Shown here one piece after another: positions 1-64,000 of a DNA stretch of 64,000 bases. The stretch is from NCBI GenBank assembly GCA_030154025.1, contig JASKKT010000001.1, positions 28,173 through 92,172 of the forward strand, given 5' to 3'. A program made the position numbers and the translations under genes. Numbering within the stretch: the first letter of the stretch is position 1; every line of letters begins with the position of its first letter. Source of the stretch: Methanolobus sp. (GTDB lineage: Archaea > Halobacteriota > Methanosarcinia > Methanosarcinales > Methanosarcinaceae). A model generated the notes under the pieces. The model was not told the origin of the DNA. It ran no database searches and saw only the letters and a program-made list of their open reading frames with translations.

Positions 1-1569
1 GATGTTCTGTTCCACATCCTGCAGCTCCTTGAGGTGATCTGCGAGTTTGACAATGGCCACACCTGCAGCTTCGTGGCTCTTGTGAGCACTCTCCACAAAG
101 AGCTTCATGGTGGTCCTTATCCTGTCAGAGTACACATCCCTGAATGCCCCAAACTCCTCGTCAAATATCGCTGTCATGATATCTGCCCTTATGCTCAGCA
201 GGTTCAGTGATATCCTCTCGAATGCCATGGCTATCTGGGACCCCTGCATTGTAGATGCAGTGTGCATGAAGGCCTCCTCCGTGGCCCTGCCTTCCGATAT
301 CCTCCTGCCCAGCACGAAGAGGGCATCAGAGAACTCTATCTCCATCCTTTTGATCTCATCACGGATCTTCTTATAGGGAGTGTAGCTCATATTGAGGTAG
401 AACGCAATTGCAAAGACTATCCCCCACAGCAGAAGAAGTCCCGGAGGCAGGATCCCTTCAAGGGTTGCTGTTGACAGTATGTTGCCGGGATTGCCAAGGC
501 GCATCCAAAGGAACCCCAGGAAGATTATCAGCACTGCCACGGAAACGGATATCGCCATGGCCATTGCTTTTTTAGTTGTGATGCCCCCGAGCTCAGGATG
601 GCTGTCGGGAATGCTCTGGGGAACAAATGTCGCAGGCCTCTGCATAAGGATATATTCTGCATATGCAAAGGTTGCCAGTGGCAGGATGATGTCATACAGG
701 GTCACAAGAGTGCCTATGCCAAAGCGAATGCCCACCACGGTTATAGCAGGCATGAGGGCCACCAGTGCAAGCGGTATGAGGATGAATATGGAGTAGAGGA
801 TGTATGTGGGACTCTTCAGTTTAGCTGCGAAATTCTCCATGAGCCTTTTTGTGTTCTCCAGTACTATGTCGAGGGCCCTGTTAAGGGTGATCATCCTCTG
901 GGCCTCGTCAGGCTCGCTGGTGGAGCTCTTGATAAGATGCAGGGCCCGCTTGAAATACTCGCTGTTCCTGCCCCACAGGTTGGCAAACTCCAGCGTGGCA
1001 TCGTCCATTCCCCTGTACTCCCTGACATGAAGGTTCCATAGCATCTTCCTCAGGTCCTTTGCCAGGGGCCTGTCGGAGCTCTCTCCCGCAAACCTGATGG
1101 CAACTTCCATGTTAGGGACAAGTTTCATGGACATGACTATATAGCTCAGGATCTCCGGCATATCCCCGAGAGAGCTAACCTTCATCCATCGGGAGTATAT
1201 TTTGATGTACTCACTAAGGTACACGAGTGTGAGAAGGGGAAGTATGAGGCTAAGGGCCAAGGTTATCTTCAGGGTGGCAGCCTCAAAGCTGGTGAGCCTG
1301 AATATGACAAAGTCAGCAAAAAGTAGACAAAGGAACATGAGGCCTGACACTGTATAAGCAAAAAATGCTGTCTCGTAGGGCTCCAGATCCAGCCCCGTGT
1401 ATACAAGTGCATCCCTGTATTCCTGGCTTACTGCATTGTCCGCCCTTCTTCTGAAAGACCCGGGATCCCACAGGAGCCACCTGAAATTCCTGAACGTGAA
1501 CTTGCAGCCGTGGTAGTACCAGTTCTCCTCACTGCCCAGAAAGACCACCTGCCACCAGGCCGTTCTCAT
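1..1569 (-). CDS. Type II secretion system F-domain (TadC/FlaJ-like) membrane protein, 3'-truncated by window edge
   Basis: Reverse strand from ATG at 1569 reads MRTAWWQVVFLGSEENWYYHGCKFTFRNFRWLLWDPGSFRRRADN..., open to the window edge; overlaps the 3' end of the secretion ATPase gene. Confidence 0.7.
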   Translation of the reverse strand, partial: MRTAWWQVVFLGSEENWYYHGCKFTFRNFRWLLWDPGSFRRRADNAVSQEYRDALVYTGLDLEPYETAFFAYTVSGLMFLCLLFADFVIFRLTSFEAATLKITLALSLILPLLTLVYLSEYIKIYSRWMKVSSLGDMPEILSYIVMSMKLVPNMEVAIRFAGESSDRPLAKDLRKMLWNLHVREYRGMDDATLEFANLWGRNSEYFKRALHLIKSSTSEPDEAQRMITLNRALDIVLENTKRLMENFAAKLKSPTYILYSIFILIPLALVALMPAITVVGIRFGIGTLVTLYDIILPLATFAYAEYILMQRPATFVPQSIPDSHPELGGITTKKAMAMAISVSVAVLIIFLGFLWMRLGNPGNILSTATLEGILPPGLLLLWGIVFAIAFYLNMSYTPYKKIRDEIKRMEIEFSDALFVLGRRISEGRATEEAFMHTASTMQGSQIAMAFERISLNLLSIRADIMTAIFDEEFGAFRDVYSDRIRTTMKLFVESAHKSHEAAGVAIVKLADHLKELQDVEQNI

Positions 1570-4045
1570 CTTCTTGCTTCACTATGCCCGTTTCCTGCAG
1601 GGAGAAAGCAGGTGTGTGTTTAGATGCAAAGTCCTCGAACCATTCCGACCATCTGGCGTATATCCTCCCAGGGTCAGTCCCCCCTCCGCAAAGTTTCTCT
1701 TCCTCCGTGAGGAGCCAGAACATGTTATTTGCTATGCTTACCGTGGTGGATTCCACAAAGAAGGGGTCCTTCCTTCCGTACTCAGCCATCTTCTCCTTGA
1801 TCCGAGCCCGGAGGCGGATATTCTTCGAAGCCTGGTCCATGCTCATGCCCCACTTGTCCGCGATCTTGCCGATGAGTACTGACTGCCCCCGATCCATTAT
1901 GTCTTCAGGTACCAGAGCGTCAAGAGAAGCATTATATCTCAGCACGTCAGAGAACACAGTGTCGGTATCCTCAGGGTCCCAGTCCTCATTGACCTCGGCT
2001 ATCTGGATGACCCTGCGTTTTGTCACCATGCTCCCTGAGATCCTCGTGTTGCTGCAGACGATCACTGCATCCGTCGACTTGAAGGATGCAGGCGGGACCC
2101 CTAATGTGTGCACGATCCTCTCATATACCGAGCGTGTTGATGATCCGTGGATGGTGCCGATCACAGAATTCCCAGCAGCCCCCACCTGCATAGCCTCGTA
2201 AAGGACCGATACCTCCGGACCCCTTACCTCTCCCATCACAAGGGACGAACTGCCAAGTCTCAGGGATGCCCTGAGCGCAGTAGACGGCTCGATCTCGCTA
2301 CCGTACTTTATGATGGCTGACTGTGAGTTAAGCCCCTGCACCTTCCATCCCATCTGCTGTAACTGTTCGATAGGTATCTCCGGCGTGTCCTCTATTGTGA
2401 GTATCCTGTACTTCTGTGGTATCTCCAGCAGCATGGCGCTGAGCAATGATGTCTTGCCGGCTCCCACGCCTCCGGCAACCAGTACCGAGGCCTGTCCATC
2501 CATTATGAAACTCAAGAGGCCGGCAGCCAGCGGGGAAATGGAGCCGCTGTTGATGAGCTTTGGCAGGGTCCAGGGGTCCTTTGCATGTTTCCGGAATGCA
2601 TAGGCAATGCCTTTTGCACTCAGGGAGTCGCCGATGACGGACACGCGTACCCCATATTCTTTCAGGAACATCTCCAATACAGGGGTGGCTTCTCCGAACG
2701 GTCTCCCGCTGATGGACCTGAGCCTTGATACAAGGGAATCCATGTCTTCCTGCGAGAGATATACATTGGTTATGCATTCCTCCCCGTCCAGTACCACGTG
2801 CACGGGATTCCTGTCCGCCGGTGCATTGACATACACATCCGTGACCCTTTCATCAGACAGGAGGTCCTCAAGTATGCCAAGTCCTGTTGTATACTTGGTC
2901 AGGAGATCTGTGTAAAGCCTGACCATGGCAGGCTCCAGGGGCATTCCACTGAGCTCCGCTTCCTCCAGCAGCAGACGCTTTCCCAGCATCTTGAAGTAGT
3001 TCCTTGAACTGGATGGATTTGCGAACTGCAGGTCCCTGGGACGGTGCCTGATCATCTTCTTCCTCACATTCTCGATGATCTCCAGTTCGTCGGCCTTAAG
3101 GCAGTATTCCACCGGATTTATAGCGTACATCTTCTCAGGGCGGTCTGTCAGCTGGTAGATAGATACGGGAAGTGCCCTTTCGTTCATGTGTTCTACTTCA
3201 TAGCATTCCTGGAATATCGTGTTGTCAGGGGGCTCGATATATATGCGTGAAGTGGAAAAAGGAGGCCTGACGTACGACTTCAGGCACGCCTCATATCCTG
3301 AGGCCTCCTTATCGCAATCAGCTGCACTTCCGGTCCGCAGGCCTCTTTCTATCCCGAGGGAATATGCTGCCATTTCCTGCAGGATACAGATAAATCCCTT
3401 CAGGCACCCTTCACATTCGGCATGTTTGCCGGTCCCGATCAATAAGGCATTACAGGGACTGCAATGAATGTGGATGAGATAGCAGGCTTTCAGAGGGTCG
3501 TGGCCGGATGTTGCAATTATGTCTGACAGCAGCTTCCTGCGAAGGTGTAGGCATCTTCTGCCCTCCTTATGGTCACAGTTCCCAGATGCCAGCCTTGCTG
3601 TGGAGTATGAGCTCAGTCTGTCATGGAGCTGAGCCATGGCGTAGATCATGGAAAGGTCCCTTCCCTCATAGTCCCTGTCATAAAGGTTTGACAGTACAAG
3701 CCTGTCGACAGCAGGCTCCTTAAGCAGCAGGCCAAATATGTTCTTCCTGCATACCGGGTCCTGGAATGTGGACCCATGGGCGCACTCTTTGCAGTTGACT
3801 GTTAATGTCCCGCTCTTCTTTGAAGACCTGAGCCGGTATGGACAGGTCTTTTCTTCCGGTTCACCTCTCCTGCCGGGAAATGGTATTCTGGGAATGATGG
3901 AAATCATATTCTTCAGTAAAAGCGAATATGATCCCCTTTTTCTTCCGGTCGGGACCCGAGGCTGGCCTAGCTGCATATCTGTACAGAGATTGATGGGGTC
4001 ATCTTCCTGCAGGAAGGTGTCGGGCTCGTTTTTCTCTCCTGTCAA
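1529..4045 (-). CDS. Type II/IV secretion system ATPase (TadA/VirB11/FlaI-like)
   Basis: 838 aa; Walker A VAGGVGAGKTSLLSAML, ILTIEDTPEIP, LRLGSSSLVMGEVRGPE; Cys-rich N-terminal extension. Confidence 0.9.
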   Translation of the reverse strand: MTGEKNEPDTFLQEDDPINLCTDMQLGQPRVPTGRKRGSYSLLLKNMISIIPRIPFPGRRGEPEEKTCPYRLRSSKKSGTLTVNCKECAHGSTFQDPVCRKNIFGLLLKEPAVDRLVLSNLYDRDYEGRDLSMIYAMAQLHDRLSSYSTARLASGNCDHKEGRRCLHLRRKLLSDIIATSGHDPLKACYLIHIHCSPCNALLIGTGKHAECEGCLKGFICILQEMAAYSLGIERGLRTGSAADCDKEASGYEACLKSYVRPPFSTSRIYIEPPDNTIFQECYEVEHMNERALPVSIYQLTDRPEKMYAINPVEYCLKADELEIIENVRKKMIRHRPRDLQFANPSSSRNYFKMLGKRLLLEEAELSGMPLEPAMVRLYTDLLTKYTTGLGILEDLLSDERVTDVYVNAPADRNPVHVVLDGEECITNVYLSQEDMDSLVSRLRSISGRPFGEATPVLEMFLKEYGVRVSVIGDSLSAKGIAYAFRKHAKDPWTLPKLINSGSISPLAAGLLSFIMDGQASVLVAGGVGAGKTSLLSAMLLEIPQKYRILTIEDTPEIPIEQLQQMGWKVQGLNSQSAIIKYGSEIEPSTALRASLRLGSSSLVMGEVRGPEVSVLYEAMQVGAAGNSVIGTIHGSSTRSVYERIVHTLGVPPASFKSTDAVIVCSNTRISGSMVTKRRVIQIAEVNEDWDPEDTDTVFSDVLRYNASLDALVPEDIMDRGQSVLIGKIADKWGMSMDQASKNIRLRARIKEKMAEYGRKDPFFVESTTVSIANNMFWLLTEEEKLCGGGTDPGRIYARWSEWFEDFASKHTPAFSLQETGIVKQEDENGLVAGGLSGQ

Positions 4046-4259
4046 AACCTATCTCCTGTTTAGGTGTTTCACAAGGAATTTTACTAACTATTAAAACATT
4101 TCGAAATCAATCTGCAGATTAATTTTCTTCGACTGCTATTATTTCAGATGTGCTCCTGACTCAGGGAACAATAATATAAAAGTTAGCCTAATACTTTCAC
4201 ACAACTTACTTAAGAGTATAATACCTTCAAAGCCTCCTGATAAAGGCCGGAAGATAAGG

Positions 4260-5456
4260 ATGGGAATCTATACAGTTTCACAATTGAACGAGCATATCAA
4301 ACAATTGCTATGTCAGGACCCTCTGCTCAGCCAGGTCTGGGTACGCGGTGAGATATCGAACCTCACAAAGCACAGCTCCGGTCATTACTATTTCACCCTG
4401 AAAGATAAGGGCAGCCAGATAAGCTGCGTCAGTTTCAGGTCAACCAACCGTTCCCTCAAGTTCGAGCCCGAGTCCACAATGAAGGTTCTTATATTTGGCT
4501 CCCTGGACGTGTATACTGTGAGGGGGCAATACCAGATCCACATCCTTGATATGAGGCCGGATGGCATAGGCGAGCTGTACAAGGCCTACGAGCAGCTGCG
4601 TAAGAAGCTGGAGGTGGAGGGCTTATTCGATAAGGCCCGCAAGAGGCCCGTTCCCAGATTTCCGCAGAGGATAGGCATCGCCACATCTCCGACTGGTGCT
4701 GCTATCCATGACATACTGCATGTGCTCAGGCGCAGGTATCCAGTGGATGTGCTGCTGGCCCCTGCGATCGTACAGGGAGAGATGTCCGCCCCGAGCATTG
4801 TGAAAGCCCTGGAATTCCTCAACAGGGCAAACGTGGATGTCATTATCGTAGGCAGGGGCGGCGGCTCGCTGGAAGATTTGTGGTCCTTTAATGAGGAATC
4901 GGTTGCGAGGGCAATCTATGAGTCGCGGGTTCCGGTGATATCGGCAGTGGGCCATGAGACCGACTACACGATAGCCGACTTCACGGCTGACCTGAGGGCT
5001 CCTACACCGTCAGCCGCAGCTGAGATGGCAGTTCCTGACAGTACGGACCTGAAAAGGCATATCAGTTCTCTGTCACAGCGTATGGAGAAGGCTGCAATAC
5101 GGCATGTTTCCGACCTTTCTGACCGGCTGGACTATCTCTCGGGCAGGATAGGTCCTGAAAAGATTAGTGAGTTCCTGAGGCAGAACTACCAGAGGGTGGA
5201 CGAGCTGAATGTCAGGCTGGAACGCCATGCGGGAAGGATGATGGAATCCAAGCGCTCTTCCCTGGGCAGCCTGGCAGGCCGTTTGAATGCTGTCAGTCCT
5301 CTCAGCACGCTTGAGCGCGGATACTGCATAGCGATGAGTATAGACGGTGGCAGGCCTGTCCGCAGCGTGGATGATGTTGCTAAAGGAGAATCCCTGAGCC
5401 TGAAGGTAAAGGATGGAGCCATTCTTTGTAGTGTGAATGATATGAAAAAGACATAG
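4260..5456 (+). CDS. xseA: Exodeoxyribonuclease VII large subunit
   Basis: 398 aa; N-terminal OB fold (QVWVRGEISNLTKHSSGHYYFTLKD) and IIVGRGGGSLEDLWSFNEE motif. Confidence 0.95.
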   Translation: MGIYTVSQLNEHIKQLLCQDPLLSQVWVRGEISNLTKHSSGHYYFTLKDKGSQISCVSFRSTNRSLKFEPESTMKVLIFGSLDVYTVRGQYQIHILDMRPDGIGELYKAYEQLRKKLEVEGLFDKARKRPVPRFPQRIGIATSPTGAAIHDILHVLRRRYPVDVLLAPAIVQGEMSAPSIVKALEFLNRANVDVIIVGRGGGSLEDLWSFNEESVARAIYESRVPVISAVGHETDYTIADFTADLRAPTPSAAAEMAVPDSTDLKRHISSLSQRMEKAAIRHVSDLSDRLDYLSGRIGPEKISEFLRQNYQRVDELNVRLERHAGRMMESKRSSLGSLAGRLNAVSPLSTLERGYCIAMSIDGGRPVRSVDDVAKGESLSLKVKDGAILCSVNDMKKT

Positions 5457-5492
5457 TATTGAAGGATAAGCCGGATTGAGGAGATACGGAAT

Positions 5493-5807
5493 ATGGTCAA
5501 GGCAAAGAAGGTCGGGAAAAGTGAGGACGGTATGGTACCGGAGGACACTGCCGGAGAGGGCCGGAGTGATAGCGTTGATGGGTCCCTGGACGATGCCACA
5601 TTCGAGGAATCGCTGGAGGAGCTGGAAGCCCTCGTGGACAGGCTTGAACGGGGCCAGTTGCTGCTGGACGAGAGCCTGGAACTGTTCGAGAGGGGCATGA
5701 AACTGGCCCGCGTATGCAACCGGAAACTGTCAAAAGCAGAAAGGAAGATCGAAATACTCATTGAAGAGAACGGCAGCCTGAAGGTCGGTCCGTTCATGGA
5801 GGAATGA
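5493..5807 (+). CDS. xseB: Exodeoxyribonuclease VII small subunit
   Basis: 104 aa; FEESLEELEALVDRLERGQLLLDESLELFERGMKLARVCNRKLSKAERKIEIL. Confidence 0.95.
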   Translation: MVKAKKVGKSEDGMVPEDTAGEGRSDSVDGSLDDATFEESLEELEALVDRLERGQLLLDESLELFERGMKLARVCNRKLSKAERKIEILIEENGSLKVGPFMEE

Positions 5808-5857
5808 TAGCTTCACAGGAAAGAAGAAAGGATTGCAAGAAAAGATGAGCTGCAGCT

Positions 5858-6931
5858 TTAAGCTGCAACTCCGTTCCCTTCCTCGAAGTAGCGCCTGGCC
5901 AGCAGAACCGCGCTGCTTCCCAGGAGGATCACAAGGAAGATTGCAATTACCATTCCCTCTGTACTGAAGTCCTGCCACGAGTGGACCGAGGCCCACATGC
6001 CACTGCGGGTCACGAAGGTAGCGAACACCACAAGTATGAATGACGCTATCGCCAGCAGAGGTGCGAGAAAACCATATTCTCCCTGGGATGTGCGTGTCCT
6101 TGCATGCAGGAAAGCAGTTGCTGTTATCCAGGGAATGAGGGATGAGGTCTCCACGGGGTCCCATGACCAGTACCATGCTCCCCAGCCTAGCACTTCATAT
6201 GCCCAGAAGCCACCGAGCCCGATCCCCAGGGTGAGGAAGAGCCATGCTATGCGCATCCAGTCCCTTGCGATGTCTGTCCATCTCCCGTCCTTTGTCAGAA
6301 GGTTTGCAATGGCTGCAGCAAAGGGTATTGTGAAGGCCGCATAACCCAGGAACAGCATTGGCGGGTGTATGGCCATCCATGGATTGCGCAGCAGGGGGTT
6401 CATACCCTGGCCGTAGGGCACATTGTATAAGGTGGCAAAGGGATCCCAGTAAGTGAGCACCACGCCCGTACCTGTGAGGGTGTAGCTTGCGAAGGGATTC
6501 TTCATCACCAGTATCAGCAGGAATACGGATATTATCCCCAGGGATACCATTCTGGTGACGTTCATCAGTTTTGTGTCAGCAAGCTTTTTTGTGTGTCCGG
6601 TGTACTGCACCAGCAGCAGTATGGCAAGTATGGCCCATGCCCAGAGCAGAAGTGACCCTTCCTGTCCGGCCCAGAGTGCCGAGACCCTGTAATACCACGC
6701 AAGGTCAGTGCTGGAATGGCTGTACACGTAATAATATGATGCATTCACTCTAAGGAGGTGCTCCACCAGCACCAGTATGGAGAGCGTGCCTGAGAGCGTG
6801 CATGCTATTTCCATCTTCCTGGACAGGCTGATGTAGCTCCGTTGCCCTCTGATATGGTGGGCAAGCGAGAGGATTGTGGCTCCTGTCCCTGTGAGGAAGG
6901 CAACCCAGATCAGTATCATGCCAAAGTTCAT
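5858..6931 (-). CDS. CcmF-like cytochrome c biogenesis protein, N-terminal/WWD half
   Basis: 357 aa polytopic; ALWAGQEGSLLLW and WGAWYWSWDPVETSSLIPW (WWD heme-handling motif). Confidence 0.88.
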   Translation of the reverse strand: MNFGMILIWVAFLTGTGATILSLAHHIRGQRSYISLSRKMEIACTLSGTLSILVLVEHLLRVNASYYYVYSHSSTDLAWYYRVSALWAGQEGSLLLWAWAILAILLLVQYTGHTKKLADTKLMNVTRMVSLGIISVFLLILVMKNPFASYTLTGTGVVLTYWDPFATLYNVPYGQGMNPLLRNPWMAIHPPMLFLGYAAFTIPFAAAIANLLTKDGRWTDIARDWMRIAWLFLTLGIGLGGFWAYEVLGWGAWYWSWDPVETSSLIPWITATAFLHARTRTSQGEYGFLAPLLAIASFILVVFATFVTRSGMWASVHSWQDFSTEGMVIAIFLVILLGSSAVLLARRYFEEGNGVAA

Positions 6932-7896
6932 TGTGATCCTCCCTTTGCCCCATTCTTCCTGCTTTTTGTGGGCTTCTCCGGTGTCTTCCTACCGGTGCCG
7001 AAATCTGCTGCAATGAGCGCGATAATGCCTATCACCATCAGATAGAAGCCGCCCCAGAGGAAGTTAATGTAGGGCACGGTCCTCATATACAGGTCTATCT
7101 CCCCTTTCTGGAGGCTGATGGCCCTGGGTGCTATGAACAGCTCCTCCGTGAGGCCGCGGTGGATATAGGTGGTGGTATAACTCTGTCCCCACTTGAAATC
7201 AGTGACGTATCTCACCTGCCCTTCCTGGAAATAGACCCCGTTCCTGTAGATACCAAGGTTGACATCCGTGATATAGGATGATCCGGGGTAGTTCTGGTAG
7301 GGGTCCCCGGAATAGTAGGAGTTCATGCTGTTCACCCTGATGGCATAGTCCTGTCCGGGAAACTGCCCTATGTTACCGGAAATGATCGTACTGGACCCTT
7401 CCATTTTCATGTTGGCGCTCAGCACAATACCCAGCAGGATGAACAGTATCCCGAGATGTATCAGGTGGGCGCTGACGCCCCTGGCAGTCGCCCTGAAAGA
7501 ATCCCTCTTAAGCGCTTTCCCTATCTTGTAAATGGTGGCAAAGGACGCAAGCGCGATAATGGGAACTGAGACATCTACTGGCAGGTTTCCGAAGGGCGAT
7601 ATGAACGCGAAGAATGCTGCCAGTGCAATGTATCCTCCAACTATGGTCAAGGTGTTCCTTTGTCCGAGATAGCCTGCGAGCATGCAGATGCTGAGCAGTA
7701 CCACGAGGGCTGCGGTGGGCAGGGCCGTCCTGGCATTGAAATAGGAGGGTTCGAGACGTATCTCCACCCCGGTGCTTAGTTTTGCGATTAACGGCGTTAA
7801 CATGCCCATTAATATTATCGTTGCCAGAAGCAGGAAGACGACAACAGTAGCAAGCATGTTATTTTTCGGTGTCAGTAAAGGCCTTTTATTTTTCAT
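6928..7896 (-). CDS. CcmF-like cytochrome c biogenesis protein, C-terminal half
   Basis: 322 aa; ARGVSAHLIHLGILFILLGIVLS, extracytoplasmic domain and C-terminal TM; 4-bp overlap with next gene. Confidence 0.75.
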   Translation of the reverse strand: MKNKRPLLTPKNNMLATVVVFLLLATIILMGMLTPLIAKLSTGVEIRLEPSYFNARTALPTAALVVLLSICMLAGYLGQRNTLTIVGGYIALAAFFAFISPFGNLPVDVSVPIIALASFATIYKIGKALKRDSFRATARGVSAHLIHLGILFILLGIVLSANMKMEGSSTIISGNIGQFPGQDYAIRVNSMNSYYSGDPYQNYPGSSYITDVNLGIYRNGVYFQEGQVRYVTDFKWGQSYTTTYIHRGLTEELFIAPRAISLQKGEIDLYMRTVPYINFLWGGFYLMVIGIIALIAADFGTGRKTPEKPTKSRKNGAKGGSQ

Positions 7897-7974
7897 CAGT
7901 TGTCTGCTGTAAACCTACGATAAGTATGTAATATAGAGTTTTCTCTTGCATCCACGATGTTTTAAATAGATGTT

Positions 7975-8574
7975 ATGCAATCATGGCATAGGAAACTGAG
8001 AAAACGGATGAACACAATGATAGAGATACTGGTTACTGCCCTGTGGCTTATGCTTCCGGCATATATCCCGAATTCATCTGCTGCTGTCTTTGGCGGCGGA
8101 AGGCCCCTGGACGGCGGAAAGACTCTCAAGGACGGGCGCCGCATACTTGGTGACGGCAAGACCTACCGCGGCCTCATTGCAGGCACCCTGTGTGGCATGC
8201 TGCTCGGCCTGCTCCAGATGTACTACATGTCAAGGCAGGACACCATATTCGGAGTGACGCTGCCATCATTTGGTGAGCTTCCTGGTGCCCTTGTGGTAAT
8301 TTTCACGCTGGCCTTCGGGGCTCTTATAGGGGATCTTTCCATGAGCTTTGTCAAGCGCAGGCTGGGATTGAAAAGGGGAGCTCCTCTGCCGGTTGTCGAC
8401 CAGCTTGACTTCGTGCTTGGCGCATGGGTGCTGACATACCTGGTCTCTCCCGGGTGGTTCACGGCCAGTTTCACTTTTTACGTGGCACTTGCAGTGATCA
8501 TTGTCACTCCTCTGCTGCATGTATCCACAAATATCGTCGGCTATCTCATAGGAGTAAAGAAGGAGCCCTGGTGA
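7975..8574 (+). CDS. carS: CDP-archaeol synthase (DUF46)
   Basis: 199 aa; MLPAYIPNSSAAVFGGGRPLDGGKTLKDGRRILGDGKTYRGLIAG; shorter start at 8008 possible. Confidence 0.92.
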   Translation: MQSWHRKLRKRMNTMIEILVTALWLMLPAYIPNSSAAVFGGGRPLDGGKTLKDGRRILGDGKTYRGLIAGTLCGMLLGLLQMYYMSRQDTIFGVTLPSFGELPGALVVIFTLAFGALIGDLSMSFVKRRLGLKRGAPLPVVDQLDFVLGAWVLTYLVSPGWFTASFTFYVALAVIIVTPLLHVSTNIVGYLIGVKKEPW

Positions 8575-8670
8575 TTGCAGGGCTCGATTGTGTGCTATTA
8601 TATTTTTAAGCAGTCAGGATGACATTATTACAAGGTTCAGTTCCTAGTTTGTCCATAAGTCAGTATCAAA

Positions 8671-9228
8671 TTGGTGATCATCATGCCGGGTTCGGAAAAC
8701 AGCAAACAGTTACTTATCGATGCGCTCAAGGCCTGTGGCGCTGTCAGGTTCGGGGATTTCACGCTTGCCTCCGGGAAAAAAAGCACGTACTATATAGATA
8801 TCAAGAAAGCAAGCACTGATCCCGGGACCCTGAGAACCATTGCTCAGGAGGCCGCAAAGGTCATAAAAGGTATGCGGGCAGACACTGTGGGCGGAGTTGT
8901 GCTCGGAGGCGTCCCGCTGGCTACTGCAGTATCCCTTGAATCAGGACTCCCGCTCCTGCTGATCCGCAAGAAGGATAAAGGATATGGCACAGGCGGGCGC
9001 TTTGTAGGTGAGCTCAGGCAGGGCTCCCGGGTGCTGCTGCTGGAAGATGTGACCACCAGCGGCGGGTCAGTGAAGGACGCAATAGAGGCCATACGCGAGA
9101 GCGGAGGCGAGGTGGAGACTGTTATAACTGTCGTTGACAGGGAATCCGGAGCTACGGAAAGCCTGGCTTCCATGGGTGTGAGACTTGTGCCCCTCGTGAG
9201 GGCAAGCGATCTGGTGAGCACTGCGTAG
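8671..9228 (+). CDS. pyrE: Orotate phosphoribosyltransferase
   Basis: 185 aa; FTLASGKKSTYYIDIKKAS, VLLLEDVTTSGGSVKDAIEAI. Confidence 0.94.
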   Translation: MVIIMPGSENSKQLLIDALKACGAVRFGDFTLASGKKSTYYIDIKKASTDPGTLRTIAQEAAKVIKGMRADTVGGVVLGGVPLATAVSLESGLPLLLIRKKDKGYGTGGRFVGELRQGSRVLLLEDVTTSGGSVKDAIEAIRESGGEVETVITVVDRESGATESLASMGVRLVPLVRASDLVSTA

Positions 9229-9407
9229 GTCCGGCCGAAACCAAAAGGTAAATTATTTATTACAATAGCAAGCACTTAATGCTATTCCAGTTTCGCATGA
9301 GGTCATGGTGTAATTATAAATTAAGATTATGTCCTAACCAAATAGTCCTATTCAATGAATCCCTATAAGCAGCCTTTCAGAGGCAATTTAATAACGAGGT
9401 TTCAAGT

Positions 9408-10712
9408 ATGAATGTTTTAATAGTAGGTGGTGGCGGGAGGGAACATGCCATCACGGCAGCACTGGCAAGGAGCAGCAAGAACCCCTCACTCTTTGCAGTG
9501 ATGTCAAAAAAGAATCCCGGAATTGCAGGACTTTGCAGGGACTTCCTTCTCGCAAAGGAAACTGATGTTGAGAAGGTAGTGGAGTTTGCAGTCCGGAAAG
9601 GTATAGAGATAGCAGTTATAGGGCCCGAGGCTCCTCTCTCAGTGGGCCTTGCCGACGCGCTGGAGGACGCCGGCATCAGGGTGGCCGCCCCGAGAAAGGC
9701 AGTGGCACAGATAGAATTCAACAAGGGCTGGGCCCGCAATTTCATGAAGGACAACGGGATTGCAGGCTGCCCGGCATTCGATGTCTTCACAGAGAAGGGA
9801 CCAATGGATGCATTCATTGAGAAGCTTGGCGATGTCGCGATCAAGCCTGCTGGCCTTACGGGCGGAAAAGGCGTGAAGGTCATGGGAGACCAGCTGCCTG
9901 ACCTGAACTCTGCCAGGGAATATGCAGCAAGCCTGCTTGCATCCGGCAGCGTGGTCGTGGAGGAGAACCTCAAGGGTGAGGAGTTCACCTTGCAGGCCTT
10001 TGTGGACGGTGAGCACCTGGCTTTCATGCCCACGGTGCAGGATCACAAGCGTGCCTTTGAGGGTGACCTTGGGCCCAACACGGGCGGTATGGGCTCTTAC
10101 AATGATGCGGGAGAGATACTGCCTTTCCTGGTGAAGGAAGACGTTGAGCAGGCAAAGCAGATAATGCGGGAAACCGTGAAGGCCCTGCGCAAGGTTACAG
10201 GTGTGGGTTACAAGGGTGCGCTGTACGGGCAGTTCATGATCACAAAGGACGGCCCGAGAGTGATAGAGTTCAACGCCCGCTTTGGTGACCCCGAGGCTAT
10301 GAACGTGCTGTCCCTGCTGGAAACCGATTACGTGGACGTCCTGTCTGCTATCGTTTCGGGGACCCTTGACAAGCTTGACGTGAAGTTCAGCAGGAAGGCG
10401 ACCGTATGCAAGTACGCCGTCCCGGCAGGCTACCCGGACAAGCCTACAAGCGACAGGGTGGTCATCGTTGGCGATATAGGCGATGCCCTGCTCTTCTATT
10501 CAAGTGTCTATGAGGATGGCGGCAAGGTCTATACCACGGGCTCACGGGCGGTGGCGGTCGTTGGCATTGCGGATACCATTGCTGAGGCTGAGAAGGCCGC
10601 ACAGCATGCTCTGGACAATATCAAAGGTGACCTGCATTCCAGGCTTGACATAGGCACTGCAGGACTTATACAGAAGCGCATCGATCATATGAAGAAGATA
10701 CGCGGCAAGTGA
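9408..10712 (+). CDS. purD: Phosphoribosylamine-glycine ligase
   Basis: 434 aa; [18 protein letters not shown]-grasp [22 protein letters not shown]. Confidence 0.96.
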
Positions 10713-10727
10713 ATCGGGGTTGATAGC

Positions 10728-11636
10728 ATGAAACATCTCATTTCAATGGCTGACCTTACTCAGGAGGAGATCATAGCTCTCCTGGATGTGGCAACAGACC
10801 TGAAGGAAAAGCGGGCAAAGGGCAAGGTCACAGACCTGCTGAAGAACAAGAGCATAGGAATGATCTTCGAGAAGTCTTCTACACGTACCAGGGTCTCTTT
10901 CGAGGTTGCCATGAACGACCTCGGAGGCCATGCTCTCTACCTGAACCCGCGGGACATGCAGCTTGGCCGCGGGGAGACGATCGGGGATACTGCTAAGGTG
11001 CTCTCCAGATACCTCTACTGCATAGTTGCAAGGGTGTACAGCCACGACACCGTGACTGAGCTGGCGCTCCATTCGGGTGTGCCGGTGGTCAACGCACTTT
11101 CCGACAGGGAGCACCCCTGCCAGATCCTTGCGGACCTGATGACCATCCGGGAGTACAAGAACAGGCTCAAGGGCCTGAAGTTCGCATGGGTCGGCGACGG
11201 GAACAACGTGTGCAATTCCGCCATCCTCGGCTGCACACTGGTAGGAATGGAGGTTGCTGTTGCCTGCCCGCCCGGATATGAGCCGGACCCCGAGATCGTG
11301 AAGCAGGCCAAGCGCCTTGGCGGCAAGGTGACGGTCACCAACAGCCCCATGGAGGCTGCCAGGAACGCTGACATCCTCTACACGGACGTATGGGTGTCCA
11401 TGGGAGATGAGGACGAGCGCGACAAGCGCCTTACAGACCTTGCCCCCTACCAGATAAACATGCAGCTTGTCGGCCACGCAAAGCATGACGCCATCGTGAT
11501 GCACTGCCTGCCCGCCCACCGCGGCGAGGAGATATCCGCAGAGGTTATGGACGGCCCTCACTCGGTAGTCTTCGACCAGGCCGAGAACCGCCTGCACAGC
11601 CAGAAAGCCCTCCTGCTCAAACTGATGGCCTGCTGA
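10728..11636 (+). CDS. argF: Ornithine carbamoyltransferase
   Basis: 302 aa; [39 protein letters not shown]. Confidence 0.96.
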
Positions 11637-11748
11637 GGGCCGTCAGTAATTTTCCCGTCCGGTCTTCCCGCTATCCTCCCAAACCCTCATTCCGAACACA
11701 AAGTTTAACTAGAAAAAGCACTACTAAGCATCATTCATCATTCGCCAT

Positions 11749-11836
11749 GCGGGAGTCGCCCAGCCAGGCCAAAGGCGCTAGATTCAGAGTCTAGTCTCGT
11801 AGGAGTTCGTGCGTTCGAATCGCATCTCCCGCACCA
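11749..11836 (+). tRNA. tRNA-Leu (anticodon CAG), CCA encoded
   Basis: Acceptor GCGGGAG/CTCCCGC, anticodon arm CTAGA-TTCAGAG-TCTAG, long variable arm, TTCGAAT T-loop. Confidence 0.95.
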
Positions 11837-12491
11837 GGATTCTTCGATATTTGTTAGAATTGCTAAGTATTCTTTTTGCGATATAATCTGCTATGGTAAA
11901 GTGTGATAGCTATCTTTGAATCATTTTCTGATTTTTCTATTCCTTGATGATAGCTACTGCAGTTCATAGCATAATGGTCTTGATATTTTGGTTAACCAAG
12001 AAATAGGATTATGATTGAATCAGTCTTTATTTTTTCAATTATCTTCATTAAAGTAAACAGAATTAATATCGTAATGAATTTATGAAAGGTATCATAATGT
12101 AGAACTCGCTTTAATCCACAGTCTTCTGTCCACAGTAAGATATTGGAATATCGGATGAAAGAATCACAGCCAACTATTCATTCAAACATCAAAAGGGCAG
12201 TCCTTTATTCCACGTTTGACAGTTTATAAGAATTCATGCAGGTTTCATTGGCATTATACCTGATTTACCTTCTAAGGATAGTAATTGGCAAGCAAAATAT
12301 GAGTATATCTAAGATAAGAATTAATCCATGCCACTAGTCATGCGAATCTAAACTTTACATAAAGTAGTCAAAAGATGAACTTTTCTATTTTCTTGCCGCT
12401 ACAAATCTAAGTTACACATTAATGTAAAGGTTGATGATTTCTTTGTATTAAATATATATTGTGATAATATTTTTGGCAGATTGACGTTATT

Positions 12492-12707
12492 TCAAGATGA
12501 TCTATTGTTGCGATCTATTAACCGTATAATTAATATGATAATTAAATAAGGAAGCAGAGCTTCTATTATAGATACAAAAACAAGTGTCGCTATTAAAGCA
12601 ATCGAAAACGGGGGTTCAAAAACATTTGAAATGTTGATTATAAAAAAAGCAGCAAAGCAAGCGATGAATAATAAAATATAAGTTATTTTTTTAACCATAA
12701 AAAGCAC
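12492..12707 (-). CDS. Small hydrophobic membrane protein
   Basis: 71 aa with two predicted TM segments. Confidence 0.5.
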   Translation of the reverse strand: MLFMVKKITYILLFIACFAAFFIINISNVFEPPFSIALIATLVFVSIIEALLPYLIIILIIRLIDRNNRSS

Positions 12708-12856
12708 ATCCTCAATAATAAATTTTGGCTTAGGGTAATTCCTATTACATCTATAATTTATACCTTGATCGTTCTATAAAATAAGAGCTCCATGACCTTT
12801 TTCTTTGGCATGAAGCTCGACTGTTCAATTATGTAGGTACACAGTTTTAATTTTAG

Positions 12857-13609
12857 TTAATATGCACTCCAGAGAAACTGGTAATTCCCGTTTTTATCGC
12901 ATATTGATTTAACTGTCACATATTTATCCTGAATAACTAGGCCGACACCTTGGTATTCAAATCCATAATGGAAATTCCCTCTTCCATATATTTCTGAAAC
13001 AGCGGCCGATGCATAATCATAGCCACCTTCTTCCCAGTTACTGACTTGCCAAATACTTAAATAGCCTTTAGTATACCATGAATCCATATAATAAGCTTTT
13101 ACAGTATTTCCATCATATCTATAATATCCTTTTGAATAGACAGTAAACAATTTTACGCCCATTGGACTATAGAATGACTTAGATGCTGTTAGTATAGGAG
13201 TATAAGAATAGCTTGTTGCTGCATTAATGGCACGTTGAGTTACGATTTCGCTATTTGATTCTTCCTCCATACTGCTAATGTAAAAATCACCTTTTTTCAT
13301 AAAAGTTATTAATGATCCATCTTCTAGTTGATATGTCCTTAAATTGTCTTTGTCAGATGCCTTATCGTTCTTTGCAAAACTATTTTTTGAAATTTTATCT
13401 TCATTATCTTTAAAATAGTTTGCAATTATCTCGTCTGTGGATATGTTTTCTGTATTAGAATTTAGTGCATCTATTAAACCTTGTTCTAATTCAGAAGGTT
13501 GATCAATTGTTTTTGACAATTTCTCTGCACTTACAGTTGGTATAAGCATTATGCTCAACACCAGTGCTGTAAAAAGTAGTGCTCTAATTCCAATTTTGTT
13601 CTTAATCAT
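12857..13609 (-). CDS. Secreted protein of unknown function
   Basis: 250 aa; signal peptide MIKNKIGIRALLFTALVLSIMLIPTVSA; Tyr/Trp-rich C-terminal domain. Confidence 0.75.
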   Translation of the reverse strand: MIKNKIGIRALLFTALVLSIMLIPTVSAEKLSKTIDQPSELEQGLIDALNSNTENISTDEIIANYFKDNEDKISKNSFAKNDKASDKDNLRTYQLEDGSLITFMKKGDFYISSMEEESNSEIVTQRAINAATSYSYTPILTASKSFYSPMGVKLFTVYSKGYYRYDGNTVKAYYMDSWYTKGYLSIWQVSNWEEGGYDYASAAVSEIYGRGNFHYGFEYQGVGLVIQDKYVTVKSICDKNGNYQFLWSAY

Positions 13610-13694
13610 TTGTTATACTCCTAGTTATTTCCTAGGAGGCTAAAATCAGGCAAGCTTAAATATAAGCAAAGCTAACGTGATAATGCCTCTAGGC

Positions 13695-13740
13695 TCTTGG
13701 AGTTCAGATAAACATTCCAAATTGCGTCTGAACTCCAGGA
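13695..13740. repeat. Inverted repeat, ~14-bp arms
   Basis: tcttggagttcaga ... tctgaactccagga (one G-T wobble), 18-nt loop. Confidence 0.7.
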
Positions 13741-14437
13741 ATTACATTTAGTTTAATCTTTATAAATTTTACTGGCTAAATTCTTAAACCGCTGTTTTTA
13801 TATTTTTTTCTTACTCTGAAATTACTCTCTGAATCTTATATCACTCACATCATTCTAAATTTAAGCGAAATAATTATATAATCCTGCGCAGCCCATGAAC
13901 TTTTTCATGAGTACTTTGGACAAGCTCTTTAATTTAGAGGCATTGAGAGTTCCAGCATGTGAACCTACAACTCATATTAAATCCTTGTTTAATATTACTC
14001 AGAAATTTCTGAATGACCTCCTATTCCTGCTTAGCAGTTCTATTTTTGGCTGTACAGGATTTGATAGTTGATACTTGCTAGCAAATTTGTAACATTTAAT
14101 GCTATGATACTGCTTTGTATCCTATATAATAATATTTTGTCGGTTAATGTAACTAAATAGAACGCGTGAGCAAAAACTGACAAAACATACTTAAATTATT
14201 ATAAACTGTCAACTTAAGGATTTATCAATGTATTACCGTGTTCAAACTCAGTGTAAGAAGAACTGTGCCATAAATGGTGGATGCATTTAGTGCAATGTAT
14301 AGTAGTTCCCAATGTTTGTTTACTTTAGAATTAGTCATATAAAGCCACATTTCTATATACACTATTTATTACTCCTTCCAACTATATCATGGGATAAACT
14401 CAACCATACTCACATTACACAAAGAGGGACCAACACC

Positions 14438-15016
14438 ATGAAAGTGATCGCAATCAACGGCAGCCCCCGGAAAGAGGGCAACACCGCCGCCCTCTTGAAG
14501 GAACTCCTTTCGGGGCTTGAGGGCGAGGGCGTGGAGACAGAGCTTATACACATAGGCGGGAAGAAGGTTCACGGATGCACGGCGTGCATGAAGTGCTTTG
14601 AGATGAAGAACGGGCAATGCGTGTTCGACGACGACCCGATCAATGAGTGTATCGCGAAAATGAGGGAGGCGGACGGGATCGTTATCGGGTCGCCTACCTA
14701 TTTTGCGGACGTGTCTACCGAGGTCAAGGCACTGATCGACCGCGCGGGGTTCGTGTCAATGGCAAATGGCGGCTTCCTTGCGAGGAAGGTGGGGGCTGCG
14801 GTGGTGGCCGTGCGCAGGGCAGGGGCGGTGCATGCTTATGATTCCATCAACCATCTATTCGGGATATCCAATATGTTCACCGTTGGCTCTTCCTACTGGA
14901 ACCTGGGCGTGGGGCTCAATCCTGGTGATGTCAATGATGATGCGGAGGGTATGCAGACCATGAGGAACCTGGCCTCCAATATGGCGTGGCTGCTGAAGAA
15001 GATCCGTTCGGTATAA
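14438..15016 (+). CDS. NADPH-dependent FMN reductase / iron-sulfur flavoprotein family
   Basis: MKVIAINGSPRKEGNTAALLKELLSGL; CTACMKCFEMKNGQCVFDDD; start trimmed from 14312 to the conserved Met. Confidence 0.9.
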   Translation: MKVIAINGSPRKEGNTAALLKELLSGLEGEGVETELIHIGGKKVHGCTACMKCFEMKNGQCVFDDDPINECIAKMREADGIVIGSPTYFADVSTEVKALIDRAGFVSMANGGFLARKVGAAVVAVRRAGAVHAYDSINHLFGISNMFTVGSSYWNLGVGLNPGDVNDDAEGMQTMRNLASNMAWLLKKIRSV

Positions 15017-15086
15017 AATAAGGTGTGAACGTCTGGAAGTGAAAACGGAGAATATGTAATTCTCCGACGCCTGAACTACAAGAGAT

Positions 15087-15150
15087 CACAGAGGACACAG
15101 AGAATGAAAAGTGATTTATGCAACTCTCTGTGAACTCTGTGTTCTCTGTG
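15087..15150. terminator. Long imperfect hairpin between convergent genes
   Basis: cacagaggacacagag (15087-15102) against ctctgtgttctctgtg (15135-15150), one mismatch. Confidence 0.55.
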
Positions 15151-15202
15151 GTTTATGTGTTTTATGGCTAAAATGTACTTTTCCTGAAAGCCTGTTGATT
15201 TC

Positions 15203-16024
15203 TCACTTCCAGCTTATCCTTGCGGGCTCGCGTCCGGGGATGCCATATACCTTGTACTCCGGATATCCGAACATCATTGCATACTGTACTTCATGCCCTT
15301 CCGGCAGGCCAAGCTCGTCCTTCAGCTCCTGTGAAGAGGATGCGGCTATCTTGAGGAATCCTGCCCAGCAGGCTCCCAGTCCGAAGGCAGGAGCTGCAAG
15401 CTCTAACCACGAGAGGGCAATAATGCTGTCAGTGAAAGCCATGGGATTTGCAGCAGGCGCATGCGCGATAGCTACATGTGGGGCTCCGCGGCATATCGGG
15501 TCTTTTCCGCTCTCGTATGCGGCGATAAGTGAGGGAATGACAGGCTTGAGGGGGTGCAGGGCATCGCTTGCAAGGACATTGCGCATCCAGTCGATGGTAA
15601 TGCGAGTGAGCTTGTGCACCTCTGCCGGGTCGTGGATGATGAGCCAGTGTACAGGCTGGTTATTCATGCCTGAAGGCGAATAGCGCACAATATCAAGTAT
15701 CTCCTCTATGGTTTCCCTGTCCACCAGTTTTACTTGGTAGTTACGCACAGACCTGCGCTGGCGCATGTAGATTCCCAGGGCTCCGGGAGTGATGCCCTGC
15801 TTTACGTCTTCGGATATCTCGGGGTAACGGGTGCTGTATTCTGGGTAGATTGCACCCTCAGGGCAGAAAGCCTCGCAGTTGCCGCATTTTGAGCAGAAGG
15901 CTCCGACCTCGTCAGGCATAAATGGCGTGCTGTCTTCTCCTTTCAATATAAGTCCCAGTGGACAGATATGCAGGCAGGTGCCACATTTCGAGCAGGTATC
16001 AGGGTCGATCAGAATTGTACTCAT
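15203..16024 (-). CDS. Nitroreductase with N-terminal 2[4Fe-4S] ferredoxin domain
   Basis: 273 aa; CSKCGTCLHICP, CSKCGNCEAFCPEGAI, RRSVRNYQ, SPSGMNNQPVHW. Confidence 0.93.
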   Translation of the reverse strand: MSTILIDPDTCSKCGTCLHICPLGLILKGEDSTPFMPDEVGAFCSKCGNCEAFCPEGAIYPEYSTRYPEISEDVKQGITPGALGIYMRQRRSVRNYQVKLVDRETIEEILDIVRYSPSGMNNQPVHWLIIHDPAEVHKLTRITIDWMRNVLASDALHPLKPVIPSLIAAYESGKDPICRGAPHVAIAHAPAANPMAFTDSIIALSWLELAAPAFGLGACWAGFLKIAASSSQELKDELGLPEGHEVQYAMMFGYPEYKVYGIPGREPARISWK

Positions 16025-16127
16025 AGCATTAACTCCGCTAATAACTCACAGGAGAAGATAATAAACATTTGCACCTTCCTGCGGGCTTGCACAATATATC
16101 TATATCCTAAAATGCCGTAGCAATAGC

Positions 16128-16904
16128 ATGGCAAGTTACAAGATGCTCGTAAAGGATGTGATCAAGCAGGCAGACGTCCTTCTTGAGATCGTGGATGCAC
16201 GTTTTCCCCAGGAAACAAGGAACAGCCATGTAGAGAGCGACATCATCCGCCTTGGCAAGCCCTTCATCATAGTCCTGAACAAATGCGACCTTGTATCAAG
16301 GAAAAGTCTTGAGAGGTCCAAATCATCTCTCTCCCCGGTGGCCCCTGCAGTCTTCATCTCAAGCAAGGACAGGTCAGGCACCACAATCCTGAGGCACAAG
16401 ATAATGGAGACAGCTGCCATCAACGGCATAAAGGACAGGGATATCCTGGTGGGCTGTCTTGGCTACCCTAATGTGGGCAAGTCCTCTGTGATAAACGGCG
16501 TGACAGGACGGCACAGGGCCAGCACGTCTGCCATATCCGGCCACACAAAGGGAGTCCAGTTCGTGAATGCAGGCTCGCACATCAAGTTCATCGATACCCC
16601 TGGAGTGATTCCTTTTGACGAACACGATGAGTACATGCAGGGCCTTCTTGCAATAAAGGATTCCACCCACCTGAAAGATACAGAAGGGGTAGCCCTCAGG
16701 ATAATCGAGAAGATGTGCGCTGAGAATAAAGGAGCCCTGGAAGCTGCGTACAATATAACTATTGGAGACCAGGACTCCTCCTATGGGATACTGGAGCTTA
16801 TCGGCACGCAGAGCAATTTCCTCAAAAAGAAGGGCGAGATCGATGAAATGAGGGTGTCCAAAAAGATAATCGATGACTGGCAGAGGGGAGCGCTTGTCAC
16901 CTGA
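16128..16904 (+). CDS. Circularly permuted GTPase (YlqF/RbgA-like)
   Basis: 258 aa; NKCDLV (G4) precedes GCLGYPNVGKSSVING (G1) and DTPGV (G3). Confidence 0.9.
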   Translation: MASYKMLVKDVIKQADVLLEIVDARFPQETRNSHVESDIIRLGKPFIIVLNKCDLVSRKSLERSKSSLSPVAPAVFISSKDRSGTTILRHKIMETAAINGIKDRDILVGCLGYPNVGKSSVINGVTGRHRASTSAISGHTKGVQFVNAGSHIKFIDTPGVIPFDEHDEYMQGLLAIKDSTHLKDTEGVALRIIEKMCAENKGALEAAYNITIGDQDSSYGILELIGTQSNFLKKKGEIDEMRVSKKIIDDWQRGALVT

Positions 16905-16980
16905 CCTATCCTCTCTGCATCCTGCCGATCCTTCGGAATCTATTTAGTCCGGCACACCAATCTTGACATGAGGTCATGAA

Positions 16981-17208
16981 GTGCCTATGTCAGAAAATCG
17001 CGGAAAATATTTCGGTGTATGCACATCCTATCACCATTCCAAGGGCTGTAACTGCCCGCGCTGCCCTTCGTATCCTGAGAAAGGGGTATTCATGTTCTGC
17101 GCCAAAGGCAGCAGCCCAAAGGCAAAGCAGAAAGAGGGCTGCCTGTGTGCCGAGTGTGAAGTCCACGATAAGTTCGGCTTCGAAGGCGACTATTTCTGCC
17201 AGCCCTGA
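16981..17208 (+). CDS. DUF2769-like Cys-rich protein
   Basis: 75 aa; CNCPRCPSYPEKGVFMFCAKGSS...GCLCAECEV...YFCQP. Confidence 0.75.
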   Translation: MPMSENRGKYFGVCTSYHHSKGCNCPRCPSYPEKGVFMFCAKGSSPKAKQKEGCLCAECEVHDKFGFEGDYFCQP

Positions 17209-17250
17209 TCCCTCGAAAAATGTTTAATCAGGTATGTACCTTATGGGGGC

Positions 17251-17997
17251 ATGGGAACTGCCATGAGGATCCATTGCTTGCAGCATCTTGAGTTCGAGAC
17301 ACTGGGAAATATTCCCGGGTGGGTGCAGGACAGGGGGCATGTGCTCACAAAGAGCCTTCCTTATGTGGAAGCAGAATTCCCGCATACCGATGATTTTGAT
17401 CTTCTGCTGATCATGGGTGGCCTGATGAGCGTATACCAGGAGGATGAGCATCCCTGGCTACGACAGGAAAAGGAGTTCGTCAGGAGTGCCATCAAAGCGG
17501 GAAAATCAGTTCTGGGCATATGCTTTGGCGCCCAGATGCTGTCAGAGGTCCTGGGCTCTTCCGTCCGCAGGAACGGTTTCAGGGAGATCGGATGGCACAC
17601 TATCGGACTGGCCCCGGTAAGGTATGAAGAATTTTTCCTGCAGGGCCTGCCCTCCAGTTTCACGGCCTTCCAGTGGCACGGTGACACTTACGGGCTTCCG
17701 CCGGGAGCACGAAGGCTTTTCACCTCTGCGGCCTGCCTGGAGCAGGGTTTTGTTTACGGGGACAATGTGCTTGCACTGCAGTTCCATCCTGAGGTGGACG
17801 AACAATGTTTATCAAATCTGGTAACAAAACGCAGATCCGATCTGCAGGACGGTGGCAGATATGTCCAGTCCGAGGCAGAGATCCTCAACAAGCCGGAGAT
17901 GATCGAAAGCTCTGCCAGATTGATGTTCTCCATCCTTGACAGGTTTGAGGACCTTCACAGAAGCTCTCTGGCAGGAACTGAAGGAGGAAGGCTATAA
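17251..17997 (+). CDS. Class I glutamine amidotransferase (GMP synthase-like)
   Basis: 248 aa; GKSVLGICFGAQMLSEVLG, ALQFHPEVD. Confidence 0.92.
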   Translation: MGTAMRIHCLQHLEFETLGNIPGWVQDRGHVLTKSLPYVEAEFPHTDDFDLLLIMGGLMSVYQEDEHPWLRQEKEFVRSAIKAGKSVLGICFGAQMLSEVLGSSVRRNGFREIGWHTIGLAPVRYEEFFLQGLPSSFTAFQWHGDTYGLPPGARRLFTSAACLEQGFVYGDNVLALQFHPEVDEQCLSNLVTKRRSDLQDGGRYVQSEAEILNKPEMIESSARLMFSILDRFEDLHRSSLAGTEGGRL

Positions 17998-18485
17998 TGC
18001 CCTCCGGTGGGGACAGGGCAGGGGACCGGCCTGCAGTGCTCAGGGCCAGGGAACTGTGCAGGACACGCCCTCTCATCTATTCTGACCTGGACCATCTCAA
18101 GAAAGGCTCCACAGGATTCCTGCACGGGCTTGGCTTCACTGACGAGGAGATAGCTCTGGCTCTTGACCTGGAACCCCGGGAAGTTGAGAACAACCTTAAA
18201 GGAACCGGTTTTGAACTGGACCTTAAGAGGATCCTCAGGTTCAGTGACAAGCTGCCCCAGAACATAGGCGATATCATCACTATCTGTGCTCCCTCATGGT
18301 TACAGGACGGTGCATGCACCACCACGAAGGCTATAGTGATCCAGTGCATTCCAAAGGGTGAGAAGTGCGGACTGCTGGTGGAGCTGCTGGAAGATACGGA
18401 CCCGGAACTTCCGGTACTGGGCGGTAAGAGAAAAGGTGAGGAAATAGTGGTGCCTCTTGATTGGTATGTACCCCGGCCCCGGTGA
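17997..18485 (+). CDS. Conserved hypothetical protein
   Basis: 162 aa ORF starting at the stop of the preceding gene (TAATG). Confidence 0.65.
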   Translation: MPSGGDRAGDRPAVLRARELCRTRPLIYSDLDHLKKGSTGFLHGLGFTDEEIALALDLEPREVENNLKGTGFELDLKRILRFSDKLPQNIGDIITICAPSWLQDGACTTTKAIVIQCIPKGEKCGLLVELLEDTDPELPVLGGKRKGEEIVVPLDWYVPRPR

Positions 18486-18509
18486 TGAAGCGCCAGTTCT
18501 CTGTGAAGT

Positions 18510-19373
18510 TTACAGGGGCATTATCTCTTTTTCAAGGAACCTTATCAGCTCTTTCTGATCGAATCCTGGTCCGTGTACATTATACTTTCCAAGCGGGCAG
18601 CGGCCTGTCCTTTCCGGGCCGTGGTAGTCCGAGCCGCCTGTCATCAGGAGCCCGTTTGCCTCTGATATATTGAACATTGTCTCTATATGCTCTATTGAGC
18701 TTTTCCCGTAAAATACCTCAAAGCCGTCCACTCCGCAGTTTATCAGGGTCCCGGCAACAAAGGATAGCATATCCATCCTCTCATACATTTCCAGGGTCCT
18801 GAGCAGATGTGCACAGATAGCTATGCCTCCTGCCTGATGTATTGCCTTGATTGTCTGTGCAGCAGGGAACTTCTTCATCTCTATGGCATAGGGTGAGGTC
18901 TCAGCAAGCCACTCGTAATGGAAATCATAGTTGCTCATGCCCTTGTTCACCACGGATTGTGCGATGTCGTGACGCGTTGGGATGCCGCTGATCTGTTCAA
19001 GGGCTTCACGGTCTATGATCCATCCGTGAGATTCAAGCATGGAGCAAACATTCTCGCAGTATTCGTCTGCGTTGCTCTTTGCCTCGTCCATCATTCTGAG
19101 GAGTGCTTCCTCTTCCCTGTCAAATCCGTATCCAAGAATATGCAGTTCGATATCGGGGAACTCAAGTTCGCTGGTGAGTTCGATCCCGGGTATGAAGGTG
19201 AGAGCTCTCTTTGCACATTCCCTTTCTACGATGTCAAGTCCCCCTATGGTGTCGTGGTCTGTGATGCTCAATGCCCGCAGTCCCGATTCGTGCGCCAGCT
19301 TGATGAGCTGTGCAGGATCCAGGTCGCCATCCGAGAAAGTCGTGTGTGAATGCAGGTCTACAATGTTCTCTAT
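18510..19373 (-). CDS. PHP-domain phosphoesterase; conserved N-terminus requires a non-canonical start (ATA at 19373-19371)
   Basis: ORF-track start (TTG at 19271) truncates the PHP motif; in-frame upstream sequence reads IENIVDLHSHTTFSDGDLDPAQLIKLAHESGLRALSITDHDT. Confidence 0.75.
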   Translation of the reverse strand: MENIVDLHSHTTFSDGDLDPAQLIKLAHESGLRALSITDHDTIGGLDIVERECAKRALTFIPGIELTSELEFPDIELHILGYGFDREEEALLRMMDEAKSNADEYCENVCSMLESHGWIIDREALEQISGIPTRHDIAQSVVNKGMSNYDFHYEWLAETSPYAIEMKKFPAAQTIKAIHQAGGIAICAHLLRTLEMYERMDMLSFVAGTLINCGVDGFEVFYGKSSIEHIETMFNISEANGLLMTGGSDYHGPERTGRCPLGKYNVHGPGFDQKELIRFLEKEIMPL

Positions 19374-19946
19374 TTTTACACCCTCATGAAAGCAAAATGA
19401 TTTAGAGAAAATATCAGCTTTTATCTATATAAAGCGATTTGAATAATAATGTTCGATAGTGACAAAAAAAGAATATTGAGGGTTGCCCCCGGTAATTCTA
19501 TGAGATTACCTCGTCATCTGTCCTGACTGTATCTATCGCCATATCAGCTCATCTTCTCTATGACTGCAAGTGCCTTTCCTGAAATTCTGAACCTGCTTAT
19601 TTTTTCTATAATTTTTCCATAAACTAGACCGAAATATGTGTTTTTCCTTTTTATGAAATAACATTCCTACTTCCTAGCTTCTAACATTTGCTCTTTTTTA
19701 TAGATCCTATTTCATATTGATACTTGTCTCTATTCCTTCAGGCTGCCATCGATACTAATTAAAGAAGACTTCCAGGTCCTGCTTAAAAAAAGAACAAGGA
19801 AAGAAAGCCTGGAAGGGCCATGGGGATAGAGTCCTGATAATTGTTTTCTTACAGGTCTTCATCTTTATTCAAAGGCTATTTATTTCCGTGAGTTATACCA
19901 CTCCCATCGAGTTCACTGAATCATACATCATCACGGAGAATCAAGA

Positions 19947-21284
19947 ATGGCAATCCACCCAATAGAATACCGTTACGGGACAGACGAGATGAAACACGTC
20001 TGGAGCGAGGCGAACCGCCTTGAGAAGATCATGCAGGTCGAGGCAGCACTCGCAAAGGCGGAGGCGGATATCGGGCTTATTCCCAGGGAAGCCGCAGATA
20101 TGATCGAAAAGGGCATCACTACCGTAAAGCTTGAGAGGGTTAACGAGATCGAGGATGAGATCCACCACGATATGATGGCTGTTGTGCTCGCAATTTCCGA
20201 GCAGTGTGCAGGGGACGCCGGCAAGTGGGTGCACTTCGGCGCAACGTCAAATGACATGCTCGACACCGCAACGGCCCTGCAGTTCAGGGAAGCCGTTGCC
20301 ATACTGGAAGAGAAGATGCACAGGCTGCTGGATGTGCTGCTGGTGCAGGCCAGTGAGCACAAACACCTGGTCTGTGCAGGCAGGACTCACGGGCAGATAG
20401 GCGTGCCCACCACCTACGGCCTGCGTTTTGCAATATGGGCTTCCGAGGTCGGGCGTCATATCGAGCGTCTGGAGCAGCTAAAGCCGCGCCTGCTGGTCGG
20501 ACAGATGACCGGCGCCGTGGGCACACAGGCTGCGTTCGGCAAGGACGGCGTCGAGATCCAGAAACGTTCAATGAAGTATCTTGGCATTGGCTCAGTTGAT
20601 GTGTCCAACCAGATAATCCAGAGGGACCGCCATGCGGAGTTTGTGATGTGGATGGCCAATACTGTTACTACACTGGACAAGATAGGCGTTGAGATCCGCT
20701 CCCTGCAGAGAAGCGAGATAGCCGAAGTTGAGGAGAGCTTCAGAATAAAGCAGGTTGGCTCTTCCACAATGCCCCACAAGCGTAACCCCATCAAGTCCGA
20801 GCAGATATGCGGGCTTGCGAGGATAGTGCGTGCAATGGTGGAGCCGGAGTTGCTTAACAACACCCTCTGGGACGAGCGCGACCTGACGAATTCCTCATGC
20901 GAGCGCGTGGTCTTCCCCGAAGCATGTATCCTGACAGACCATGTCATCAAGCTTTCCATCGGCGTGGTCGAGAATCTCAGGTTCTACCCGGAGAACATCC
21001 GTCGTAACCTCGACCTGCTCAGGGGTCTGAACATGGGAGAGGCTGTAATGATCGAGCTCGCAAAGCGCGGCGTAGGACGCCAGGAAGCCCACGAGCTCGT
21101 GCGCTCCAGCGCCATGGAGGCACACGAATCCGGCAGGCATTTCAAGGAAGTGCTGCTGGCTAACGCAGACGTTGCAAAATACCTGAATGAACAGGACATC
21201 ATCAACCTTGTGGACCCGGACAGGTACATAGGCACCGCCGTGGAGCAGGTTGAAGCTGTCGTCGGGAAGCTTAAGAGAAAGTGA
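19947..21284 (+). CDS. purB: Adenylosuccinate lyase
   Basis: 445 aa; GSSTMPHKRNPIKSEQ signature. Confidence 0.96.
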   Translation: MAIHPIEYRYGTDEMKHVWSEANRLEKIMQVEAALAKAEADIGLIPREAADMIEKGITTVKLERVNEIEDEIHHDMMAVVLAISEQCAGDAGKWVHFGATSNDMLDTATALQFREAVAILEEKMHRLLDVLLVQASEHKHLVCAGRTHGQIGVPTTYGLRFAIWASEVGRHIERLEQLKPRLLVGQMTGAVGTQAAFGKDGVEIQKRSMKYLGIGSVDVSNQIIQRDRHAEFVMWMANTVTTLDKIGVEIRSLQRSEIAEVEESFRIKQVGSSTMPHKRNPIKSEQICGLARIVRAMVEPELLNNTLWDERDLTNSSCERVVFPEACILTDHVIKLSIGVVENLRFYPENIRRNLDLLRGLNMGEAVMIELAKRGVGRQEAHELVRSSAMEAHESGRHFKEVLLANADVAKYLNEQDIINLVDPDRYIGTAVEQVEAVVGKLKRK

Positions 21285-21338
21285 AAATAAGGTGTCGAGG
21301 GTTAACAAACCCTCAAGTGATCTTTTTGTTCGAGGCTT

Positions 21339-21785
21339 TCAGTCCACTTTGTCATATTTTGATGGAGGCGCCCCGCAGACCGGGCAATTATCCTCGGGTT
21401 TGCCTTCGTGGGTATGGCCACAGACACTGCAAACATAGTAATCGACATCCTCGTTCTTTCCTATCTCCTCCAGGGCCTTTTCAAAGAGCCTTGCATGGAT
21501 CTTTTCCACTTTGTTGGCCACCTCAAAGCTCCATAGTGCCCGGTTGTCACCATCCTTCTTTGCCTCCTCTATGAACCCCGGGTACATGGTCTGGAACTCA
21601 TATTTTTCACCGGCGACAGCTTCTTTCAGGTTGTCCATTGTGGTCCCGATACCACCCATGCGCTGGAGATGGTTGTGGGCATGGACAGTTTCTGCTGCAG
21701 CAGCTGCCCTGAATAGTTTGGCTATCTGAGGATATCCTTCAGCATCCGCCTTTTTAGCAAATGCAAGATAGGTTCTGTTCGCCAT
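21339..21785 (-). CDS. Rubrerythrin
   Basis: 149 aa; C-terminal rubredoxin-like YVCSVCGHTHEGKPEDNCPVCGAPPSKYDKVD. Confidence 0.94.
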   Translation of the reverse strand: MANRTYLAFAKKADAEGYPQIAKLFRAAAAAETVHAHNHLQRMGGIGTTMDNLKEAVAGEKYEFQTMYPGFIEEAKKDGDNRALWSFEVANKVEKIHARLFEKALEEIGKNEDVDYYVCSVCGHTHEGKPEDNCPVCGAPPSKYDKVD

Positions 21786-21974
21786 CGATTCGCCGGTAAA
21801 TGCTGCTTTCAGATTGTCTTTTGAACTTATTTTAAATCCCCCTTTGTCAGAGACAGTTTCACAGTGTTAACTGCCCTCATATCTATTATCTTTAACGCTA
21901 AACTGCAACTATTGGGTAAACAGGTCGGCTCCGGACTGTTGTGTGCAAATTTCCGGCAATCTTCCTGACTCTGT

Positions 21975-22324
21975 TTAGCACAGTCCTGAGGCCTTAAGGA
22001 GCTTTTCCAGGTCTGCTTTTGATGTCTGGACAAAGACCCCTCTTGTGCCGGAAATAAGCACTGTCCAGTCCCCGCCGCTGTACATCCAGTTGTGCTGGGG
22101 CACCCACTTCATCTTGTATAACTGGGTGTAGGCAGTGGCAAGGGCATCGAAGTTCATGTTCACCGCCCCACAGAACTTTGCTGTCATTTCTGCCATCTCT
22201 TTGGACATTTCATCTTGGCCTTGTAATCAGACAGTTTTCCGTCGGCGCTGAATATGCCGGCCGCCATTATCCCTTCGAATTTCAACAGCTCATCTAACGA
22301 TAGGTTGCATTCTTTTCTTTCCAT
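21975..22324 (-). pseudogene. Frameshifted DUF2173-like gene
   Basis: N-terminal frame from 22324 reads MERKECNLSLDELLKFEGIMAAGIFSADGKLSDYKAKMK; the remainder MSKEMAEMTAKFCGAVNMNFD... is in another frame (ORF 21975..22208). Confidence 0.65.
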
Positions 22325-22502
22325 ATTCTAACCCCACTTCAAATAAAAAGGATCCAATGATCCTTATGAAAAAAGAGGCATATTGCCTTATATAAGGGTA
22401 TGGCAACGCCTCAACGATTTCCTAAAGACCACATGCTATGATTCGATTTCCTCAAATGGCAAACAAGCAAAACATAATAAGGAGCAGTGAACTGGAAGAT
22501 GC

Positions 22503-25334
22503 TTATTTGGCCAGCATCTTCTTCAGGAACTGTCCTGTGTGGGAAATCTCGTTCTTTGCAACTTCCTCAGGCGTCCCTTCCGCTATGACCTCGCCGCCCC
22601 TGGCGCCGCCCTCGGGACCCATGTCGATTATCCAGTCCGCGGTCTTGATGACGTCAAGGTTGTGCTCAATGACGATCACAGTATTGCCTGCTTCCACCAG
22701 CCTCTGCAGAACCTCCAGGAGCTTCTTCACATCATCGAAGTGCAGTCCGGTTGTTGGCTCGTCCAGTATATAGACGGTCTTGCCCGTGGAACGCTTGCTC
22801 AGTTCGGTGGCAAGCTTGACCCTCTGGGCCTCACCTCCTGAAAGGGTCGTGGACGACTGGCCAAGCTTGATATAGCCGAGGCCCACATCGTAGAGCGTCT
22901 GCAGCTTGCGGCTGATGGCAGGTATGTTCTCGAAGAACTCCAGTCCTTCCTCCACTGTCATGTCCAGCACCTCGGCGATATTCTTGTCCTTATACGTAAC
23001 CTCCAGGGTCTCGCGATTGTAGCGCTTCCCATGGCATACTTCGCAGGGCACGTACACATCAGGGAGGAAGTGCATCTCTATGGTGATTATCCCGTCGCCC
23101 GAGCATGCCTCGCATCTGCCTCCGCGCACATTGAAACTGAAGCGGCCGGCCTGGTATCCCCTGGCACGGGCTGTCTTTGTCTGTGCGAACAGCTCCCTTA
23201 TGGGTGTGAAGAGATTGGTGTAGGTGGCAGGGTTTGAACGTGGTGTCCTTCCGATGGGTGACTGGTCTATGGTGATGACCTTGTCCACGTGCTCCAGACC
23301 TTCGATATCCCTGAACTTTCCTGGAATCTCCCTGGCCTTGTTAAGTTTTCTGGCAAGCACTTTATTAAGTGTCTCATTGATAAGCGTGCTCTTGCCTGAG
23401 CCGGAAACCCCGGTAATGCATACCAGAATGCCCAGCGGGAACTCCACGTCAACGTCCTTGAGATTGTTCTCGCCTGCACCGTACAGCACTAGCTTGTTCC
23501 TGGGCTTGCGCCTTTTCTCAGGCACGTCGATGGTCACCTTTCCGCTGAGGTATTTCCCCGTAAGCGATTCCTCATTTGCCATTATTTCACCAGGAGTGCC
23601 CTCGGCCACGATCGCACCGCCGTGAATGCCGGCACCGGGACCCATATCAACCACATGGTCGGCGCTGCAGATGGTCTCTTCGTCGTGCTCCACCACAAGG
23701 ACCGTGTTACCGATATCCTTCAGGTGCTTGAGGGTATTGATAAGCCGCAGGTTATCCCTCTGGTGCAGGCCGATACTCGGCTCATCAAGGATGTAGAGCA
23801 CTCCCATGAGGCTTGAGCCTATCTGGGTGGCAAGCCTGATGCGCTGTGCCTCTCCTCCGGAAAGGGTCAGGGTAGCCCTGCTCATAGTGAGATAGTCCAG
23901 GCCTACGTCCACCAGGAAGCCAAGCCTTGCTTTAATCTCTTTCAGGATAAGGCGGGCAATGGCATATTCGCGCTCGTTCAGCTTTGTTTCCAGCACCTGG
24001 AAGAAATGGAGGCACTCCTCCACAGACATATTGGTGACTTCGATGATGTTGTAGCCATCCACCTTTACCGCAAGGCTGGCTGGCTTGAGCCTCTTTCCAT
24101 GGCATACCTGGCAGGGTTTTGTACTGATGTAGCGCTGCATCCTGTTCTTACTGGTCTCGGATTCCGTGTTCTCGAATATCTTGGAAAGGTTCGCGATGAC
24201 CCCTTTGAACCTGCCGGTGTGCCGCCAGGCGCCCCCGTTCCTGCCGATATGGGAAAAGGAGATGGGCTCATCACTTCCATAAAATAAGATGTGCTGTATC
24301 TCCGGGTCAAGTTCGCTGAAGGGAACGTCCATGGAGAATTTAAAGTGCTTTGCAAGTGATTCCACGGACTGCATGTAGTACCCGTCCTTGGTCTTGCTGT
24401 TCCAGGGTTCGATGGCACCCTGGGCAAGACTCAGGCTCTTGTCAGGGACTATCAGGTCAGGGTCGAACTCCATGGCAGTGCCCAGACCGTGGCACTCAGG
24501 ACAGGCGCCTTGCGGACTGTTGAAGGAGAACGCTGCAGGCTCCATTTCCTCAAAGCCTATGCCGCACTCGGAGCAGGCAAGTTTCTCACTGAATGTCAGT
24601 TCCTCTCCGTCGATTATCTGCACCGTGAGGGTGCCGCCGCTCTTCTCAAGCGCCGTCTCCACAGATTGCGAGAGCCTTTCATCTATGCCTTTCTTGATCA
24701 CAAGCCTGTCCACAAGCACATCTATGTTATGCTTGACATAGCGCTCGAGCTCGATATTATCCGCTTCTTCCAGCGAATGGACCTCCCCGTCGATGCGGGC
24801 CCTGGTGAAGCCATCGGCAAGCAGGTCCGCAAGGAGTTTCCTGTACTCTCCCTTCCTCTCCCTTACAACGGGGGCTAGCACGTGTATCTTTGAGCCTTCG
24901 GGTAGCCTCATGATGCTGTCCACTATCTGGTCCACGCTCTGGGTGGCTATGACCCTGCCGCACTGGGGGCAGTGCCTTATGCCTATCCTTGCAAAGAGCA
25001 ACCTGAAATAGTCATAGATCTCGGTAACCGTGCCCACAGTGGACCTGGGGTTCTTGCTTGTGGTCTTCTGTTCTATGGATATGGCAGGCGATAAGCCCTC
25101 GATGTATTCCACATCCGGCTTTTCCATAAGTCCGAGGAACTGCCTGGCATAGGCTGAGAGTGATTCCACATATCTCCTCTGCCCTTCGGCATAGATCGTA
25201 TCAAAAGCGAGTGACGATTTCCCTGAACCGCTGAGCCCGGTTATCACAATGAGTTTATCCCGGGGCAATGTCAGGTCAAGGTTTTTAAGGTTATGTTCTT
25301 TTGCACCTTTTATTACTATATTACTCAAGGACAT
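22503..25334 (-). CDS. uvrA: Excinuclease ABC subunit A
   Basis: 943 aa; [35 protein letters not shown], two ABC domains, Zn motifs. Confidence 0.98.
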
Positions 25335-25583
25335 GTCTGTATTTTCATAAGGTGGTTAGTAAGTAAAGTTTGCGGTAACTATGTTCATGAATACGTTTCA
25401 GGCATATCCTGCTTTTCGACAGCCTGCGCAATCCCTTGAAACAAATGCAGATGAAAATTACTTTGCAGACAGCAAAAATCCTTCTGACAAGGATTATATG
25501 CTGTAAAACACTATTAACCCAGGAGTGCATATAATACAAAGGAAGAAAAAGACAATACAAGTAATTATACTGAGGCTTGGATC

Positions 25584-26465
25584 ATGGTGAAATGGAAACG
25601 GGATATGGGACTGGAAGCAAGGATGGTCATAACGATGTTCCTGCTGGCTGCAGTTTATCTTTTCTTCCTGGCAGCCCTCGCTTTTCTTGATACCCCTGTG
25701 GGATTCATCCTTATCTTCATAGGCTTGTTCATGGGTCTGCAATATTATTACTCTGACAGGCTGGTCCTCTGGTCAATGAACGCCAGAGTGGTTTCGGAAG
25801 CAGAGGCTCCGAACCTTCATCAGACCATCACAAGGCTGTGCGCCATGGCCGACCTGCCGAAGCCCAAGATCGCTATTGTAAGGACTCCTATGCCAAATGC
25901 CTTTGCAACCGGGAAGGGCCCCAACAGCGCAGTGGTGGCGGTCACCACCGGGCTGATGGACAGGCTCAACCAGGGGGAACTCGAGGCCGTACTGGCCCAT
26001 GAACTCAGCCACGTCAAGAACAGGGACATGACCGTGCTGACCATAGCCAGTTTCCTCTCCACCGCTGCCTTTTATCTTGTAAGGTATGGTATGTACTTTG
26101 GCGGCTTCGGCAACAACAGGAAAGGCGGAGGCAGTATAATCCTTGTATGGGTCATTTCCATTGCCGTATGGGTGATCAGTTTCCTGCTCATCCGCGTGCT
26201 TTCGCGCTACCGTGAGCTTGCTGCCGACAGGGGTGCAGCCATGGTCACAGGTAATCCCGGCAATCTGATCTCTGCACTGATGAAGATAAGCGATACTATG
26301 CCAAAGATACCTACGGAAGACCTGAGGAAGGCCGAAGGCATGAACGCGTTCTTTATCGTACCTGCTTTATCGGGTTCTTCTGTCATGAGCCTCTTCTCCA
26401 CACATCCGACAACGGAAAAGCGTATAGCTGAGCTTGAGAAGATGCAGAGGGAGATGGAGTCCTGA
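25584..26465 (+). CDS. htpX: HtpX-like zinc metalloprotease (M48)
   Basis: 293 aa; VLAHELSHVKNRD, ELAADRGAAMVTGNP. Confidence 0.93.
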   Translation: MVKWKRDMGLEARMVITMFLLAAVYLFFLAALAFLDTPVGFILIFIGLFMGLQYYYSDRLVLWSMNARVVSEAEAPNLHQTITRLCAMADLPKPKIAIVRTPMPNAFATGKGPNSAVVAVTTGLMDRLNQGELEAVLAHELSHVKNRDMTVLTIASFLSTAAFYLVRYGMYFGGFGNNRKGGGSIILVWVISIAVWVISFLLIRVLSRYRELAADRGAAMVTGNPGNLISALMKISDTMPKIPTEDLRKAEGMNAFFIVPALSGSSVMSLFSTHPTTEKRIAELEKMQREMES

Positions 26466-27037
26466 TGGGCCTGCGGGATATGTTCGACTCGGTGCTTGGA
26501 AAGAGCAGGCTACCTGAAGCAAAGACGGACCGCCTGTTTGCAATATCCACAGCCGTGGTGACCATGGAGATGAACATGAACCTTGTACCCTCAGGTTCTG
26601 CAGGCATCTGCTTCAAGTCCATGGACATGTCTCGCTACCAGGCGGTCAGGGAAGAGATAGAAGGCCTGCTTAAGCATAGTGCGGCTGAGACCGGCACTGA
26701 CTACCGGCTTGAGAAGGACGAGTACAATTTCCTATGGGTTGTACTGAAAGACCCTGATTTTGAGGATCTTGTGACCACTATCCATATGATCTCCCAGACA
26801 CTCATTGAAGGCGGTTTCGGAGAGCAGTTGCTGTGTGCCGTTTACAGGTTCGAGAGCAAGGGTCCTGTCTACTGGATATATAACTTCAAGCAGGGAAGCT
26901 ACTATCCCTTCGTGCCAAGGGAAAAGAACAAGAGGGACAACTCCACGGAGATGAGGCTCAAGTCACTCATAGAAAAGGAGCTGCCCGTTGAGAAGAATCT
27001 GGAAAAATGGTATCCTCTGTGGGGAATGCCATTCTGA
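26465..27037 (+). CDS. PspA-associated protein PspAB-like
   Basis: 190 aa; immediately follows htpX and sits next to PspA; MGLRDMFDSVLGKSRLPEAKTDRLFAISTAV. Confidence 0.75.
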   Translation: MGLRDMFDSVLGKSRLPEAKTDRLFAISTAVVTMEMNMNLVPSGSAGICFKSMDMSRYQAVREEIEGLLKHSAAETGTDYRLEKDEYNFLWVVLKDPDFEDLVTTIHMISQTLIEGGFGEQLLCAVYRFESKGPVYWIYNFKQGSYYPFVPREKNKRDNSTEMRLKSLIEKELPVEKNLEKWYPLWGMPF

Positions 27038-27042
27038 ATCTC

Positions 27043-27321
27043 TCAGCCTTCCAGTAAGCCGTCGCCTGCGAAGATCTGTCTTGCTTCCCTGAGACTGAGA
27101 TCCTCAGGCGGGACGATGACATCAGATTCCTTGAGGTCGCTATCGTCAAGTTTCTTTCCCTTGGACCTTATGCAGTTAAGGAGCTTTGAGAGCTCGGCCC
27201 TGTATTCCTCTTCCTTTCCCTCTGCCACCAGTTCCACTATCCTGTTGTCGATGGCGTTGAGTTCATCGAACAGGCCGCTTGGCACCTCGTACTGCCCTTC
27301 CTCGGATATCCTTATTATCAT
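27043..27321 (-). CDS. PspA-associated protein PspAA-like
   Basis: 92 aa; MIIRISEEGQYEVPSGLFDELNAIDNRIVELV; overlaps the pspA 3' end. Confidence 0.75.
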   Translation of the reverse strand: MIIRISEEGQYEVPSGLFDELNAIDNRIVELVAEGKEEEYRAELSKLLNCIRSKGKKLDDSDLKESDVIVPPEDLSLREARQIFAGDGLLEG

Positions 27322-28016
27322 TTTCCCGCCTCCTTCTTAAGCCTTGCAAGCTCGCTATCCACGCCGGACTGCGCACTGAGCTTTGCAAGCTCCCGGTCTA
27401 TATCGTCTCCGCTGCTGGTGAAGTCTTCAAGGGTGCCTGCCTCGATGAGCTCATCAAGGGCCGATGCACGGGCCTTCATATCCTCGGTCTTGTTCTCGGC
27501 TCTCTCGATGGCAAGTCCCACATCTGCCATTTCCTCGCTGATGCCCGATACTGACTCGCTTATCTTGACCTGGGCCTCGGCTGCGGAATACTGTGCCTTG
27601 ATGGTCTCCTTCTTTGTCCTGAAGACCTCAACCTTGGTGGAAAGGCGTTTCTCTGCGGCCACAAGTTTCTCCTGCTCCTTCTCCAGCTCTGCTATCTGCA
27701 TATCGAGGCCCTGTATCTGTGTGCTGAGCGCGCTCTTCCTTTCGAGTGCCAGCCTTGCAAGGTCTTCCCTGTCGGCTTTGATGGCATCCCTTGCCTGTGA
27801 ATCGAACTTGTCCATGCTCTGCTGGAGCTTCGAGCGCTGCAGCTGGAGCCTCTTCTTGGAGGTAGCTACCTCTGCCACACCGCGTTTGACATTCTGCAAC
27901 ATCTCAAGCTGCTTCTCGTAAGAGTAATCCAGTGTCTCACGCGGATCCTCCATCTTGTTGAGCATTTTGTTCATCTTAGACTTAACTACGATTTCCATTC
28001 TATTGAATAAACCCAT
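27318..28016 (-). CDS. pspA: PspA/IM30 (VIPP1/ESCRT-III-like) family protein
   Basis: MGLFNRMEIVVKSKMNKMLNKMEDPRETLDYSYEKQLEMLQNVKRGVAEVATSKKRLQ; coiled coil. Confidence 0.92.
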   Translation of the reverse strand: MGLFNRMEIVVKSKMNKMLNKMEDPRETLDYSYEKQLEMLQNVKRGVAEVATSKKRLQLQRSKLQQSMDKFDSQARDAIKADREDLARLALERKSALSTQIQGLDMQIAELEKEQEKLVAAEKRLSTKVEVFRTKKETIKAQYSAAEAQVKISESVSGISEEMADVGLAIERAENKTEDMKARASALDELIEAGTLEDFTSSGDDIDRELAKLSAQSGVDSELARLKKEAGK

Positions 28017-28293
28017 GATCTTCCTCCCGGTATAATTCCTCAAGTACTGATATTGGCTTATGTTGTATCTGTCTGTCGGATACTTTAAATTTTCTTCACT
28101 GTCTATTATCTAAAGTTACAAAAAGCATATCACATTTGTCCTGCAAGAGTGCCTCTTAAATTTATGGATATGTTTCTTTCGGAGGCTGGGTCACTATTTT
28201 GTACTTTTCTGCATCAGGTATATTTTAGTAACGCTCATCTATATTAATATGTAGAAGCCAATCATAGAATACCAACAAACAGAAGGAATCGAT

Positions 28294-28791
28294 ATGAAAA
28301 CACTGGTAACATACCTTTCACAGACCGGGAATACGAAGAAAGTGGCTGAAGCTATCTATGGCGAACTCTCAGGCGAAAAAGAAATAAAGCCCATATCCGA
28401 GGTCAAGGACCTTGGGGGCTACGACCTTGCCTTCATAGGCTTCCCTGTGATGCAGTTCGACATTCCCCCAAAGGTGCGCAGCTTCCTTACGGAGAACACA
28501 AAGGGCAAGAATATTGCAGTATTCATGACCCACGCTGTCCCCGAGGGCTCTGAGGCCATCCAGTCCTGGACCGGCTCAGTAAAGCAGACCGTAGCGGATG
28601 CAAATCTCCTTGGGATATTCGAATGCCAGGGTGAGCTTGCCCAGCATGTCATCGATATGCTGCTGAAAGCAGAAGATCCCCAGATGAAGGCATTCGGTGA
28701 GATGGGCCCGTCCACAAAGGGACAGCCTGATGAGAACCGTCTCAAGAAGGCGCGCCAGTTCGCCAAAGACGTTCAGGCCAAGATGAAATAA
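28294..28791 (+). CDS. Flavodoxin family protein
   Basis: 165 aa; MKTLVTYLSQTGNTKKVAEAIY FMN-binding motif. Confidence 0.9.
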   Translation: MKTLVTYLSQTGNTKKVAEAIYGELSGEKEIKPISEVKDLGGYDLAFIGFPVMQFDIPPKVRSFLTENTKGKNIAVFMTHAVPEGSEAIQSWTGSVKQTVADANLLGIFECQGELAQHVIDMLLKAEDPQMKAFGEMGPSTKGQPDENRLKKARQFAKDVQAKMK

Positions 28792-28810
28792 GTCCTTTCC
28801 GAGGTATCAA

Positions 28811-29008
28811 ATGGCAGATCAGAAAAAAGCCCCGGTATTCTGCGAGAACTATTGCTTCATCTGTAAAGGAGCGCGGGCCGGAAACAGCCTGTGCAGGACA
28901 TTGCAGAACATCGAACTGAAGATAGTCGGGAAGAACGGATGCATATGGGGTAAGGCGAGGACACAGTACTACGGTGTCACGCCTGATAAGCCATTGCCTA
29001 AAAAATAA
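28811..29008 (+). CDS. Small Cys-rich protein
   Basis: 65 aa; CENYCFICKGARAGNSLCRTL...NGCIWG; 20 bp after the flavodoxin gene. Confidence 0.65.
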   Translation: MADQKKAPVFCENYCFICKGARAGNSLCRTLQNIELKIVGKNGCIWGKARTQYYGVTPDKPLPKK

Positions 29009-29014
29009 GGATCA

Positions 29015-29042
29015 GATAAAAGGCCAGTTTATGCCTTTTATC
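29015..29042. terminator. Bidirectional hairpin between convergent genes
   Basis: gataaaaggc ... gccttttatc, 10-bp stem. Confidence 0.6.
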
Positions 29043-29068
29043 CTTCTTTGTCCTGCTTTTCTGTACTT

Positions 29069-32000
29069 TCAGTTAGCCTTGATATACTCTATCATCTTCG
29101 GCGTCAGCAGCGGTGCAATCTGAGGCAGCATGTTAGGCATCAGGTTGCTCATTGCCGCAGGCATGAGGTCAGGCATCTGCTCCTTCATGTGAGCCGGCAT
29201 GGGCACTCTCTTCTCCACTGCCACGAGCATCTTCGGCATGACCTTAGGCATCAGGGACGGCATGAGCAGGGGCATCATCTTCGGCATCATGGGCTTCATG
29301 AGCGCATCCATGCCCGGCACGTACTTTACCGTCTTCATCATGGCCTGCATGTATGAGGGCATGGCGCCTATCATATCCGGCAGCAGCTCCACCATCATCT
29401 CCGTCATGTTCTCGGGCTCCATGAGCTCGATCATCTTCTCGAAGGTCATCCATGCTCCCAGTGCCACATTGGTGGTGTCGGGGATATCGTATCCCAGGCT
29501 GCGGGCTGCAAGCGCTCCAAGGTCCTGTATCTCCATGTTGACATTGTTATCCCTTGCAGCCACCCTGAACTGCACCAGGCAGCAGGGGCAGAGCGCGGCC
29601 ATGATATCGGCTTTCTGGTCCTTTGCCTCCTGCAGGCGGACGTTACCTATTCTGCTCGCCACTTCCGGCTCGTCTATGAGGGTCACAACGGAGCCGCAGC
29701 AAAGTGCTCTCTCCCTGTTGTGCTCCATCTCCCTGAATTCCACGCCCGGGATAGCCTTGAGCAACTCCCTGGGGGCGTCGTATATGCCTGCACCCGCCCT
29801 TCCGATATGGCATGAGTCGTGCCATGCCACAACCTTGTTCAGGGGCTGCTTGAACTTCGGCTTGAGCACGTCAAGCTTATCGGCCAGCACCTCTGAGTAG
29901 TGCTTTGCCTCTATCCCGTACTCCATCCCTAGCTTCTCAGCCCACTGCGGGTAGATGGTCCTCCACATGAGCAGGCATGCGGGACATGAGGTGACAACCG
30001 TTTTTACACCCTTCTTCTGCATATTGGCGGTATTCATCTTCATGATCTTCTCGAACAGGTCCCACTTGCCTGCAACAAGCATCGGTATTCCACAGCAGGA
30101 TTCCTTGTCTCCGAGGTAAGTGAACTCCACTCCTGCCTCGTCAAGCAGGCGCACTGTGCCCACGGCAACATCCCTTTCCACAAAGGAGGCAGTACATCCT
30201 GCAAAATAGCCGATCTCTGCCTTGTCCTTGATCTTGGCCCTGATATCATCGGGAAGCCACTGGTCCCTGTCCTTCCTGTAACTGGCCCAGATGTTCCTCT
30301 CCTTTTCCAGGCTCTGGGCCATGATCTCAAAGGGAGGGATGGTCATCATCTTCTTCTTCTGGACCAGATTCTCCCGGAGTGTCATCCAGGAACGCTCGAT
30401 GGGCAGGTCCAGCTGGCAGTAATGGTCGCACATCTCACAGGTGGTACATGCAAGGAAAGTGTCAGCCTGTTCCTGGTCCAGTTCCATTCTTCCCCCGACG
30501 TATTCCTTAAGGAAGAACCACTTGCCCCTGGGTGACTGGGATTCCCATCCCCTTCCATAGTACTGGTCGCACTCGTTGACGCAGTATCCACACTGTGCGC
30601 AGGTGAAAGCGTGTGAGAGCACGTCCCCTGGAATGCCTTTCTCGTCCCTGAAGTCCTGCCTGCCGACCCCTGACATGTTGCCAATGGTACGTGCCATGGG
30701 TTCGAATGCCCTTGCAAAGGAAAGCCCCATCTGCATAAGGGATTTGCCTGTCAGTGTCTCCGGGTTCATGATGTCGTCGGGGTCCGTGCTCTTCTTGAGT
30801 TCACGTATCTTTGCCAGCCTCTCCCCGAAGACTTTTTCCGCCTTCCTGGAGAAGTACAGTCCCGAAGAGTAGATCCTTCCGCCATTGTCCTCTGCTATCT
30901 TCACAATGCTCAGGGCCAGCGGGAAAGCAAGGTTATATCTGGAAGACCTTTCGGAATGAGGTATGAAGCACAGCATAACTGCCTCATCGCCCTTAACGAC
31001 CATGCCTTCCACAAGTACCGGGAGGCCGATCTTCTTTCCAATTTCCTCGAACATCGTCCCTATTCTGTCCACAGGCACGACCACTTCGGCGGGTATGAAG
31101 GAAGGACCAAGCCTCTTGACCTTCATGGACCTGAACCATTCCTGTGTCTCATGCTCTGCTATCTCTTCCGGGAGTATTTCACCGCCAGCTTCCCTTATGA
31201 TATCCTCAAGACCGCTTACATCCCTGGATACAGGGTATGCGAAATTGCATATATACAGTTCCGGCAGGTGAGGCCTGTGCTCATCCACAGGCTCACCATA
31301 GTGAGTCTTAGGTGGTGCCCGGTTCTTCATATTCGCCCATTGAGGGTTCAGGAAAGAGACAGCCCACACCGGAATCTTCCTCTCACCGACTTTCTGTATG
31401 GCTGCCTGCATGCTCGCAGCGTCCGGGAACCCCGCCGAGATGGCAGCGGTCTTCTCATGTTCCCTGAGGCGCAGGGTCACCTGTGTGATTATACCGACGG
31501 TTCCCATGCTGCCGATTATTTTGCCAAGCTCGTCCCCAGAGAAATCCCTGACCTCCCCGTTTGGCAACACCACGCGGGCAGACTCCATGGTGTCCTGTGA
31601 CCAGCCGTATTCATAGCTTCCGTACCCCACACCGTTCTGGGCAAGCCAGCCTCCTACGGTTGCTGATAATGCGCTAGAGGGGACGGCCTGCACTGCCAGG
31701 CCTTCCTCATTCAGTTTTGTCTCAAGGTCATACCAGATGATGCCTGCTCCCACGGTAACCCTGAAATTCTCTTTATCCACCTTTATTATATCCCTCATGG
31801 GCGTGACATCGGCTATTATCCCGCCTTTTGTGGGAATGACGCCGCCATAACCTGAGGATGCGCCTGCCCTTGGTACTACAGGTATGCCATATCTGCGGGC
31901 AAAATTCACAAGCTTTACTGCATCATCCTCATTTCTCAGTTTTACAATTGCAGCCGGTTTTGTGTTACCAAGCATTTTTTTCACAAGGGACGGCAATGCA

Positions 32001-32116
32001 CCCACATCATGAGTGTAGAAATGTCTCTCCTTATCGCTGAAGTTTACCCCTTTGCCAAACATGGATGACAGTCCCTGTTTTTGTTCATCCGTTAACTGAT
32101 ATGTCGTATTTGCCAT
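29069..32116 (-). CDS. Fused FAD-linked oxidase (GlcD/D-lactate dehydrogenase-like) and CCG-domain Fe-S oxidoreductase (GlcF/HdrD-like), with Met/Pro-rich C-terminal tail
   Basis: 1015 aa; PRAGASSGYGGVIPTKGGIIAD, CAQCGYCVNECDQYYG, CTTCEMCDHYCQLDLP, CCG motifs (ESCCGIP, RALCCGSV). Confidence 0.92.
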   Translation of the reverse strand: MANTTYQLTDEQKQGLSSMFGKGVNFSDKERHFYTHDVGALPSLVKKMLGNTKPAAIVKLRNEDDAVKLVNFARRYGIPVVPRAGASSGYGGVIPTKGGIIADVTPMRDIIKVDKENFRVTVGAGIIWYDLETKLNEEGLAVQAVPSSALSATVGGWLAQNGVGYGSYEYGWSQDTMESARVVLPNGEVRDFSGDELGKIIGSMGTVGIITQVTLRLREHEKTAAISAGFPDAASMQAAIQKVGERKIPVWAVSFLNPQWANMKNRAPPKTHYGEPVDEHRPHLPELYICNFAYPVSRDVSGLEDIIREAGGEILPEEIAEHETQEWFRSMKVKRLGPSFIPAEVVVPVDRIGTMFEEIGKKIGLPVLVEGMVVKGDEAVMLCFIPHSERSSRYNLAFPLALSIVKIAEDNGGRIYSSGLYFSRKAEKVFGERLAKIRELKKSTDPDDIMNPETLTGKSLMQMGLSFARAFEPMARTIGNMSGVGRQDFRDEKGIPGDVLSHAFTCAQCGYCVNECDQYYGRGWESQSPRGKWFFLKEYVGGRMELDQEQADTFLACTTCEMCDHYCQLDLPIERSWMTLRENLVQKKKMMTIPPFEIMAQSLEKERNIWASYRKDRDQWLPDDIRAKIKDKAEIGYFAGCTASFVERDVAVGTVRLLDEAGVEFTYLGDKESCCGIPMLVAGKWDLFEKIMKMNTANMQKKGVKTVVTSCPACLLMWRTIYPQWAEKLGMEYGIEAKHYSEVLADKLDVLKPKFKQPLNKVVAWHDSCHIGRAGAGIYDAPRELLKAIPGVEFREMEHNRERALCCGSVVTLIDEPEVASRIGNVRLQEAKDQKADIMAALCPCCLVQFRVAARDNNVNMEIQDLGALAARSLGYDIPDTTNVALGAWMTFEKMIELMEPENMTEMMVELLPDMIGAMPSYMQAMMKTVKYVPGMDALMKPMMPKMMPLLMPSLMPKVMPKMLVAVEKRVPMPAHMKEQMPDLMPAAMSNLMPNMLPQIAPLLTPKMIEYIKAN

Positions 32117-32267
32117 GCTGATCTCCCATTCTTTATTGTTACATAGCCTTTGTAATTATTTTCGATGAAGATTAATTTATATCATGGATATATATACTCG
32201 ATTGAATACTGCAGAATAAGCCTTAATTCAATCAGTTCCATACTGTACAACATGGGTGTGAACGAGG

Positions 32268-33719
32268 ATGGATGAGACAATGCATTTGCCAGAGAACAAA
32301 AGCAAGATAGTATGTACTATCGGTCCTGCGTCTTCTTCGGAAGAGGTGCTAAGGGAACTGATAATTGAAGGCATGAATGTTGCAAGGCTTAATTTCTCCC
32401 ACGGGGACATCGAAGACCAGCGAGCTGTGATAAGGAGGATACGTCATTTATCGGCTGAGCTGAACAGGGTGGTTGCGATACTGGCAGACCTGCCCGGTCC
32501 CAAGATAAGGGTCGGCACTTTCGAGAAGGAGCCTGTTTTTCTTAAAAAGGGAGAAAAGGTGATCCTTACTTCAAGGGATGTGGTGGGAACCGAAGCCCTG
32601 ATCCCTGTCAACTATGACCGCCTGTCCCACAGCGTACAGGCCGGCAAACCTATCTTCCTTAACGACGGCTTCATCCAGCTGCAATGCACAGGCACGGAGG
32701 GTGAAGATGTCTATTGCGACGTGGTGGTGGGCGGTCCCCTTTCCTCAAACAAGGGCCTCAATCTTCCGGGTGCCAGGATATACATCGATCCTGTTACAAA
32801 AAGGGACCTGGAGATAGTCGACTTTGCACTTGAAGCAGGACTGCATATCTTTGGCGTGTCCTTCATCGAATCGGGGGAAGATATAAGGAAGCTGCGTGAC
32901 CATGCGGCCCGGAAAGGAAAGGAAATATTCATCATATCCAAGATAGAGCGGGAAAAGGCTGTCAGGAACATAGAAAGCATAATGGCTGAGAGTGACGGAA
33001 TCATGATAGCCCGCGGGGATCTCGGGGTGGAGATCCCCATACAGGATGTTCCCATCGTCCAGAAGAACATCATACACAGGGCCAACCTGCTGAGCAAGCC
33101 GGTGATAACAGCAACCCAGATGCTTGAGTCCATGATCGAGAACATCCGTCCCACAAGAGCTGAGGCCACGGATGTTGCGAATGCCATAATCGACGGTACC
33201 GATGCAGTCATGCTCTCAGCAGAGACTGCAGTAGGCAGGCATCCCGTCGAGACCGTCAGGACCATGGTAAGCATAGCCAGGTCAACCGAGGTTTGGAGAG
33301 CCAATACAAAAGAAGGCCTGACACTAATGAAGAAGGCCCTGAACCGGATGAATCCCGGCGTTGAGGATATGATATCCATGCAGGTGAACGACGCCCTGCA
33401 GGTGCTTCCTGTCAGGTATGTGGTGACTCCCACGGTTTCCGGGAAGACCGCGAGAAACGTCTCCCGTTTCAGGCCTGACAGGTGGATACTGGCGTTCAGC
33501 CGCAATCCTCATACATGCGAGCAGCTTGCACTCCAGTATGCCGTACATCCTACGTTTGTCCCAGAGCTTAAGGGTGACTGGGAGAACATGGTCATTGACC
33601 ACCTTAAAAAGTCAGGAGCTGCCGGCCCGGGGGACATGTTCATTCTGACGCAGGGGCAGCCCTCAGGACGCGGCCGGCCAGGAGGCACCAATCTGCTGAA
33701 GTTTATTCACGTGGAATAA
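32268..33719 (+). CDS. pyk: Pyruvate kinase
   Basis: 483 aa; KIVCTIGPASSSEEVLRELI, IMIARGDLGVEIP, KPVITATQMLESMI. Confidence 0.97.
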   Translation: MDETMHLPENKSKIVCTIGPASSSEEVLRELIIEGMNVARLNFSHGDIEDQRAVIRRIRHLSAELNRVVAILADLPGPKIRVGTFEKEPVFLKKGEKVILTSRDVVGTEALIPVNYDRLSHSVQAGKPIFLNDGFIQLQCTGTEGEDVYCDVVVGGPLSSNKGLNLPGARIYIDPVTKRDLEIVDFALEAGLHIFGVSFIESGEDIRKLRDHAARKGKEIFIISKIEREKAVRNIESIMAESDGIMIARGDLGVEIPIQDVPIVQKNIIHRANLLSKPVITATQMLESMIENIRPTRAEATDVANAIIDGTDAVMLSAETAVGRHPVETVRTMVSIARSTEVWRANTKEGLTLMKKALNRMNPGVEDMISMQVNDALQVLPVRYVVTPTVSGKTARNVSRFRPDRWILAFSRNPHTCEQLALQYAVHPTFVPELKGDWENMVIDHLKKSGAAGPGDMFILTQGQPSGRGRPGGTNLLKFIHVE

Positions 33720-33807
33720 AACAAATCTATTTCCATATCTTATTTTTTTATTTTAATCATGTTATATACACAATTATATTTATATATGGATATAGCCATT
33801 CTAATGA

Positions 33808-35619
33808 ATGACTAGTAAAGCGCTGGAACATGAGATCCCTTACCACCGCGAGTTGCATAATGTAATGAAACTATATCCGCTGTTTGTCCGATTTTTCTTG
33901 CTCTTGGTGCTTTTCGGCCTTTTTTTACTGCCGGGAGCATCGTGTGAAGAAAACGTGTATGTCATCGGGATACTTTCCCAAAGAGGTCCGGACCACTCCC
34001 TGAGTACGCTGGCAGGGACTGCAGAGTACCTTTCAGAGGAGGTTCCCGGCTGCAATTTTAAGATAATGCCCCTGGACTATGATGAGATCTTTGATGCCGT
34101 CAGTAGCGAGAGGGTTGACTTTGTCCTGACGGACCCGTTCCTGTACGTGGAACTGGAATCCAGTTACGGAATCAGCAGGATTGCCACCATGAAGAACAGC
34201 TGGGATGGCAATGCCTATACGGAATATGGCGGAGTAATCATTACCAGATCTGATAACAATGAGATCAATGAGCTCAGCGATCTCAGGGGCAAGTCGCTGA
34301 TGGCAGTCGACGAACACTCATTCGGAGGCTTCTGGATAGGTGTGCGGACCATGGAGCAGAATGGTATAGACTACAGGGAGGATCTCAGCAAGATCACATT
34401 CGGAAAAACACACGATGCTGTCATCTATGCAGTCAGGAGCGGAAGTGTGGATGCGGGAATCATCAGGACTGATGTACTGGAGAGGCTGGTTGCTGAAGGG
34501 AAAATTGATATTTCCGACTTCAAGGTCATTAACCAACAGCATTTTGAAGGTTTCCCCTTCCTGCTGAGCACTCAGCTCTATCCGGAGTGGGCCTTCTCAA
34601 AAGTGAGTTCCACACCTCTTGAGCTTGCTGAGGAGGTAACCATTGCACTTCTCAGTATGCCTTCCGAGAATCCCTCCTCTGCCGATGGAAACAATTCCAC
34701 TATACTGGCGGGCAACTATGCAGGATGGACCATACCTCTTGACTATACTCCCGTGCATGAGCTCATGAAGGAGCTGAGACTGGGCCCGTATGAGAATTAT
34801 GGCAGGGTGCCCCTTAACGAAGCAATAGCGCAGCACTGGTACTGGGTGGTTCTCTTTTTCATGCTGCTTGCCATCATCGTTACCTATGACCGCATGACCA
34901 CGGAGAAGATCAAAAAGGCCGAACTGGAGAGGTCAAACAAGCTCAAGGATCTCTTCACCGATATAATGAGGCATGACCTCCTGAACCCTGCAGGTGCTAT
35001 CAAGGGCTTCAATGATGTCCTGTACTTCAAAGAAGAGGATGAAGAAAAAAGGAAGATTATTGAGACAATAGACCGGCAAACCGATAAGCTGATATCCATG
35101 ATAGACTCGGCGGCAAAGCTGGCAAAACTGGAATCTTTCCATGAGCTGGAACTCCGTAACAGTGACCTTGGGATCATATTGAAGAATGTTGCCGAAAGCT
35201 TTGACCACAGCCTGAAGGAAAAAGATATTACACTGGAACTTACGACCCCCGGCAAATATCCTTCCAAGGTCAACGAAATAATCGAAGAGGTATTCTCGAA
35301 CCTTCTATCGAACTCCATCAAGTACAGTCCTGCTGGAAGCAAGGTCAAAGTGGAGATAATCGATGCAGGGTCCTACTGGAAAGTCTACGTAATAGACAGC
35401 GGTGACGGGGTGGCTGACGAGAACAAGTTACGCATATTCGAACGCTTCACCAGGGCTGACAGGAAAGGTATAAAAGGATCAGGTCTCGGACTTGCTATCG
35501 TTAAAAGGATAATCGAGCTGCATAACGGGTTTGTTGGCGTGAATGACAATCCGGAAGGTAAAGGCTCTGTATTCTGGGTCGCCCTGAAAAAGTACGATCA
35601 TACCTCATCCCACAACTGA
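33808..35619 (+). CDS. Sensor histidine kinase with PhnD-type periplasmic-binding sensor domain
   Basis: 603 aa; signal/TM, phosphate/phosphonate-binding-like domain, TM, MRHDLLNPAGAIKGF H-box, GSGLGLAIVKRIIELHNG; true start may be 33865. Confidence 0.9.
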   Translation: MTSKALEHEIPYHRELHNVMKLYPLFVRFFLLLVLFGLFLLPGASCEENVYVIGILSQRGPDHSLSTLAGTAEYLSEEVPGCNFKIMPLDYDEIFDAVSSERVDFVLTDPFLYVELESSYGISRIATMKNSWDGNAYTEYGGVIITRSDNNEINELSDLRGKSLMAVDEHSFGGFWIGVRTMEQNGIDYREDLSKITFGKTHDAVIYAVRSGSVDAGIIRTDVLERLVAEGKIDISDFKVINQQHFEGFPFLLSTQLYPEWAFSKVSSTPLELAEEVTIALLSMPSENPSSADGNNSTILAGNYAGWTIPLDYTPVHELMKELRLGPYENYGRVPLNEAIAQHWYWVVLFFMLLAIIVTYDRMTTEKIKKAELERSNKLKDLFTDIMRHDLLNPAGAIKGFNDVLYFKEEDEEKRKIIETIDRQTDKLISMIDSAAKLAKLESFHELELRNSDLGIILKNVAESFDHSLKEKDITLELTTPGKYPSKVNEIIEEVFSNLLSNSIKYSPAGSKVKVEIIDAGSYWKVYVIDSGDGVADENKLRIFERFTRADRKGIKGSGLGLAIVKRIIELHNGFVGVNDNPEGKGSVFWVALKKYDHTSSHN

Positions 35620-35628
35620 TATACGCGC

Positions 35629-36609
35629 TCAGTCTGCCTTTCTCAGCACTATGGACCCGTCACGCATACGCACTTCTATATATTTTTCCTTTTCAGGTTC
35701 GAGCTCATACTTGTTGTAGAGTCCAGCATCTATCCTGCCCGCATCCATTATCCTGCGCATGAGCGCAACATCTTCCTTTCCCATCCTGACCTTTGCAACA
35801 GGGGAGTTTGTCTTTACCCTGCTTCTGGAATATATTGTCCCGCCGCTCATACCTGCTCCGATATAGCCTCTGGCGTTCTTGAAGGCAAGAACACCACTTT
35901 TCATGTAGGCGCCTGCGAACTCACCCACATTTCCAAGGACTGCCACTGTTCCGCCGTCAAGGTGTGATCCAGTGTTCATGCCCGCATCCCCGTTGACGAT
36001 TATTGTGCCCTCACGCATGAGCACGCCTGTACCATTATGTGCTCTGCCCTCGATCCGTATGGTTGCGGGTCTGTTGCAGCGTGCACCCACCGTGGCCCTG
36101 AGGATGCTGTCATTGAGCAAAAGCGTGTTGTTCTCCGGGTCGAACATGTTCAACAGCAGGACATCGTCTCCTGGTCCGCTGCATACAATATCTGTTATGG
36201 AACGGAACTTACGATATCCACTGACATCTGACCTTACCTCAATGATATTGCCGAAGGGTTCGCTTATGCTGCCTGCAACATATAGTGCCCCGGCGACCAT
36301 GCCCATGCCGGCTTCAGGCCCTACGTCTCCCTCCACGAAAACACGGCCTGCACTCTCCATGCCGCCGCTCCCGCCCATATGCTGCAGGTCAGCCCCCATG
36401 CTATAGGCGAAGTTTTTGCCCACATTCCCTTTGATACGGACATCGTCCCCGCTTTTCAGCGCCAGTACAAGGTCACGGTATGTAAGTTCAGTGTCTTTCT
36501 GGAAAGGGGTCACACTGTCCGGGTCCAGTAGCCGGTTGTGCCAGTGGAAATTGAAGGTGTAATCCAGCAGGTAGTCTGTGTTCTCTGTTATCTCTATTTC
36601 GACAGGCAT
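35629..36609 (-). CDS. GXGXG-domain protein (glutamate synthase alpha C-terminal / FwdC-like)
   Basis: MPVEIEITENTDYLLDYTFNFHWHNRLLDP...repeated GxGxxG beta-helix; start trimmed to 36609. Confidence 0.8.
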   Translation of the reverse strand: MPVEIEITENTDYLLDYTFNFHWHNRLLDPDSVTPFQKDTELTYRDLVLALKSGDDVRIKGNVGKNFAYSMGADLQHMGGSGGMESAGRVFVEGDVGPEAGMGMVAGALYVAGSISEPFGNIIEVRSDVSGYRKFRSITDIVCSGPGDDVLLLNMFDPENNTLLLNDSILRATVGARCNRPATIRIEGRAHNGTGVLMREGTIIVNGDAGMNTGSHLDGGTVAVLGNVGEFAGAYMKSGVLAFKNARGYIGAGMSGGTIYSRSRVKTNSPVAKVRMGKEDVALMRRIMDAGRIDAGLYNKYELEPEKEKYIEVRMRDGSIVLRKAD

Positions 36610-36614
36610 CTTAA

Positions 36615-36983
36615 TTATCCATGTATCAGCTTTGGAAGGCAGTGTGTGCATACCCATATGCTCTCCATCCTGTGCCTGACGGGCATAAGATAAGCGTTCT
36701 CTTCCCCGCAGTCGCAACTGAAACACCTGATGGACGTGTCGGTCTTTTTGGGCTGCGCATGGGCTTTTTCCGGGTTGAATTCCAGTGTCTGCCTCTGTTC
36801 AATGGATATTGCCCCGACCGGACACAGCCCTATGCAGAATCCCATGCCATCGCACAGCTCATCGGAAACCACTTTCGCCTTGCCGTTGACAAGCTCTATC
36901 GCCCCTTCTGCGCATGGGGATATGCATTTTCCGCATCCTGTACATTTCTCTTCATCGATCTTGACGATTGATCTTTTAACCAT
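36615..36983 (-). CDS. 4Fe-4S ferredoxin-domain protein
   Basis: MVKRSIVKIDEEKCTGCGKCISPCAEGAI...LCDGMGFCIGLCPVGAI; start trimmed to 36983. Confidence 0.92.
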   Translation of the reverse strand: MVKRSIVKIDEEKCTGCGKCISPCAEGAIELVNGKAKVVSDELCDGMGFCIGLCPVGAISIEQRQTLEFNPEKAHAQPKKTDTSIRCFSCDCGEENAYLMPVRHRMESIWVCTHCLPKLIHG

Positions 36984-37029
36984 AACGAACTCCCCGGGAA
37001 CATCAGTGATGTGTTCCCTCAACCAGTTT

Positions 37030-37047
37030 TATATTAGCATTGGTAAT
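37030..37047. repeat. att site copy (left)
   Basis: tatattagcattggtaat identical to 45302-45319. Confidence 0.88.
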
Positions 37048-37160
37048 CCTTAATAAAGGTTTGTATTATTTTTCCTAATCTTTCATCTTATCCAAGATTA
37101 GAACAATATTATTATACCTTTTAATATGTAATTGCATATTAATATTAGGGTGTTAGAATC

Positions 37161-37328
37161 ATGCCAAAGTTACAGCAAGTTAGAAACCAATATACTTTAA
37201 CAATCCCCCCGGAGATAGTTGAGCTTGAAGGGTGGACCAAAGGCCAGGAAATTAAGCTCCGCAGGATCTCCGCGAAGGGTGAAGAGTACATAGCTCTGAT
37301 TCCGACAAATGGAAATAGGAAGGAATAA
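37161..37328 (+). CDS. AbrB/SpoVT-like DNA-binding protein
   Basis: 55 aa; MPKLQQVRNQYTLTIPPEIVELEGWTKGQEIKL (not in ORF track because short). Confidence 0.75.
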   Translation: MPKLQQVRNQYTLTIPPEIVELEGWTKGQEIKLRRISAKGEEYIALIPTNGNRKE

Positions 37329-37349
37329 ACGTTAAGGCATAATTATTTA

Positions 37350-37553
37350 TTGATAAAAGAGTATTCTCAATCAATGGCTGTAAATACTCATCCACACTCA
37401 ATATCAAAAAAATGCCATTCAAAAGCTATTGCTCTTGACCCGGTGCCTTTGAGTCAAAAAACAATTAAGCGTATAGAGGAAGCAAAGAGAGACCTGAAAG
37501 AAGGTAATGTTTGCACCCTTGAAGAGCTTAAAGCCGAACTCGGAATAGAATGA
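37350..37553 (+). CDS. RelB-like antitoxin
   Basis: 67 aa; LSQKTIKRIEEAKRDLKEGNVCTLEELKAELGIE; overlaps the toxin ATG by 4 bp. Confidence 0.8.
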   Translation: MIKEYSQSMAVNTHPHSISKKCHSKAIALDPVPLSQKTIKRIEEAKRDLKEGNVCTLEELKAELGIE

Positions 37554-37840
37554 CCTATAAAGGAATTTTTACTACTGCTTTTAAAAAAGACTTAAAGGCA
37601 CTAAATAAGAAGCATCCTAAAGAAGTAAAACAAATTGTTCATTCTATTGAAAATATAATCTTAGTCAATCCTTTTACTGCCGATACTAAACAGTTGCAGT
37701 GTTTTGAGCATTATAGGTATCGAATAGGGAAATATAGAATTGTGTTTGATTTCACAGATGCAAACACGATTGTTTTTCTTGCGGTTGATCATAGATCGAC
37801 AATCTATGATAAGTTAAGACAAAGGTTTAATAAATGCTAA
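37550..37840 (+). CDS. RelE/ParE-family toxin
   Basis: 96 aa; FKKDLKALNKKHPKEVKQIVHSIENI...YRYRIGKYRIVFDF...VFLAVDHRSTIYDKL. Confidence 0.9.
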   Translation: MTYKGIFTTAFKKDLKALNKKHPKEVKQIVHSIENIILVNPFTADTKQLQCFEHYRYRIGKYRIVFDFTDANTIVFLAVDHRSTIYDKLRQRFNKC

Positions 37841-37862
37841 AATCCCCACTGCAGCGGGATTT
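37840..37862 (+). terminator. Hairpin after relE
   Basis: aaatccc ... gggattt followed by T-rich sequence. Confidence 0.5.
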
Positions 37863-38750
37863 ATTACCCTTTTGTTATAACTATTGTCTTCTCATCCTTC
37901 CGGGCAAAGCAAACCGGATATCCGGCATTTCCGAAATCATCAGGTAAGAGTATAGCCTTTTGTTTGCCTACCTGGATTATCTGCCTAACTGCCATCCTTT
38001 GCAGCACGGGTTTTATTATAAACCCTTTAAGTGACTATATAGATATTTTTAAAATATATAGTTCCTTAACTGCCTGTTTACTCGGCTATAAAATAAATAT
38101 CAGGATAAGACTACCGTTAGAAAACACACAATTTAAGTATCTTTTTAATACTTGCTTATTGGCTTGCTGTTGCAGCTTCCTGGATGACTATACATTCGCA
38201 TAATGCGTTTAGTCATGAAGGAGGGTCTACCGCCTCCCACACGATAGTACCTATAATACCCTTGAAAAAGTGTTTAGTTAGTCGGCCTTTAATATTGATG
38301 TTGTTATAGAGTAAGATGCAATACAGGCACATTAAGAGTAAATGCAACATTAAGTATCTTGTACTAAAAGGTAATTACATTATGGCAACTATCCTTAAAA
38401 GGATGGCATTACAACCGGAACAAGCGGAAGTAATTTTATTATACATATATAAGCCAAGGCAAAACAGCAGCCCTCAGGCAATTGATAAGCCCATCCAACC
38501 TATGACTACTGCCGGATAGTTCCGGGAATACTCCAATAGAATCCACATAGTACAGGGACGGCAACAACGGCAGCTATGTAATGAACCTATATAATAGTAA
38601 CAAAACAAGATAGCTGCAAGCACTCCCATAGTTGCTTTAACTAGGTGGCTTTGCTGGATATTTCTGGAAATCTCCTAAGAAATCCCCGGAGTTAAGGATA
38701 TCTCTTTTGCTCCAGGAATCAAAGATTGAGACTCTGTCAGGACAGGAACC

Positions 38751-40088
38751 TTATTTAAGCCTCGCTTTCAGTCTTTCGAGGTTTGCCCGTTTGTCTGCAT
38801 AGTACCGGGGACTAACACAATTAATACACCTGGGGTCCGGCTTACACACATTCAGCTCCCGGATAGATACACCCTTCGGATATCCTGTGTTGTCGTTGGC
38901 TCGCAGTTTGTCGCAGGTGGCTACTTTCATTCTAGCATAGTTTGACTTAAACACGTTGCTGGTGGTGGCTCCCCACTTCCTAGCGGTGCTTTCAAAGATT
39001 GATCTTGCCTGATCTTCCGGGATTCCCATTTGTCCCATGAACGTCGCTATAAATGCAAGTGCTCGCGTCCTGCCCTCCCCGCAGGAAGGTAAAGCCAGTA
39101 TGTTCTTTATGCAAGGTGGCCAGCTCTCGCAGGGGACCGGGGTGTTTGACATGTCCTTATCCTTGTCGAAGTGTCCCGGCTTCCCTTCTGCCCTGGAATA
39201 CCCGCCCTTGTTTGCTTCATGCTCTGCCTTTTCCAAATATGGCCTGAGGAATTGAAGGAGCTTATTATCATTATCAAAACTCCTGTACCACTCGTTCCCG
39301 GATTCTATAACCTCTCTTGATAATGGCAACCTTGCCCTATCAAAGTCTATGATGATCTTGTCCGGGTTTAATGGGATTACCGCGTAAGGGTGTTTCAGGT
39401 GAATACTGAATAAGGACTTAAAGACTCTCTTGGAATTGTTCAGGCTGTCCGGCTTCACCTTCCCTATGTGCTCAGGGTGCAGTTTAAAGAACTCTTCCCG
39501 GATATTGTCAATTACAAAGCCGTAAGCGTCCAGCAGGACAGTAAGGTAATGTTCCCATTCATTTGAAACTGTGTACCGCCTGAAATAGTCCTCTAATACG
39601 CTGTGGTGCAATAGCACATAGATTCCACCACCTGAAAAAAGCACATGAACGCTGTTAGGTGCATACTGCCTTAGTTTGTCGGTGTAGAATTGGCCCATAT
39701 CTTCTACTGCCTTTTTGACTTCCGGGTCGTGTATATTGCAGCCGTGCCCCTTGTCAATGTCAACGCCTAAAGTATAGCCTTGTGTGTACTGCCTGCTTAT
39801 CAATGGGCTCTCTTCCCCGTCCGTTACTTTGTTGTAGTCTATGTCATAGATTCGCCTGTCAAATAGGTTAAGGGTCCAATAGAGTGTTCTATGTGCCTTG
39901 ATTATCGCGGTGTAGTCCTCTACCTGTCCGAGATTATACGCCTTCTTCTTCTCGGATTCCTGTTTATACCAGCCGTGTCCGTCACCATTGCCCCACCTGG
40001 AATAAGTCCCTTCGCGGGAAATGGAAAGGATTGTATCCCTGATCTCTGGCCGGTTGTAATGCTCATAGGTCCATGAAGTAACGGTCAT
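38751..40088 (-). CDS. Archaeo-eukaryotic primase (AEP)-like protein with C-terminal Cys cluster (PriS-PriL-like fusion)
   Basis: 445 aa; GYTLGVDIDKG (DxD), HVLFSGGGIYVLLHH, RVFKSLFSIHLKHPYAVIPL; Cys at PPCIKN, TCDKLR, CKPDPRCINC. Confidence 0.8.
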   Translation of the reverse strand: MTVTSWTYEHYNRPEIRDTILSISREGTYSRWGNGDGHGWYKQESEKKKAYNLGQVEDYTAIIKAHRTLYWTLNLFDRRIYDIDYNKVTDGEESPLISRQYTQGYTLGVDIDKGHGCNIHDPEVKKAVEDMGQFYTDKLRQYAPNSVHVLFSGGGIYVLLHHSVLEDYFRRYTVSNEWEHYLTVLLDAYGFVIDNIREEFFKLHPEHIGKVKPDSLNNSKRVFKSLFSIHLKHPYAVIPLNPDKIIIDFDRARLPLSREVIESGNEWYRSFDNDNKLLQFLRPYLEKAEHEANKGGYSRAEGKPGHFDKDKDMSNTPVPCESWPPCIKNILALPSCGEGRTRALAFIATFMGQMGIPEDQARSIFESTARKWGATTSNVFKSNYARMKVATCDKLRANDNTGYPKGVSIRELNVCKPDPRCINCVSPRYYADKRANLERLKARLK

Positions 40089-41614
40089 GCAACCACCGCC
40101 GGAAGGCTGAAATTGTATCCGGTGTCCTTCACAAGATAAAGCTCGTCAATTGCCCGGGTGACTCCCACATAGAACACTCTGGCCTCTGAATTGCCGCGCC
40201 TTGCCGCCTTCTGCAGGTTGGTAGTAATGCCAGTGTGCAGAAATACTCGGCTTGCTTCAAGTCCCTTGCTTGCATGTATTGTGAGTATGGATGTATTGAT
40301 ATCTTCCGGGGATATTCTCCGGTTGAAACGTGCCAGTGCGTTGTTTATTTTGGCTGTCTTTAATTCCCCTGCTCGGCTCATATATGAAACTGGGTTTTTT
40401 GAGAGCAGGATATCATAGAGTTTATCTGATACCATGCCTTCCCCGCCTGGGAATTGTGGTACATTCAGGCTTTTAATTTTGTCTTGTGTTGCTGTCCGTG
40501 TTTTTCCACCGTTAAATAGCTCGTTGGGGTAGTGTTCGGATAGTGTCAGGATTTCACTGGGTTTAAGCGCGTTTCCAGCTCTTGCCGATATTATAGCATT
40601 GGTTGCTTCTATGTCATGCAGTGACCATCCATTTATCCCGGTCCACAATATCCCGCTTTCCGCTAGAAGGTGAGTTATAGCAGGTGCTTGGTAGTTCGAT
40701 CTTACTAAATGGAAAACTGGCTTTCCCGGCCCGCCTTCCCACACGTCGCGCATATTCATATATTCCCTGTGTGTTACTCGCCTGATTATTCCGGGATGTG
40801 TGCCGGTTTCAATTACAGGGGAACTTATACCGCACGTTTTTGTTATTGCCTTTGCATACTGCCATATTGCACTAGATAGCCGGTGTGACTTAGGAAGGGT
40901 GATCTTCTCACCGTCAAATGAATTAAAGTATTTCGGATCTGCGCCCCAGAAGTCATATATTGCCTGCATTGGATCACCTGCTATAATTACGTGCTTGATC
41001 TCTCCGGCCCACATTTTAAATATGTCATGCTGAAGAGTGGTTAAGTCTTGGAACTCGTCCACCATCAAAACATCTACATCAGGCACTAGAGAATCATTCT
41101 TTACCTGCTGGAGCATGTCGGTAAAATCAAGCTTGCTATTCTCCTGTTTCCAGTCTTTATATGCCTTGATTGCTTCGATTGCTCTTTGTGGTGACATTTT
41201 TACATCCCTCCAGCCTGGATATTCCACTATCTTGCTTAACGGTGTGCCGGTATTCGCCAGCCAGGAAATGCACTCTATAAGGGAACTACCGGGATTGTCT
41301 GTAAATTCGCCATTACTAAATGCGATCTTATAGCCGGTTGCCTTGTTGAAGTCCTCTATATCCTTACTCTCTATCAGTTCACCGTATCCCTTCCCACCTA
41401 GCAGGCCATAGCATACGCCGTGAATTGTATTTACGGTGTCTTTTCTGATTTCCTGGCCCGTTACCTCGGATAGTCTGTGCCTGATATTGTCGGCTGTGTC
41501 CCTGCTGAAGGTTGTCATCAGTATTCGATTATCTTTATTTAGTCTGATATACTCCCCGCGCAAATAATGGGTCTTTCCGCTACCAGGTGCCCCTAATATC
41601 GCACGTCTCGTCAC
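40085..41614 (-). CDS. UvrD/Rep-like superfamily 1 helicase
   Basis: 509 aa; Walker A GAPGSGKTHYLRGEY, DVLMVDEFQDLTTLQ, ILTIHASKGLEASRVFL, RVFYVGVTRAIDELYLV. Confidence 0.92.
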   Translation of the reverse strand: MTRRAILGAPGSGKTHYLRGEYIRLNKDNRILMTTFSRDTADNIRHRLSEVTGQEIRKDTVNTIHGVCYGLLGGKGYGELIESKDIEDFNKATGYKIAFSNGEFTDNPGSSLIECISWLANTGTPLSKIVEYPGWRDVKMSPQRAIEAIKAYKDWKQENSKLDFTDMLQQVKNDSLVPDVDVLMVDEFQDLTTLQHDIFKMWAGEIKHVIIAGDPMQAIYDFWGADPKYFNSFDGEKITLPKSHRLSSAIWQYAKAITKTCGISSPVIETGTHPGIIRRVTHREYMNMRDVWEGGPGKPVFHLVRSNYQAPAITHLLAESGILWTGINGWSLHDIEATNAIISARAGNALKPSEILTLSEHYPNELFNGGKTRTATQDKIKSLNVPQFPGGEGMVSDKLYDILLSKNPVSYMSRAGELKTAKINNALARFNRRISPEDINTSILTIHASKGLEASRVFLHTGITTNLQKAARRGNSEARVFYVGVTRAIDELYLVKDTGYNFSLPAVVA

Positions 41615-41629
41615 GCTTCACACCCCACA

Positions 41630-41760
41630 AGGGCACAGGGGGAACAGGGTATAAGGGGAGGGGTGTGCCCTCAAAAACGCTAGCACTATATACACAGGGC
41701 ACAAGGGCACATGGGTAACGCGAGTATTTAGTGTAAAAGGTATCGTATATAGTGTGCCCT
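41630..41760. repeat. Iteron-like cluster: five copies of AGGGCACA (3 direct, 2 inverted)
   Basis: AGGGCACA at 41630-41637, 41696-41703, 41704-41711; TGTGCCCT at 41664-41671, 41753-41760. Confidence 0.75.
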
Positions 41761-41773
41761 GAATCCCAGACAT

Positions 41774-42454
41774 TCAGACCACCGCCTTAAATACCGGCAT
41801 AGCTGCCTCAATTGCTGATTCCTGGAACCACCAGCAACGAACATTTGTCCCTGTTACTTTAACGGTGTGGGTGTTACCTGCCTTGTAACCTCTCGCCACC
41901 ATTGCCGCGCTCACGTCCTCAAGTGTGGCTTTGATACGAATCTCGTTAAGCATAGAGGTTACTGTCGCGGAAGGGACCACATAGAAAAGCTCATCGTGTG
42001 GTTTATGCTCTACAAAATACAGGCAGTTGTCCCGGTTAAGCAATACCTCTCTGTCCTTTGTGAGCTGGAAAGTATTAACCATTTCTTCAAAAAGCAAATC
42101 TGCCGCCATGAGTGCCGCTGTTTCTTCATACTCTCCCGGCTCCGCAATCCCGGCTATGTATTCCACGAATACCGGCCAGCTCTCTTTAGGGATATACGGC
42201 AGTTTCCCGAAGGTATCAAAGTACAAAGTCCGGAATCTCCCCGGTCCCTGCGTCAGTTGTGACGTGTTTATGGAAATATCCGCGTTCGCTATGAATATAT
42301 GATAAATTCCGGTTTCACCGTTCTTGATTGTTGGGGATTTAACAACTTTGTCTATCTGGTTACATATCGTTTCAAGGGTTATGTTTGCCCGCTGTTCCGA
42401 TGAGAAGGGGTTAGTATTCACTGTTCCGCCTCCTAAGTATCGACGTTCTTCCAT
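41774..42454 (-). CDS. Element protein of unknown function with possible C-terminal winged-helix-like region
   Basis: 226 aa ORF, 22-bp overlap with neighbour; ...MLNEIRIKATLEDVSAAMVARGYKAGNTHTVKVTGTNVRCWWF. Confidence 0.65.
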   Translation of the reverse strand: MEERRYLGGGTVNTNPFSSEQRANITLETICNQIDKVVKSPTIKNGETGIYHIFIANADISINTSQLTQGPGRFRTLYFDTFGKLPYIPKESWPVFVEYIAGIAEPGEYEETAALMAADLLFEEMVNTFQLTKDREVLLNRDNCLYFVEHKPHDELFYVVPSATVTSMLNEIRIKATLEDVSAAMVARGYKAGNTHTVKVTGTNVRCWWFQESAIEAAMPVFKAVV

Positions 42455-43086
42455 ATCTGCGCGCAGTAGTCACAAATGTCTTCTGTACATACCTCTCCGC
42501 ACCGGAAACAATAGTTCACATCATCATGCTGTTTCGGTGTGCTGGGTGTTGTCACTGTAGCCTTCGAGTAATGCAATTGTTTGGCTTCCTGCAATCTCAG
42601 CATGTAGCACTCCCGGAAGTAATCCGCAAGCCTCCGACCATCGTTAAAGGTACAAATAGCGCCGTTTTTCCTTAACAGTGTGGCTATTCCTGGACTAAAG
42701 GCGGTTGCAGTATCAACCCATATCTTATATGCATTCCTCGCCGATCCATCAGCAAAAGTGATCTCTACCCGGCTGCAAATACTCCCTTCTGTCCCTTCAC
42801 TGATTGACGATAAGACACAAGGAACGGTGCTAATGCGCTTCCATCCAAACCGGGTTTGATTTGCATACCTTTTATGTACTCCTTGAGGATCTGCTTTGTA
42901 TCCTTCAGGCAGCATCACACCCACGAACTTGCAACCTCTGGCACGGTTTGGAAAGATCACATTTTCAAAGGTCACATTTATGTACTTCTGGTGCATATTT
43001 ATGTATGTACCATCAATTACCTCTTCTCCAAACATTCCGGGGTGTGTTTCATCAAGCCATTTTTCCCCCACTCTACACACCCCCAC
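42433..43086 (-). CDS. Element protein, DUF927-N-like region plus C-terminal zinc ribbon (tentative)
   Basis: 217 aa; C-terminal CFRCGEVCTEDICDYC; middle region resembles the N-terminal part of DUF927 proteins by eye. Confidence 0.55.
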   Translation of the reverse strand: MGVCRVGEKWLDETHPGMFGEEVIDGTYINMHQKYINVTFENVIFPNRARGCKFVGVMLPEGYKADPQGVHKRYANQTRFGWKRISTVPCVLSSISEGTEGSICSRVEITFADGSARNAYKIWVDTATAFSPGIATLLRKNGAICTFNDGRRLADYFRECYMLRLQEAKQLHYSKATVTTPSTPKQHDDVNYCFRCGEVCTEDICDYCAQIWKNVDT

Positions 43087-43306
43087 TCTTTACTATTGCC
43101 TCACATGCATTCTCTGAAAACTGCACCTCTGTAAATAGGGTTTTTAGGTTTCTGCCGTTTCTGGTTGGGTTGGGGTCAGTGCCCATCCGGTAAGGGTGCA
43201 AAGTACAGTCATAAATGTGACAATTTGCAACCTCCTTTACGCTCTGACAACAACAAGCAAGGCAGTTTAAGCGAATTGCTTTAAGGATCGTTGCCTTTGT
43301 GGTCAT
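43073..43306 (-). CDS. Small Cys-rich (zinc-finger-like) element protein
   Basis: 77 aa; CLACCCQSVKEVANCHIYDCTLHPYRMGTDP, a pattern seen in phage/plasmid small proteins. Confidence 0.7.
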   Translation of the reverse strand: MTTKATILKAIRLNCLACCCQSVKEVANCHIYDCTLHPYRMGTDPNPTRNGRNLKTLFTEVQFSENACEAIVKSGGV

Positions 43307-43443
43307 GCTGTCACCCCTACAGCTTCATATATTGCATCTGCAAGTGCTTGCTCTAAAATGTCAGTAGACTTTGCCCAGCTGTCGATTATGTCTTTATGCT
43401 GTGCATAGTTCCGTTTTGCCGATTCAATGAATTTTGCGTTCAT
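43303..43443 (-). CDS. Small hypothetical protein, first gene of element operon
   Basis: 46 aa MNAKFIESAKRNYAQHKDIIDSWAKSTDILEQALADAIYEAVGVTA; ATGA overlap with the next gene. Confidence 0.5.
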   Translation of the reverse strand: MNAKFIESAKRNYAQHKDIIDSWAKSTDILEQALADAIYEAVGVTA

Positions 43444-43500
43444 TTATTGCCTGCCTTGCTTGGCAGGGTCTCTAAAAAAGCCCAGTGTATGAAAAGTATA

Positions 43501-43517
43501 TATAATACAATGTCATA
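43501..43517. promoter_or_regulatory. Candidate RHH operator half-site near the element operon promoter
   Basis: tataatacaatgtcata shares TATA[AG]TAC[AT][AT]TGTCATA with 43776-43792. Confidence 0.45.
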
Positions 43518-43605
43518 CTTTATAACGGAGGCGAAACTTCCGCTATTAGGGTTCTTTTACTGTGTTCTGTCTTGTTACTAGCAAGGCGGAACACATGGAC
43601 CCAGC

Positions 43606-43752
43606 CTAAGCCACTTTGATATCTTCCATTTGGTTTAGTCCCTTTTCTAGCACTTCGTTTAACATTGTGCTTCTTGGTATCCGATTCCTTACCATATCGA
43701 GTCTATCCAGAAGATCGGCATCGATTCTTGCGCATATTTGTACTTTGTTCAT
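43606..43752 (-). CDS. Ribbon-helix-helix regulator
   Basis: MNKVQICARIDADLLDRLDMVRNRIPRSTMLNEVLEKGLNQMEDIKVA; start trimmed from 43791 to the Met preceding the RHH beta-strand. Confidence 0.8.
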   Translation of the reverse strand: MNKVQICARIDADLLDRLDMVRNRIPRSTMLNEVLEKGLNQMEDIKVA

Positions 43753-43768
43753 ATTTTCTAGCCTCTCA

Positions 43769-43791
43769 ATGACAATATAGTACTTTGTCAT
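43769..43791. promoter_or_regulatory. Inverted-repeat operator candidate
   Basis: ATGACAA-tatagtact-TTGTCAT, perfect 7-bp arms, 9-bp spacer, just upstream of the RHH gene. Confidence 0.6.
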
Positions 43792-43992
43792 AACTATATA
43801 GGAATATATAGTATAAAAAGATTAGGGCTGTAAGCGTATGGTGTGTTTAAACCGTGTTTTATGGCCTTATACTGCCCCGATTGTCAGCAAAAATACTAGC
43901 TATAAATTAATAATGGAGTGAAATATATATAATCCGCAACCGGGACAATATATAAAAACGAAAAATAAATAAATAAAATAAGCAATTTTACT

Positions 43993-45255
43993 TTACTCTT
44001 GCTTATTCAAATTCATATTTTTTAAAACCTTTTCCATCACACGCTCGGTTATCTCATCAAGTGTCATATCTGCTGTCATTTCTTGCTTGAGTTTTTCGCT
44101 TACCCCCAGTGCCTCTTTTGTCAATGGTAAGCCACAGAAACCGCAGAACATGACATCAGGTGGTATCATCTTGTGACATCTCGGGCATTCATCAGCCTTA
44201 AGCCGGGTATCTCTCTTCTCGATCTCAATGCCATTCTTTGCCAGGACTGCCGCGTCCATGTCACGGCCTGATAAGTGAACATAAACCGCAGCCATCTTGG
44301 AGTCTTGCGCCCATCCTAAATACTGCTTCATCTGTTGCTCTGTGAAGTCCTTTGCCAGCTCTGTTGCTTGTGCATGCCTGAATGAATGAGGATTAACCTT
44401 TTTCTTAATCCCAGCCCTATCTGCTGCCCTGACAATCACTTTCCTAAACGCTGTTGCGCTTATAGGGTTGTGTGGTGGGAATAGCTGACACCATAAGAAG
44501 GCTTCGCGGTTGTTCCGGTCGGGGTGTGTTATAAGCCAGTTGTTAAGATACATGCCTGAAAAGATAACTAAAATCTTCCGGGCCCCTGTCTTGCCTTCCG
44601 GGAAGTGAATATAAGTGCCTTTCTCATGTGGTACAATGTGCTTAATCTTCAATGCAAGCAGTTCTCCAAGCCTCGCGCCTGACTCATACAAAAGGGATAT
44701 TAACGCTTTGTCCCTGGGATTTGCAGCATTGTCTATGAGACCCTTAATTTCTTCCTTCGTTAAGAGATCCTCGGGAATTTTTGTCTTATTCTTAGTGTTG
44801 GGTAGTGTGATACCTTCGACAAGGTCCTTGCGCCCTGCAAACTTCAAGAGACATTTAAAAGTAACAGTATGCGCCTTTTTGCTAGTTGCTGACAGGTCAA
44901 GCCCATTAAGACCAATCAGGATATCTTCAACATCTGCCTGCATAAGCTCGCTTACTGGCTTGCTTACAATGTCGTTTATAATACGCAATGACCCTATATT
45001 ATTGCGGATCGTGAAGGGTGAAGCACCAGCAATCTTATAAGAATTTATGAACCGCCTGTACAGGTCCCGGTTTGAGTTATCGCAGTTATCAAGAACAGCA
45101 CTTAACATGCTCTCGCATTGTGCGCGTGCTCTGTCTGTCTCACTGGCATACTTCTTTTTCTTTTCTACATATCTAACAGGCTTAACACCTGTCACCTTCT
45201 CAACCATGCCAGATGCAAGGTTGAAATCATCCATAGGATTATTTTTCTTTGACAT
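43993..45255 (-). CDS. Tyrosine recombinase/integrase with C-terminal zinc ribbon
   Basis: 420 aa; LLYESGARLGELLALK, HSFRHAQATELAKDFTEQQMKQYLGWAQDSKMAAVYVHLSGRD; CPRCHKMIPPDVMFCGFCG. Confidence 0.93.
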   Translation of the reverse strand: MSKKNNPMDDFNLASGMVEKVTGVKPVRYVEKKKKYASETDRARAQCESMLSAVLDNCDNSNRDLYRRFINSYKIAGASPFTIRNNIGSLRIINDIVSKPVSELMQADVEDILIGLNGLDLSATSKKAHTVTFKCLLKFAGRKDLVEGITLPNTKNKTKIPEDLLTKEEIKGLIDNAANPRDKALISLLYESGARLGELLALKIKHIVPHEKGTYIHFPEGKTGARKILVIFSGMYLNNWLITHPDRNNREAFLWCQLFPPHNPISATAFRKVIVRAADRAGIKKKVNPHSFRHAQATELAKDFTEQQMKQYLGWAQDSKMAAVYVHLSGRDMDAAVLAKNGIEIEKRDTRLKADECPRCHKMIPPDVMFCGFCGLPLTKEALGVSEKLKQEMTADMTLDEITERVMEKVLKNMNLNKQE

Positions 45256-45295
45256 ATTACACCTGCTAACATTTACATGGAGATAATATTAACCT

Positions 45296-45628
45296 CTATA
45301 GTATATTAGCATTGGTAATAGTCCTTTTTATCTCTTCGATATGTGGGCACCTGGGATAATTATCCATCTGCATGCAGGAGCTGAGGTGGATGACGTCAAC
45401 TCCATGCTTGAGCAAGGACTTTACAAGCCTGTGCACCCTGCGCCCTGAGCATCCGCCGCAGGTAAAGAACGCTACCATCTCGGTATTGCGGTCATAGTCC
45501 TTGAATCGGACCGTACGCTTGTTGAAAGCCTTAAAGCATCCCACTCCCGGGCATGTCTCTGATACGATATCGCATCGTATCACCGCGATTCGTGTTATGT
45601 GCCTGCCATCCTCTGCAATGTCAGCCAT
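45296..45628 (-). CDS. CGGC-domain protein
   Basis: 110 aa; MVAFFTCGGCSGRRVHRL; C-terminus ITNANIL* is encoded by att DNA. Confidence 0.85.
   Translation of the reverse strand: MADIAEDGRHITRIAVIRCDIVSETCPGVGCFKAFNKRTVRFKDYDRNTEMVAFFTCGGCSGRRVHRLVKSLLKHGVDVIHLSSCMQMDNYPRCPHIEEIKRTITNANIL
45302..45319. repeat. att site copy (right), within the 3' end of the CGGC gene
   Basis: tatattagcattggtaat identical to 37030-37047. Confidence 0.88.
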
Positions 45629-45706
45629 AAGATCAGCTCCGCTCTAACCTAAACTTGTCCCGAAGTAAAGGGGGACTGAAGATGGTCCCCTTAAAGATGC
45701 TCCTGA

Positions 45707-46366
45707 TTAAAGGCCGATCTCTTTCTTGAAGTTATCAAGGCCCATCTCATCGATGACCCTGCCCAGCCGGTGTTTTGAACCGTTGGTCTTGCAGAAGCTG
45801 ATGATCTTATCAACTAGCTGGAGCACTTCATCCTCAGTGAGCTCATCTGCGATGACATCAGCAAGTCTTGGCCTGATGGCTGCATTCCCGCCGACCATGA
45901 CCGTATATCCTTTCGGGGTACCCATGACGCCGATGTCTTTTATGGCCGGTTCCGAGCATGAGTTGGCACATCCGGAGACTGCCATCTTGAACTTGGATGG
46001 AAGTGGCATTCCATGATATTTCTCATCAAGTTTAAGTCCGAGGCCCACAGCATCCTGCTGTCCGCGCTTACAGAATGTCGTGCCCGGGCATATTTTTATG
46101 CTCCTGACGCAAAGGCCGATCGCAGCACCCGGCTTGATCCCTAGGTCCTCCCAGGCCTTATCGAGGTCCTCTTCCTTCAATCCTACAATAGCAACTCTCT
46201 GTGACGAAGTAACTTTAAGTGTTGCTGCATTATACCTCTCAGCAACATCTGCGATCTTGCGAAGCTGCTCTGCTGAAACGATCCCACCTGGAAGGTGTGG
46301 TGCAATTGCGTATGTTTCCTTATCCCTCTGCAGGATTGCTCCTTTTTCAAGTAGGTCTTTTGACAT
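45707..46366 (-). CDS. Small siroheme sulfite/nitrite reductase-like protein (Dsr-LP type)
   Basis: CPGTTFCKRGQQDAVGLG and SGCANSCSEPAIKDIGVMG. Confidence 0.88.
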   Translation of the reverse strand: MSKDLLEKGAILQRDKETYAIAPHLPGGIVSAEQLRKIADVAERYNAATLKVTSSQRVAIVGLKEEDLDKAWEDLGIKPGAAIGLCVRSIKICPGTTFCKRGQQDAVGLGLKLDEKYHGMPLPSKFKMAVSGCANSCSEPAIKDIGVMGTPKGYTVMVGGNAAIRPRLADVIADELTEDEVLQLVDKIISFCKTNGSKHRLGRVIDEMGLDNFKKEIGL

Positions 46367-46446
46367 TTTAAAATCACTCCTCATCCAAAACTGTTTATGG
46401 ACTATTGTATATTATGACGGGGACATATATATGAGGTAGTTTCTAA

Positions 46447-46812
46447 TTGGATACCATGAAAGACTGTACCATCTACAAAACAGTTGATATAATCGGAAAG
46501 AAATGGTCTCTCTGCATCCTTCTTGAACTCTACAAGGGCGAGAGGAAGGAGAAACGCTTCAATGAGCTCAAGGCCAAACTGCAGGACATAACTCCGAAAA
46601 CGCTCTCCCAGAGGCTGAAAGAACTCGAGGAACAGGGCTTCATCAAGAAGACCACGGACGACTCTACAGTGCCCATCAAATGTGAGTACTCTCTCACCGA
46701 AAGCGGCGAGGAGTTCCTGAACATCATCCAGAATATCAAGAAATGGGGCCTGAAGTGGAAATTCGAGAACCATGATTGTGAGAATTCCAACTGCAGGTTA
46801 TGTAAATTGTAA
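46447..46812 (+). CDS. HxlR-family transcriptional regulator
   Basis: 121 aa; TVDIIGKKWSLCILLELYKGERKEKRFNELKAKLQDITPKTLSQRLKELEEQGF. Confidence 0.93.
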   Translation: MDTMKDCTIYKTVDIIGKKWSLCILLELYKGERKEKRFNELKAKLQDITPKTLSQRLKELEEQGFIKKTTDDSTVPIKCEYSLTESGEEFLNIIQNIKKWGLKWKFENHDCENSNCRLCKL

Positions 46813-46869
46813 TGGCTTTGATTCAGAAAGGTTAAGTAAAAGTGCGAATTAATCTTAAATTGTGATTAT

Positions 46870-47055
46870 ATGGCTAGGCAATTAAGACGTTCCAAGAGCA
46901 ACAGGATGATTGCGGGAGTGTGCGGCGGTCTTGGAGAATATCTTGAAGTTGACCCCGTGCTCGTAAGGCTGCTTCTGGTTGTTGCAACTCTCATGGGTGG
47001 ATCTGGCATTATCCTGTATCTGGTGGCGTGGGTGCTCATACCTGAAGAGGCATGA
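46870..47055 (+). CDS. PspC-domain protein
   Basis: 61 aa; LRRSKSNRMIAGVCGGLGEYLEVDPVLVRLL. Confidence 0.93.
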   Translation: MARQLRRSKSNRMIAGVCGGLGEYLEVDPVLVRLLLVVATLMGGSGIILYLVAWVLIPEEA

Positions 47056-47190
47056 AGTTTCCAGGGAGTTGTATTACTGATCACGCAGCGTATAGATATG
47101 CATCGTATCAGTTACCATAATCATAAATAGACGTTTTGTCTTTTATATATGGGGTAATACGCGGCTTGTAGCAGGCACAGGTGATCTTGT

Positions 47191-47772
47191 GTGAATAGGC
47201 TTCCAAAAATGTTCCTTGTTTCGATGGCAGTACTGTGGCTGGTCCTGGCAGCAGGATGTATAGGCAACGATGGTAATGGGGCACAGGAAGAAGCGGCTGA
47301 CATAGAAGATGGGTTACGTGAAGGCCAGGAGGCAGTTAGTATATTTATTTCCAGCAGCTCGTTTGATAATGGCAGCCAGATCCCGGTAAGATATACCTGT
47401 GATGGAGAGAACATCAACCCTCCGCTGGAGTTTGGGAACATACCCGAAGGAACGGAAAGCCTTGTATTGATAATAGATGATCCTGATGCCCCTTCCGGCA
47501 GTTTCACCCACTGGGTGGTATGGGATATCCCACCGGTTTCCCGGATAGATGAGAACAGTGTTCCCGGCACAGTAGGAATGAACAGCTTTGGACAGATGGC
47601 ATATGGAGGGCCATGTCCCTCATCGGGAACGCACAGTTATCAATTTATGGTCTTTGCACTTGATACTGAGCTCAACCTGACAGGCAGGGCTTCAGCAGAC
47701 CAGGTAGAAGAATCGATGCAGGATCATATCCTTGCACAGGGCCTGTTGACAGGCAGATATGGAAGAACCTGA
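47191..47772 (+). CDS. YbhB/YbcL (PEBP-like) family lipoprotein
   Basis: 193 aa; lipobox LVLAAGC; IPVRYTCDGENINPPLEF, DPDAPSGSFTHWVVWDIP. Confidence 0.93.
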   Translation: MNRLPKMFLVSMAVLWLVLAAGCIGNDGNGAQEEAADIEDGLREGQEAVSIFISSSSFDNGSQIPVRYTCDGENINPPLEFGNIPEGTESLVLIIDDPDAPSGSFTHWVVWDIPPVSRIDENSVPGTVGMNSFGQMAYGGPCPSSGTHSYQFMVFALDTELNLTGRASADQVEESMQDHILAQGLLTGRYGRT

Positions 47773-47800
47773 GTCTTTACCGTTTCAGGAGAGATAGTCA

Positions 47801-49132
47801 ATGCTAAATGATCTGAGGTCTGACGCCATGGGAATTGTATCACAGGCCATCGCTGCTGTGGATCCCAGTGCATGTGTCCAGCGATCCGTGAAGAGGGATG
47901 GTGATCTTTTGCATGTAGGCAGCAGATCCTATGACATCTCCTCCTATGATAACATCTATGTGGTTGCATTCGGCAAAGCTGCTATACCTATGGCATCCGC
48001 CCTTGAGGATATACTGGGTGAGCAACTGATCGAAGGTTACGCGATAACCAAATACGGCTTTGCAGGCTCCCTTAAAAGACTGACCGTGATGGAAGCAGGT
48101 CATCCTATACCTGATGATAACGGAGTGCTTGCAGCAAAGAAAGTGCGTGACTTCCTGGAGAAGACAGGACCCAGGGACCTTATCTTCTTCCTGATATCGG
48201 GCGGTGGCTCAGCCCTGATGACCCTGCCGAGAAAAGGCATCGCTCTCTCGGATATTGTCAATCTCACAGACAAGCTCCTCCGCGTTGGGGCTACTATAGA
48301 TGAGGTGAATACGGTAAGGAAACACCTTTCCTCAGTAAAGGGCGGAGGTCTTGCTAAGATGGCATACCCGTCAGAATCCGTAAGTCTTATACTATCGGAT
48401 GTCATAGGCGATCCTCTGGATGTCATAGCTTCAGGGCCCACTGTCCCAGACAGGTCGACATTCGATGATTTCCATGAGATCGTGCTCAGGTATGGCCTGC
48501 AGCTATCCCCTGCTGTCCAGGGCTTGCTGGAGGACGGGCTTGAAGGTGTCATAGAGGACACTCCCAAGTCAGAAGGCCCCATATTTGAGAAATGCTATAA
48601 CTTCCTGGTAGGTAATAATTTCCTTGCGCTCCGGGAAGCTGAGAAGAAGGCTAATGAGCTTGGCTATAATACCCTGTTGCTCACATCATCGCTGGCAGGC
48701 GAGGCCAGGGAAGTTGCAAAGGTGTTTGCTTCCATCGCAAAGGAAGAAAGGCGGAGGACCGTCCCCCTGCCTCTGCCTGCATGTATCCTCGCAGGCGGAG
48801 AGCCCACTGTCACCCTGAAGGGCAGGGGCAAAGGTGGAAGATGCCAGGAGCTGGCCCTTTCTTTTGCCATGGAGGCTGACGGCCTTGAGAATGTACTGCT
48901 GCTGGCTGCCGCGACAGACGGGAACGATGGTCCCACGGATGCGGCTGGTGTTTTTGCAGACGGCTACACAGTCGAGAAAGGGCAGGATGCGCACATGGAT
49001 GCAAGAGTGATGCTGCAGCACAACAATTCATACCAGTTCTTCAAAGATATAGGGGATCTCCTTATCACAGGTCCCACCGGGACCAACGTAATGGACATCT
49101 ACGTCCTGCTTGTAAGAGAGGATATCCGGTAG
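47801..49132 (+). CDS. Glycerate 2-kinase (MOFRL family)
   Basis: 443 aa; GHPIPDDNG, FFLISGGGSALMTLP, ILAGGEPTVTLKGRGKGGRCQELAL, TDGNDGPTDAAG. Confidence 0.93.
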   Translation: MLNDLRSDAMGIVSQAIAAVDPSACVQRSVKRDGDLLHVGSRSYDISSYDNIYVVAFGKAAIPMASALEDILGEQLIEGYAITKYGFAGSLKRLTVMEAGHPIPDDNGVLAAKKVRDFLEKTGPRDLIFFLISGGGSALMTLPRKGIALSDIVNLTDKLLRVGATIDEVNTVRKHLSSVKGGGLAKMAYPSESVSLILSDVIGDPLDVIASGPTVPDRSTFDDFHEIVLRYGLQLSPAVQGLLEDGLEGVIEDTPKSEGPIFEKCYNFLVGNNFLALREAEKKANELGYNTLLLTSSLAGEAREVAKVFASIAKEERRRTVPLPLPACILAGGEPTVTLKGRGKGGRCQELALSFAMEADGLENVLLLAAATDGNDGPTDAAGVFADGYTVEKGQDAHMDARVMLQHNNSYQFFKDIGDLLITGPTGTNVMDIYVLLVREDIR

Positions 49133-49165
49133 GCTGTCAGGTTTCTCACTTAATTCAGTTCTTCT

Positions 49166-50014
49166 TCAGATCTCGATGTCCACACTATATACTTTTTCGG
49201 GATTTTCCTTGTGGACTTTCCAGAATGCCTCCTCCCCGAATTGTTCAGCAAGCTTGAGAGTCCTTTTTGGTATGGTCTTTGGCCCCAGCACCGCTCCCGG
49301 CCTTTCAGGGTCATCGATGTAGTCCGTTTCCATCATGAACCTGGTGCCCTGCAGCAGGGCTTCTTCTATGGCTCCTTTTCCGGCAAGCACTCCCGGGAAG
49401 ATCCCCAGTCTCTCACAAACGCTGACCAGGGGCGGAGCATAGTGCTTCACTACCCGATGAAGCTTTATTCCGGTTTTCCTGGCACGCTCCGTGATATCGA
49501 TAAGTTCGGGTTCGCCCACGCTTTCCGTATGTAGCTGCACGGCACAGTCCAGCTCAGCCGCAAGGCTGAACGCGTGTTCCATGACCTCGTTTGACGCATC
49601 CCATATCCCCTGGCTTACGGGGTAGTGAGGCCTCCCGCTCTTGAGACCCACTGCCAGTCCTCTTTCCACGTAGCCTGCGGCTATATCCAACCCACCTTTC
49701 ATGGTCTCCTTTGCCTTTTCGAGGTCCATGTACTCGAGAAGCTTGCTGATCTCCGCAGGATGCACACCCAGCACGGGAAAAGACGTGACGCCGGTCTGGT
49801 TTATCTGCCTGGAGATATCCACGGTCTCCTCAAACACGGCAACATGGTCCTCAGGTTTTGTCACCTTTATCCCTAAGGTCCAGCTTGGCTTCATAACAAG
49901 AAAGATATGAGTGCCTCCGGCATCCTGGAACTCCTTGACCGCCCTGAGTCCCTGGGCCCTGGGGTCTATGTGCATGTGCTCGTCCGTTATGGGGAAAGGG
50001 GCTGGTATCTTCAT
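49166..50014 (-). CDS. TatD-related metal-dependent hydrolase
   Basis: 282 aa; ITDEHMHIDP, VQLHTESVGE, FMMETDYIDDPERPG. Confidence 0.85.
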   Translation of the reverse strand: MKIPAPFPITDEHMHIDPRAQGLRAVKEFQDAGGTHIFLVMKPSWTLGIKVTKPEDHVAVFEETVDISRQINQTGVTSFPVLGVHPAEISKLLEYMDLEKAKETMKGGLDIAAGYVERGLAVGLKSGRPHYPVSQGIWDASNEVMEHAFSLAAELDCAVQLHTESVGEPELIDITERARKTGIKLHRVVKHYAPPLVSVCERLGIFPGVLAGKGAIEEALLQGTRFMMETDYIDDPERPGAVLGPKTIPKRTLKLAEQFGEEAFWKVHKENPEKVYSVDIEI

Positions 50015-50086
50015 TGTTCAGGGATTGTTCTCACTGAGATAATAAGCTTATGATGATTACCTTCACTTGATTCATATCAGGTTTTG

Positions 50087-51130
50087 TCAGGCTTCAGGTT
50101 CAAGGCCTTTGAAGAACAAGTTCCAGAACGGGTCTGTCTCAGGTTCGGTCAGCTTTGAAGTCCTGCCGTTTCTGCGAAACACTGAATGCTCTATACTGCT
50201 GTCAAAAACCCCAAGCTCAAAACTCTTAATGCCGAGTTCATCCCATGCTCTGCGAATTGTCGGAACGCTTTGAGGCTCAACAGCAGCAAGTAAGGTTCCC
50301 TCACTGATAGCATACCAGGGATCAAAATCCAGTGCTTTTGCAAATTCCATTATGTCGGCTGGCACATCAACAGAGTCAAGATCTACGTTAACGGCTATCC
50401 CGGCGGCCTCTGCCATTTCATATACGCCTCCAAGAACACCACCTTCTGTTGCATCATGCATTGCATGCACTCCTCCTGCACCAAAAGCGCTAAGTGCATC
50501 TTCTACAACCGTTATTTCGGTCACACGTTTAAGACAGCTTTGAAGGGCCTCTTCTGTTATGTTCCCGCTTATACGGTCCTTATAAAGAACAGACAGCAAA
50601 GCTGTGGCTTCTATTGCAGGTCCTTTTGTCATCAGCAGTACATCGCTGTCACGGGCCCCGCCGGGAGAGATCCAGGAGTCCTTATCGGCAATACCCCATA
50701 CGGTAATGCCTCCTACTGTGGGAATATTGACAGCATCGTACCAGCCTGTATGTCCTCCTGCAATGCATATTCCAAGTTCTGCTGCTGCAGAGGAAATTGA
50801 TCTGATTATAGTCCGGGCATCCTTGTCTGGACAGGTGGGCGGAAGAAGCAGCGTATATGTCATGAACTGGGGATCTATACCTGTTACAGCAACATCGCTG
50901 GCGCCAATATGCACTGTAAACCAGCCCATCAGGTCAAGTGGAAGTCCCGGAGCAGGGAATATCGGATCTTCGGCAATAGCCATGACACTTCCGTCTTTCA
51001 ATCCAAGCACAGCAGCGTCAAGACCCGGGCCGGGAGGAACGAGGAGCTGAGCGTTTGGTGCTCCGAAATTCATCCCAAGTAAGGACTTCAGCCGGTCAGG
51101 TGAAGGTTTACCTGTACGGGTTCTACTCAT
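50087..51130 (-). CDS. AIR synthase-related (PurM-like) protein
   Basis: 347 aa; GGHTGWYDAVNIPTVGGITVWG, MHDATEGGVLGGVYEMAEAAG; overlaps the DUF77 gene. Confidence 0.85.
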   Translation of the reverse strand: MSRTRTGKPSPDRLKSLLGMNFGAPNAQLLVPPGPGLDAAVLGLKDGSVMAIAEDPIFPAPGLPLDLMGWFTVHIGASDVAVTGIDPQFMTYTLLLPPTCPDKDARTIIRSISSAAAELGICIAGGHTGWYDAVNIPTVGGITVWGIADKDSWISPGGARDSDVLLMTKGPAIEATALLSVLYKDRISGNITEEALQSCLKRVTEITVVEDALSAFGAGGVHAMHDATEGGVLGGVYEMAEAAGIAVNVDLDSVDVPADIMEFAKALDFDPWYAISEGTLLAAVEPQSVPTIRRAWDELGIKSFELGVFDSSIEHSVFRRNGRTSKLTEPETDPFWNLFFKGLEPEA

Positions 51131-51431
51131 GCGTTATTCTCCTTTTAAGCACGTGTTCCACATCCCTGACCTTACCTTTTAACCTTCCGGATGCACCGGC
51201 CCTGTCATCAATAGAGATATGCGTGAGAACGCGCGATGCGTGTGTTCTCATGTGATTGTGGCAATCCATGATCACTCTCATGACCTTATCCGGGTCGCCT
51301 TCTATGGTCGTCTGCATTGCCCCCATGATGTAATCGACATCTGCAGCCTCAATTATCGGTACCAGTTCAGCTATCAGTTCTTTGAGCTCTTCCTTCTCTC
51401 CAATGGGTACTACTGAAAAACTCGCCAGCAT
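51123..51431 (-). CDS. Thiamine-binding protein (MTH1187/YkoF, DUF77-like)
   Basis: 102 aa; MLASFSVVPIGEKEELKELIAELVPIIEAADVDYIMGAMQTTIEGD. Confidence 0.85.
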   Translation of the reverse strand: MLASFSVVPIGEKEELKELIAELVPIIEAADVDYIMGAMQTTIEGDPDKVMRVIMDCHNHMRTHASRVLTHISIDDRAGASGRLKGKVRDVEHVLKRRITHE

Positions 51432-51446
51432 TAAATCCTCTCCTTC

Positions 51447-52055
51447 TCAATAATATGTGAAAAGTCTCTGAAAATCACTTACTGCTTTTTCTACATCCGG
51501 CTCTGCAACCGTGGCACTTACTGCGCAGATCATATCAGCACCAGCCTTAATAACTTCACCTGCATTTCCGAGAGTTATACCTCCTATAGCTATTACAGGT
51601 AGCCTGCATGCACTCCGCACCTGCCGGATGAGCTGAATACCTGAAGGAGGCCCGGCATCCTTCTTTGTAGAAGTGCGATATACAGGGCCGACACCCAGAT
51701 AATCCGCACCTTCCTTCTCAGCCTGGACAGCTTCTTCAAGATCACGTACAGTAACACCTATTATTTTGCCCGGACCTAACAGCTGCCTGACAACTCTGAC
51801 CGGCAGATCATCCCGTCCAACATGCACCCCGTCGGCGTCTACTGCAAGAGCGATATCAACACGGTCATTTACGATGAACTTTGCATCTCCGCACAGGCCT
51901 TTAAGTTCCATGGCCTCTTCATACAAAGATGCGGTAGTTCCTTCTTTTCTTCTGTACTGAATAATCCTTGCACCCGCTTTTGATGCAGCCCGGACATCGC
52001 TTCTATTGCCGGCAAGACTAAGTTTTGCATCAGTAATAAAATAGAACCCTTTCAT
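51447..52055 (-). CDS. thiE: Thiamine-phosphate synthase
   Basis: 202 aa; RIIQYRRKEGTT, FIVNDRVDIALAVDADGVHVGRDDLP, GADYLGVGPVYRTSTKKDA. Confidence 0.95.
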   Translation of the reverse strand: MKGFYFITDAKLSLAGNRSDVRAASKAGARIIQYRRKEGTTASLYEEAMELKGLCGDAKFIVNDRVDIALAVDADGVHVGRDDLPVRVVRQLLGPGKIIGVTVRDLEEAVQAEKEGADYLGVGPVYRTSTKKDAGPPSGIQLIRQVRSACRLPVIAIGGITLGNAGEVIKAGADMICAVSATVAEPDVEKAVSDFQRLFTYY

Positions 52056-52317
52056 TGATTTCTTCCTTATTACGTCTGCCAGAGACGTATTTTGAAAACC
52101 TGTTTTCTGTTCCCAATGTGATACTATTATTTAAAAGTCCTGCACCTTGTGTAAATGATGATAACATTAATTCCTCTGAGGTCATCCCCATTTACTGCAT
52201 ATGTCCTGTCGTCTGCAAGACAGCTTCAATCTTTTTTAGGATACTCCTGAAAATATCCCTTAAACATCCCCAAGGCTTAAAAGTTAAACATGCATTAAGG
52301 TGGTCGGTGAAAATTAT

Positions 52318-53346
52318 ATGGCCAAGAAAGCAGCGGTAATTAACGGGGACGGCGTAGGCCCCGAACTGGTCGATGCAATGCTGAAAGTAGCGGAGGCTGC
52401 AAATACAGGTGTCGAGTTCATCAGATGTGATGCTGGTGCCACATGGTGGGAAAAGCACGGAGGCAACTCACTGATCCCCGATGAGACCTGGGATGCTCTC
52501 AATAACTCTGATGCATGTTACAAGGGTCCGACAACAACCCCCGGAGTGGTGGGTGCACCAAGGAGTGTAGCCGTCTCCATCAGGCAGAAGTACAACCTGT
52601 ATGCAAACGTCAGGCCCATCAAGACTTTCCCCAACACCCCAAGACCACTTGGTGATGTTGATTTCGTGTGCGTCAGGGAAGGCACCGAGGGTCTCTACAT
52701 CGGCGAGGAGGTCAAGCTCACGGACGATGTCTCCATAGCAATCAGGAAGATAACCCGCACATCCAGCTCAAAGGTCGCAAGATATGCATTCCAGGAGGCA
52801 AAGAGGAGGGATTTCGATACTGTCGTGGCCATCCACAAGAGTAACATCCTCCGGCGCACATGCGGACTTTTCTTCGAGGAAGTTGAGAAGGCAGGCAAGG
52901 AGTATGAGGGCATCGATCTCTGGGAATACCACATTGACAACATCGCCCAGCAGCTCATCAAGAACCCGCAGCTGTTCAACAACAAGGTCCTGCTCTCCAC
53001 AAACCTGTTCATGGATGTTATCAGCGAGGAATGCTCGGCACTGGTAGGCAGCATCGGTCTCATTTACTCTGCAAACATAGGCGACAACTACGCTATGTTC
53101 GAGCCTGCCCATGGTTCAGTACCAAAGTACGCAGGTCAGGATAAGGTTAACCCGGTTGCCACTGTGCTTGCAGGTGCATGGATGCTTGATTACCTGGGAG
53201 AGAAAGAGCAGTCAAAGGCTATCTTCAATGCCACCGAGAAGGTCATCTCCGAGGGCAAGTATGTCACCTACGACCTGGGCGGCAATGCAAAGATGAGCCA
53301 GATGACCGATGCTATCGTAAAGTATGTTGAAGCAGAGATGAAGTGA
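52318..53346 (+). CDS. Isocitrate/isopropylmalate dehydrogenase family protein
   Basis: MAKKAAVINGDGVGPELVDAM; FVCVREGTEGLYIGEE; EPAHGSVPKYAGQDKVNP; start trimmed from 52300. Confidence 0.9.
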   Translation: MAKKAAVINGDGVGPELVDAMLKVAEAANTGVEFIRCDAGATWWEKHGGNSLIPDETWDALNNSDACYKGPTTTPGVVGAPRSVAVSIRQKYNLYANVRPIKTFPNTPRPLGDVDFVCVREGTEGLYIGEEVKLTDDVSIAIRKITRTSSSKVARYAFQEAKRRDFDTVVAIHKSNILRRTCGLFFEEVEKAGKEYEGIDLWEYHIDNIAQQLIKNPQLFNNKVLLSTNLFMDVISEECSALVGSIGLIYSANIGDNYAMFEPAHGSVPKYAGQDKVNPVATVLAGAWMLDYLGEKEQSKAIFNATEKVISEGKYVTYDLGGNAKMSQMTDAIVKYVEAEMK

Positions 53347-53479
53347 TCTCCTGCTTTTTATTTTTTACAGATATCATCTTAAACTGAAAAAGAGCATTAT
53401 GACGAGGCATGTGCCTCGCCTTTTTACAGGATGGGTCCGCCGGGCGGATGGCCGTCTTTAGACATTCTGCTTATTCTCT

Positions 53480-54823
53480 TCAGTCCACTCCGTGAAGATG
53501 TGGGTCCCTACTGAACTTGCCTGTCGGTGCTTCCTGCGGATTATCATCTTCATCCTGCCGGTGCATGTCCTTGCTTACCATGGGGTTGAACATGAAGTAT
53601 TTCTTGACATAGGCAAGTATCTCCTCGTCAGAGATGCAGGAAACCCTCTTGTCCTCGTTGTAGAGCTTCTGGATGTCCGCCTGGATATCCCTGAGGCGCT
53701 TATCGTTCTTGTCCACTTCTATCTGCACGTTCATCAGTTCGTTGAGTGCTTCCTGGACCTTGTACCTGAGCACCTCTATACCGGATGAATCACCGACAAG
53801 GAAGGTCCTCTTACCTCCGACTATCTCGGGCGGATAGGGCTCGTATGTGAAGGGGTTCTTGATGACACCTGCAGTGTGGATGCCTGACTCGTGAGCGAAC
53901 ACGTTGTTCCCCACAACGGACTTATTCCTCGGGATACGGATGCCTATCTCCTTCTCCATGAACCTGCCAAACTCCACAAGGCATTCCAAGTTGTACTTAT
54001 CGAAGCCTTCGATACGCCTCATCAAAAAGAGCAGGATCTTCTCCATCTCGGCATTACCCGCCCTCTCGCCTATGCCAAGGAAAGTGACATTGGACCAGTT
54101 TGCCCCATGCCAGTATCCTGCAAGTGAGTTAGGGACTGCAAGCCCGAAATCATCGTGGCAGTGTGTCTCGATGTTCTTCACGCTCAGCTCGTTCCTGAGA
54201 TGCTTGATAATAGCCGGGAAGCCGTAGGGCTCGTCAACTCCTTCGAATGGCACCCCGAACCCGATGGTATCACAAATGCGGATGGTACAGTCGGGGTCGA
54301 TGTCCATGATCTGCCTGACAAGGGGGAACACGAAATTGTAGTTGTCGGCACGTGTCATGTCCTCGATGTGCGCCCTTGTCCGCAGGCCGTGGTCAACGGC
54401 GTACTGGAGTGCGTCAAGGTATTTCTTTTCCGCAGCCTCGCGGCTTTTAAGTCCCATCTTGTCAAAGATGTGAGGGTCGGATACTGACATCAGGATGCCT
54501 GTTTCCTCTATGCCGTCGACATTAAGGACCATATCGATATCTGCAGGGTTTGCACGCGCCCATCCTGTGATCTCCGGGAACTCGTATCCCAGGTCCTGCA
54601 TGAGCTTTATGGCTTTCCTGTCTCTCTCGTTGTACACGAATGTTTCCAGCTTCTCAATACCGATCCTGTGCAGATATTCATATATCTTCACTTTGTGGTG
54701 GCTTCTTACGACTATACCCGGCATCTGGGCACCATCACGTATCGTACTGTCGCTGATAGAGACTTCCTGCCCAAGTGGCAGTTTTATCTTCGGAAGGTCA
54801 TCATAGTCCCTGTATATCTTCAT
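53480..54823 (-). CDS. Homocitrate/isopropylmalate synthase family protein (possible Re-citrate synthase)
   Basis: MKIYRDYDDLPKIKLPLGQEVSISDSTIRDGAQMPG; THCHDDFGLAVPNSLAG; start trimmed to 54823. Confidence 0.85.
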   Translation of the reverse strand: MKIYRDYDDLPKIKLPLGQEVSISDSTIRDGAQMPGIVVRSHHKVKIYEYLHRIGIEKLETFVYNERDRKAIKLMQDLGYEFPEITGWARANPADIDMVLNVDGIEETGILMSVSDPHIFDKMGLKSREAAEKKYLDALQYAVDHGLRTRAHIEDMTRADNYNFVFPLVRQIMDIDPDCTIRICDTIGFGVPFEGVDEPYGFPAIIKHLRNELSVKNIETHCHDDFGLAVPNSLAGYWHGANWSNVTFLGIGERAGNAEMEKILLFLMRRIEGFDKYNLECLVEFGRFMEKEIGIRIPRNKSVVGNNVFAHESGIHTAGVIKNPFTYEPYPPEIVGGKRTFLVGDSSGIEVLRYKVQEALNELMNVQIEVDKNDKRLRDIQADIQKLYNEDKRVSCISDEEILAYVKKYFMFNPMVSKDMHRQDEDDNPQEAPTGKFSRDPHLHGVD

Positions 54824-55078
54824 TATGTTCCTCCTCCTTGGGGAAAGTTCCCCAGTTCCCGGAATAAGTGACTCTCTCAAGGGGTGGCAGGATTGTTTAA
54901 AGCCTGGGTAATGACCATCTGACTCCGGGCAAATATTTATTACTCACTAACCAGTCTTGTGGTATACACATCTTTATGCTTAAAATGCTTTTCTTTTTTG
55001 CGGCTTCCTCGCGGTTTACAATCTTCCCTCGTGAACTAACCTTATATCTTTATAATTTAAAGTGCTAACAGGATACTT

Positions 55079-55582
55079 ATGTGGAGTCTATTGCTCAAAA
55101 AGTTCGAAAAACACCCTGCGCAACAGAAGGTCCTGAGGCTTATGTTCGAACGCGGCTTCCAGGTCAATGATGAAGGCAAGGTTACGTCAGGCAATATAGA
55201 GATAGCACACACCCAGCTCGCAAAGGAGGCGGGTGTTGACAGGCGCGTAGTCGATTCAACGACCGAGGTCATACTTGCCGACGACCTGCTGAGGAATATA
55301 TTCCAGAACGTGAAGTCCATTCCCCTACTGCGAGAGGTTGCTCCTTTCCTCGGCCTGGGAGTCATCATAATCATCCCGGATGATGCGGCCAATGCCGGGA
55401 TAATCTCTGACGTATCCACAGTGATCGCACGTCATAATATCAGCATACGGCAGGCTGTCTCGGACGATCCCTTCTTCACAACGGAGCCCCGCCTGACGAT
55501 AATCACAGACTCAAAGGTCCCCGGAAGTATCGTTGAAGAGCTCCTCTCCCTGAGTTCAGTGAAAGGTGTGAGCATTTCCTGA
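55079..55582 (+). CDS. ACT-domain regulator-like protein
   Basis: 167 aa; HTH-like N-terminus plus C-terminal ACT-like VIARHNISIRQAVSDDPFFTTEPRLTIITDSKVPGSIVEELLSL. Confidence 0.75.
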   Translation: MWSLLLKKFEKHPAQQKVLRLMFERGFQVNDEGKVTSGNIEIAHTQLAKEAGVDRRVVDSTTEVILADDLLRNIFQNVKSIPLLREVAPFLGLGVIIIIPDDAANAGIISDVSTVIARHNISIRQAVSDDPFFTTEPRLTIITDSKVPGSIVEELLSLSSVKGVSIS

Positions 55583-55590
55583 AATTTCTG

Positions 55591-56808
55591 TCAGAGCACG
55601 GTCTTTGCAAAAGCCCTGAATACTCCGAAAAGATGCCTGGAGTTGCCCGGGCTCAGCATTTTCTTTATAAGTGTGGACGGGTGGTCCATGTCACCATAGG
55701 TAGTAATGGTCTTAAGCATCGAAGGCTTGTTCATGGATGCCAGAAGATCATTCAATTCCGCATCATCCAGGCCGCCGATGAAATCATGTATCCCCATGCC
55801 GATGGCAAGTTCCCTGCCAAGTTTTGCCCGCCACCTTCTGTCATATTCCTCAAGCCGCCTTGCTGAGATGTCACTCTCAAGTGCTGCTGCCGCTGCAACT
55901 TCGCCGGCTATCTTTGCACAGGCAGCACCAGTGTATATTCCGCCCCCCGATGTCGGCTTGACCTGCCCGGCCGCATCCCCTGCAATAAGCACTCCATGTG
56001 CATAGGTCTGGCCCAGAGGTCCTATGGGAATGCCTCCTACCACCAGGTCAAGTTTTCCTCCTCCATAACGGGATGCCACATGGTTGTTATCCCTCAACAG
56101 TCTTTCAAGGTACTCCAGGACACATCCAGGTTCCCTGTCAGCATCCCTGCTATCGACAGCCAGCCCGATGCGGGCTATCTTATCGTTTACGGGGACTGCC
56201 CAGGCAAAGAATCCCGGCGCCTGGGAGCCCACGAACAGCTCCACGAAGTCCGGGTCGGTTGAATCATAAGGAACTTCTATCTGCACTCCGGGAAGGATCT
56301 TCTTTACCCGCCCCAGTCCTGCCATCCTTGCAATACTGCTGCGCACGCCATCGGCGCCGATGATGACTTTGGCTTTGATCGTTATGGGCGTTCCGTCCTT
56401 TATGACTGACAGGAGACTGTGGTCCCCCTCATTATTGAAGCCAACTGCCCGCGCTCTCAGCCAGAGGTCTGCTCCGGCTGCAAGCGCCATGGAAGCGAGA
56501 GTGCGATCGAACATCTTCCTTGATACCACATAGGCTTTTGTCTCTCCGCCATCTATGGGGAGGCAGTTGCCGTCCATGGAATGCACGAACGCGCCGCGTG
56601 CCCTGTTAAGCACGAAGTTGTCCGAGGGTTCAACATCACATTCCTGCAGTGCTCTCCTGCTGAGCAGGCCCGTACAGCCCACAGGTGAGCCTATGAATGC
56701 ATGTTCCTCTATCAGCAGGACACGTGCTCCGTGCTGAGCCGCATAACGGGCTGCCGTGGAACCCACCGGCCCGGCACCCACGACCACCACGTCATATTCA
56801 GTCCTCAT
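55591..56808 (-). CDS. Geranylgeranyl reductase family FAD-dependent protein
   Basis: 405 aa; VVVVGAGPVGSTAARYAAQHGARVLLIEE, GVLIAGDAAGQVKPTSGGGIYTG. Confidence 0.92.
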   Translation of the reverse strand: MRTEYDVVVVGAGPVGSTAARYAAQHGARVLLIEEHAFIGSPVGCTGLLSRRALQECDVEPSDNFVLNRARGAFVHSMDGNCLPIDGGETKAYVVSRKMFDRTLASMALAAGADLWLRARAVGFNNEGDHSLLSVIKDGTPITIKAKVIIGADGVRSSIARMAGLGRVKKILPGVQIEVPYDSTDPDFVELFVGSQAPGFFAWAVPVNDKIARIGLAVDSRDADREPGCVLEYLERLLRDNNHVASRYGGGKLDLVVGGIPIGPLGQTYAHGVLIAGDAAGQVKPTSGGGIYTGAACAKIAGEVAAAAALESDISARRLEEYDRRWRAKLGRELAIGMGIHDFIGGLDDAELNDLLASMNKPSMLKTITTYGDMDHPSTLIKKMLSPGNSRHLFGVFRAFAKTVL

Positions 56809-57499
56809 AGTCCCTCTCTCCTATAAGCTTCAGCAGGTCACTAAAGCTGTAGAGTATATGGTCCGGCATCTCTTGGATATTTATCCTGTCCCTGTCCGGG
56901 TTCCTGTCGCCGTAGAGTGCATAGGCTGCTGCCATCCCAAGCTGCTTGGAAGGTGCGATGTCCCTTCTCAGGCTATCGCCAACGAACATGGTCTCATGGG
57001 GTTCCAGTCCCATGGAATCCAGTGCATGCACGAAGGTCCTGTGGGAAGGCTTCTTCCAGCCTGTTATATCGTAGGTGAAAAGGGAATCGAACACTGAATA
57101 AAGGCCCACTTTCTCAAGCCTCACCCTGGCATTCTTCATCTCGGCGTCTGTGAGAAGGCCAAGCAGGATCTTCCTTGACCGAAGTTCCATAAGAGTGCTT
57201 TCCACATCAGGATACAGTTCAATTGACCTGGTCTTCTCGTGTTCGTATATCCTGCAGCACTCCAGGAACCCTTCTTCTGAAAAACAGCCGTTGTCACTCA
57301 GGTAGTCACTGATATTCCCAATATCCTCGAATCCGCGTCCCTCCCTGCGGAAATAATCGAGGAGCTCATTAGCATCACCCCTGCCAAGGTGTCTGATAAT
57401 GGCCTCGCAGGCAATGGTCTTGACCCTGACAAAATCGAAAAGTGTATTATCCATATCGAAGATTATTCCTTTTATCCTGGTTCTGTCCATCAGTGCCAA
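56798..57499 (-). CDS. HAD-superfamily hydrolase
   Basis: 233 aa; GIIFDMDNTLFDF, GLLTDAEM, WKKPSHRTF, MFVGDSLRRDI. Confidence 0.92.
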   Translation of the reverse strand: MALMDRTRIKGIIFDMDNTLFDFVRVKTIACEAIIRHLGRGDANELLDYFRREGRGFEDIGNISDYLSDNGCFSEEGFLECCRIYEHEKTRSIELYPDVESTLMELRSRKILLGLLTDAEMKNARVRLEKVGLYSVFDSLFTYDITGWKKPSHRTFVHALDSMGLEPHETMFVGDSLRRDIAPSKQLGMAAAYALYGDRNPDRDRINIQEMPDHILYSFSDLLKLIGERDYED

Positions 57500-57657
57500 C
57501 TCTTTTCACTTTTTGCGTTTTTCGGGCTATGCGCTGGTCGGGATGTGTCTGTTAATGTGCTGGGTGCAATAATGTGTTTTGTGGACTGCAAGTTATTTAT
57601 ACTTCTTTATTCATGCATTTTTATATAAATGTGGAATTATGCTTGTGGAGGATTGTA

Positions 57658-57831
57658 ATGGTCAAAGGCAGAGATGTCAATAAACCGGAGTGCACGGCTT
57701 CCGAATGTCAGGTTTCGGTCGGCGGCTGTGAAAGTGATTACAGGAATGAGAGTGAAGGCTTCCATTCGGTATGCAGGCAGGCGTTTATTCGTGTTCCTTC
57801 CGATAAACGTTCCAACATGCGCTCGCTCTGA
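57658..57831 (+). CDS. Small Cys-containing protein
   Basis: 57 aa MVKGRDVNKPECTASECQVSVGGCESDYRNESEGFHSVCRQAF...; upstream TATA-like ttatataaat and SD-like GGAGG. Confidence 0.55.
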   Translation: MVKGRDVNKPECTASECQVSVGGCESDYRNESEGFHSVCRQAFIRVPSDKRSNMRSL

Positions 57832-58024
57832 TGTGACCTGTTATAGGGATGAAAGTTTCCGGGGAAAATACAAACTGCGTTTGCCAATCTCTTATCAATG
57901 GTGCATTCCTATGAGGAATAAAAAGTACATGAAGGTTTGTTTTTATTTCATGAAGGTCGATTACTTTATGTACACGTCTTGACAACCTCAACCAACCGAT
58001 TTTTAAGTGATGTGTACCGACCAC

Positions 58025-58049
58025 TGAAGCACCTCTTTCAGGTGCTTCA
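58025..58049. terminator. Perfect 10-bp hairpin between convergent genes
   Basis: tgaagcacct-ctttc-aggtgcttca. Confidence 0.6.
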
Positions 58050-58080
58050 AAAAATGCTTTACGTGCCCTGGATATGTTAT

Positions 58081-58950
58081 CTATGAATTTCTCTTCGCGA
58101 TCAACTGTTTATTCAGGGTCTCGGACCTGTCCATGTAGTACTTAAAAAGGTCTTCTCCCCATTTCAATGCCCTTGGCGTGGAGCTGACGATAATGCGGTT
58201 CGTATATCTGCCGTTCCTGTCCGATAATGAGAAAGATAATACCCTGTCCGTAACTGTTATACTCACAGGTCTTACATCCTTGCGGTATATGAACACATGT
58301 GAACCACCATTACTGAGAAGGGCTCTGATCTCTTTCTCATATTCCTTCTTCAGGGATGCAGAGAGGGGATTTTGATCGTGTGAAGACGCGGTATCTGTCC
58401 TCATGTCATCCTGCAGGATATCATATATCTGTTCTGTCATTATGACATTCAGTTCTATGCCTCTCTCCAGATAGCTCGAAAATGGGAGGAAGTAGGAGGG
58501 ATGATATACTGAGATGAATGTGGATATCCTGTTGGACCCGTTTATCCTTCTGAGGATCTCTTCCTGCTGCTCGAATATGCTCGGAAGGTCCGGTTCCAGA
58601 ACTTCGCATTGTTCAAGATCCCCTATCCTGTAAAGCAACTCCCTGGGAATGGGGCCCAGATCATGATCGGACCAGTATTCCAGTTTCTCTTCATGGATAT
58701 TGAGACTCATGAGAAGGTTTTGCATGTTCTCCACGATAGCTTCTCCTGTGGGGGTGAGGGAATAGGTATCGTTCTCGTAAATAACAAGATTCCAGTCCAG
58801 TAGCTTCTTTATCTGCGGGATCATGGACTTCCATGGAAAAGCAAAATGCTCTCTGATCTCTTCTTTCGTCTTTGACCCGTCTTTCAGGAATAACAATAGG
58901 TCCTTTCTTTTCTCCGAAAGGAATATAGTGTCAAGTAAAGAACACCTCAT
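58081..58950 (-). CDS. Winged-helix regulator with DUF1724/FilR1-type C-terminal domain
   Basis: 289 aa; FLSEKRKDLLLFLKDGSKTKEEIREHFAFPWKSMIPQIKKLLDWNLV. Confidence 0.85.
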   Translation of the reverse strand: MRCSLLDTIFLSEKRKDLLLFLKDGSKTKEEIREHFAFPWKSMIPQIKKLLDWNLVIYENDTYSLTPTGEAIVENMQNLLMSLNIHEEKLEYWSDHDLGPIPRELLYRIGDLEQCEVLEPDLPSIFEQQEEILRRINGSNRISTFISVYHPSYFLPFSSYLERGIELNVIMTEQIYDILQDDMRTDTASSHDQNPLSASLKKEYEKEIRALLSNGGSHVFIYRKDVRPVSITVTDRVLSFSLSDRNGRYTNRIIVSSTPRALKWGEDLFKYYMDRSETLNKQLIAKRNS

Positions 58951-59123
58951 TATAACCCCCCTTACCTATTTTGCTCTGTATAGATATAAACTATTCCAAA
59001 AGCAGCCTTAAAAAACATTATCCTGCAGCCTTTTAATTACGGAAGAGAGTTCAGTAGCAGGTACGAGCTTGATCGTAGGAAGCAATGAAATGCATTCTGA
59101 GAAAGCCCATGTTCCGGAAAACA

Positions 59124-59199
59124 GGCGGACCTGCCGGGACTCGAACCCGGGTTCTAAGCTCCGGAGGCTTAAGTGATATCCGCTACACCACAGGTCCGC
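59124..59199 (-). tRNA. tRNA-Arg (anticodon CCG)
   Basis: Reverse strand GCGGACCTGTGGTGTAGCGGATATCACTTAAGCCTCCGGAGCTTAGAACCCGGGTTCGAGTCCCGGCAGGTCCGCC folds as cloverleaf. Confidence 0.95.
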
Positions 59200-59364
59200 A
59201 TTGAAATGTGCTGAGCGTGTCATGAATGCATTTCATTGATAATAAATCTGATGTAGGTGTATGTGTTTTGGAGGTATGCTTAAGTATCAGGGAATGTAAT
59301 TTGCGGTCATAATTGTGAAGAAACATCAGCTTCAGGTAATTATTGTATTCAAGAGTGATAACAG

Positions 59365-59559
59365 ATGAAGATAAAACTCCCTTCAGGAACAACAGAGGAA
59401 ATAAGCATTGAGTCCATCTCGGTGGAAGGCCTGCTCAGGCAATTGGGCATCAGCCAGAGCGAGGTACTCGTAGTAATGAACGGCGAGGTGATCCCGGAGG
59501 ACAGGATACTGGATAATGGGGCCCAGGTCCGTATTATCCATGTGGTTTTCGGAGGATGA
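59365..59559 (+). CDS. MoaD/ThiS-family sulfur carrier (SAMP-like)
   Basis: 64 aa beta-grasp protein ending in VVFGG. Confidence 0.9.
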   Translation: MKIKLPSGTTEEISIESISVEGLLRQLGISQSEVLVVMNGEVIPEDRILDNGAQVRIIHVVFGG

Positions 59560-59565
59560 GCTCAG

Positions 59566-60387
59566 TCATCCCTCCCCGGATTCCTCCCATGTGCCTGGAT
59601 CAGGTCCCGGACCCAGATATGCAGCACCTGGGGCTGATATCTCTGATATCCTTTCCCCGCCGGAATAGATGTTCATCTTCTTTCCCCTGACAAAGCCTAT
59701 GATCGTGAGACCCCGTGCTTTTGCAAGGTCCACGGCGAGGGTGGTGGTAGCACCTCTTGATACGATTACCGGTATATTGGCCACCAGGCATTTCCTGACC
59801 ATTTCAGATGATATGCGGCCTGAACAGATAATGTAGGTAAGGGAAAGGTCAATGTTTTGCTCAAGCGCATAGCCAATGGCGCGGTCCAGAGCATTGTGCC
59901 TGCCGATGTCCTCTATTACCTGTATCTTCCCGTCTGTGCCATAGAGGCCCACGACGTGGATACCGCCGGTCTTAACGTGAAGCTCCGAGTCAAGCGCCTC
60001 TTTCACAGCATTTCTGATCTCCTCTGCACTGAGGATAAGGCCGGACCTTATCTGCGGAAGTTTCCCTATATCAAGGAAGGACATGCTTCCGCCGCATCCG
60101 CTCAGGACTGTCTTGTGGGACATCAGTATCCTGAAAGGATCAGTGGTAAGGACATCGGCTGTGTTTTCTTCGATATTGATAGATTCTATCTCCTCGATAC
60201 TTTTGATGATGCGCTCAGTATAAAGGAAGCCTATCACGAATTCTCTCAGCATCACCGGGCTTGTCATCGCTGTAAGGGCGTGGCGCCCGTTGACTCTTAC
60301 CGCAAGAGGCATCTCCTCGATGACAGGATGTTTTTCCTCTGAGAATGATTCTCCGTCTCCCTTAATGCAGGGTATCTCCTTGAACAT
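59566..60387 (-). CDS. fdhD: Formate dehydrogenase accessory sulfurtransferase FdhD
   Basis: 273 aa; GCGGS, GGIHVVGLYGTDGKIQVIEDIGRHNALDRAIGYAL, CSGRISSEMVRKC. Confidence 0.92.
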   Translation of the reverse strand: MFKEIPCIKGDGESFSEEKHPVIEEMPLAVRVNGRHALTAMTSPVMLREFVIGFLYTERIIKSIEEIESINIEENTADVLTTDPFRILMSHKTVLSGCGGSMSFLDIGKLPQIRSGLILSAEEIRNAVKEALDSELHVKTGGIHVVGLYGTDGKIQVIEDIGRHNALDRAIGYALEQNIDLSLTYIICSGRISSEMVRKCLVANIPVIVSRGATTTLAVDLAKARGLTIIGFVRGKKMNIYSGGERISEISAPGAAYLGPGPDPGTWEESGEG

Positions 60388-60388
60388 A

Positions 60389-61579
60389 CTATAGTCTCCT
60401 TGTTATCTCTGCAAGGGTCTCCAGCAGCAGATCAATCTCCTCTGCAGTGTTGTACAGATACAGGCTAACCCTGACGGTGCCTCCGGGAATTCCCAGATGC
60501 TGCATCAGAGGCTGGCAGCAGTGTTCTCCAGAACGCGTCATGATCGCGGCGGCTTCATCCAGTATATGCGAGACTTCATGGGGATGCATGCCCTCTATAT
60601 TGAAGGAAACGACACCTATCCTCCTTCTATTGTCCATGGGGCCGTAGACGCGGACATTTTCCAGTGACGCGAGTCCTGCGAGCAGTTTGCCTGTGAGTCT
60701 CTCTTCATGCCTTCTTACAGAGTCCATGCCTGAACTCTCCAGGTATTCCACAGCGCGCCCTAGTCCTATCATTCCGGCAATGTGTGGCGTCCCGGCCTCG
60801 TAGCGCTGATAGCCCGCTGCAAGGGTATAATTCTCAGCCGAGACACTCTCGATCATTCCCCCTCCCACAAGAAGGGGATCGATATCATCCTCCTTCATCC
60901 AGAGTATCCCGGTGCCTGTGGGTCCGAGCATCTTGTGGCCCGAAAAGCAGAAATAATCACATCCGATGTCTTTGACGCTGACAGGGAGATGGGGTGCTGA
61001 TTGTGCACCATCGATGAGCAGCCTGGCGCCATGCTCCCCGCATATGGCAGCGATCTCCTTTACAGGCAGGACGGTGCCAAGCACGTTGGATGCATGTGAG
61101 AGAGCCACCAGACGGGTACTGTCATTAATGGCAAGCTCAAAAGCGGAAAGGTCGAATGTACCGTCAGCCTGCGGAGCTATAACTTCCATCTTCACTCCTC
61201 TCTTACGCATCCGCATCCAGGGAAGGAAATTTGAGTGGTGCTCCATGGCAGTTGTTACCACAGTATCTCCTTTCTTCCAGCTGAGCCCGCATGCCACCAT
61301 ATTGATCGCCTCGGTGGTGTTCTTGGTAAGTACGGTGGTGCCTTCTCCAGCACCTATGAAACGGGCGACTTTCTGATGCGCGTTGAGATATTTCTGTGAA
61401 GCGAGGCTGGTCAGGCGGTGCACTCCCCTTCCAACGTTCGCCCTGTACATCCTTTCATACTCATTCATGGCACGGATGACAGGTTCAGGGGAGAGGCTGG
61501 TGGCTGCGCTGTCAAAGTAAATGATATCTTCCAGAAGCGTGAAATCCTTTCTAATTTCGGTGGCTTTCACTGCAATCAT
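60389..61579 (-). CDS. sufS: Cysteine desulfurase (SufS-like)
   Basis: YFDSAATSLSPEPVI, LSHASNVLGTVLPV, FSGHKMLGPTGTGILW, MTRSGEHCCQPLM; start uncertain (61615/61606/61579). Confidence 0.92.
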   Translation of the reverse strand: MIAVKATEIRKDFTLLEDIIYFDSAATSLSPEPVIRAMNEYERMYRANVGRGVHRLTSLASQKYLNAHQKVARFIGAGEGTTVLTKNTTEAINMVACGLSWKKGDTVVTTAMEHHSNFLPWMRMRKRGVKMEVIAPQADGTFDLSAFELAINDSTRLVALSHASNVLGTVLPVKEIAAICGEHGARLLIDGAQSAPHLPVSVKDIGCDYFCFSGHKMLGPTGTGILWMKEDDIDPLLVGGGMIESVSAENYTLAAGYQRYEAGTPHIAGMIGLGRAVEYLESSGMDSVRRHEERLTGKLLAGLASLENVRVYGPMDNRRRIGVVSFNIEGMHPHEVSHILDEAAAIMTRSGEHCCQPLMQHLGIPGGTVRVSLYLYNTAEEIDLLLETLAEITRRL

Positions 61580-61895
61580 CCTCTGCCCGGCCGCCACACC
61601 TGCCATCTGTATCACGTAACTGCATGCATATCTTGCATACCCTGGGTGTGATATCTGTAATGCGGTTGTCTTTAATATCCCGGGCCAGCAGTCTTATAGA
61701 TTCTCTTATCCCATCCTCGAAAACTATCCTGTAGCCTCTTTTCTTGGAAAGGTACTGAGAGACGGCAGAGGGAGCCATGTCCAGTTCTCTGGCAATCTCC
61801 TGTTGCGTAAGACCGCAGTTTGCAAGCTCCTCTGCAATAGCTGCTCTTATGGCAGGCAGGATATCCCAAACGACTTTTTCACAGGGCAGTTTCAT
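61551..61895 (-). CDS. HTH (XRE-like) regulator with Cys-rich C-terminus
   Basis: 114 aa; LTQQEIARELDMAPSAVSQYLSKKRG; CKICMQLRDTDGRCGGRAEDDC; overlaps the sufS start. Confidence 0.85.
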   Translation of the reverse strand: MKLPCEKVVWDILPAIRAAIAEELANCGLTQQEIARELDMAPSAVSQYLSKKRGYRIVFEDGIRESIRLLARDIKDNRITDITPRVCKICMQLRDTDGRCGGRAEDDCSESHRN

Positions 61896-62030
61896 TTGTA
61901 GTCCTCGTTTGCCTTGGTCGGTATGAAGCTGGTAATTTCACAATTGCGATTGAGCCTGTGACTTAAAGTATTTTTCGGCCCTGTCCATTCCGGGATCAAG
62001 CTTTTGTGCTTTGAAGGGAAAGAGTAGGGC

Positions 62031-62768
62031 ATGTTAAGTGAACACGAACTTGAACGCTACGCAAGACAGATCATGCTGTTTGGAAAAGAGGGCCAGCTAA
62101 AGCTGAAACAGGCCCGGGTATTTATAGCCGGCGCTGGTGGCCTTGGATGTCCTGTGGCACTGTATCTTGCAGCAGCAGGAGTGGGCCACCTGCGTATTGT
62201 GGACAAGGATGTGGCGGAGCGTTCAAATCTCAACAGGCAGGTGCTTCATTGGGAGCAGGACATAGGAAAAGAGAAGGTCGTATCAGTTGAAGAAAAGCTG
62301 CTTGCTATCAATCCCCATATAAGGATAGAGACCTTCTGCAAGGTCATCGATGGGTCCAATGTCTCTGAGCTGGTGGGAGATGCAGATCTGATCGTGGACG
62401 CAATGGACAATTATCCTACAAGATACCTGCTCAACCGCACTGCCCATGAGAAAGGCATACCGCTTATCCACGGAGCGATACGCGGTTTTGATGGTCAGGC
62501 AACAACCGTGATCCCCGGAAAGAGTGCATGCCTGAGTTGTATCTTTCCCTGCGAGCCACCATCTGAAGTGTTCCCGGTGGTGGGTGTGACTCCTGGTATC
62601 ATAGGTATGATACAGGCCAATGAGGTGATCAAGTATCTGGTGGGAGCAGGCGGCCTGCTCACAGACAGGCTTTTGATCTGGAATGGCATGTCTTCAGAGA
62701 TGGAAACCCTGAGGTTCGGCAAGCGCTGTGACTGCGAGATATGCGGTAGCGTTGCCGGGAAAATGTGA
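62031..62768 (+). CDS. ThiF/MoeB/HesA E1-like adenylyltransferase
   Basis: 245 aa; ERYARQIMLFGKEGQLKLKQARVFIAGAGGLGCPVALYLAAAGVG, LNRQVLH, CLSCIFP. Confidence 0.95.
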   Translation: MLSEHELERYARQIMLFGKEGQLKLKQARVFIAGAGGLGCPVALYLAAAGVGHLRIVDKDVAERSNLNRQVLHWEQDIGKEKVVSVEEKLLAINPHIRIETFCKVIDGSNVSELVGDADLIVDAMDNYPTRYLLNRTAHEKGIPLIHGAIRGFDGQATTVIPGKSACLSCIFPCEPPSEVFPVVGVTPGIIGMIQANEVIKYLVGAGGLLTDRLLIWNGMSSEMETLRFGKRCDCEICGSVAGKM

Positions 62769-62779
62769 GCACAGGCAAC

Positions 62780-63721
62780 CTAGCGGATATCAAGCATTCT
62801 GCTGATTGACAGGCGTGCTCTCTCTGCAACATCTTCCGGCACTGTTACCTTGGGTTTAAGGGTCTCAAGGGACCTGTGTACCTTTGAAAGGTCTGTCTTC
62901 TTCATGGTCACACAGACTGCGCCGGAAGACAGGGGGTAGCATGACTTACCAGGACAGTCCCTTTTCATACGATGAAGTATGCCTACTTCTGTCCCGATGA
63001 TGAATTCCCTCTTGTCTGTCGAGCATACATGCCTGATCATCCCGGAAGTGGAGAATACGTGGTCTGCAAGGTCAATGACCTCAGGTCTGCACTCAGGGTG
63101 TACCAGCACCTCCGCTCCTGGGTGGTCCTTGCGGGCCTGGAGCACGTCGGCAGGAGTTATCCTGTCGTGCACGAAACAGAAGCCTTCCCAGGGAAGTATC
63201 TTCTTGTCGGTGAACCTGGCAACATAGCGCCCGAGGTTCCTGTCCGGGACGAAGAGTACCTGTTCCTCTTGCAGTGACCGCACAACCTGCACGGCGTTTG
63301 CTGAAGTGCAGCAAATGTCACTTTCAGCCTTGACCTCTGCGCTGGTATTGACATAACAGACAACGGCAGCCTCAGGAAATCTCTCCTTGAGTACACGCAA
63401 TTCCCCTGCAGTGATCATGTCAGCCATGGGGCAATTGGCATCGGGAGCCGGTAGCAGCACCGTCTTCTCGGGTGAAAGAACGGCTGCGGTCTCTGCCATG
63501 AAGTCAACGCCGCAGAAGACAATGATCTCATTGTCAAGGGTGGCTGCTTTTCTTGCGAGTTCCAGCGAATCCCCTGTAAAGTCCGCAATATCCTGCACAT
63601 CGGCTGTCTGGTAGTTATGTGCAAGGATGATTGCGTCCTTCTCTTGTTTGAGCTTAAGTATTCCTTTAATTAAAGACTCGGTTTCAAATGTGTTTTCTTG
63701 AGTGGGATGAACGGGATTCAT
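62780..63721 (-). CDS. nadA: Quinolinate synthase
   Basis: 313 aa; ILAHNYQTADVQDIADFTGDSLELARKA, VVCYVNTSAEVKAESDICCTSANAV, VHPEC. Confidence 0.96.
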   Translation of the reverse strand: MNPVHPTQENTFETESLIKGILKLKQEKDAIILAHNYQTADVQDIADFTGDSLELARKAATLDNEIIVFCGVDFMAETAAVLSPEKTVLLPAPDANCPMADMITAGELRVLKERFPEAAVVCYVNTSAEVKAESDICCTSANAVQVVRSLQEEQVLFVPDRNLGRYVARFTDKKILPWEGFCFVHDRITPADVLQARKDHPGAEVLVHPECRPEVIDLADHVFSTSGMIRHVCSTDKREFIIGTEVGILHRMKRDCPGKSCYPLSSGAVCVTMKKTDLSKVHRSLETLKPKVTVPEDVAERARLSISRMLDIR

Positions 63722-64000
63722 GAATAGTACCTTGTTTGATGCTAGTTTGGCTCTATGTTATGTTTTCCATTGGGTTGAAGCTTCATTTCCTGTTTCACAA
63801 TTGAGAATCTTTGTTATATATACATTTCTTTCCTTAAGCCAATTACATTGTTCAGTATCGATTTCCTATAACAGGAATGAATGGACTCCGTCTATGAAAA
63901 TAAATCAAAAGAAGAATTGGGTTGTTACAGAATATATTCTGTAACTAGGCGGTGATGATAGTTATTGTTTGACAATAACTATACGTTTTTAGTTCTGAAG

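What the first reader, a model, noticed from the sequence alone, without database searches (positions are those of the whole stretch)
37030..45319. Compact ~8.3-kb integrated replicon-like element with exact 18-bp att repeats
A perfect direct repeat (tatattagcattggtaat) brackets a tyrosine recombinase, RHH regulator, small Cys-rich protein, two unassigned proteins, an SF1 helicase, a primase-like protein and an AbrB+RelBE cargo. I saw no capsid, portal, terminase or conjugation genes, so it looks like an integrative plasmid or minimal virus-derived element. The gene set is a self-contained primase/helicase replication module. This is the best candidate in the window for an undescribed system.
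Basis: partly seen in the sequence, partly recalled or inferred. Interest (0 to 1): 0.85.

Follow-up and report, generated by a model that had tools for sequence, protein, structure and literature searches.

The report
Small integrated plasmid of a methanogen
An 8.3-kb plasmid-like element has inserted itself into the end of a gene in a methane-producing archaeon; it carries a compact fused DNA primase, a helicase, a DNA-binding protein and a repeat-rich stretch that looks like its replication origin, and relatives keep the layout of that stretch while changing its repeat sequence.

Summary
An exact 18-bp repeat (37030-37047, 45302-45319) brackets an 8,272-bp element in a Methanosarcinaceae genome. 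Some twenty relatives carry the uninterrupted site, a CGGC-domain gene followed directly by a ferredoxin gene. The insertion cuts the conserved C-terminus (KLVEGTHH) off the CGGC protein and separates it from the ferredoxin gene.

The element is best read as a site-specific integrative plasmid; no virion or conjugation gene was found. Its core is a cassette shared with elements of other Methanosarcinaceae genera: a predicted winged-helix protein (41774-42454), an SF1 helicase related to those of Thermococcales pTN2/pEXT9a plasmids, and a 445-aa primase predicted to fuse a PriS-type catalytic domain to a PriL C-terminal domain. The primase family is shared with tailed viruses of Methanosarcinales.

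It holds six short repeats. At the same place relatives carry repeats of different sequence in nearly the same layout. This is probably the origin, with the winged-helix protein as initiator; an operator is the main rival.

It resembles pTN2-type plasmids but fails their membership test: a new variant of a known kind.

The parts
37030..37047 (.). attL, 18-bp direct repeat, ferredoxin-gene side
   Evidence: exact repeat; matches the uninterrupted site of relatives
45302..45319 (.). attR, 18-bp direct repeat inside the 3' end of the CGGC-domain gene
   Evidence: exact repeat; L005 carries the same 18 bp in an uninterrupted CGGC gene
37048..45319 (.). the integrated element, one 8,272-bp unit (spacing of the two att copies)
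37161..37328 (+). AbrB-like 55-aa ORF at the left end
   Evidence: 85% identical to an ORF at the left end of an element of the same genus, G005/L250; not scanned against Pfam, NCBIfam gave no match, so the AbrB label is weak
37350..37553 (+). RelB-like antitoxin ORF
   Evidence: position before the toxin gene; no family match, so inferred
37550..37840 (+). RelE/ParE toxin
   Evidence: PF05016 1.2e-9; TIGR02385 over its cut-off
38751..40088 (-). fused primase: AEP/PriS-type domain (about 1-265) plus PriL C-terminal domain (about 310-435)
   Evidence: AlphaFold model pLDDT 84, Foldseek to prim-pol and PriS/Pri1 structures; PF04104 in 15 of 22 family members; HMM match to the host PriL CTD, 6e-7; invariant D110/D112, D214 and C392
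40085..41614 (-). SF1 (UvrD-like) helicase
   Evidence: PF00580 1.8e-29, phrog_1967 7e-64; plasmid matches include pAMT7, pMETVU01, pEXT9a, pIRI33, pTN2; tree
41615..41773 (-). repeat (iteron) region, candidate replication origin; exact 7-mer TGTGCCC/GGGCACA at 41753-41759, 41705-41711, 41697-41703, 41664-41670 and 41631-41637, plus one imperfect copy at about 41640-41647
   Evidence: six copies of an 8-mer with at most 1 mismatch, 0 of 200 shuffles; positions; similar layout with other repeat sequences in relatives
41774..42454 (-). 226-aa protein, predicted winged-helix DNA-binding protein, candidate initiator
   Evidence: AlphaFold model pLDDT 82; weak Foldseek matches to TcpK, SCCmec Cch and SaPIBov1 Rep; found in 11 of the 12 genomes that have the helicase
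42433..43086 (-). 217-aa protein of unknown function with a C-terminal zinc-ribbon-like CxxC pattern
   Evidence: one relative in the class, in the G005 element
43073..43306 (-). 77-aa Cys-rich protein
   Evidence: partial match (44%, E 3e-5) to small phage proteins
43303..43443 (-). 46-aa ORF
   Evidence: ORF listing only
43606..43791 (-). RHH/Arc-like regulator
   Evidence: phrog_3180, E 0.004
43993..45255 (-). tyrosine recombinase (integrase) with a C-terminal zinc ribbon, 47 bp from attR
   Evidence: PF00589 7e-22, PF13240; family in 69 of 238 class genomes
45296..45628 (-). host CGGC-domain gene, truncated by the insertion (ITNANIKLVEGTHH becomes ITNANIL)
   Evidence: PF08821 1e-32; alignment with relatives
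36615..37022 (-). host ferredoxin-type gene that directly follows the CGGC gene in relatives

Best explanation
The element is an integrative plasmid that inserts by tyrosine recombinase between an 18-bp attP and an attB in the 3' part of a CGGC-domain gene, truncating that gene and splitting a CGGC-ferredoxin gene cluster (shown by comparison with uninterrupted sites). When excised as a circle it most likely replicates with its own module, in these steps (inferred): (1) the 226-aa winged-helix protein binds the repeats in the 159-bp gap just downstream of its gene; (2) the adjacent AT-rich stretch opens and the SF1 helicase unwinds; (3) the PriS-PriL fusion lays primers, with its PriL domain helping initiation; (4) a host polymerase completes the copies. 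The RelBE-type pair helps keep the element in the cell and the RHH and AbrB-like proteins regulate it.
For: Integration: exact repeats, uninterrupted site in about 20 relatives with the CGGC and ferredoxin genes adjacent, exact 18 bp in L005, absence from all other species of the genus, and a related element in G005 with the same arrangement of att, AbrB-like ORF and integrase. Replication: orf226-helicase-primase cassette in other Methanosarcinaceae genera; 11 of 12 genomes with the helicase also have orf226; AEP fold and PriL domain with conserved catalytic Asp residues; winged-helix prediction. Origin: repeats at the same place in relatives, 0 of 200 shuffles in five other elements and 1-8 of 200 in three more, and the same pattern in two distant genomes, L235 and L236, whose next gene is not this primase.
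Against: No circular form, excision or replication was seen; the assembly holds one copy. Foldseek matches of the 226-aa protein are weak (best E 0.006) and cover only part of it. Two relatives do not fit well: L086 has no significant repeat excess and L090 has no gap. Within the window 2 of about 800 tiles of the same size also reach six copies, so the case rests on conservation of layout. TATA-like sequences lie next to several repeats, as an operator would have.
Confidence: 0.7

Rival explanations
1. The repeat region is an operator and promoter (with a T-rich terminator), not an origin: the 226-aa winged-helix protein represses the helicase-primase operon, and the true origin lies elsewhere, for example in the 0.9-kb gene-poor stretch at 37841-38750.
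For: TATA-like sequences sit beside repeats in several elements and a T5-T7 run recurs before the third repeat group; the region lies inside the operon.
Against: Up to eight copies in spaced groups with both orientations is more than a simple operator needs, and the arrangement (initiator gene, repeats, helicase, primase) parallels SaPI and SCCmec origins (PMC7581432). Both functions could be combined.
Confidence: 0.35
2. The element is a reduced provirus or a satellite that borrows virions, rather than a plasmid.
For: The primase family is shared with tailed viruses of Methanosarcinales, the helicase with phages, and the 77-aa protein has phage-like relatives.
Against: No capsid, portal, terminase or morphogenesis gene was recognised; relatives differ in cargo, not in recognisable structural genes. 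A virion protein of an unknown family among the small ORFs is not excluded.
Confidence: 0.2
3. The element is a dead remnant that can no longer excise or replicate.
For: A 0.9-kb gene-poor stretch at 37841-38750; one copy in the assembly.
Against: All core genes are open, both att copies are identical, and the repeat region is intact.
Confidence: 0.1
4. Misassembly or a chimeric contig.
For: The genome is a draft of 86 contigs.
Against: Both flanks match the gene order of relatives across the insertion and join exactly at the repeat; a similar element sits in the 2-contig, near-complete genome of G005.
Confidence: 0.02

Closest known systems
pTN2-like and pEXT9a-like plasmids of Thermococcales (and pMETVU01)
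   Same: Small plasmids whose replication genes are an SF1 helicase and, in pTN2, an AEP-PriL fusion; RelBE-type toxins also occur; the helicases are related (PMC3543421, PMC3973330).
   Different: Only the helicase matches by sequence. There the large replication gene lies upstream of the helicase gene, here the primase follows it. A winged helix is predicted as part of PolpTN2 there (PMC5862659) and is a separate protein here.
PolpTN2 / PrimPol-PV1 primases
   Same: AEP domain with PriL-like domain in one chain; motif-II His replaced (Gln there, Tyr157 here, by reading of the alignment).
   Different: Weak match of the AEP part only (hhalign 41%, E 3e-4) and none for the PriL part, which instead matches the host PriL (92%, 6e-7). 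No recognisable PriCT or winged helix in this 445-aa chain.
Primases of Methanosarcinales tailed viruses vir515 and vir525
   Same: 31-36% identical over residues 2 to about 421-433 of the window primase, covering both domains.
   Different: There fused to a large C-terminal part (D5_N/DUF5906 in vir515); here alone, with an SF1 helicase beside it.
SaPI Rep and SCCmec Cch/Cch2 replication systems
   Same: Initiator winged helix, short repeats next to its gene, helicase and primase (PMC7581432); Foldseek places the 226-aa protein near their winged helices.
   Different: Bacterial; the winged helix is part of the initiator helicase there.
Cryptic integrated elements of archaea, e.g. in Thaumarchaeota
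   Same: Integration into the 3' part of protein-coding genes (14 of 68 elements; PMC6563490).
   Different: Other hosts and gene sets.

Membership tests
pTN2/pEXT9a-like plasmid family | SF1 helicase homologous to the plasmid helicases | tested here: met
   E 3e-26 to 5e-14 against seven such plasmids; grouping in the tree is only weakly supported (90/63)
pTN2/pEXT9a-like plasmid family | large replication gene immediately upstream of the helicase gene | tested here: not met
   primase gene follows the helicase gene; the gene upstream is the 226-aa protein
pTN2/pEXT9a-like plasmid family | further shared plasmid genes | tested here: not met
   no other element protein matches pTN2, pAMT7, pMETVU01, pIRI33 or pEXT9a at E 1e-3
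PolpTN2 primase family | sequence homology over AEP and PriL-like domains | tested here: inconclusive
   AEP part weak (41%, 3e-4), PriL part no match
archaeo-eukaryotic primase superfamily | prim-pol fold with catalytic acidic residues | tested here: met
   Foldseek E 3e-4 to 1e-3 against prim-pol/PriS structures; invariant D110, D112, D214
PriL C-terminal Fe-S domain | homology to PriL with conserved cysteines | tested here: met
   PF04104 in 15 of 22 members, best 7.5e-8; host PriL 6e-7; C392 invariant, C415 and C421 in at least 90%; a bound cluster was not testable
site-specific integrative element (tyrosine recombinase) | direct repeats at both ends, and an uninterrupted target in relatives | tested here: met
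site-specific integrative element (tyrosine recombinase) | excised circular form | not testable with these tools
   no reads available
tailed virus / provirus | capsid, portal, terminase genes | tested here: not met
   no such match in Pfam or PHROGs for the main ORFs
iteron-type replication origin | clustered short repeats beside a candidate initiator gene | tested here: met
iteron-type replication origin | initiator binds the repeats and replication depends on them | not testable with these tools
   needs a gel shift and a plasmid test

The most novel reading that the evidence does not exclude
A portable initiator-origin-helicase-primase cassette of methanogen elements in which a free-standing winged-helix initiator and its repeats change together from element to element while the layout of the origin stays fixed, and in which the primase catalytic domain can be exchanged around a conserved PriL domain and helicase.
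Probability: 0.5. Interest if true: 0.65.

Novelty: new variant of a known kind. Interest (0 to 1): 0.5.

Why it matters
How small archaeal plasmids with AEP/PriL primases choose their origin is open: the authors of the PolpTN2 study state that the biochemistry of the primase does not explain how replication starts at a specific site (PMC3973330). Here a candidate initiator, a candidate origin, a helicase and a minimal PriS-PriL primase sit together in about 3.7 kb, with relatives that supply natural variants of the repeats. That makes origin recognition directly testable and gives a possible basis for new vectors for Methanosarcinaceae. The shared primase family also links small plasmids with tailed viruses of the same archaea.

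Tried and rejected
Terminal overlap of the relatives' contigs as a sign of circular plasmids: none. Homology of the 226-aa protein to the small proteins next to the virus primases: none. Phylogenetic union of the helicase with the Thermococcales plasmids: the fork is open, so not claimed. Rolling-circle replication (HUH or Rep-Arvir, PMC13107129): no such family match seen, but not searched with a dedicated profile. Inovirus-like element: no morphogenesis ATPase among the matches. The first single-protein scan of viral contigs found nothing; the alignment query did. The sequence search of solved structures with the single primase gave only chance matches. A viral-contig scan with the 226-aa protein alignment was not possible because it has no conserved stretch.
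Full report
Observation. The window holds exactly two copies of TATATTAGCATTGGTAAT, at 37030-37047 and 45302-45319; none of 100 shuffles gave two matches even with 3 mismatches, and about 0.02 exact pairs of that length are expected in 64 kb. The genome has one more site, with 2 mismatches, on another contig. The spacing is 8,272 bp.

Host. The window lies in a 2.26-Mb draft genome of 86 contigs. A relative in the same family, G166, has a contig identical in length and gene positions to one titled Methanosarcina sp. UBA5, so the family is Methanosarcinaceae; the genus is not named by the tools.

Uninterrupted site. In about twenty relatives the CGGC-domain gene is followed within a few tens of bases by the ferredoxin gene, and the GXGXG-motif gene follows. 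Joining the window's flanks at the repeat gives a sequence that aligns without a gap at the junction to relatives; L005 has the same 18 bp, L004 and L007 differ by one base, the closest species (L003) by three. In all seventeen relatives aligned the CGGC gene ends in codons for GTHH. In the window the reading frame runs from the repeat into element DNA and stops after one leucine, so eight residues (KLVEGTHH), the last of them conserved throughout, are lost, and the insertion does not restore the gene. This is direct reading.

Not core genes. The primase occurs in no other genome of the genus (26 others searched), nor does the helicase at 1e-40 or the 226-aa protein.

Family of elements. In other Methanosarcinaceae genera the order orf226-helicase-primase recurs in L063/L085, L064/L086, L087, L088, L089 and L090. 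Eleven of the twelve class genomes with the helicase also have orf226. In G130, G132, G138 and G150 the third gene is different. For the two read in full (G130 and G138) it is an AEP-type protein, with a premature stop in the G138 copy, that keeps the PriL domain at its end (hhalign 99%, 1e-19) with a much weaker match for the rest; G132 and G150 were matched by profile only. So the catalytic part appears to be exchanged around a kept helicase, orf226 and PriL domain. G005, of the same genus, holds a third combination in its main chromosomal contig: 62% identical integrase at one end, 85% identical AbrB-like ORF at the other, a 53% identical 217-aa protein, an 11-bp repeat at the corresponding places, but a Prim-Pol/DUF3987 replication protein and GmrSD-like and AAA cargo. 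The integrase family is in 69 of 238 class genomes.

Primase. The single protein matches PF04104 only weakly (0.0067), but 15 of 22 family members match it, best 7.5e-8, and the family profile matches the host PriL C-terminal domain at 6e-7. The model (pLDDT 84) finds prim-pol and PriS/Pri1 structures at E 3e-4 to 1e-3; TM-scores are modest (query-normalised about 0.3), in part because those chains lack the PriL domain. D110, D112, D214, R221, K224, S228, H230 and C392 are invariant. In the SGxGxH motif of PriS the His position is Tyr157 here (at least 90% conserved); this is a reading of the alignment, not a separate test. The host has its own PriS and PriL. The same family, fused to a large C-terminal part, is in tailed viruses vir515 and vir525 and in Methanothrix-type genomes, and in a viral contig read in detail (L098) it stands alone, with no match to the SF1 helicase in the stretch held.

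Helicase. Best matches are phage and pTN2/pEXT9a-type plasmid helicases at similar scores. In the tree the Methanosarcinaceae element helicases form one clade (100/99) and the Thermococcales plasmids another (96/95); the fork that would join them is open. Several other families of the phylum have a more distant relative, mostly about 620 aa, in many genomes; I did not establish whether that is a chromosomal gene.

Repeat region. Between orf226 and the helicase gene, 159 bp (41615-41773) carry six copies of an 8-mer within one mismatch; 0 of 200 shuffles reach that. The same gap in L085, L087, L089, L078 and L184 gives 7-8 copies of other 8-mers with 0 of 200 shuffles; L079 gives 1, L088 2 and L185 8 of 200; L086 shows no excess and L090 has no gap. 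The layout is similar: one copy in reverse near the start, an AT-rich stretch, two or three forward copies spaced about 8-9 bp, a segment ending in a T run, one reverse copy, then one or two forward copies before the helicase gene; L087 is longer and deviates in the second half. L235 and L236, from a more distant family, show a similar pattern ahead of their helicase. As a control, 2 of about 800 tiles of this window reach six copies and 7 reach five, so one region alone would not be proof. The inner forward and reverse copies could also pair as a stem-loop, as at the pRN1 origin (PMC4234260); conservation of repeats cannot separate that from protein binding.

Candidate initiator. The 226-aa protein is modelled at pLDDT 82; its best Foldseek matches are the relaxosome accessory protein of pCW3 bound to oriT (TcpK, name from my own knowledge), the SCCmec Cch helicase and SaPIBov1 Rep (E 0.006 to 0.08). 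[quoted passage not shown]

What is shown and what is inferred. Shown: the insertion, its target, its absence from relatives, the cassette, the domain assignments at the stated strengths, the repeats and their layout. Inferred: excision, replication as a circle, the role of the repeats and of the 226-aa protein, maintenance by the RelBE-type pair. I put integration at above 0.95, a pTN2-like mode of replication at about 0.8, and the origin reading at about 0.6.

Membership. By the features of the pTN2/pEXT9a family the helicase is met, gene order and other shared genes are not, and the primase relation is inconclusive. It works like such a plasmid but should not be filed as one.

Noticed in passing
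L250 (G005:C1:248000-266000), about 1299-11456: A 10.1-kb element in the same genus with the same kind of ends and integrase but a Prim-Pol/DUF3987 replicase and GmrSD-like plus AAA-ATPase cargo, inserted near the start of an aminotransferase gene.
   Followed up: partly
L063, about 303-9133: A related element splits a DJ-1/PfpI gene and carries a 96-aa protein (667-957, minus strand) that looks by eye like a two-transmembrane-helix protein; no Pfam match. Whether it is a virion protein is open.
   Followed up: no
L064/L086: A 1112-aa S-layer-like protein (by eye) lies between the integrase and the orf226 gene, possibly cargo that alters the cell surface; the contig ends before the element's limits.
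   Followed up: no
L098: A stretch of a 61-kb viral contig with a stand-alone primase of this family beside genes that look like a sliding clamp and glycosyltransferases; no SF1 helicase match in the stretch held.
   Followed up: no
L087: A contig binned as a Peptococcaceae bacterium carries the orf226-helicase-primase cassette; probably a binning error of a methanogen element.
   Followed up: no
window 35629-37022 and 45296-46384: The insertion interrupts what looks like a co-directional cluster (sulfite-reductase-like, CGGC, ferredoxin, GXGXG protein); expression of the downstream genes may depend on the element.
   Followed up: no
window 37841-38750: A 0.9-kb stretch without a convincing gene, between the toxin gene and the primase gene.
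   Followed up: no
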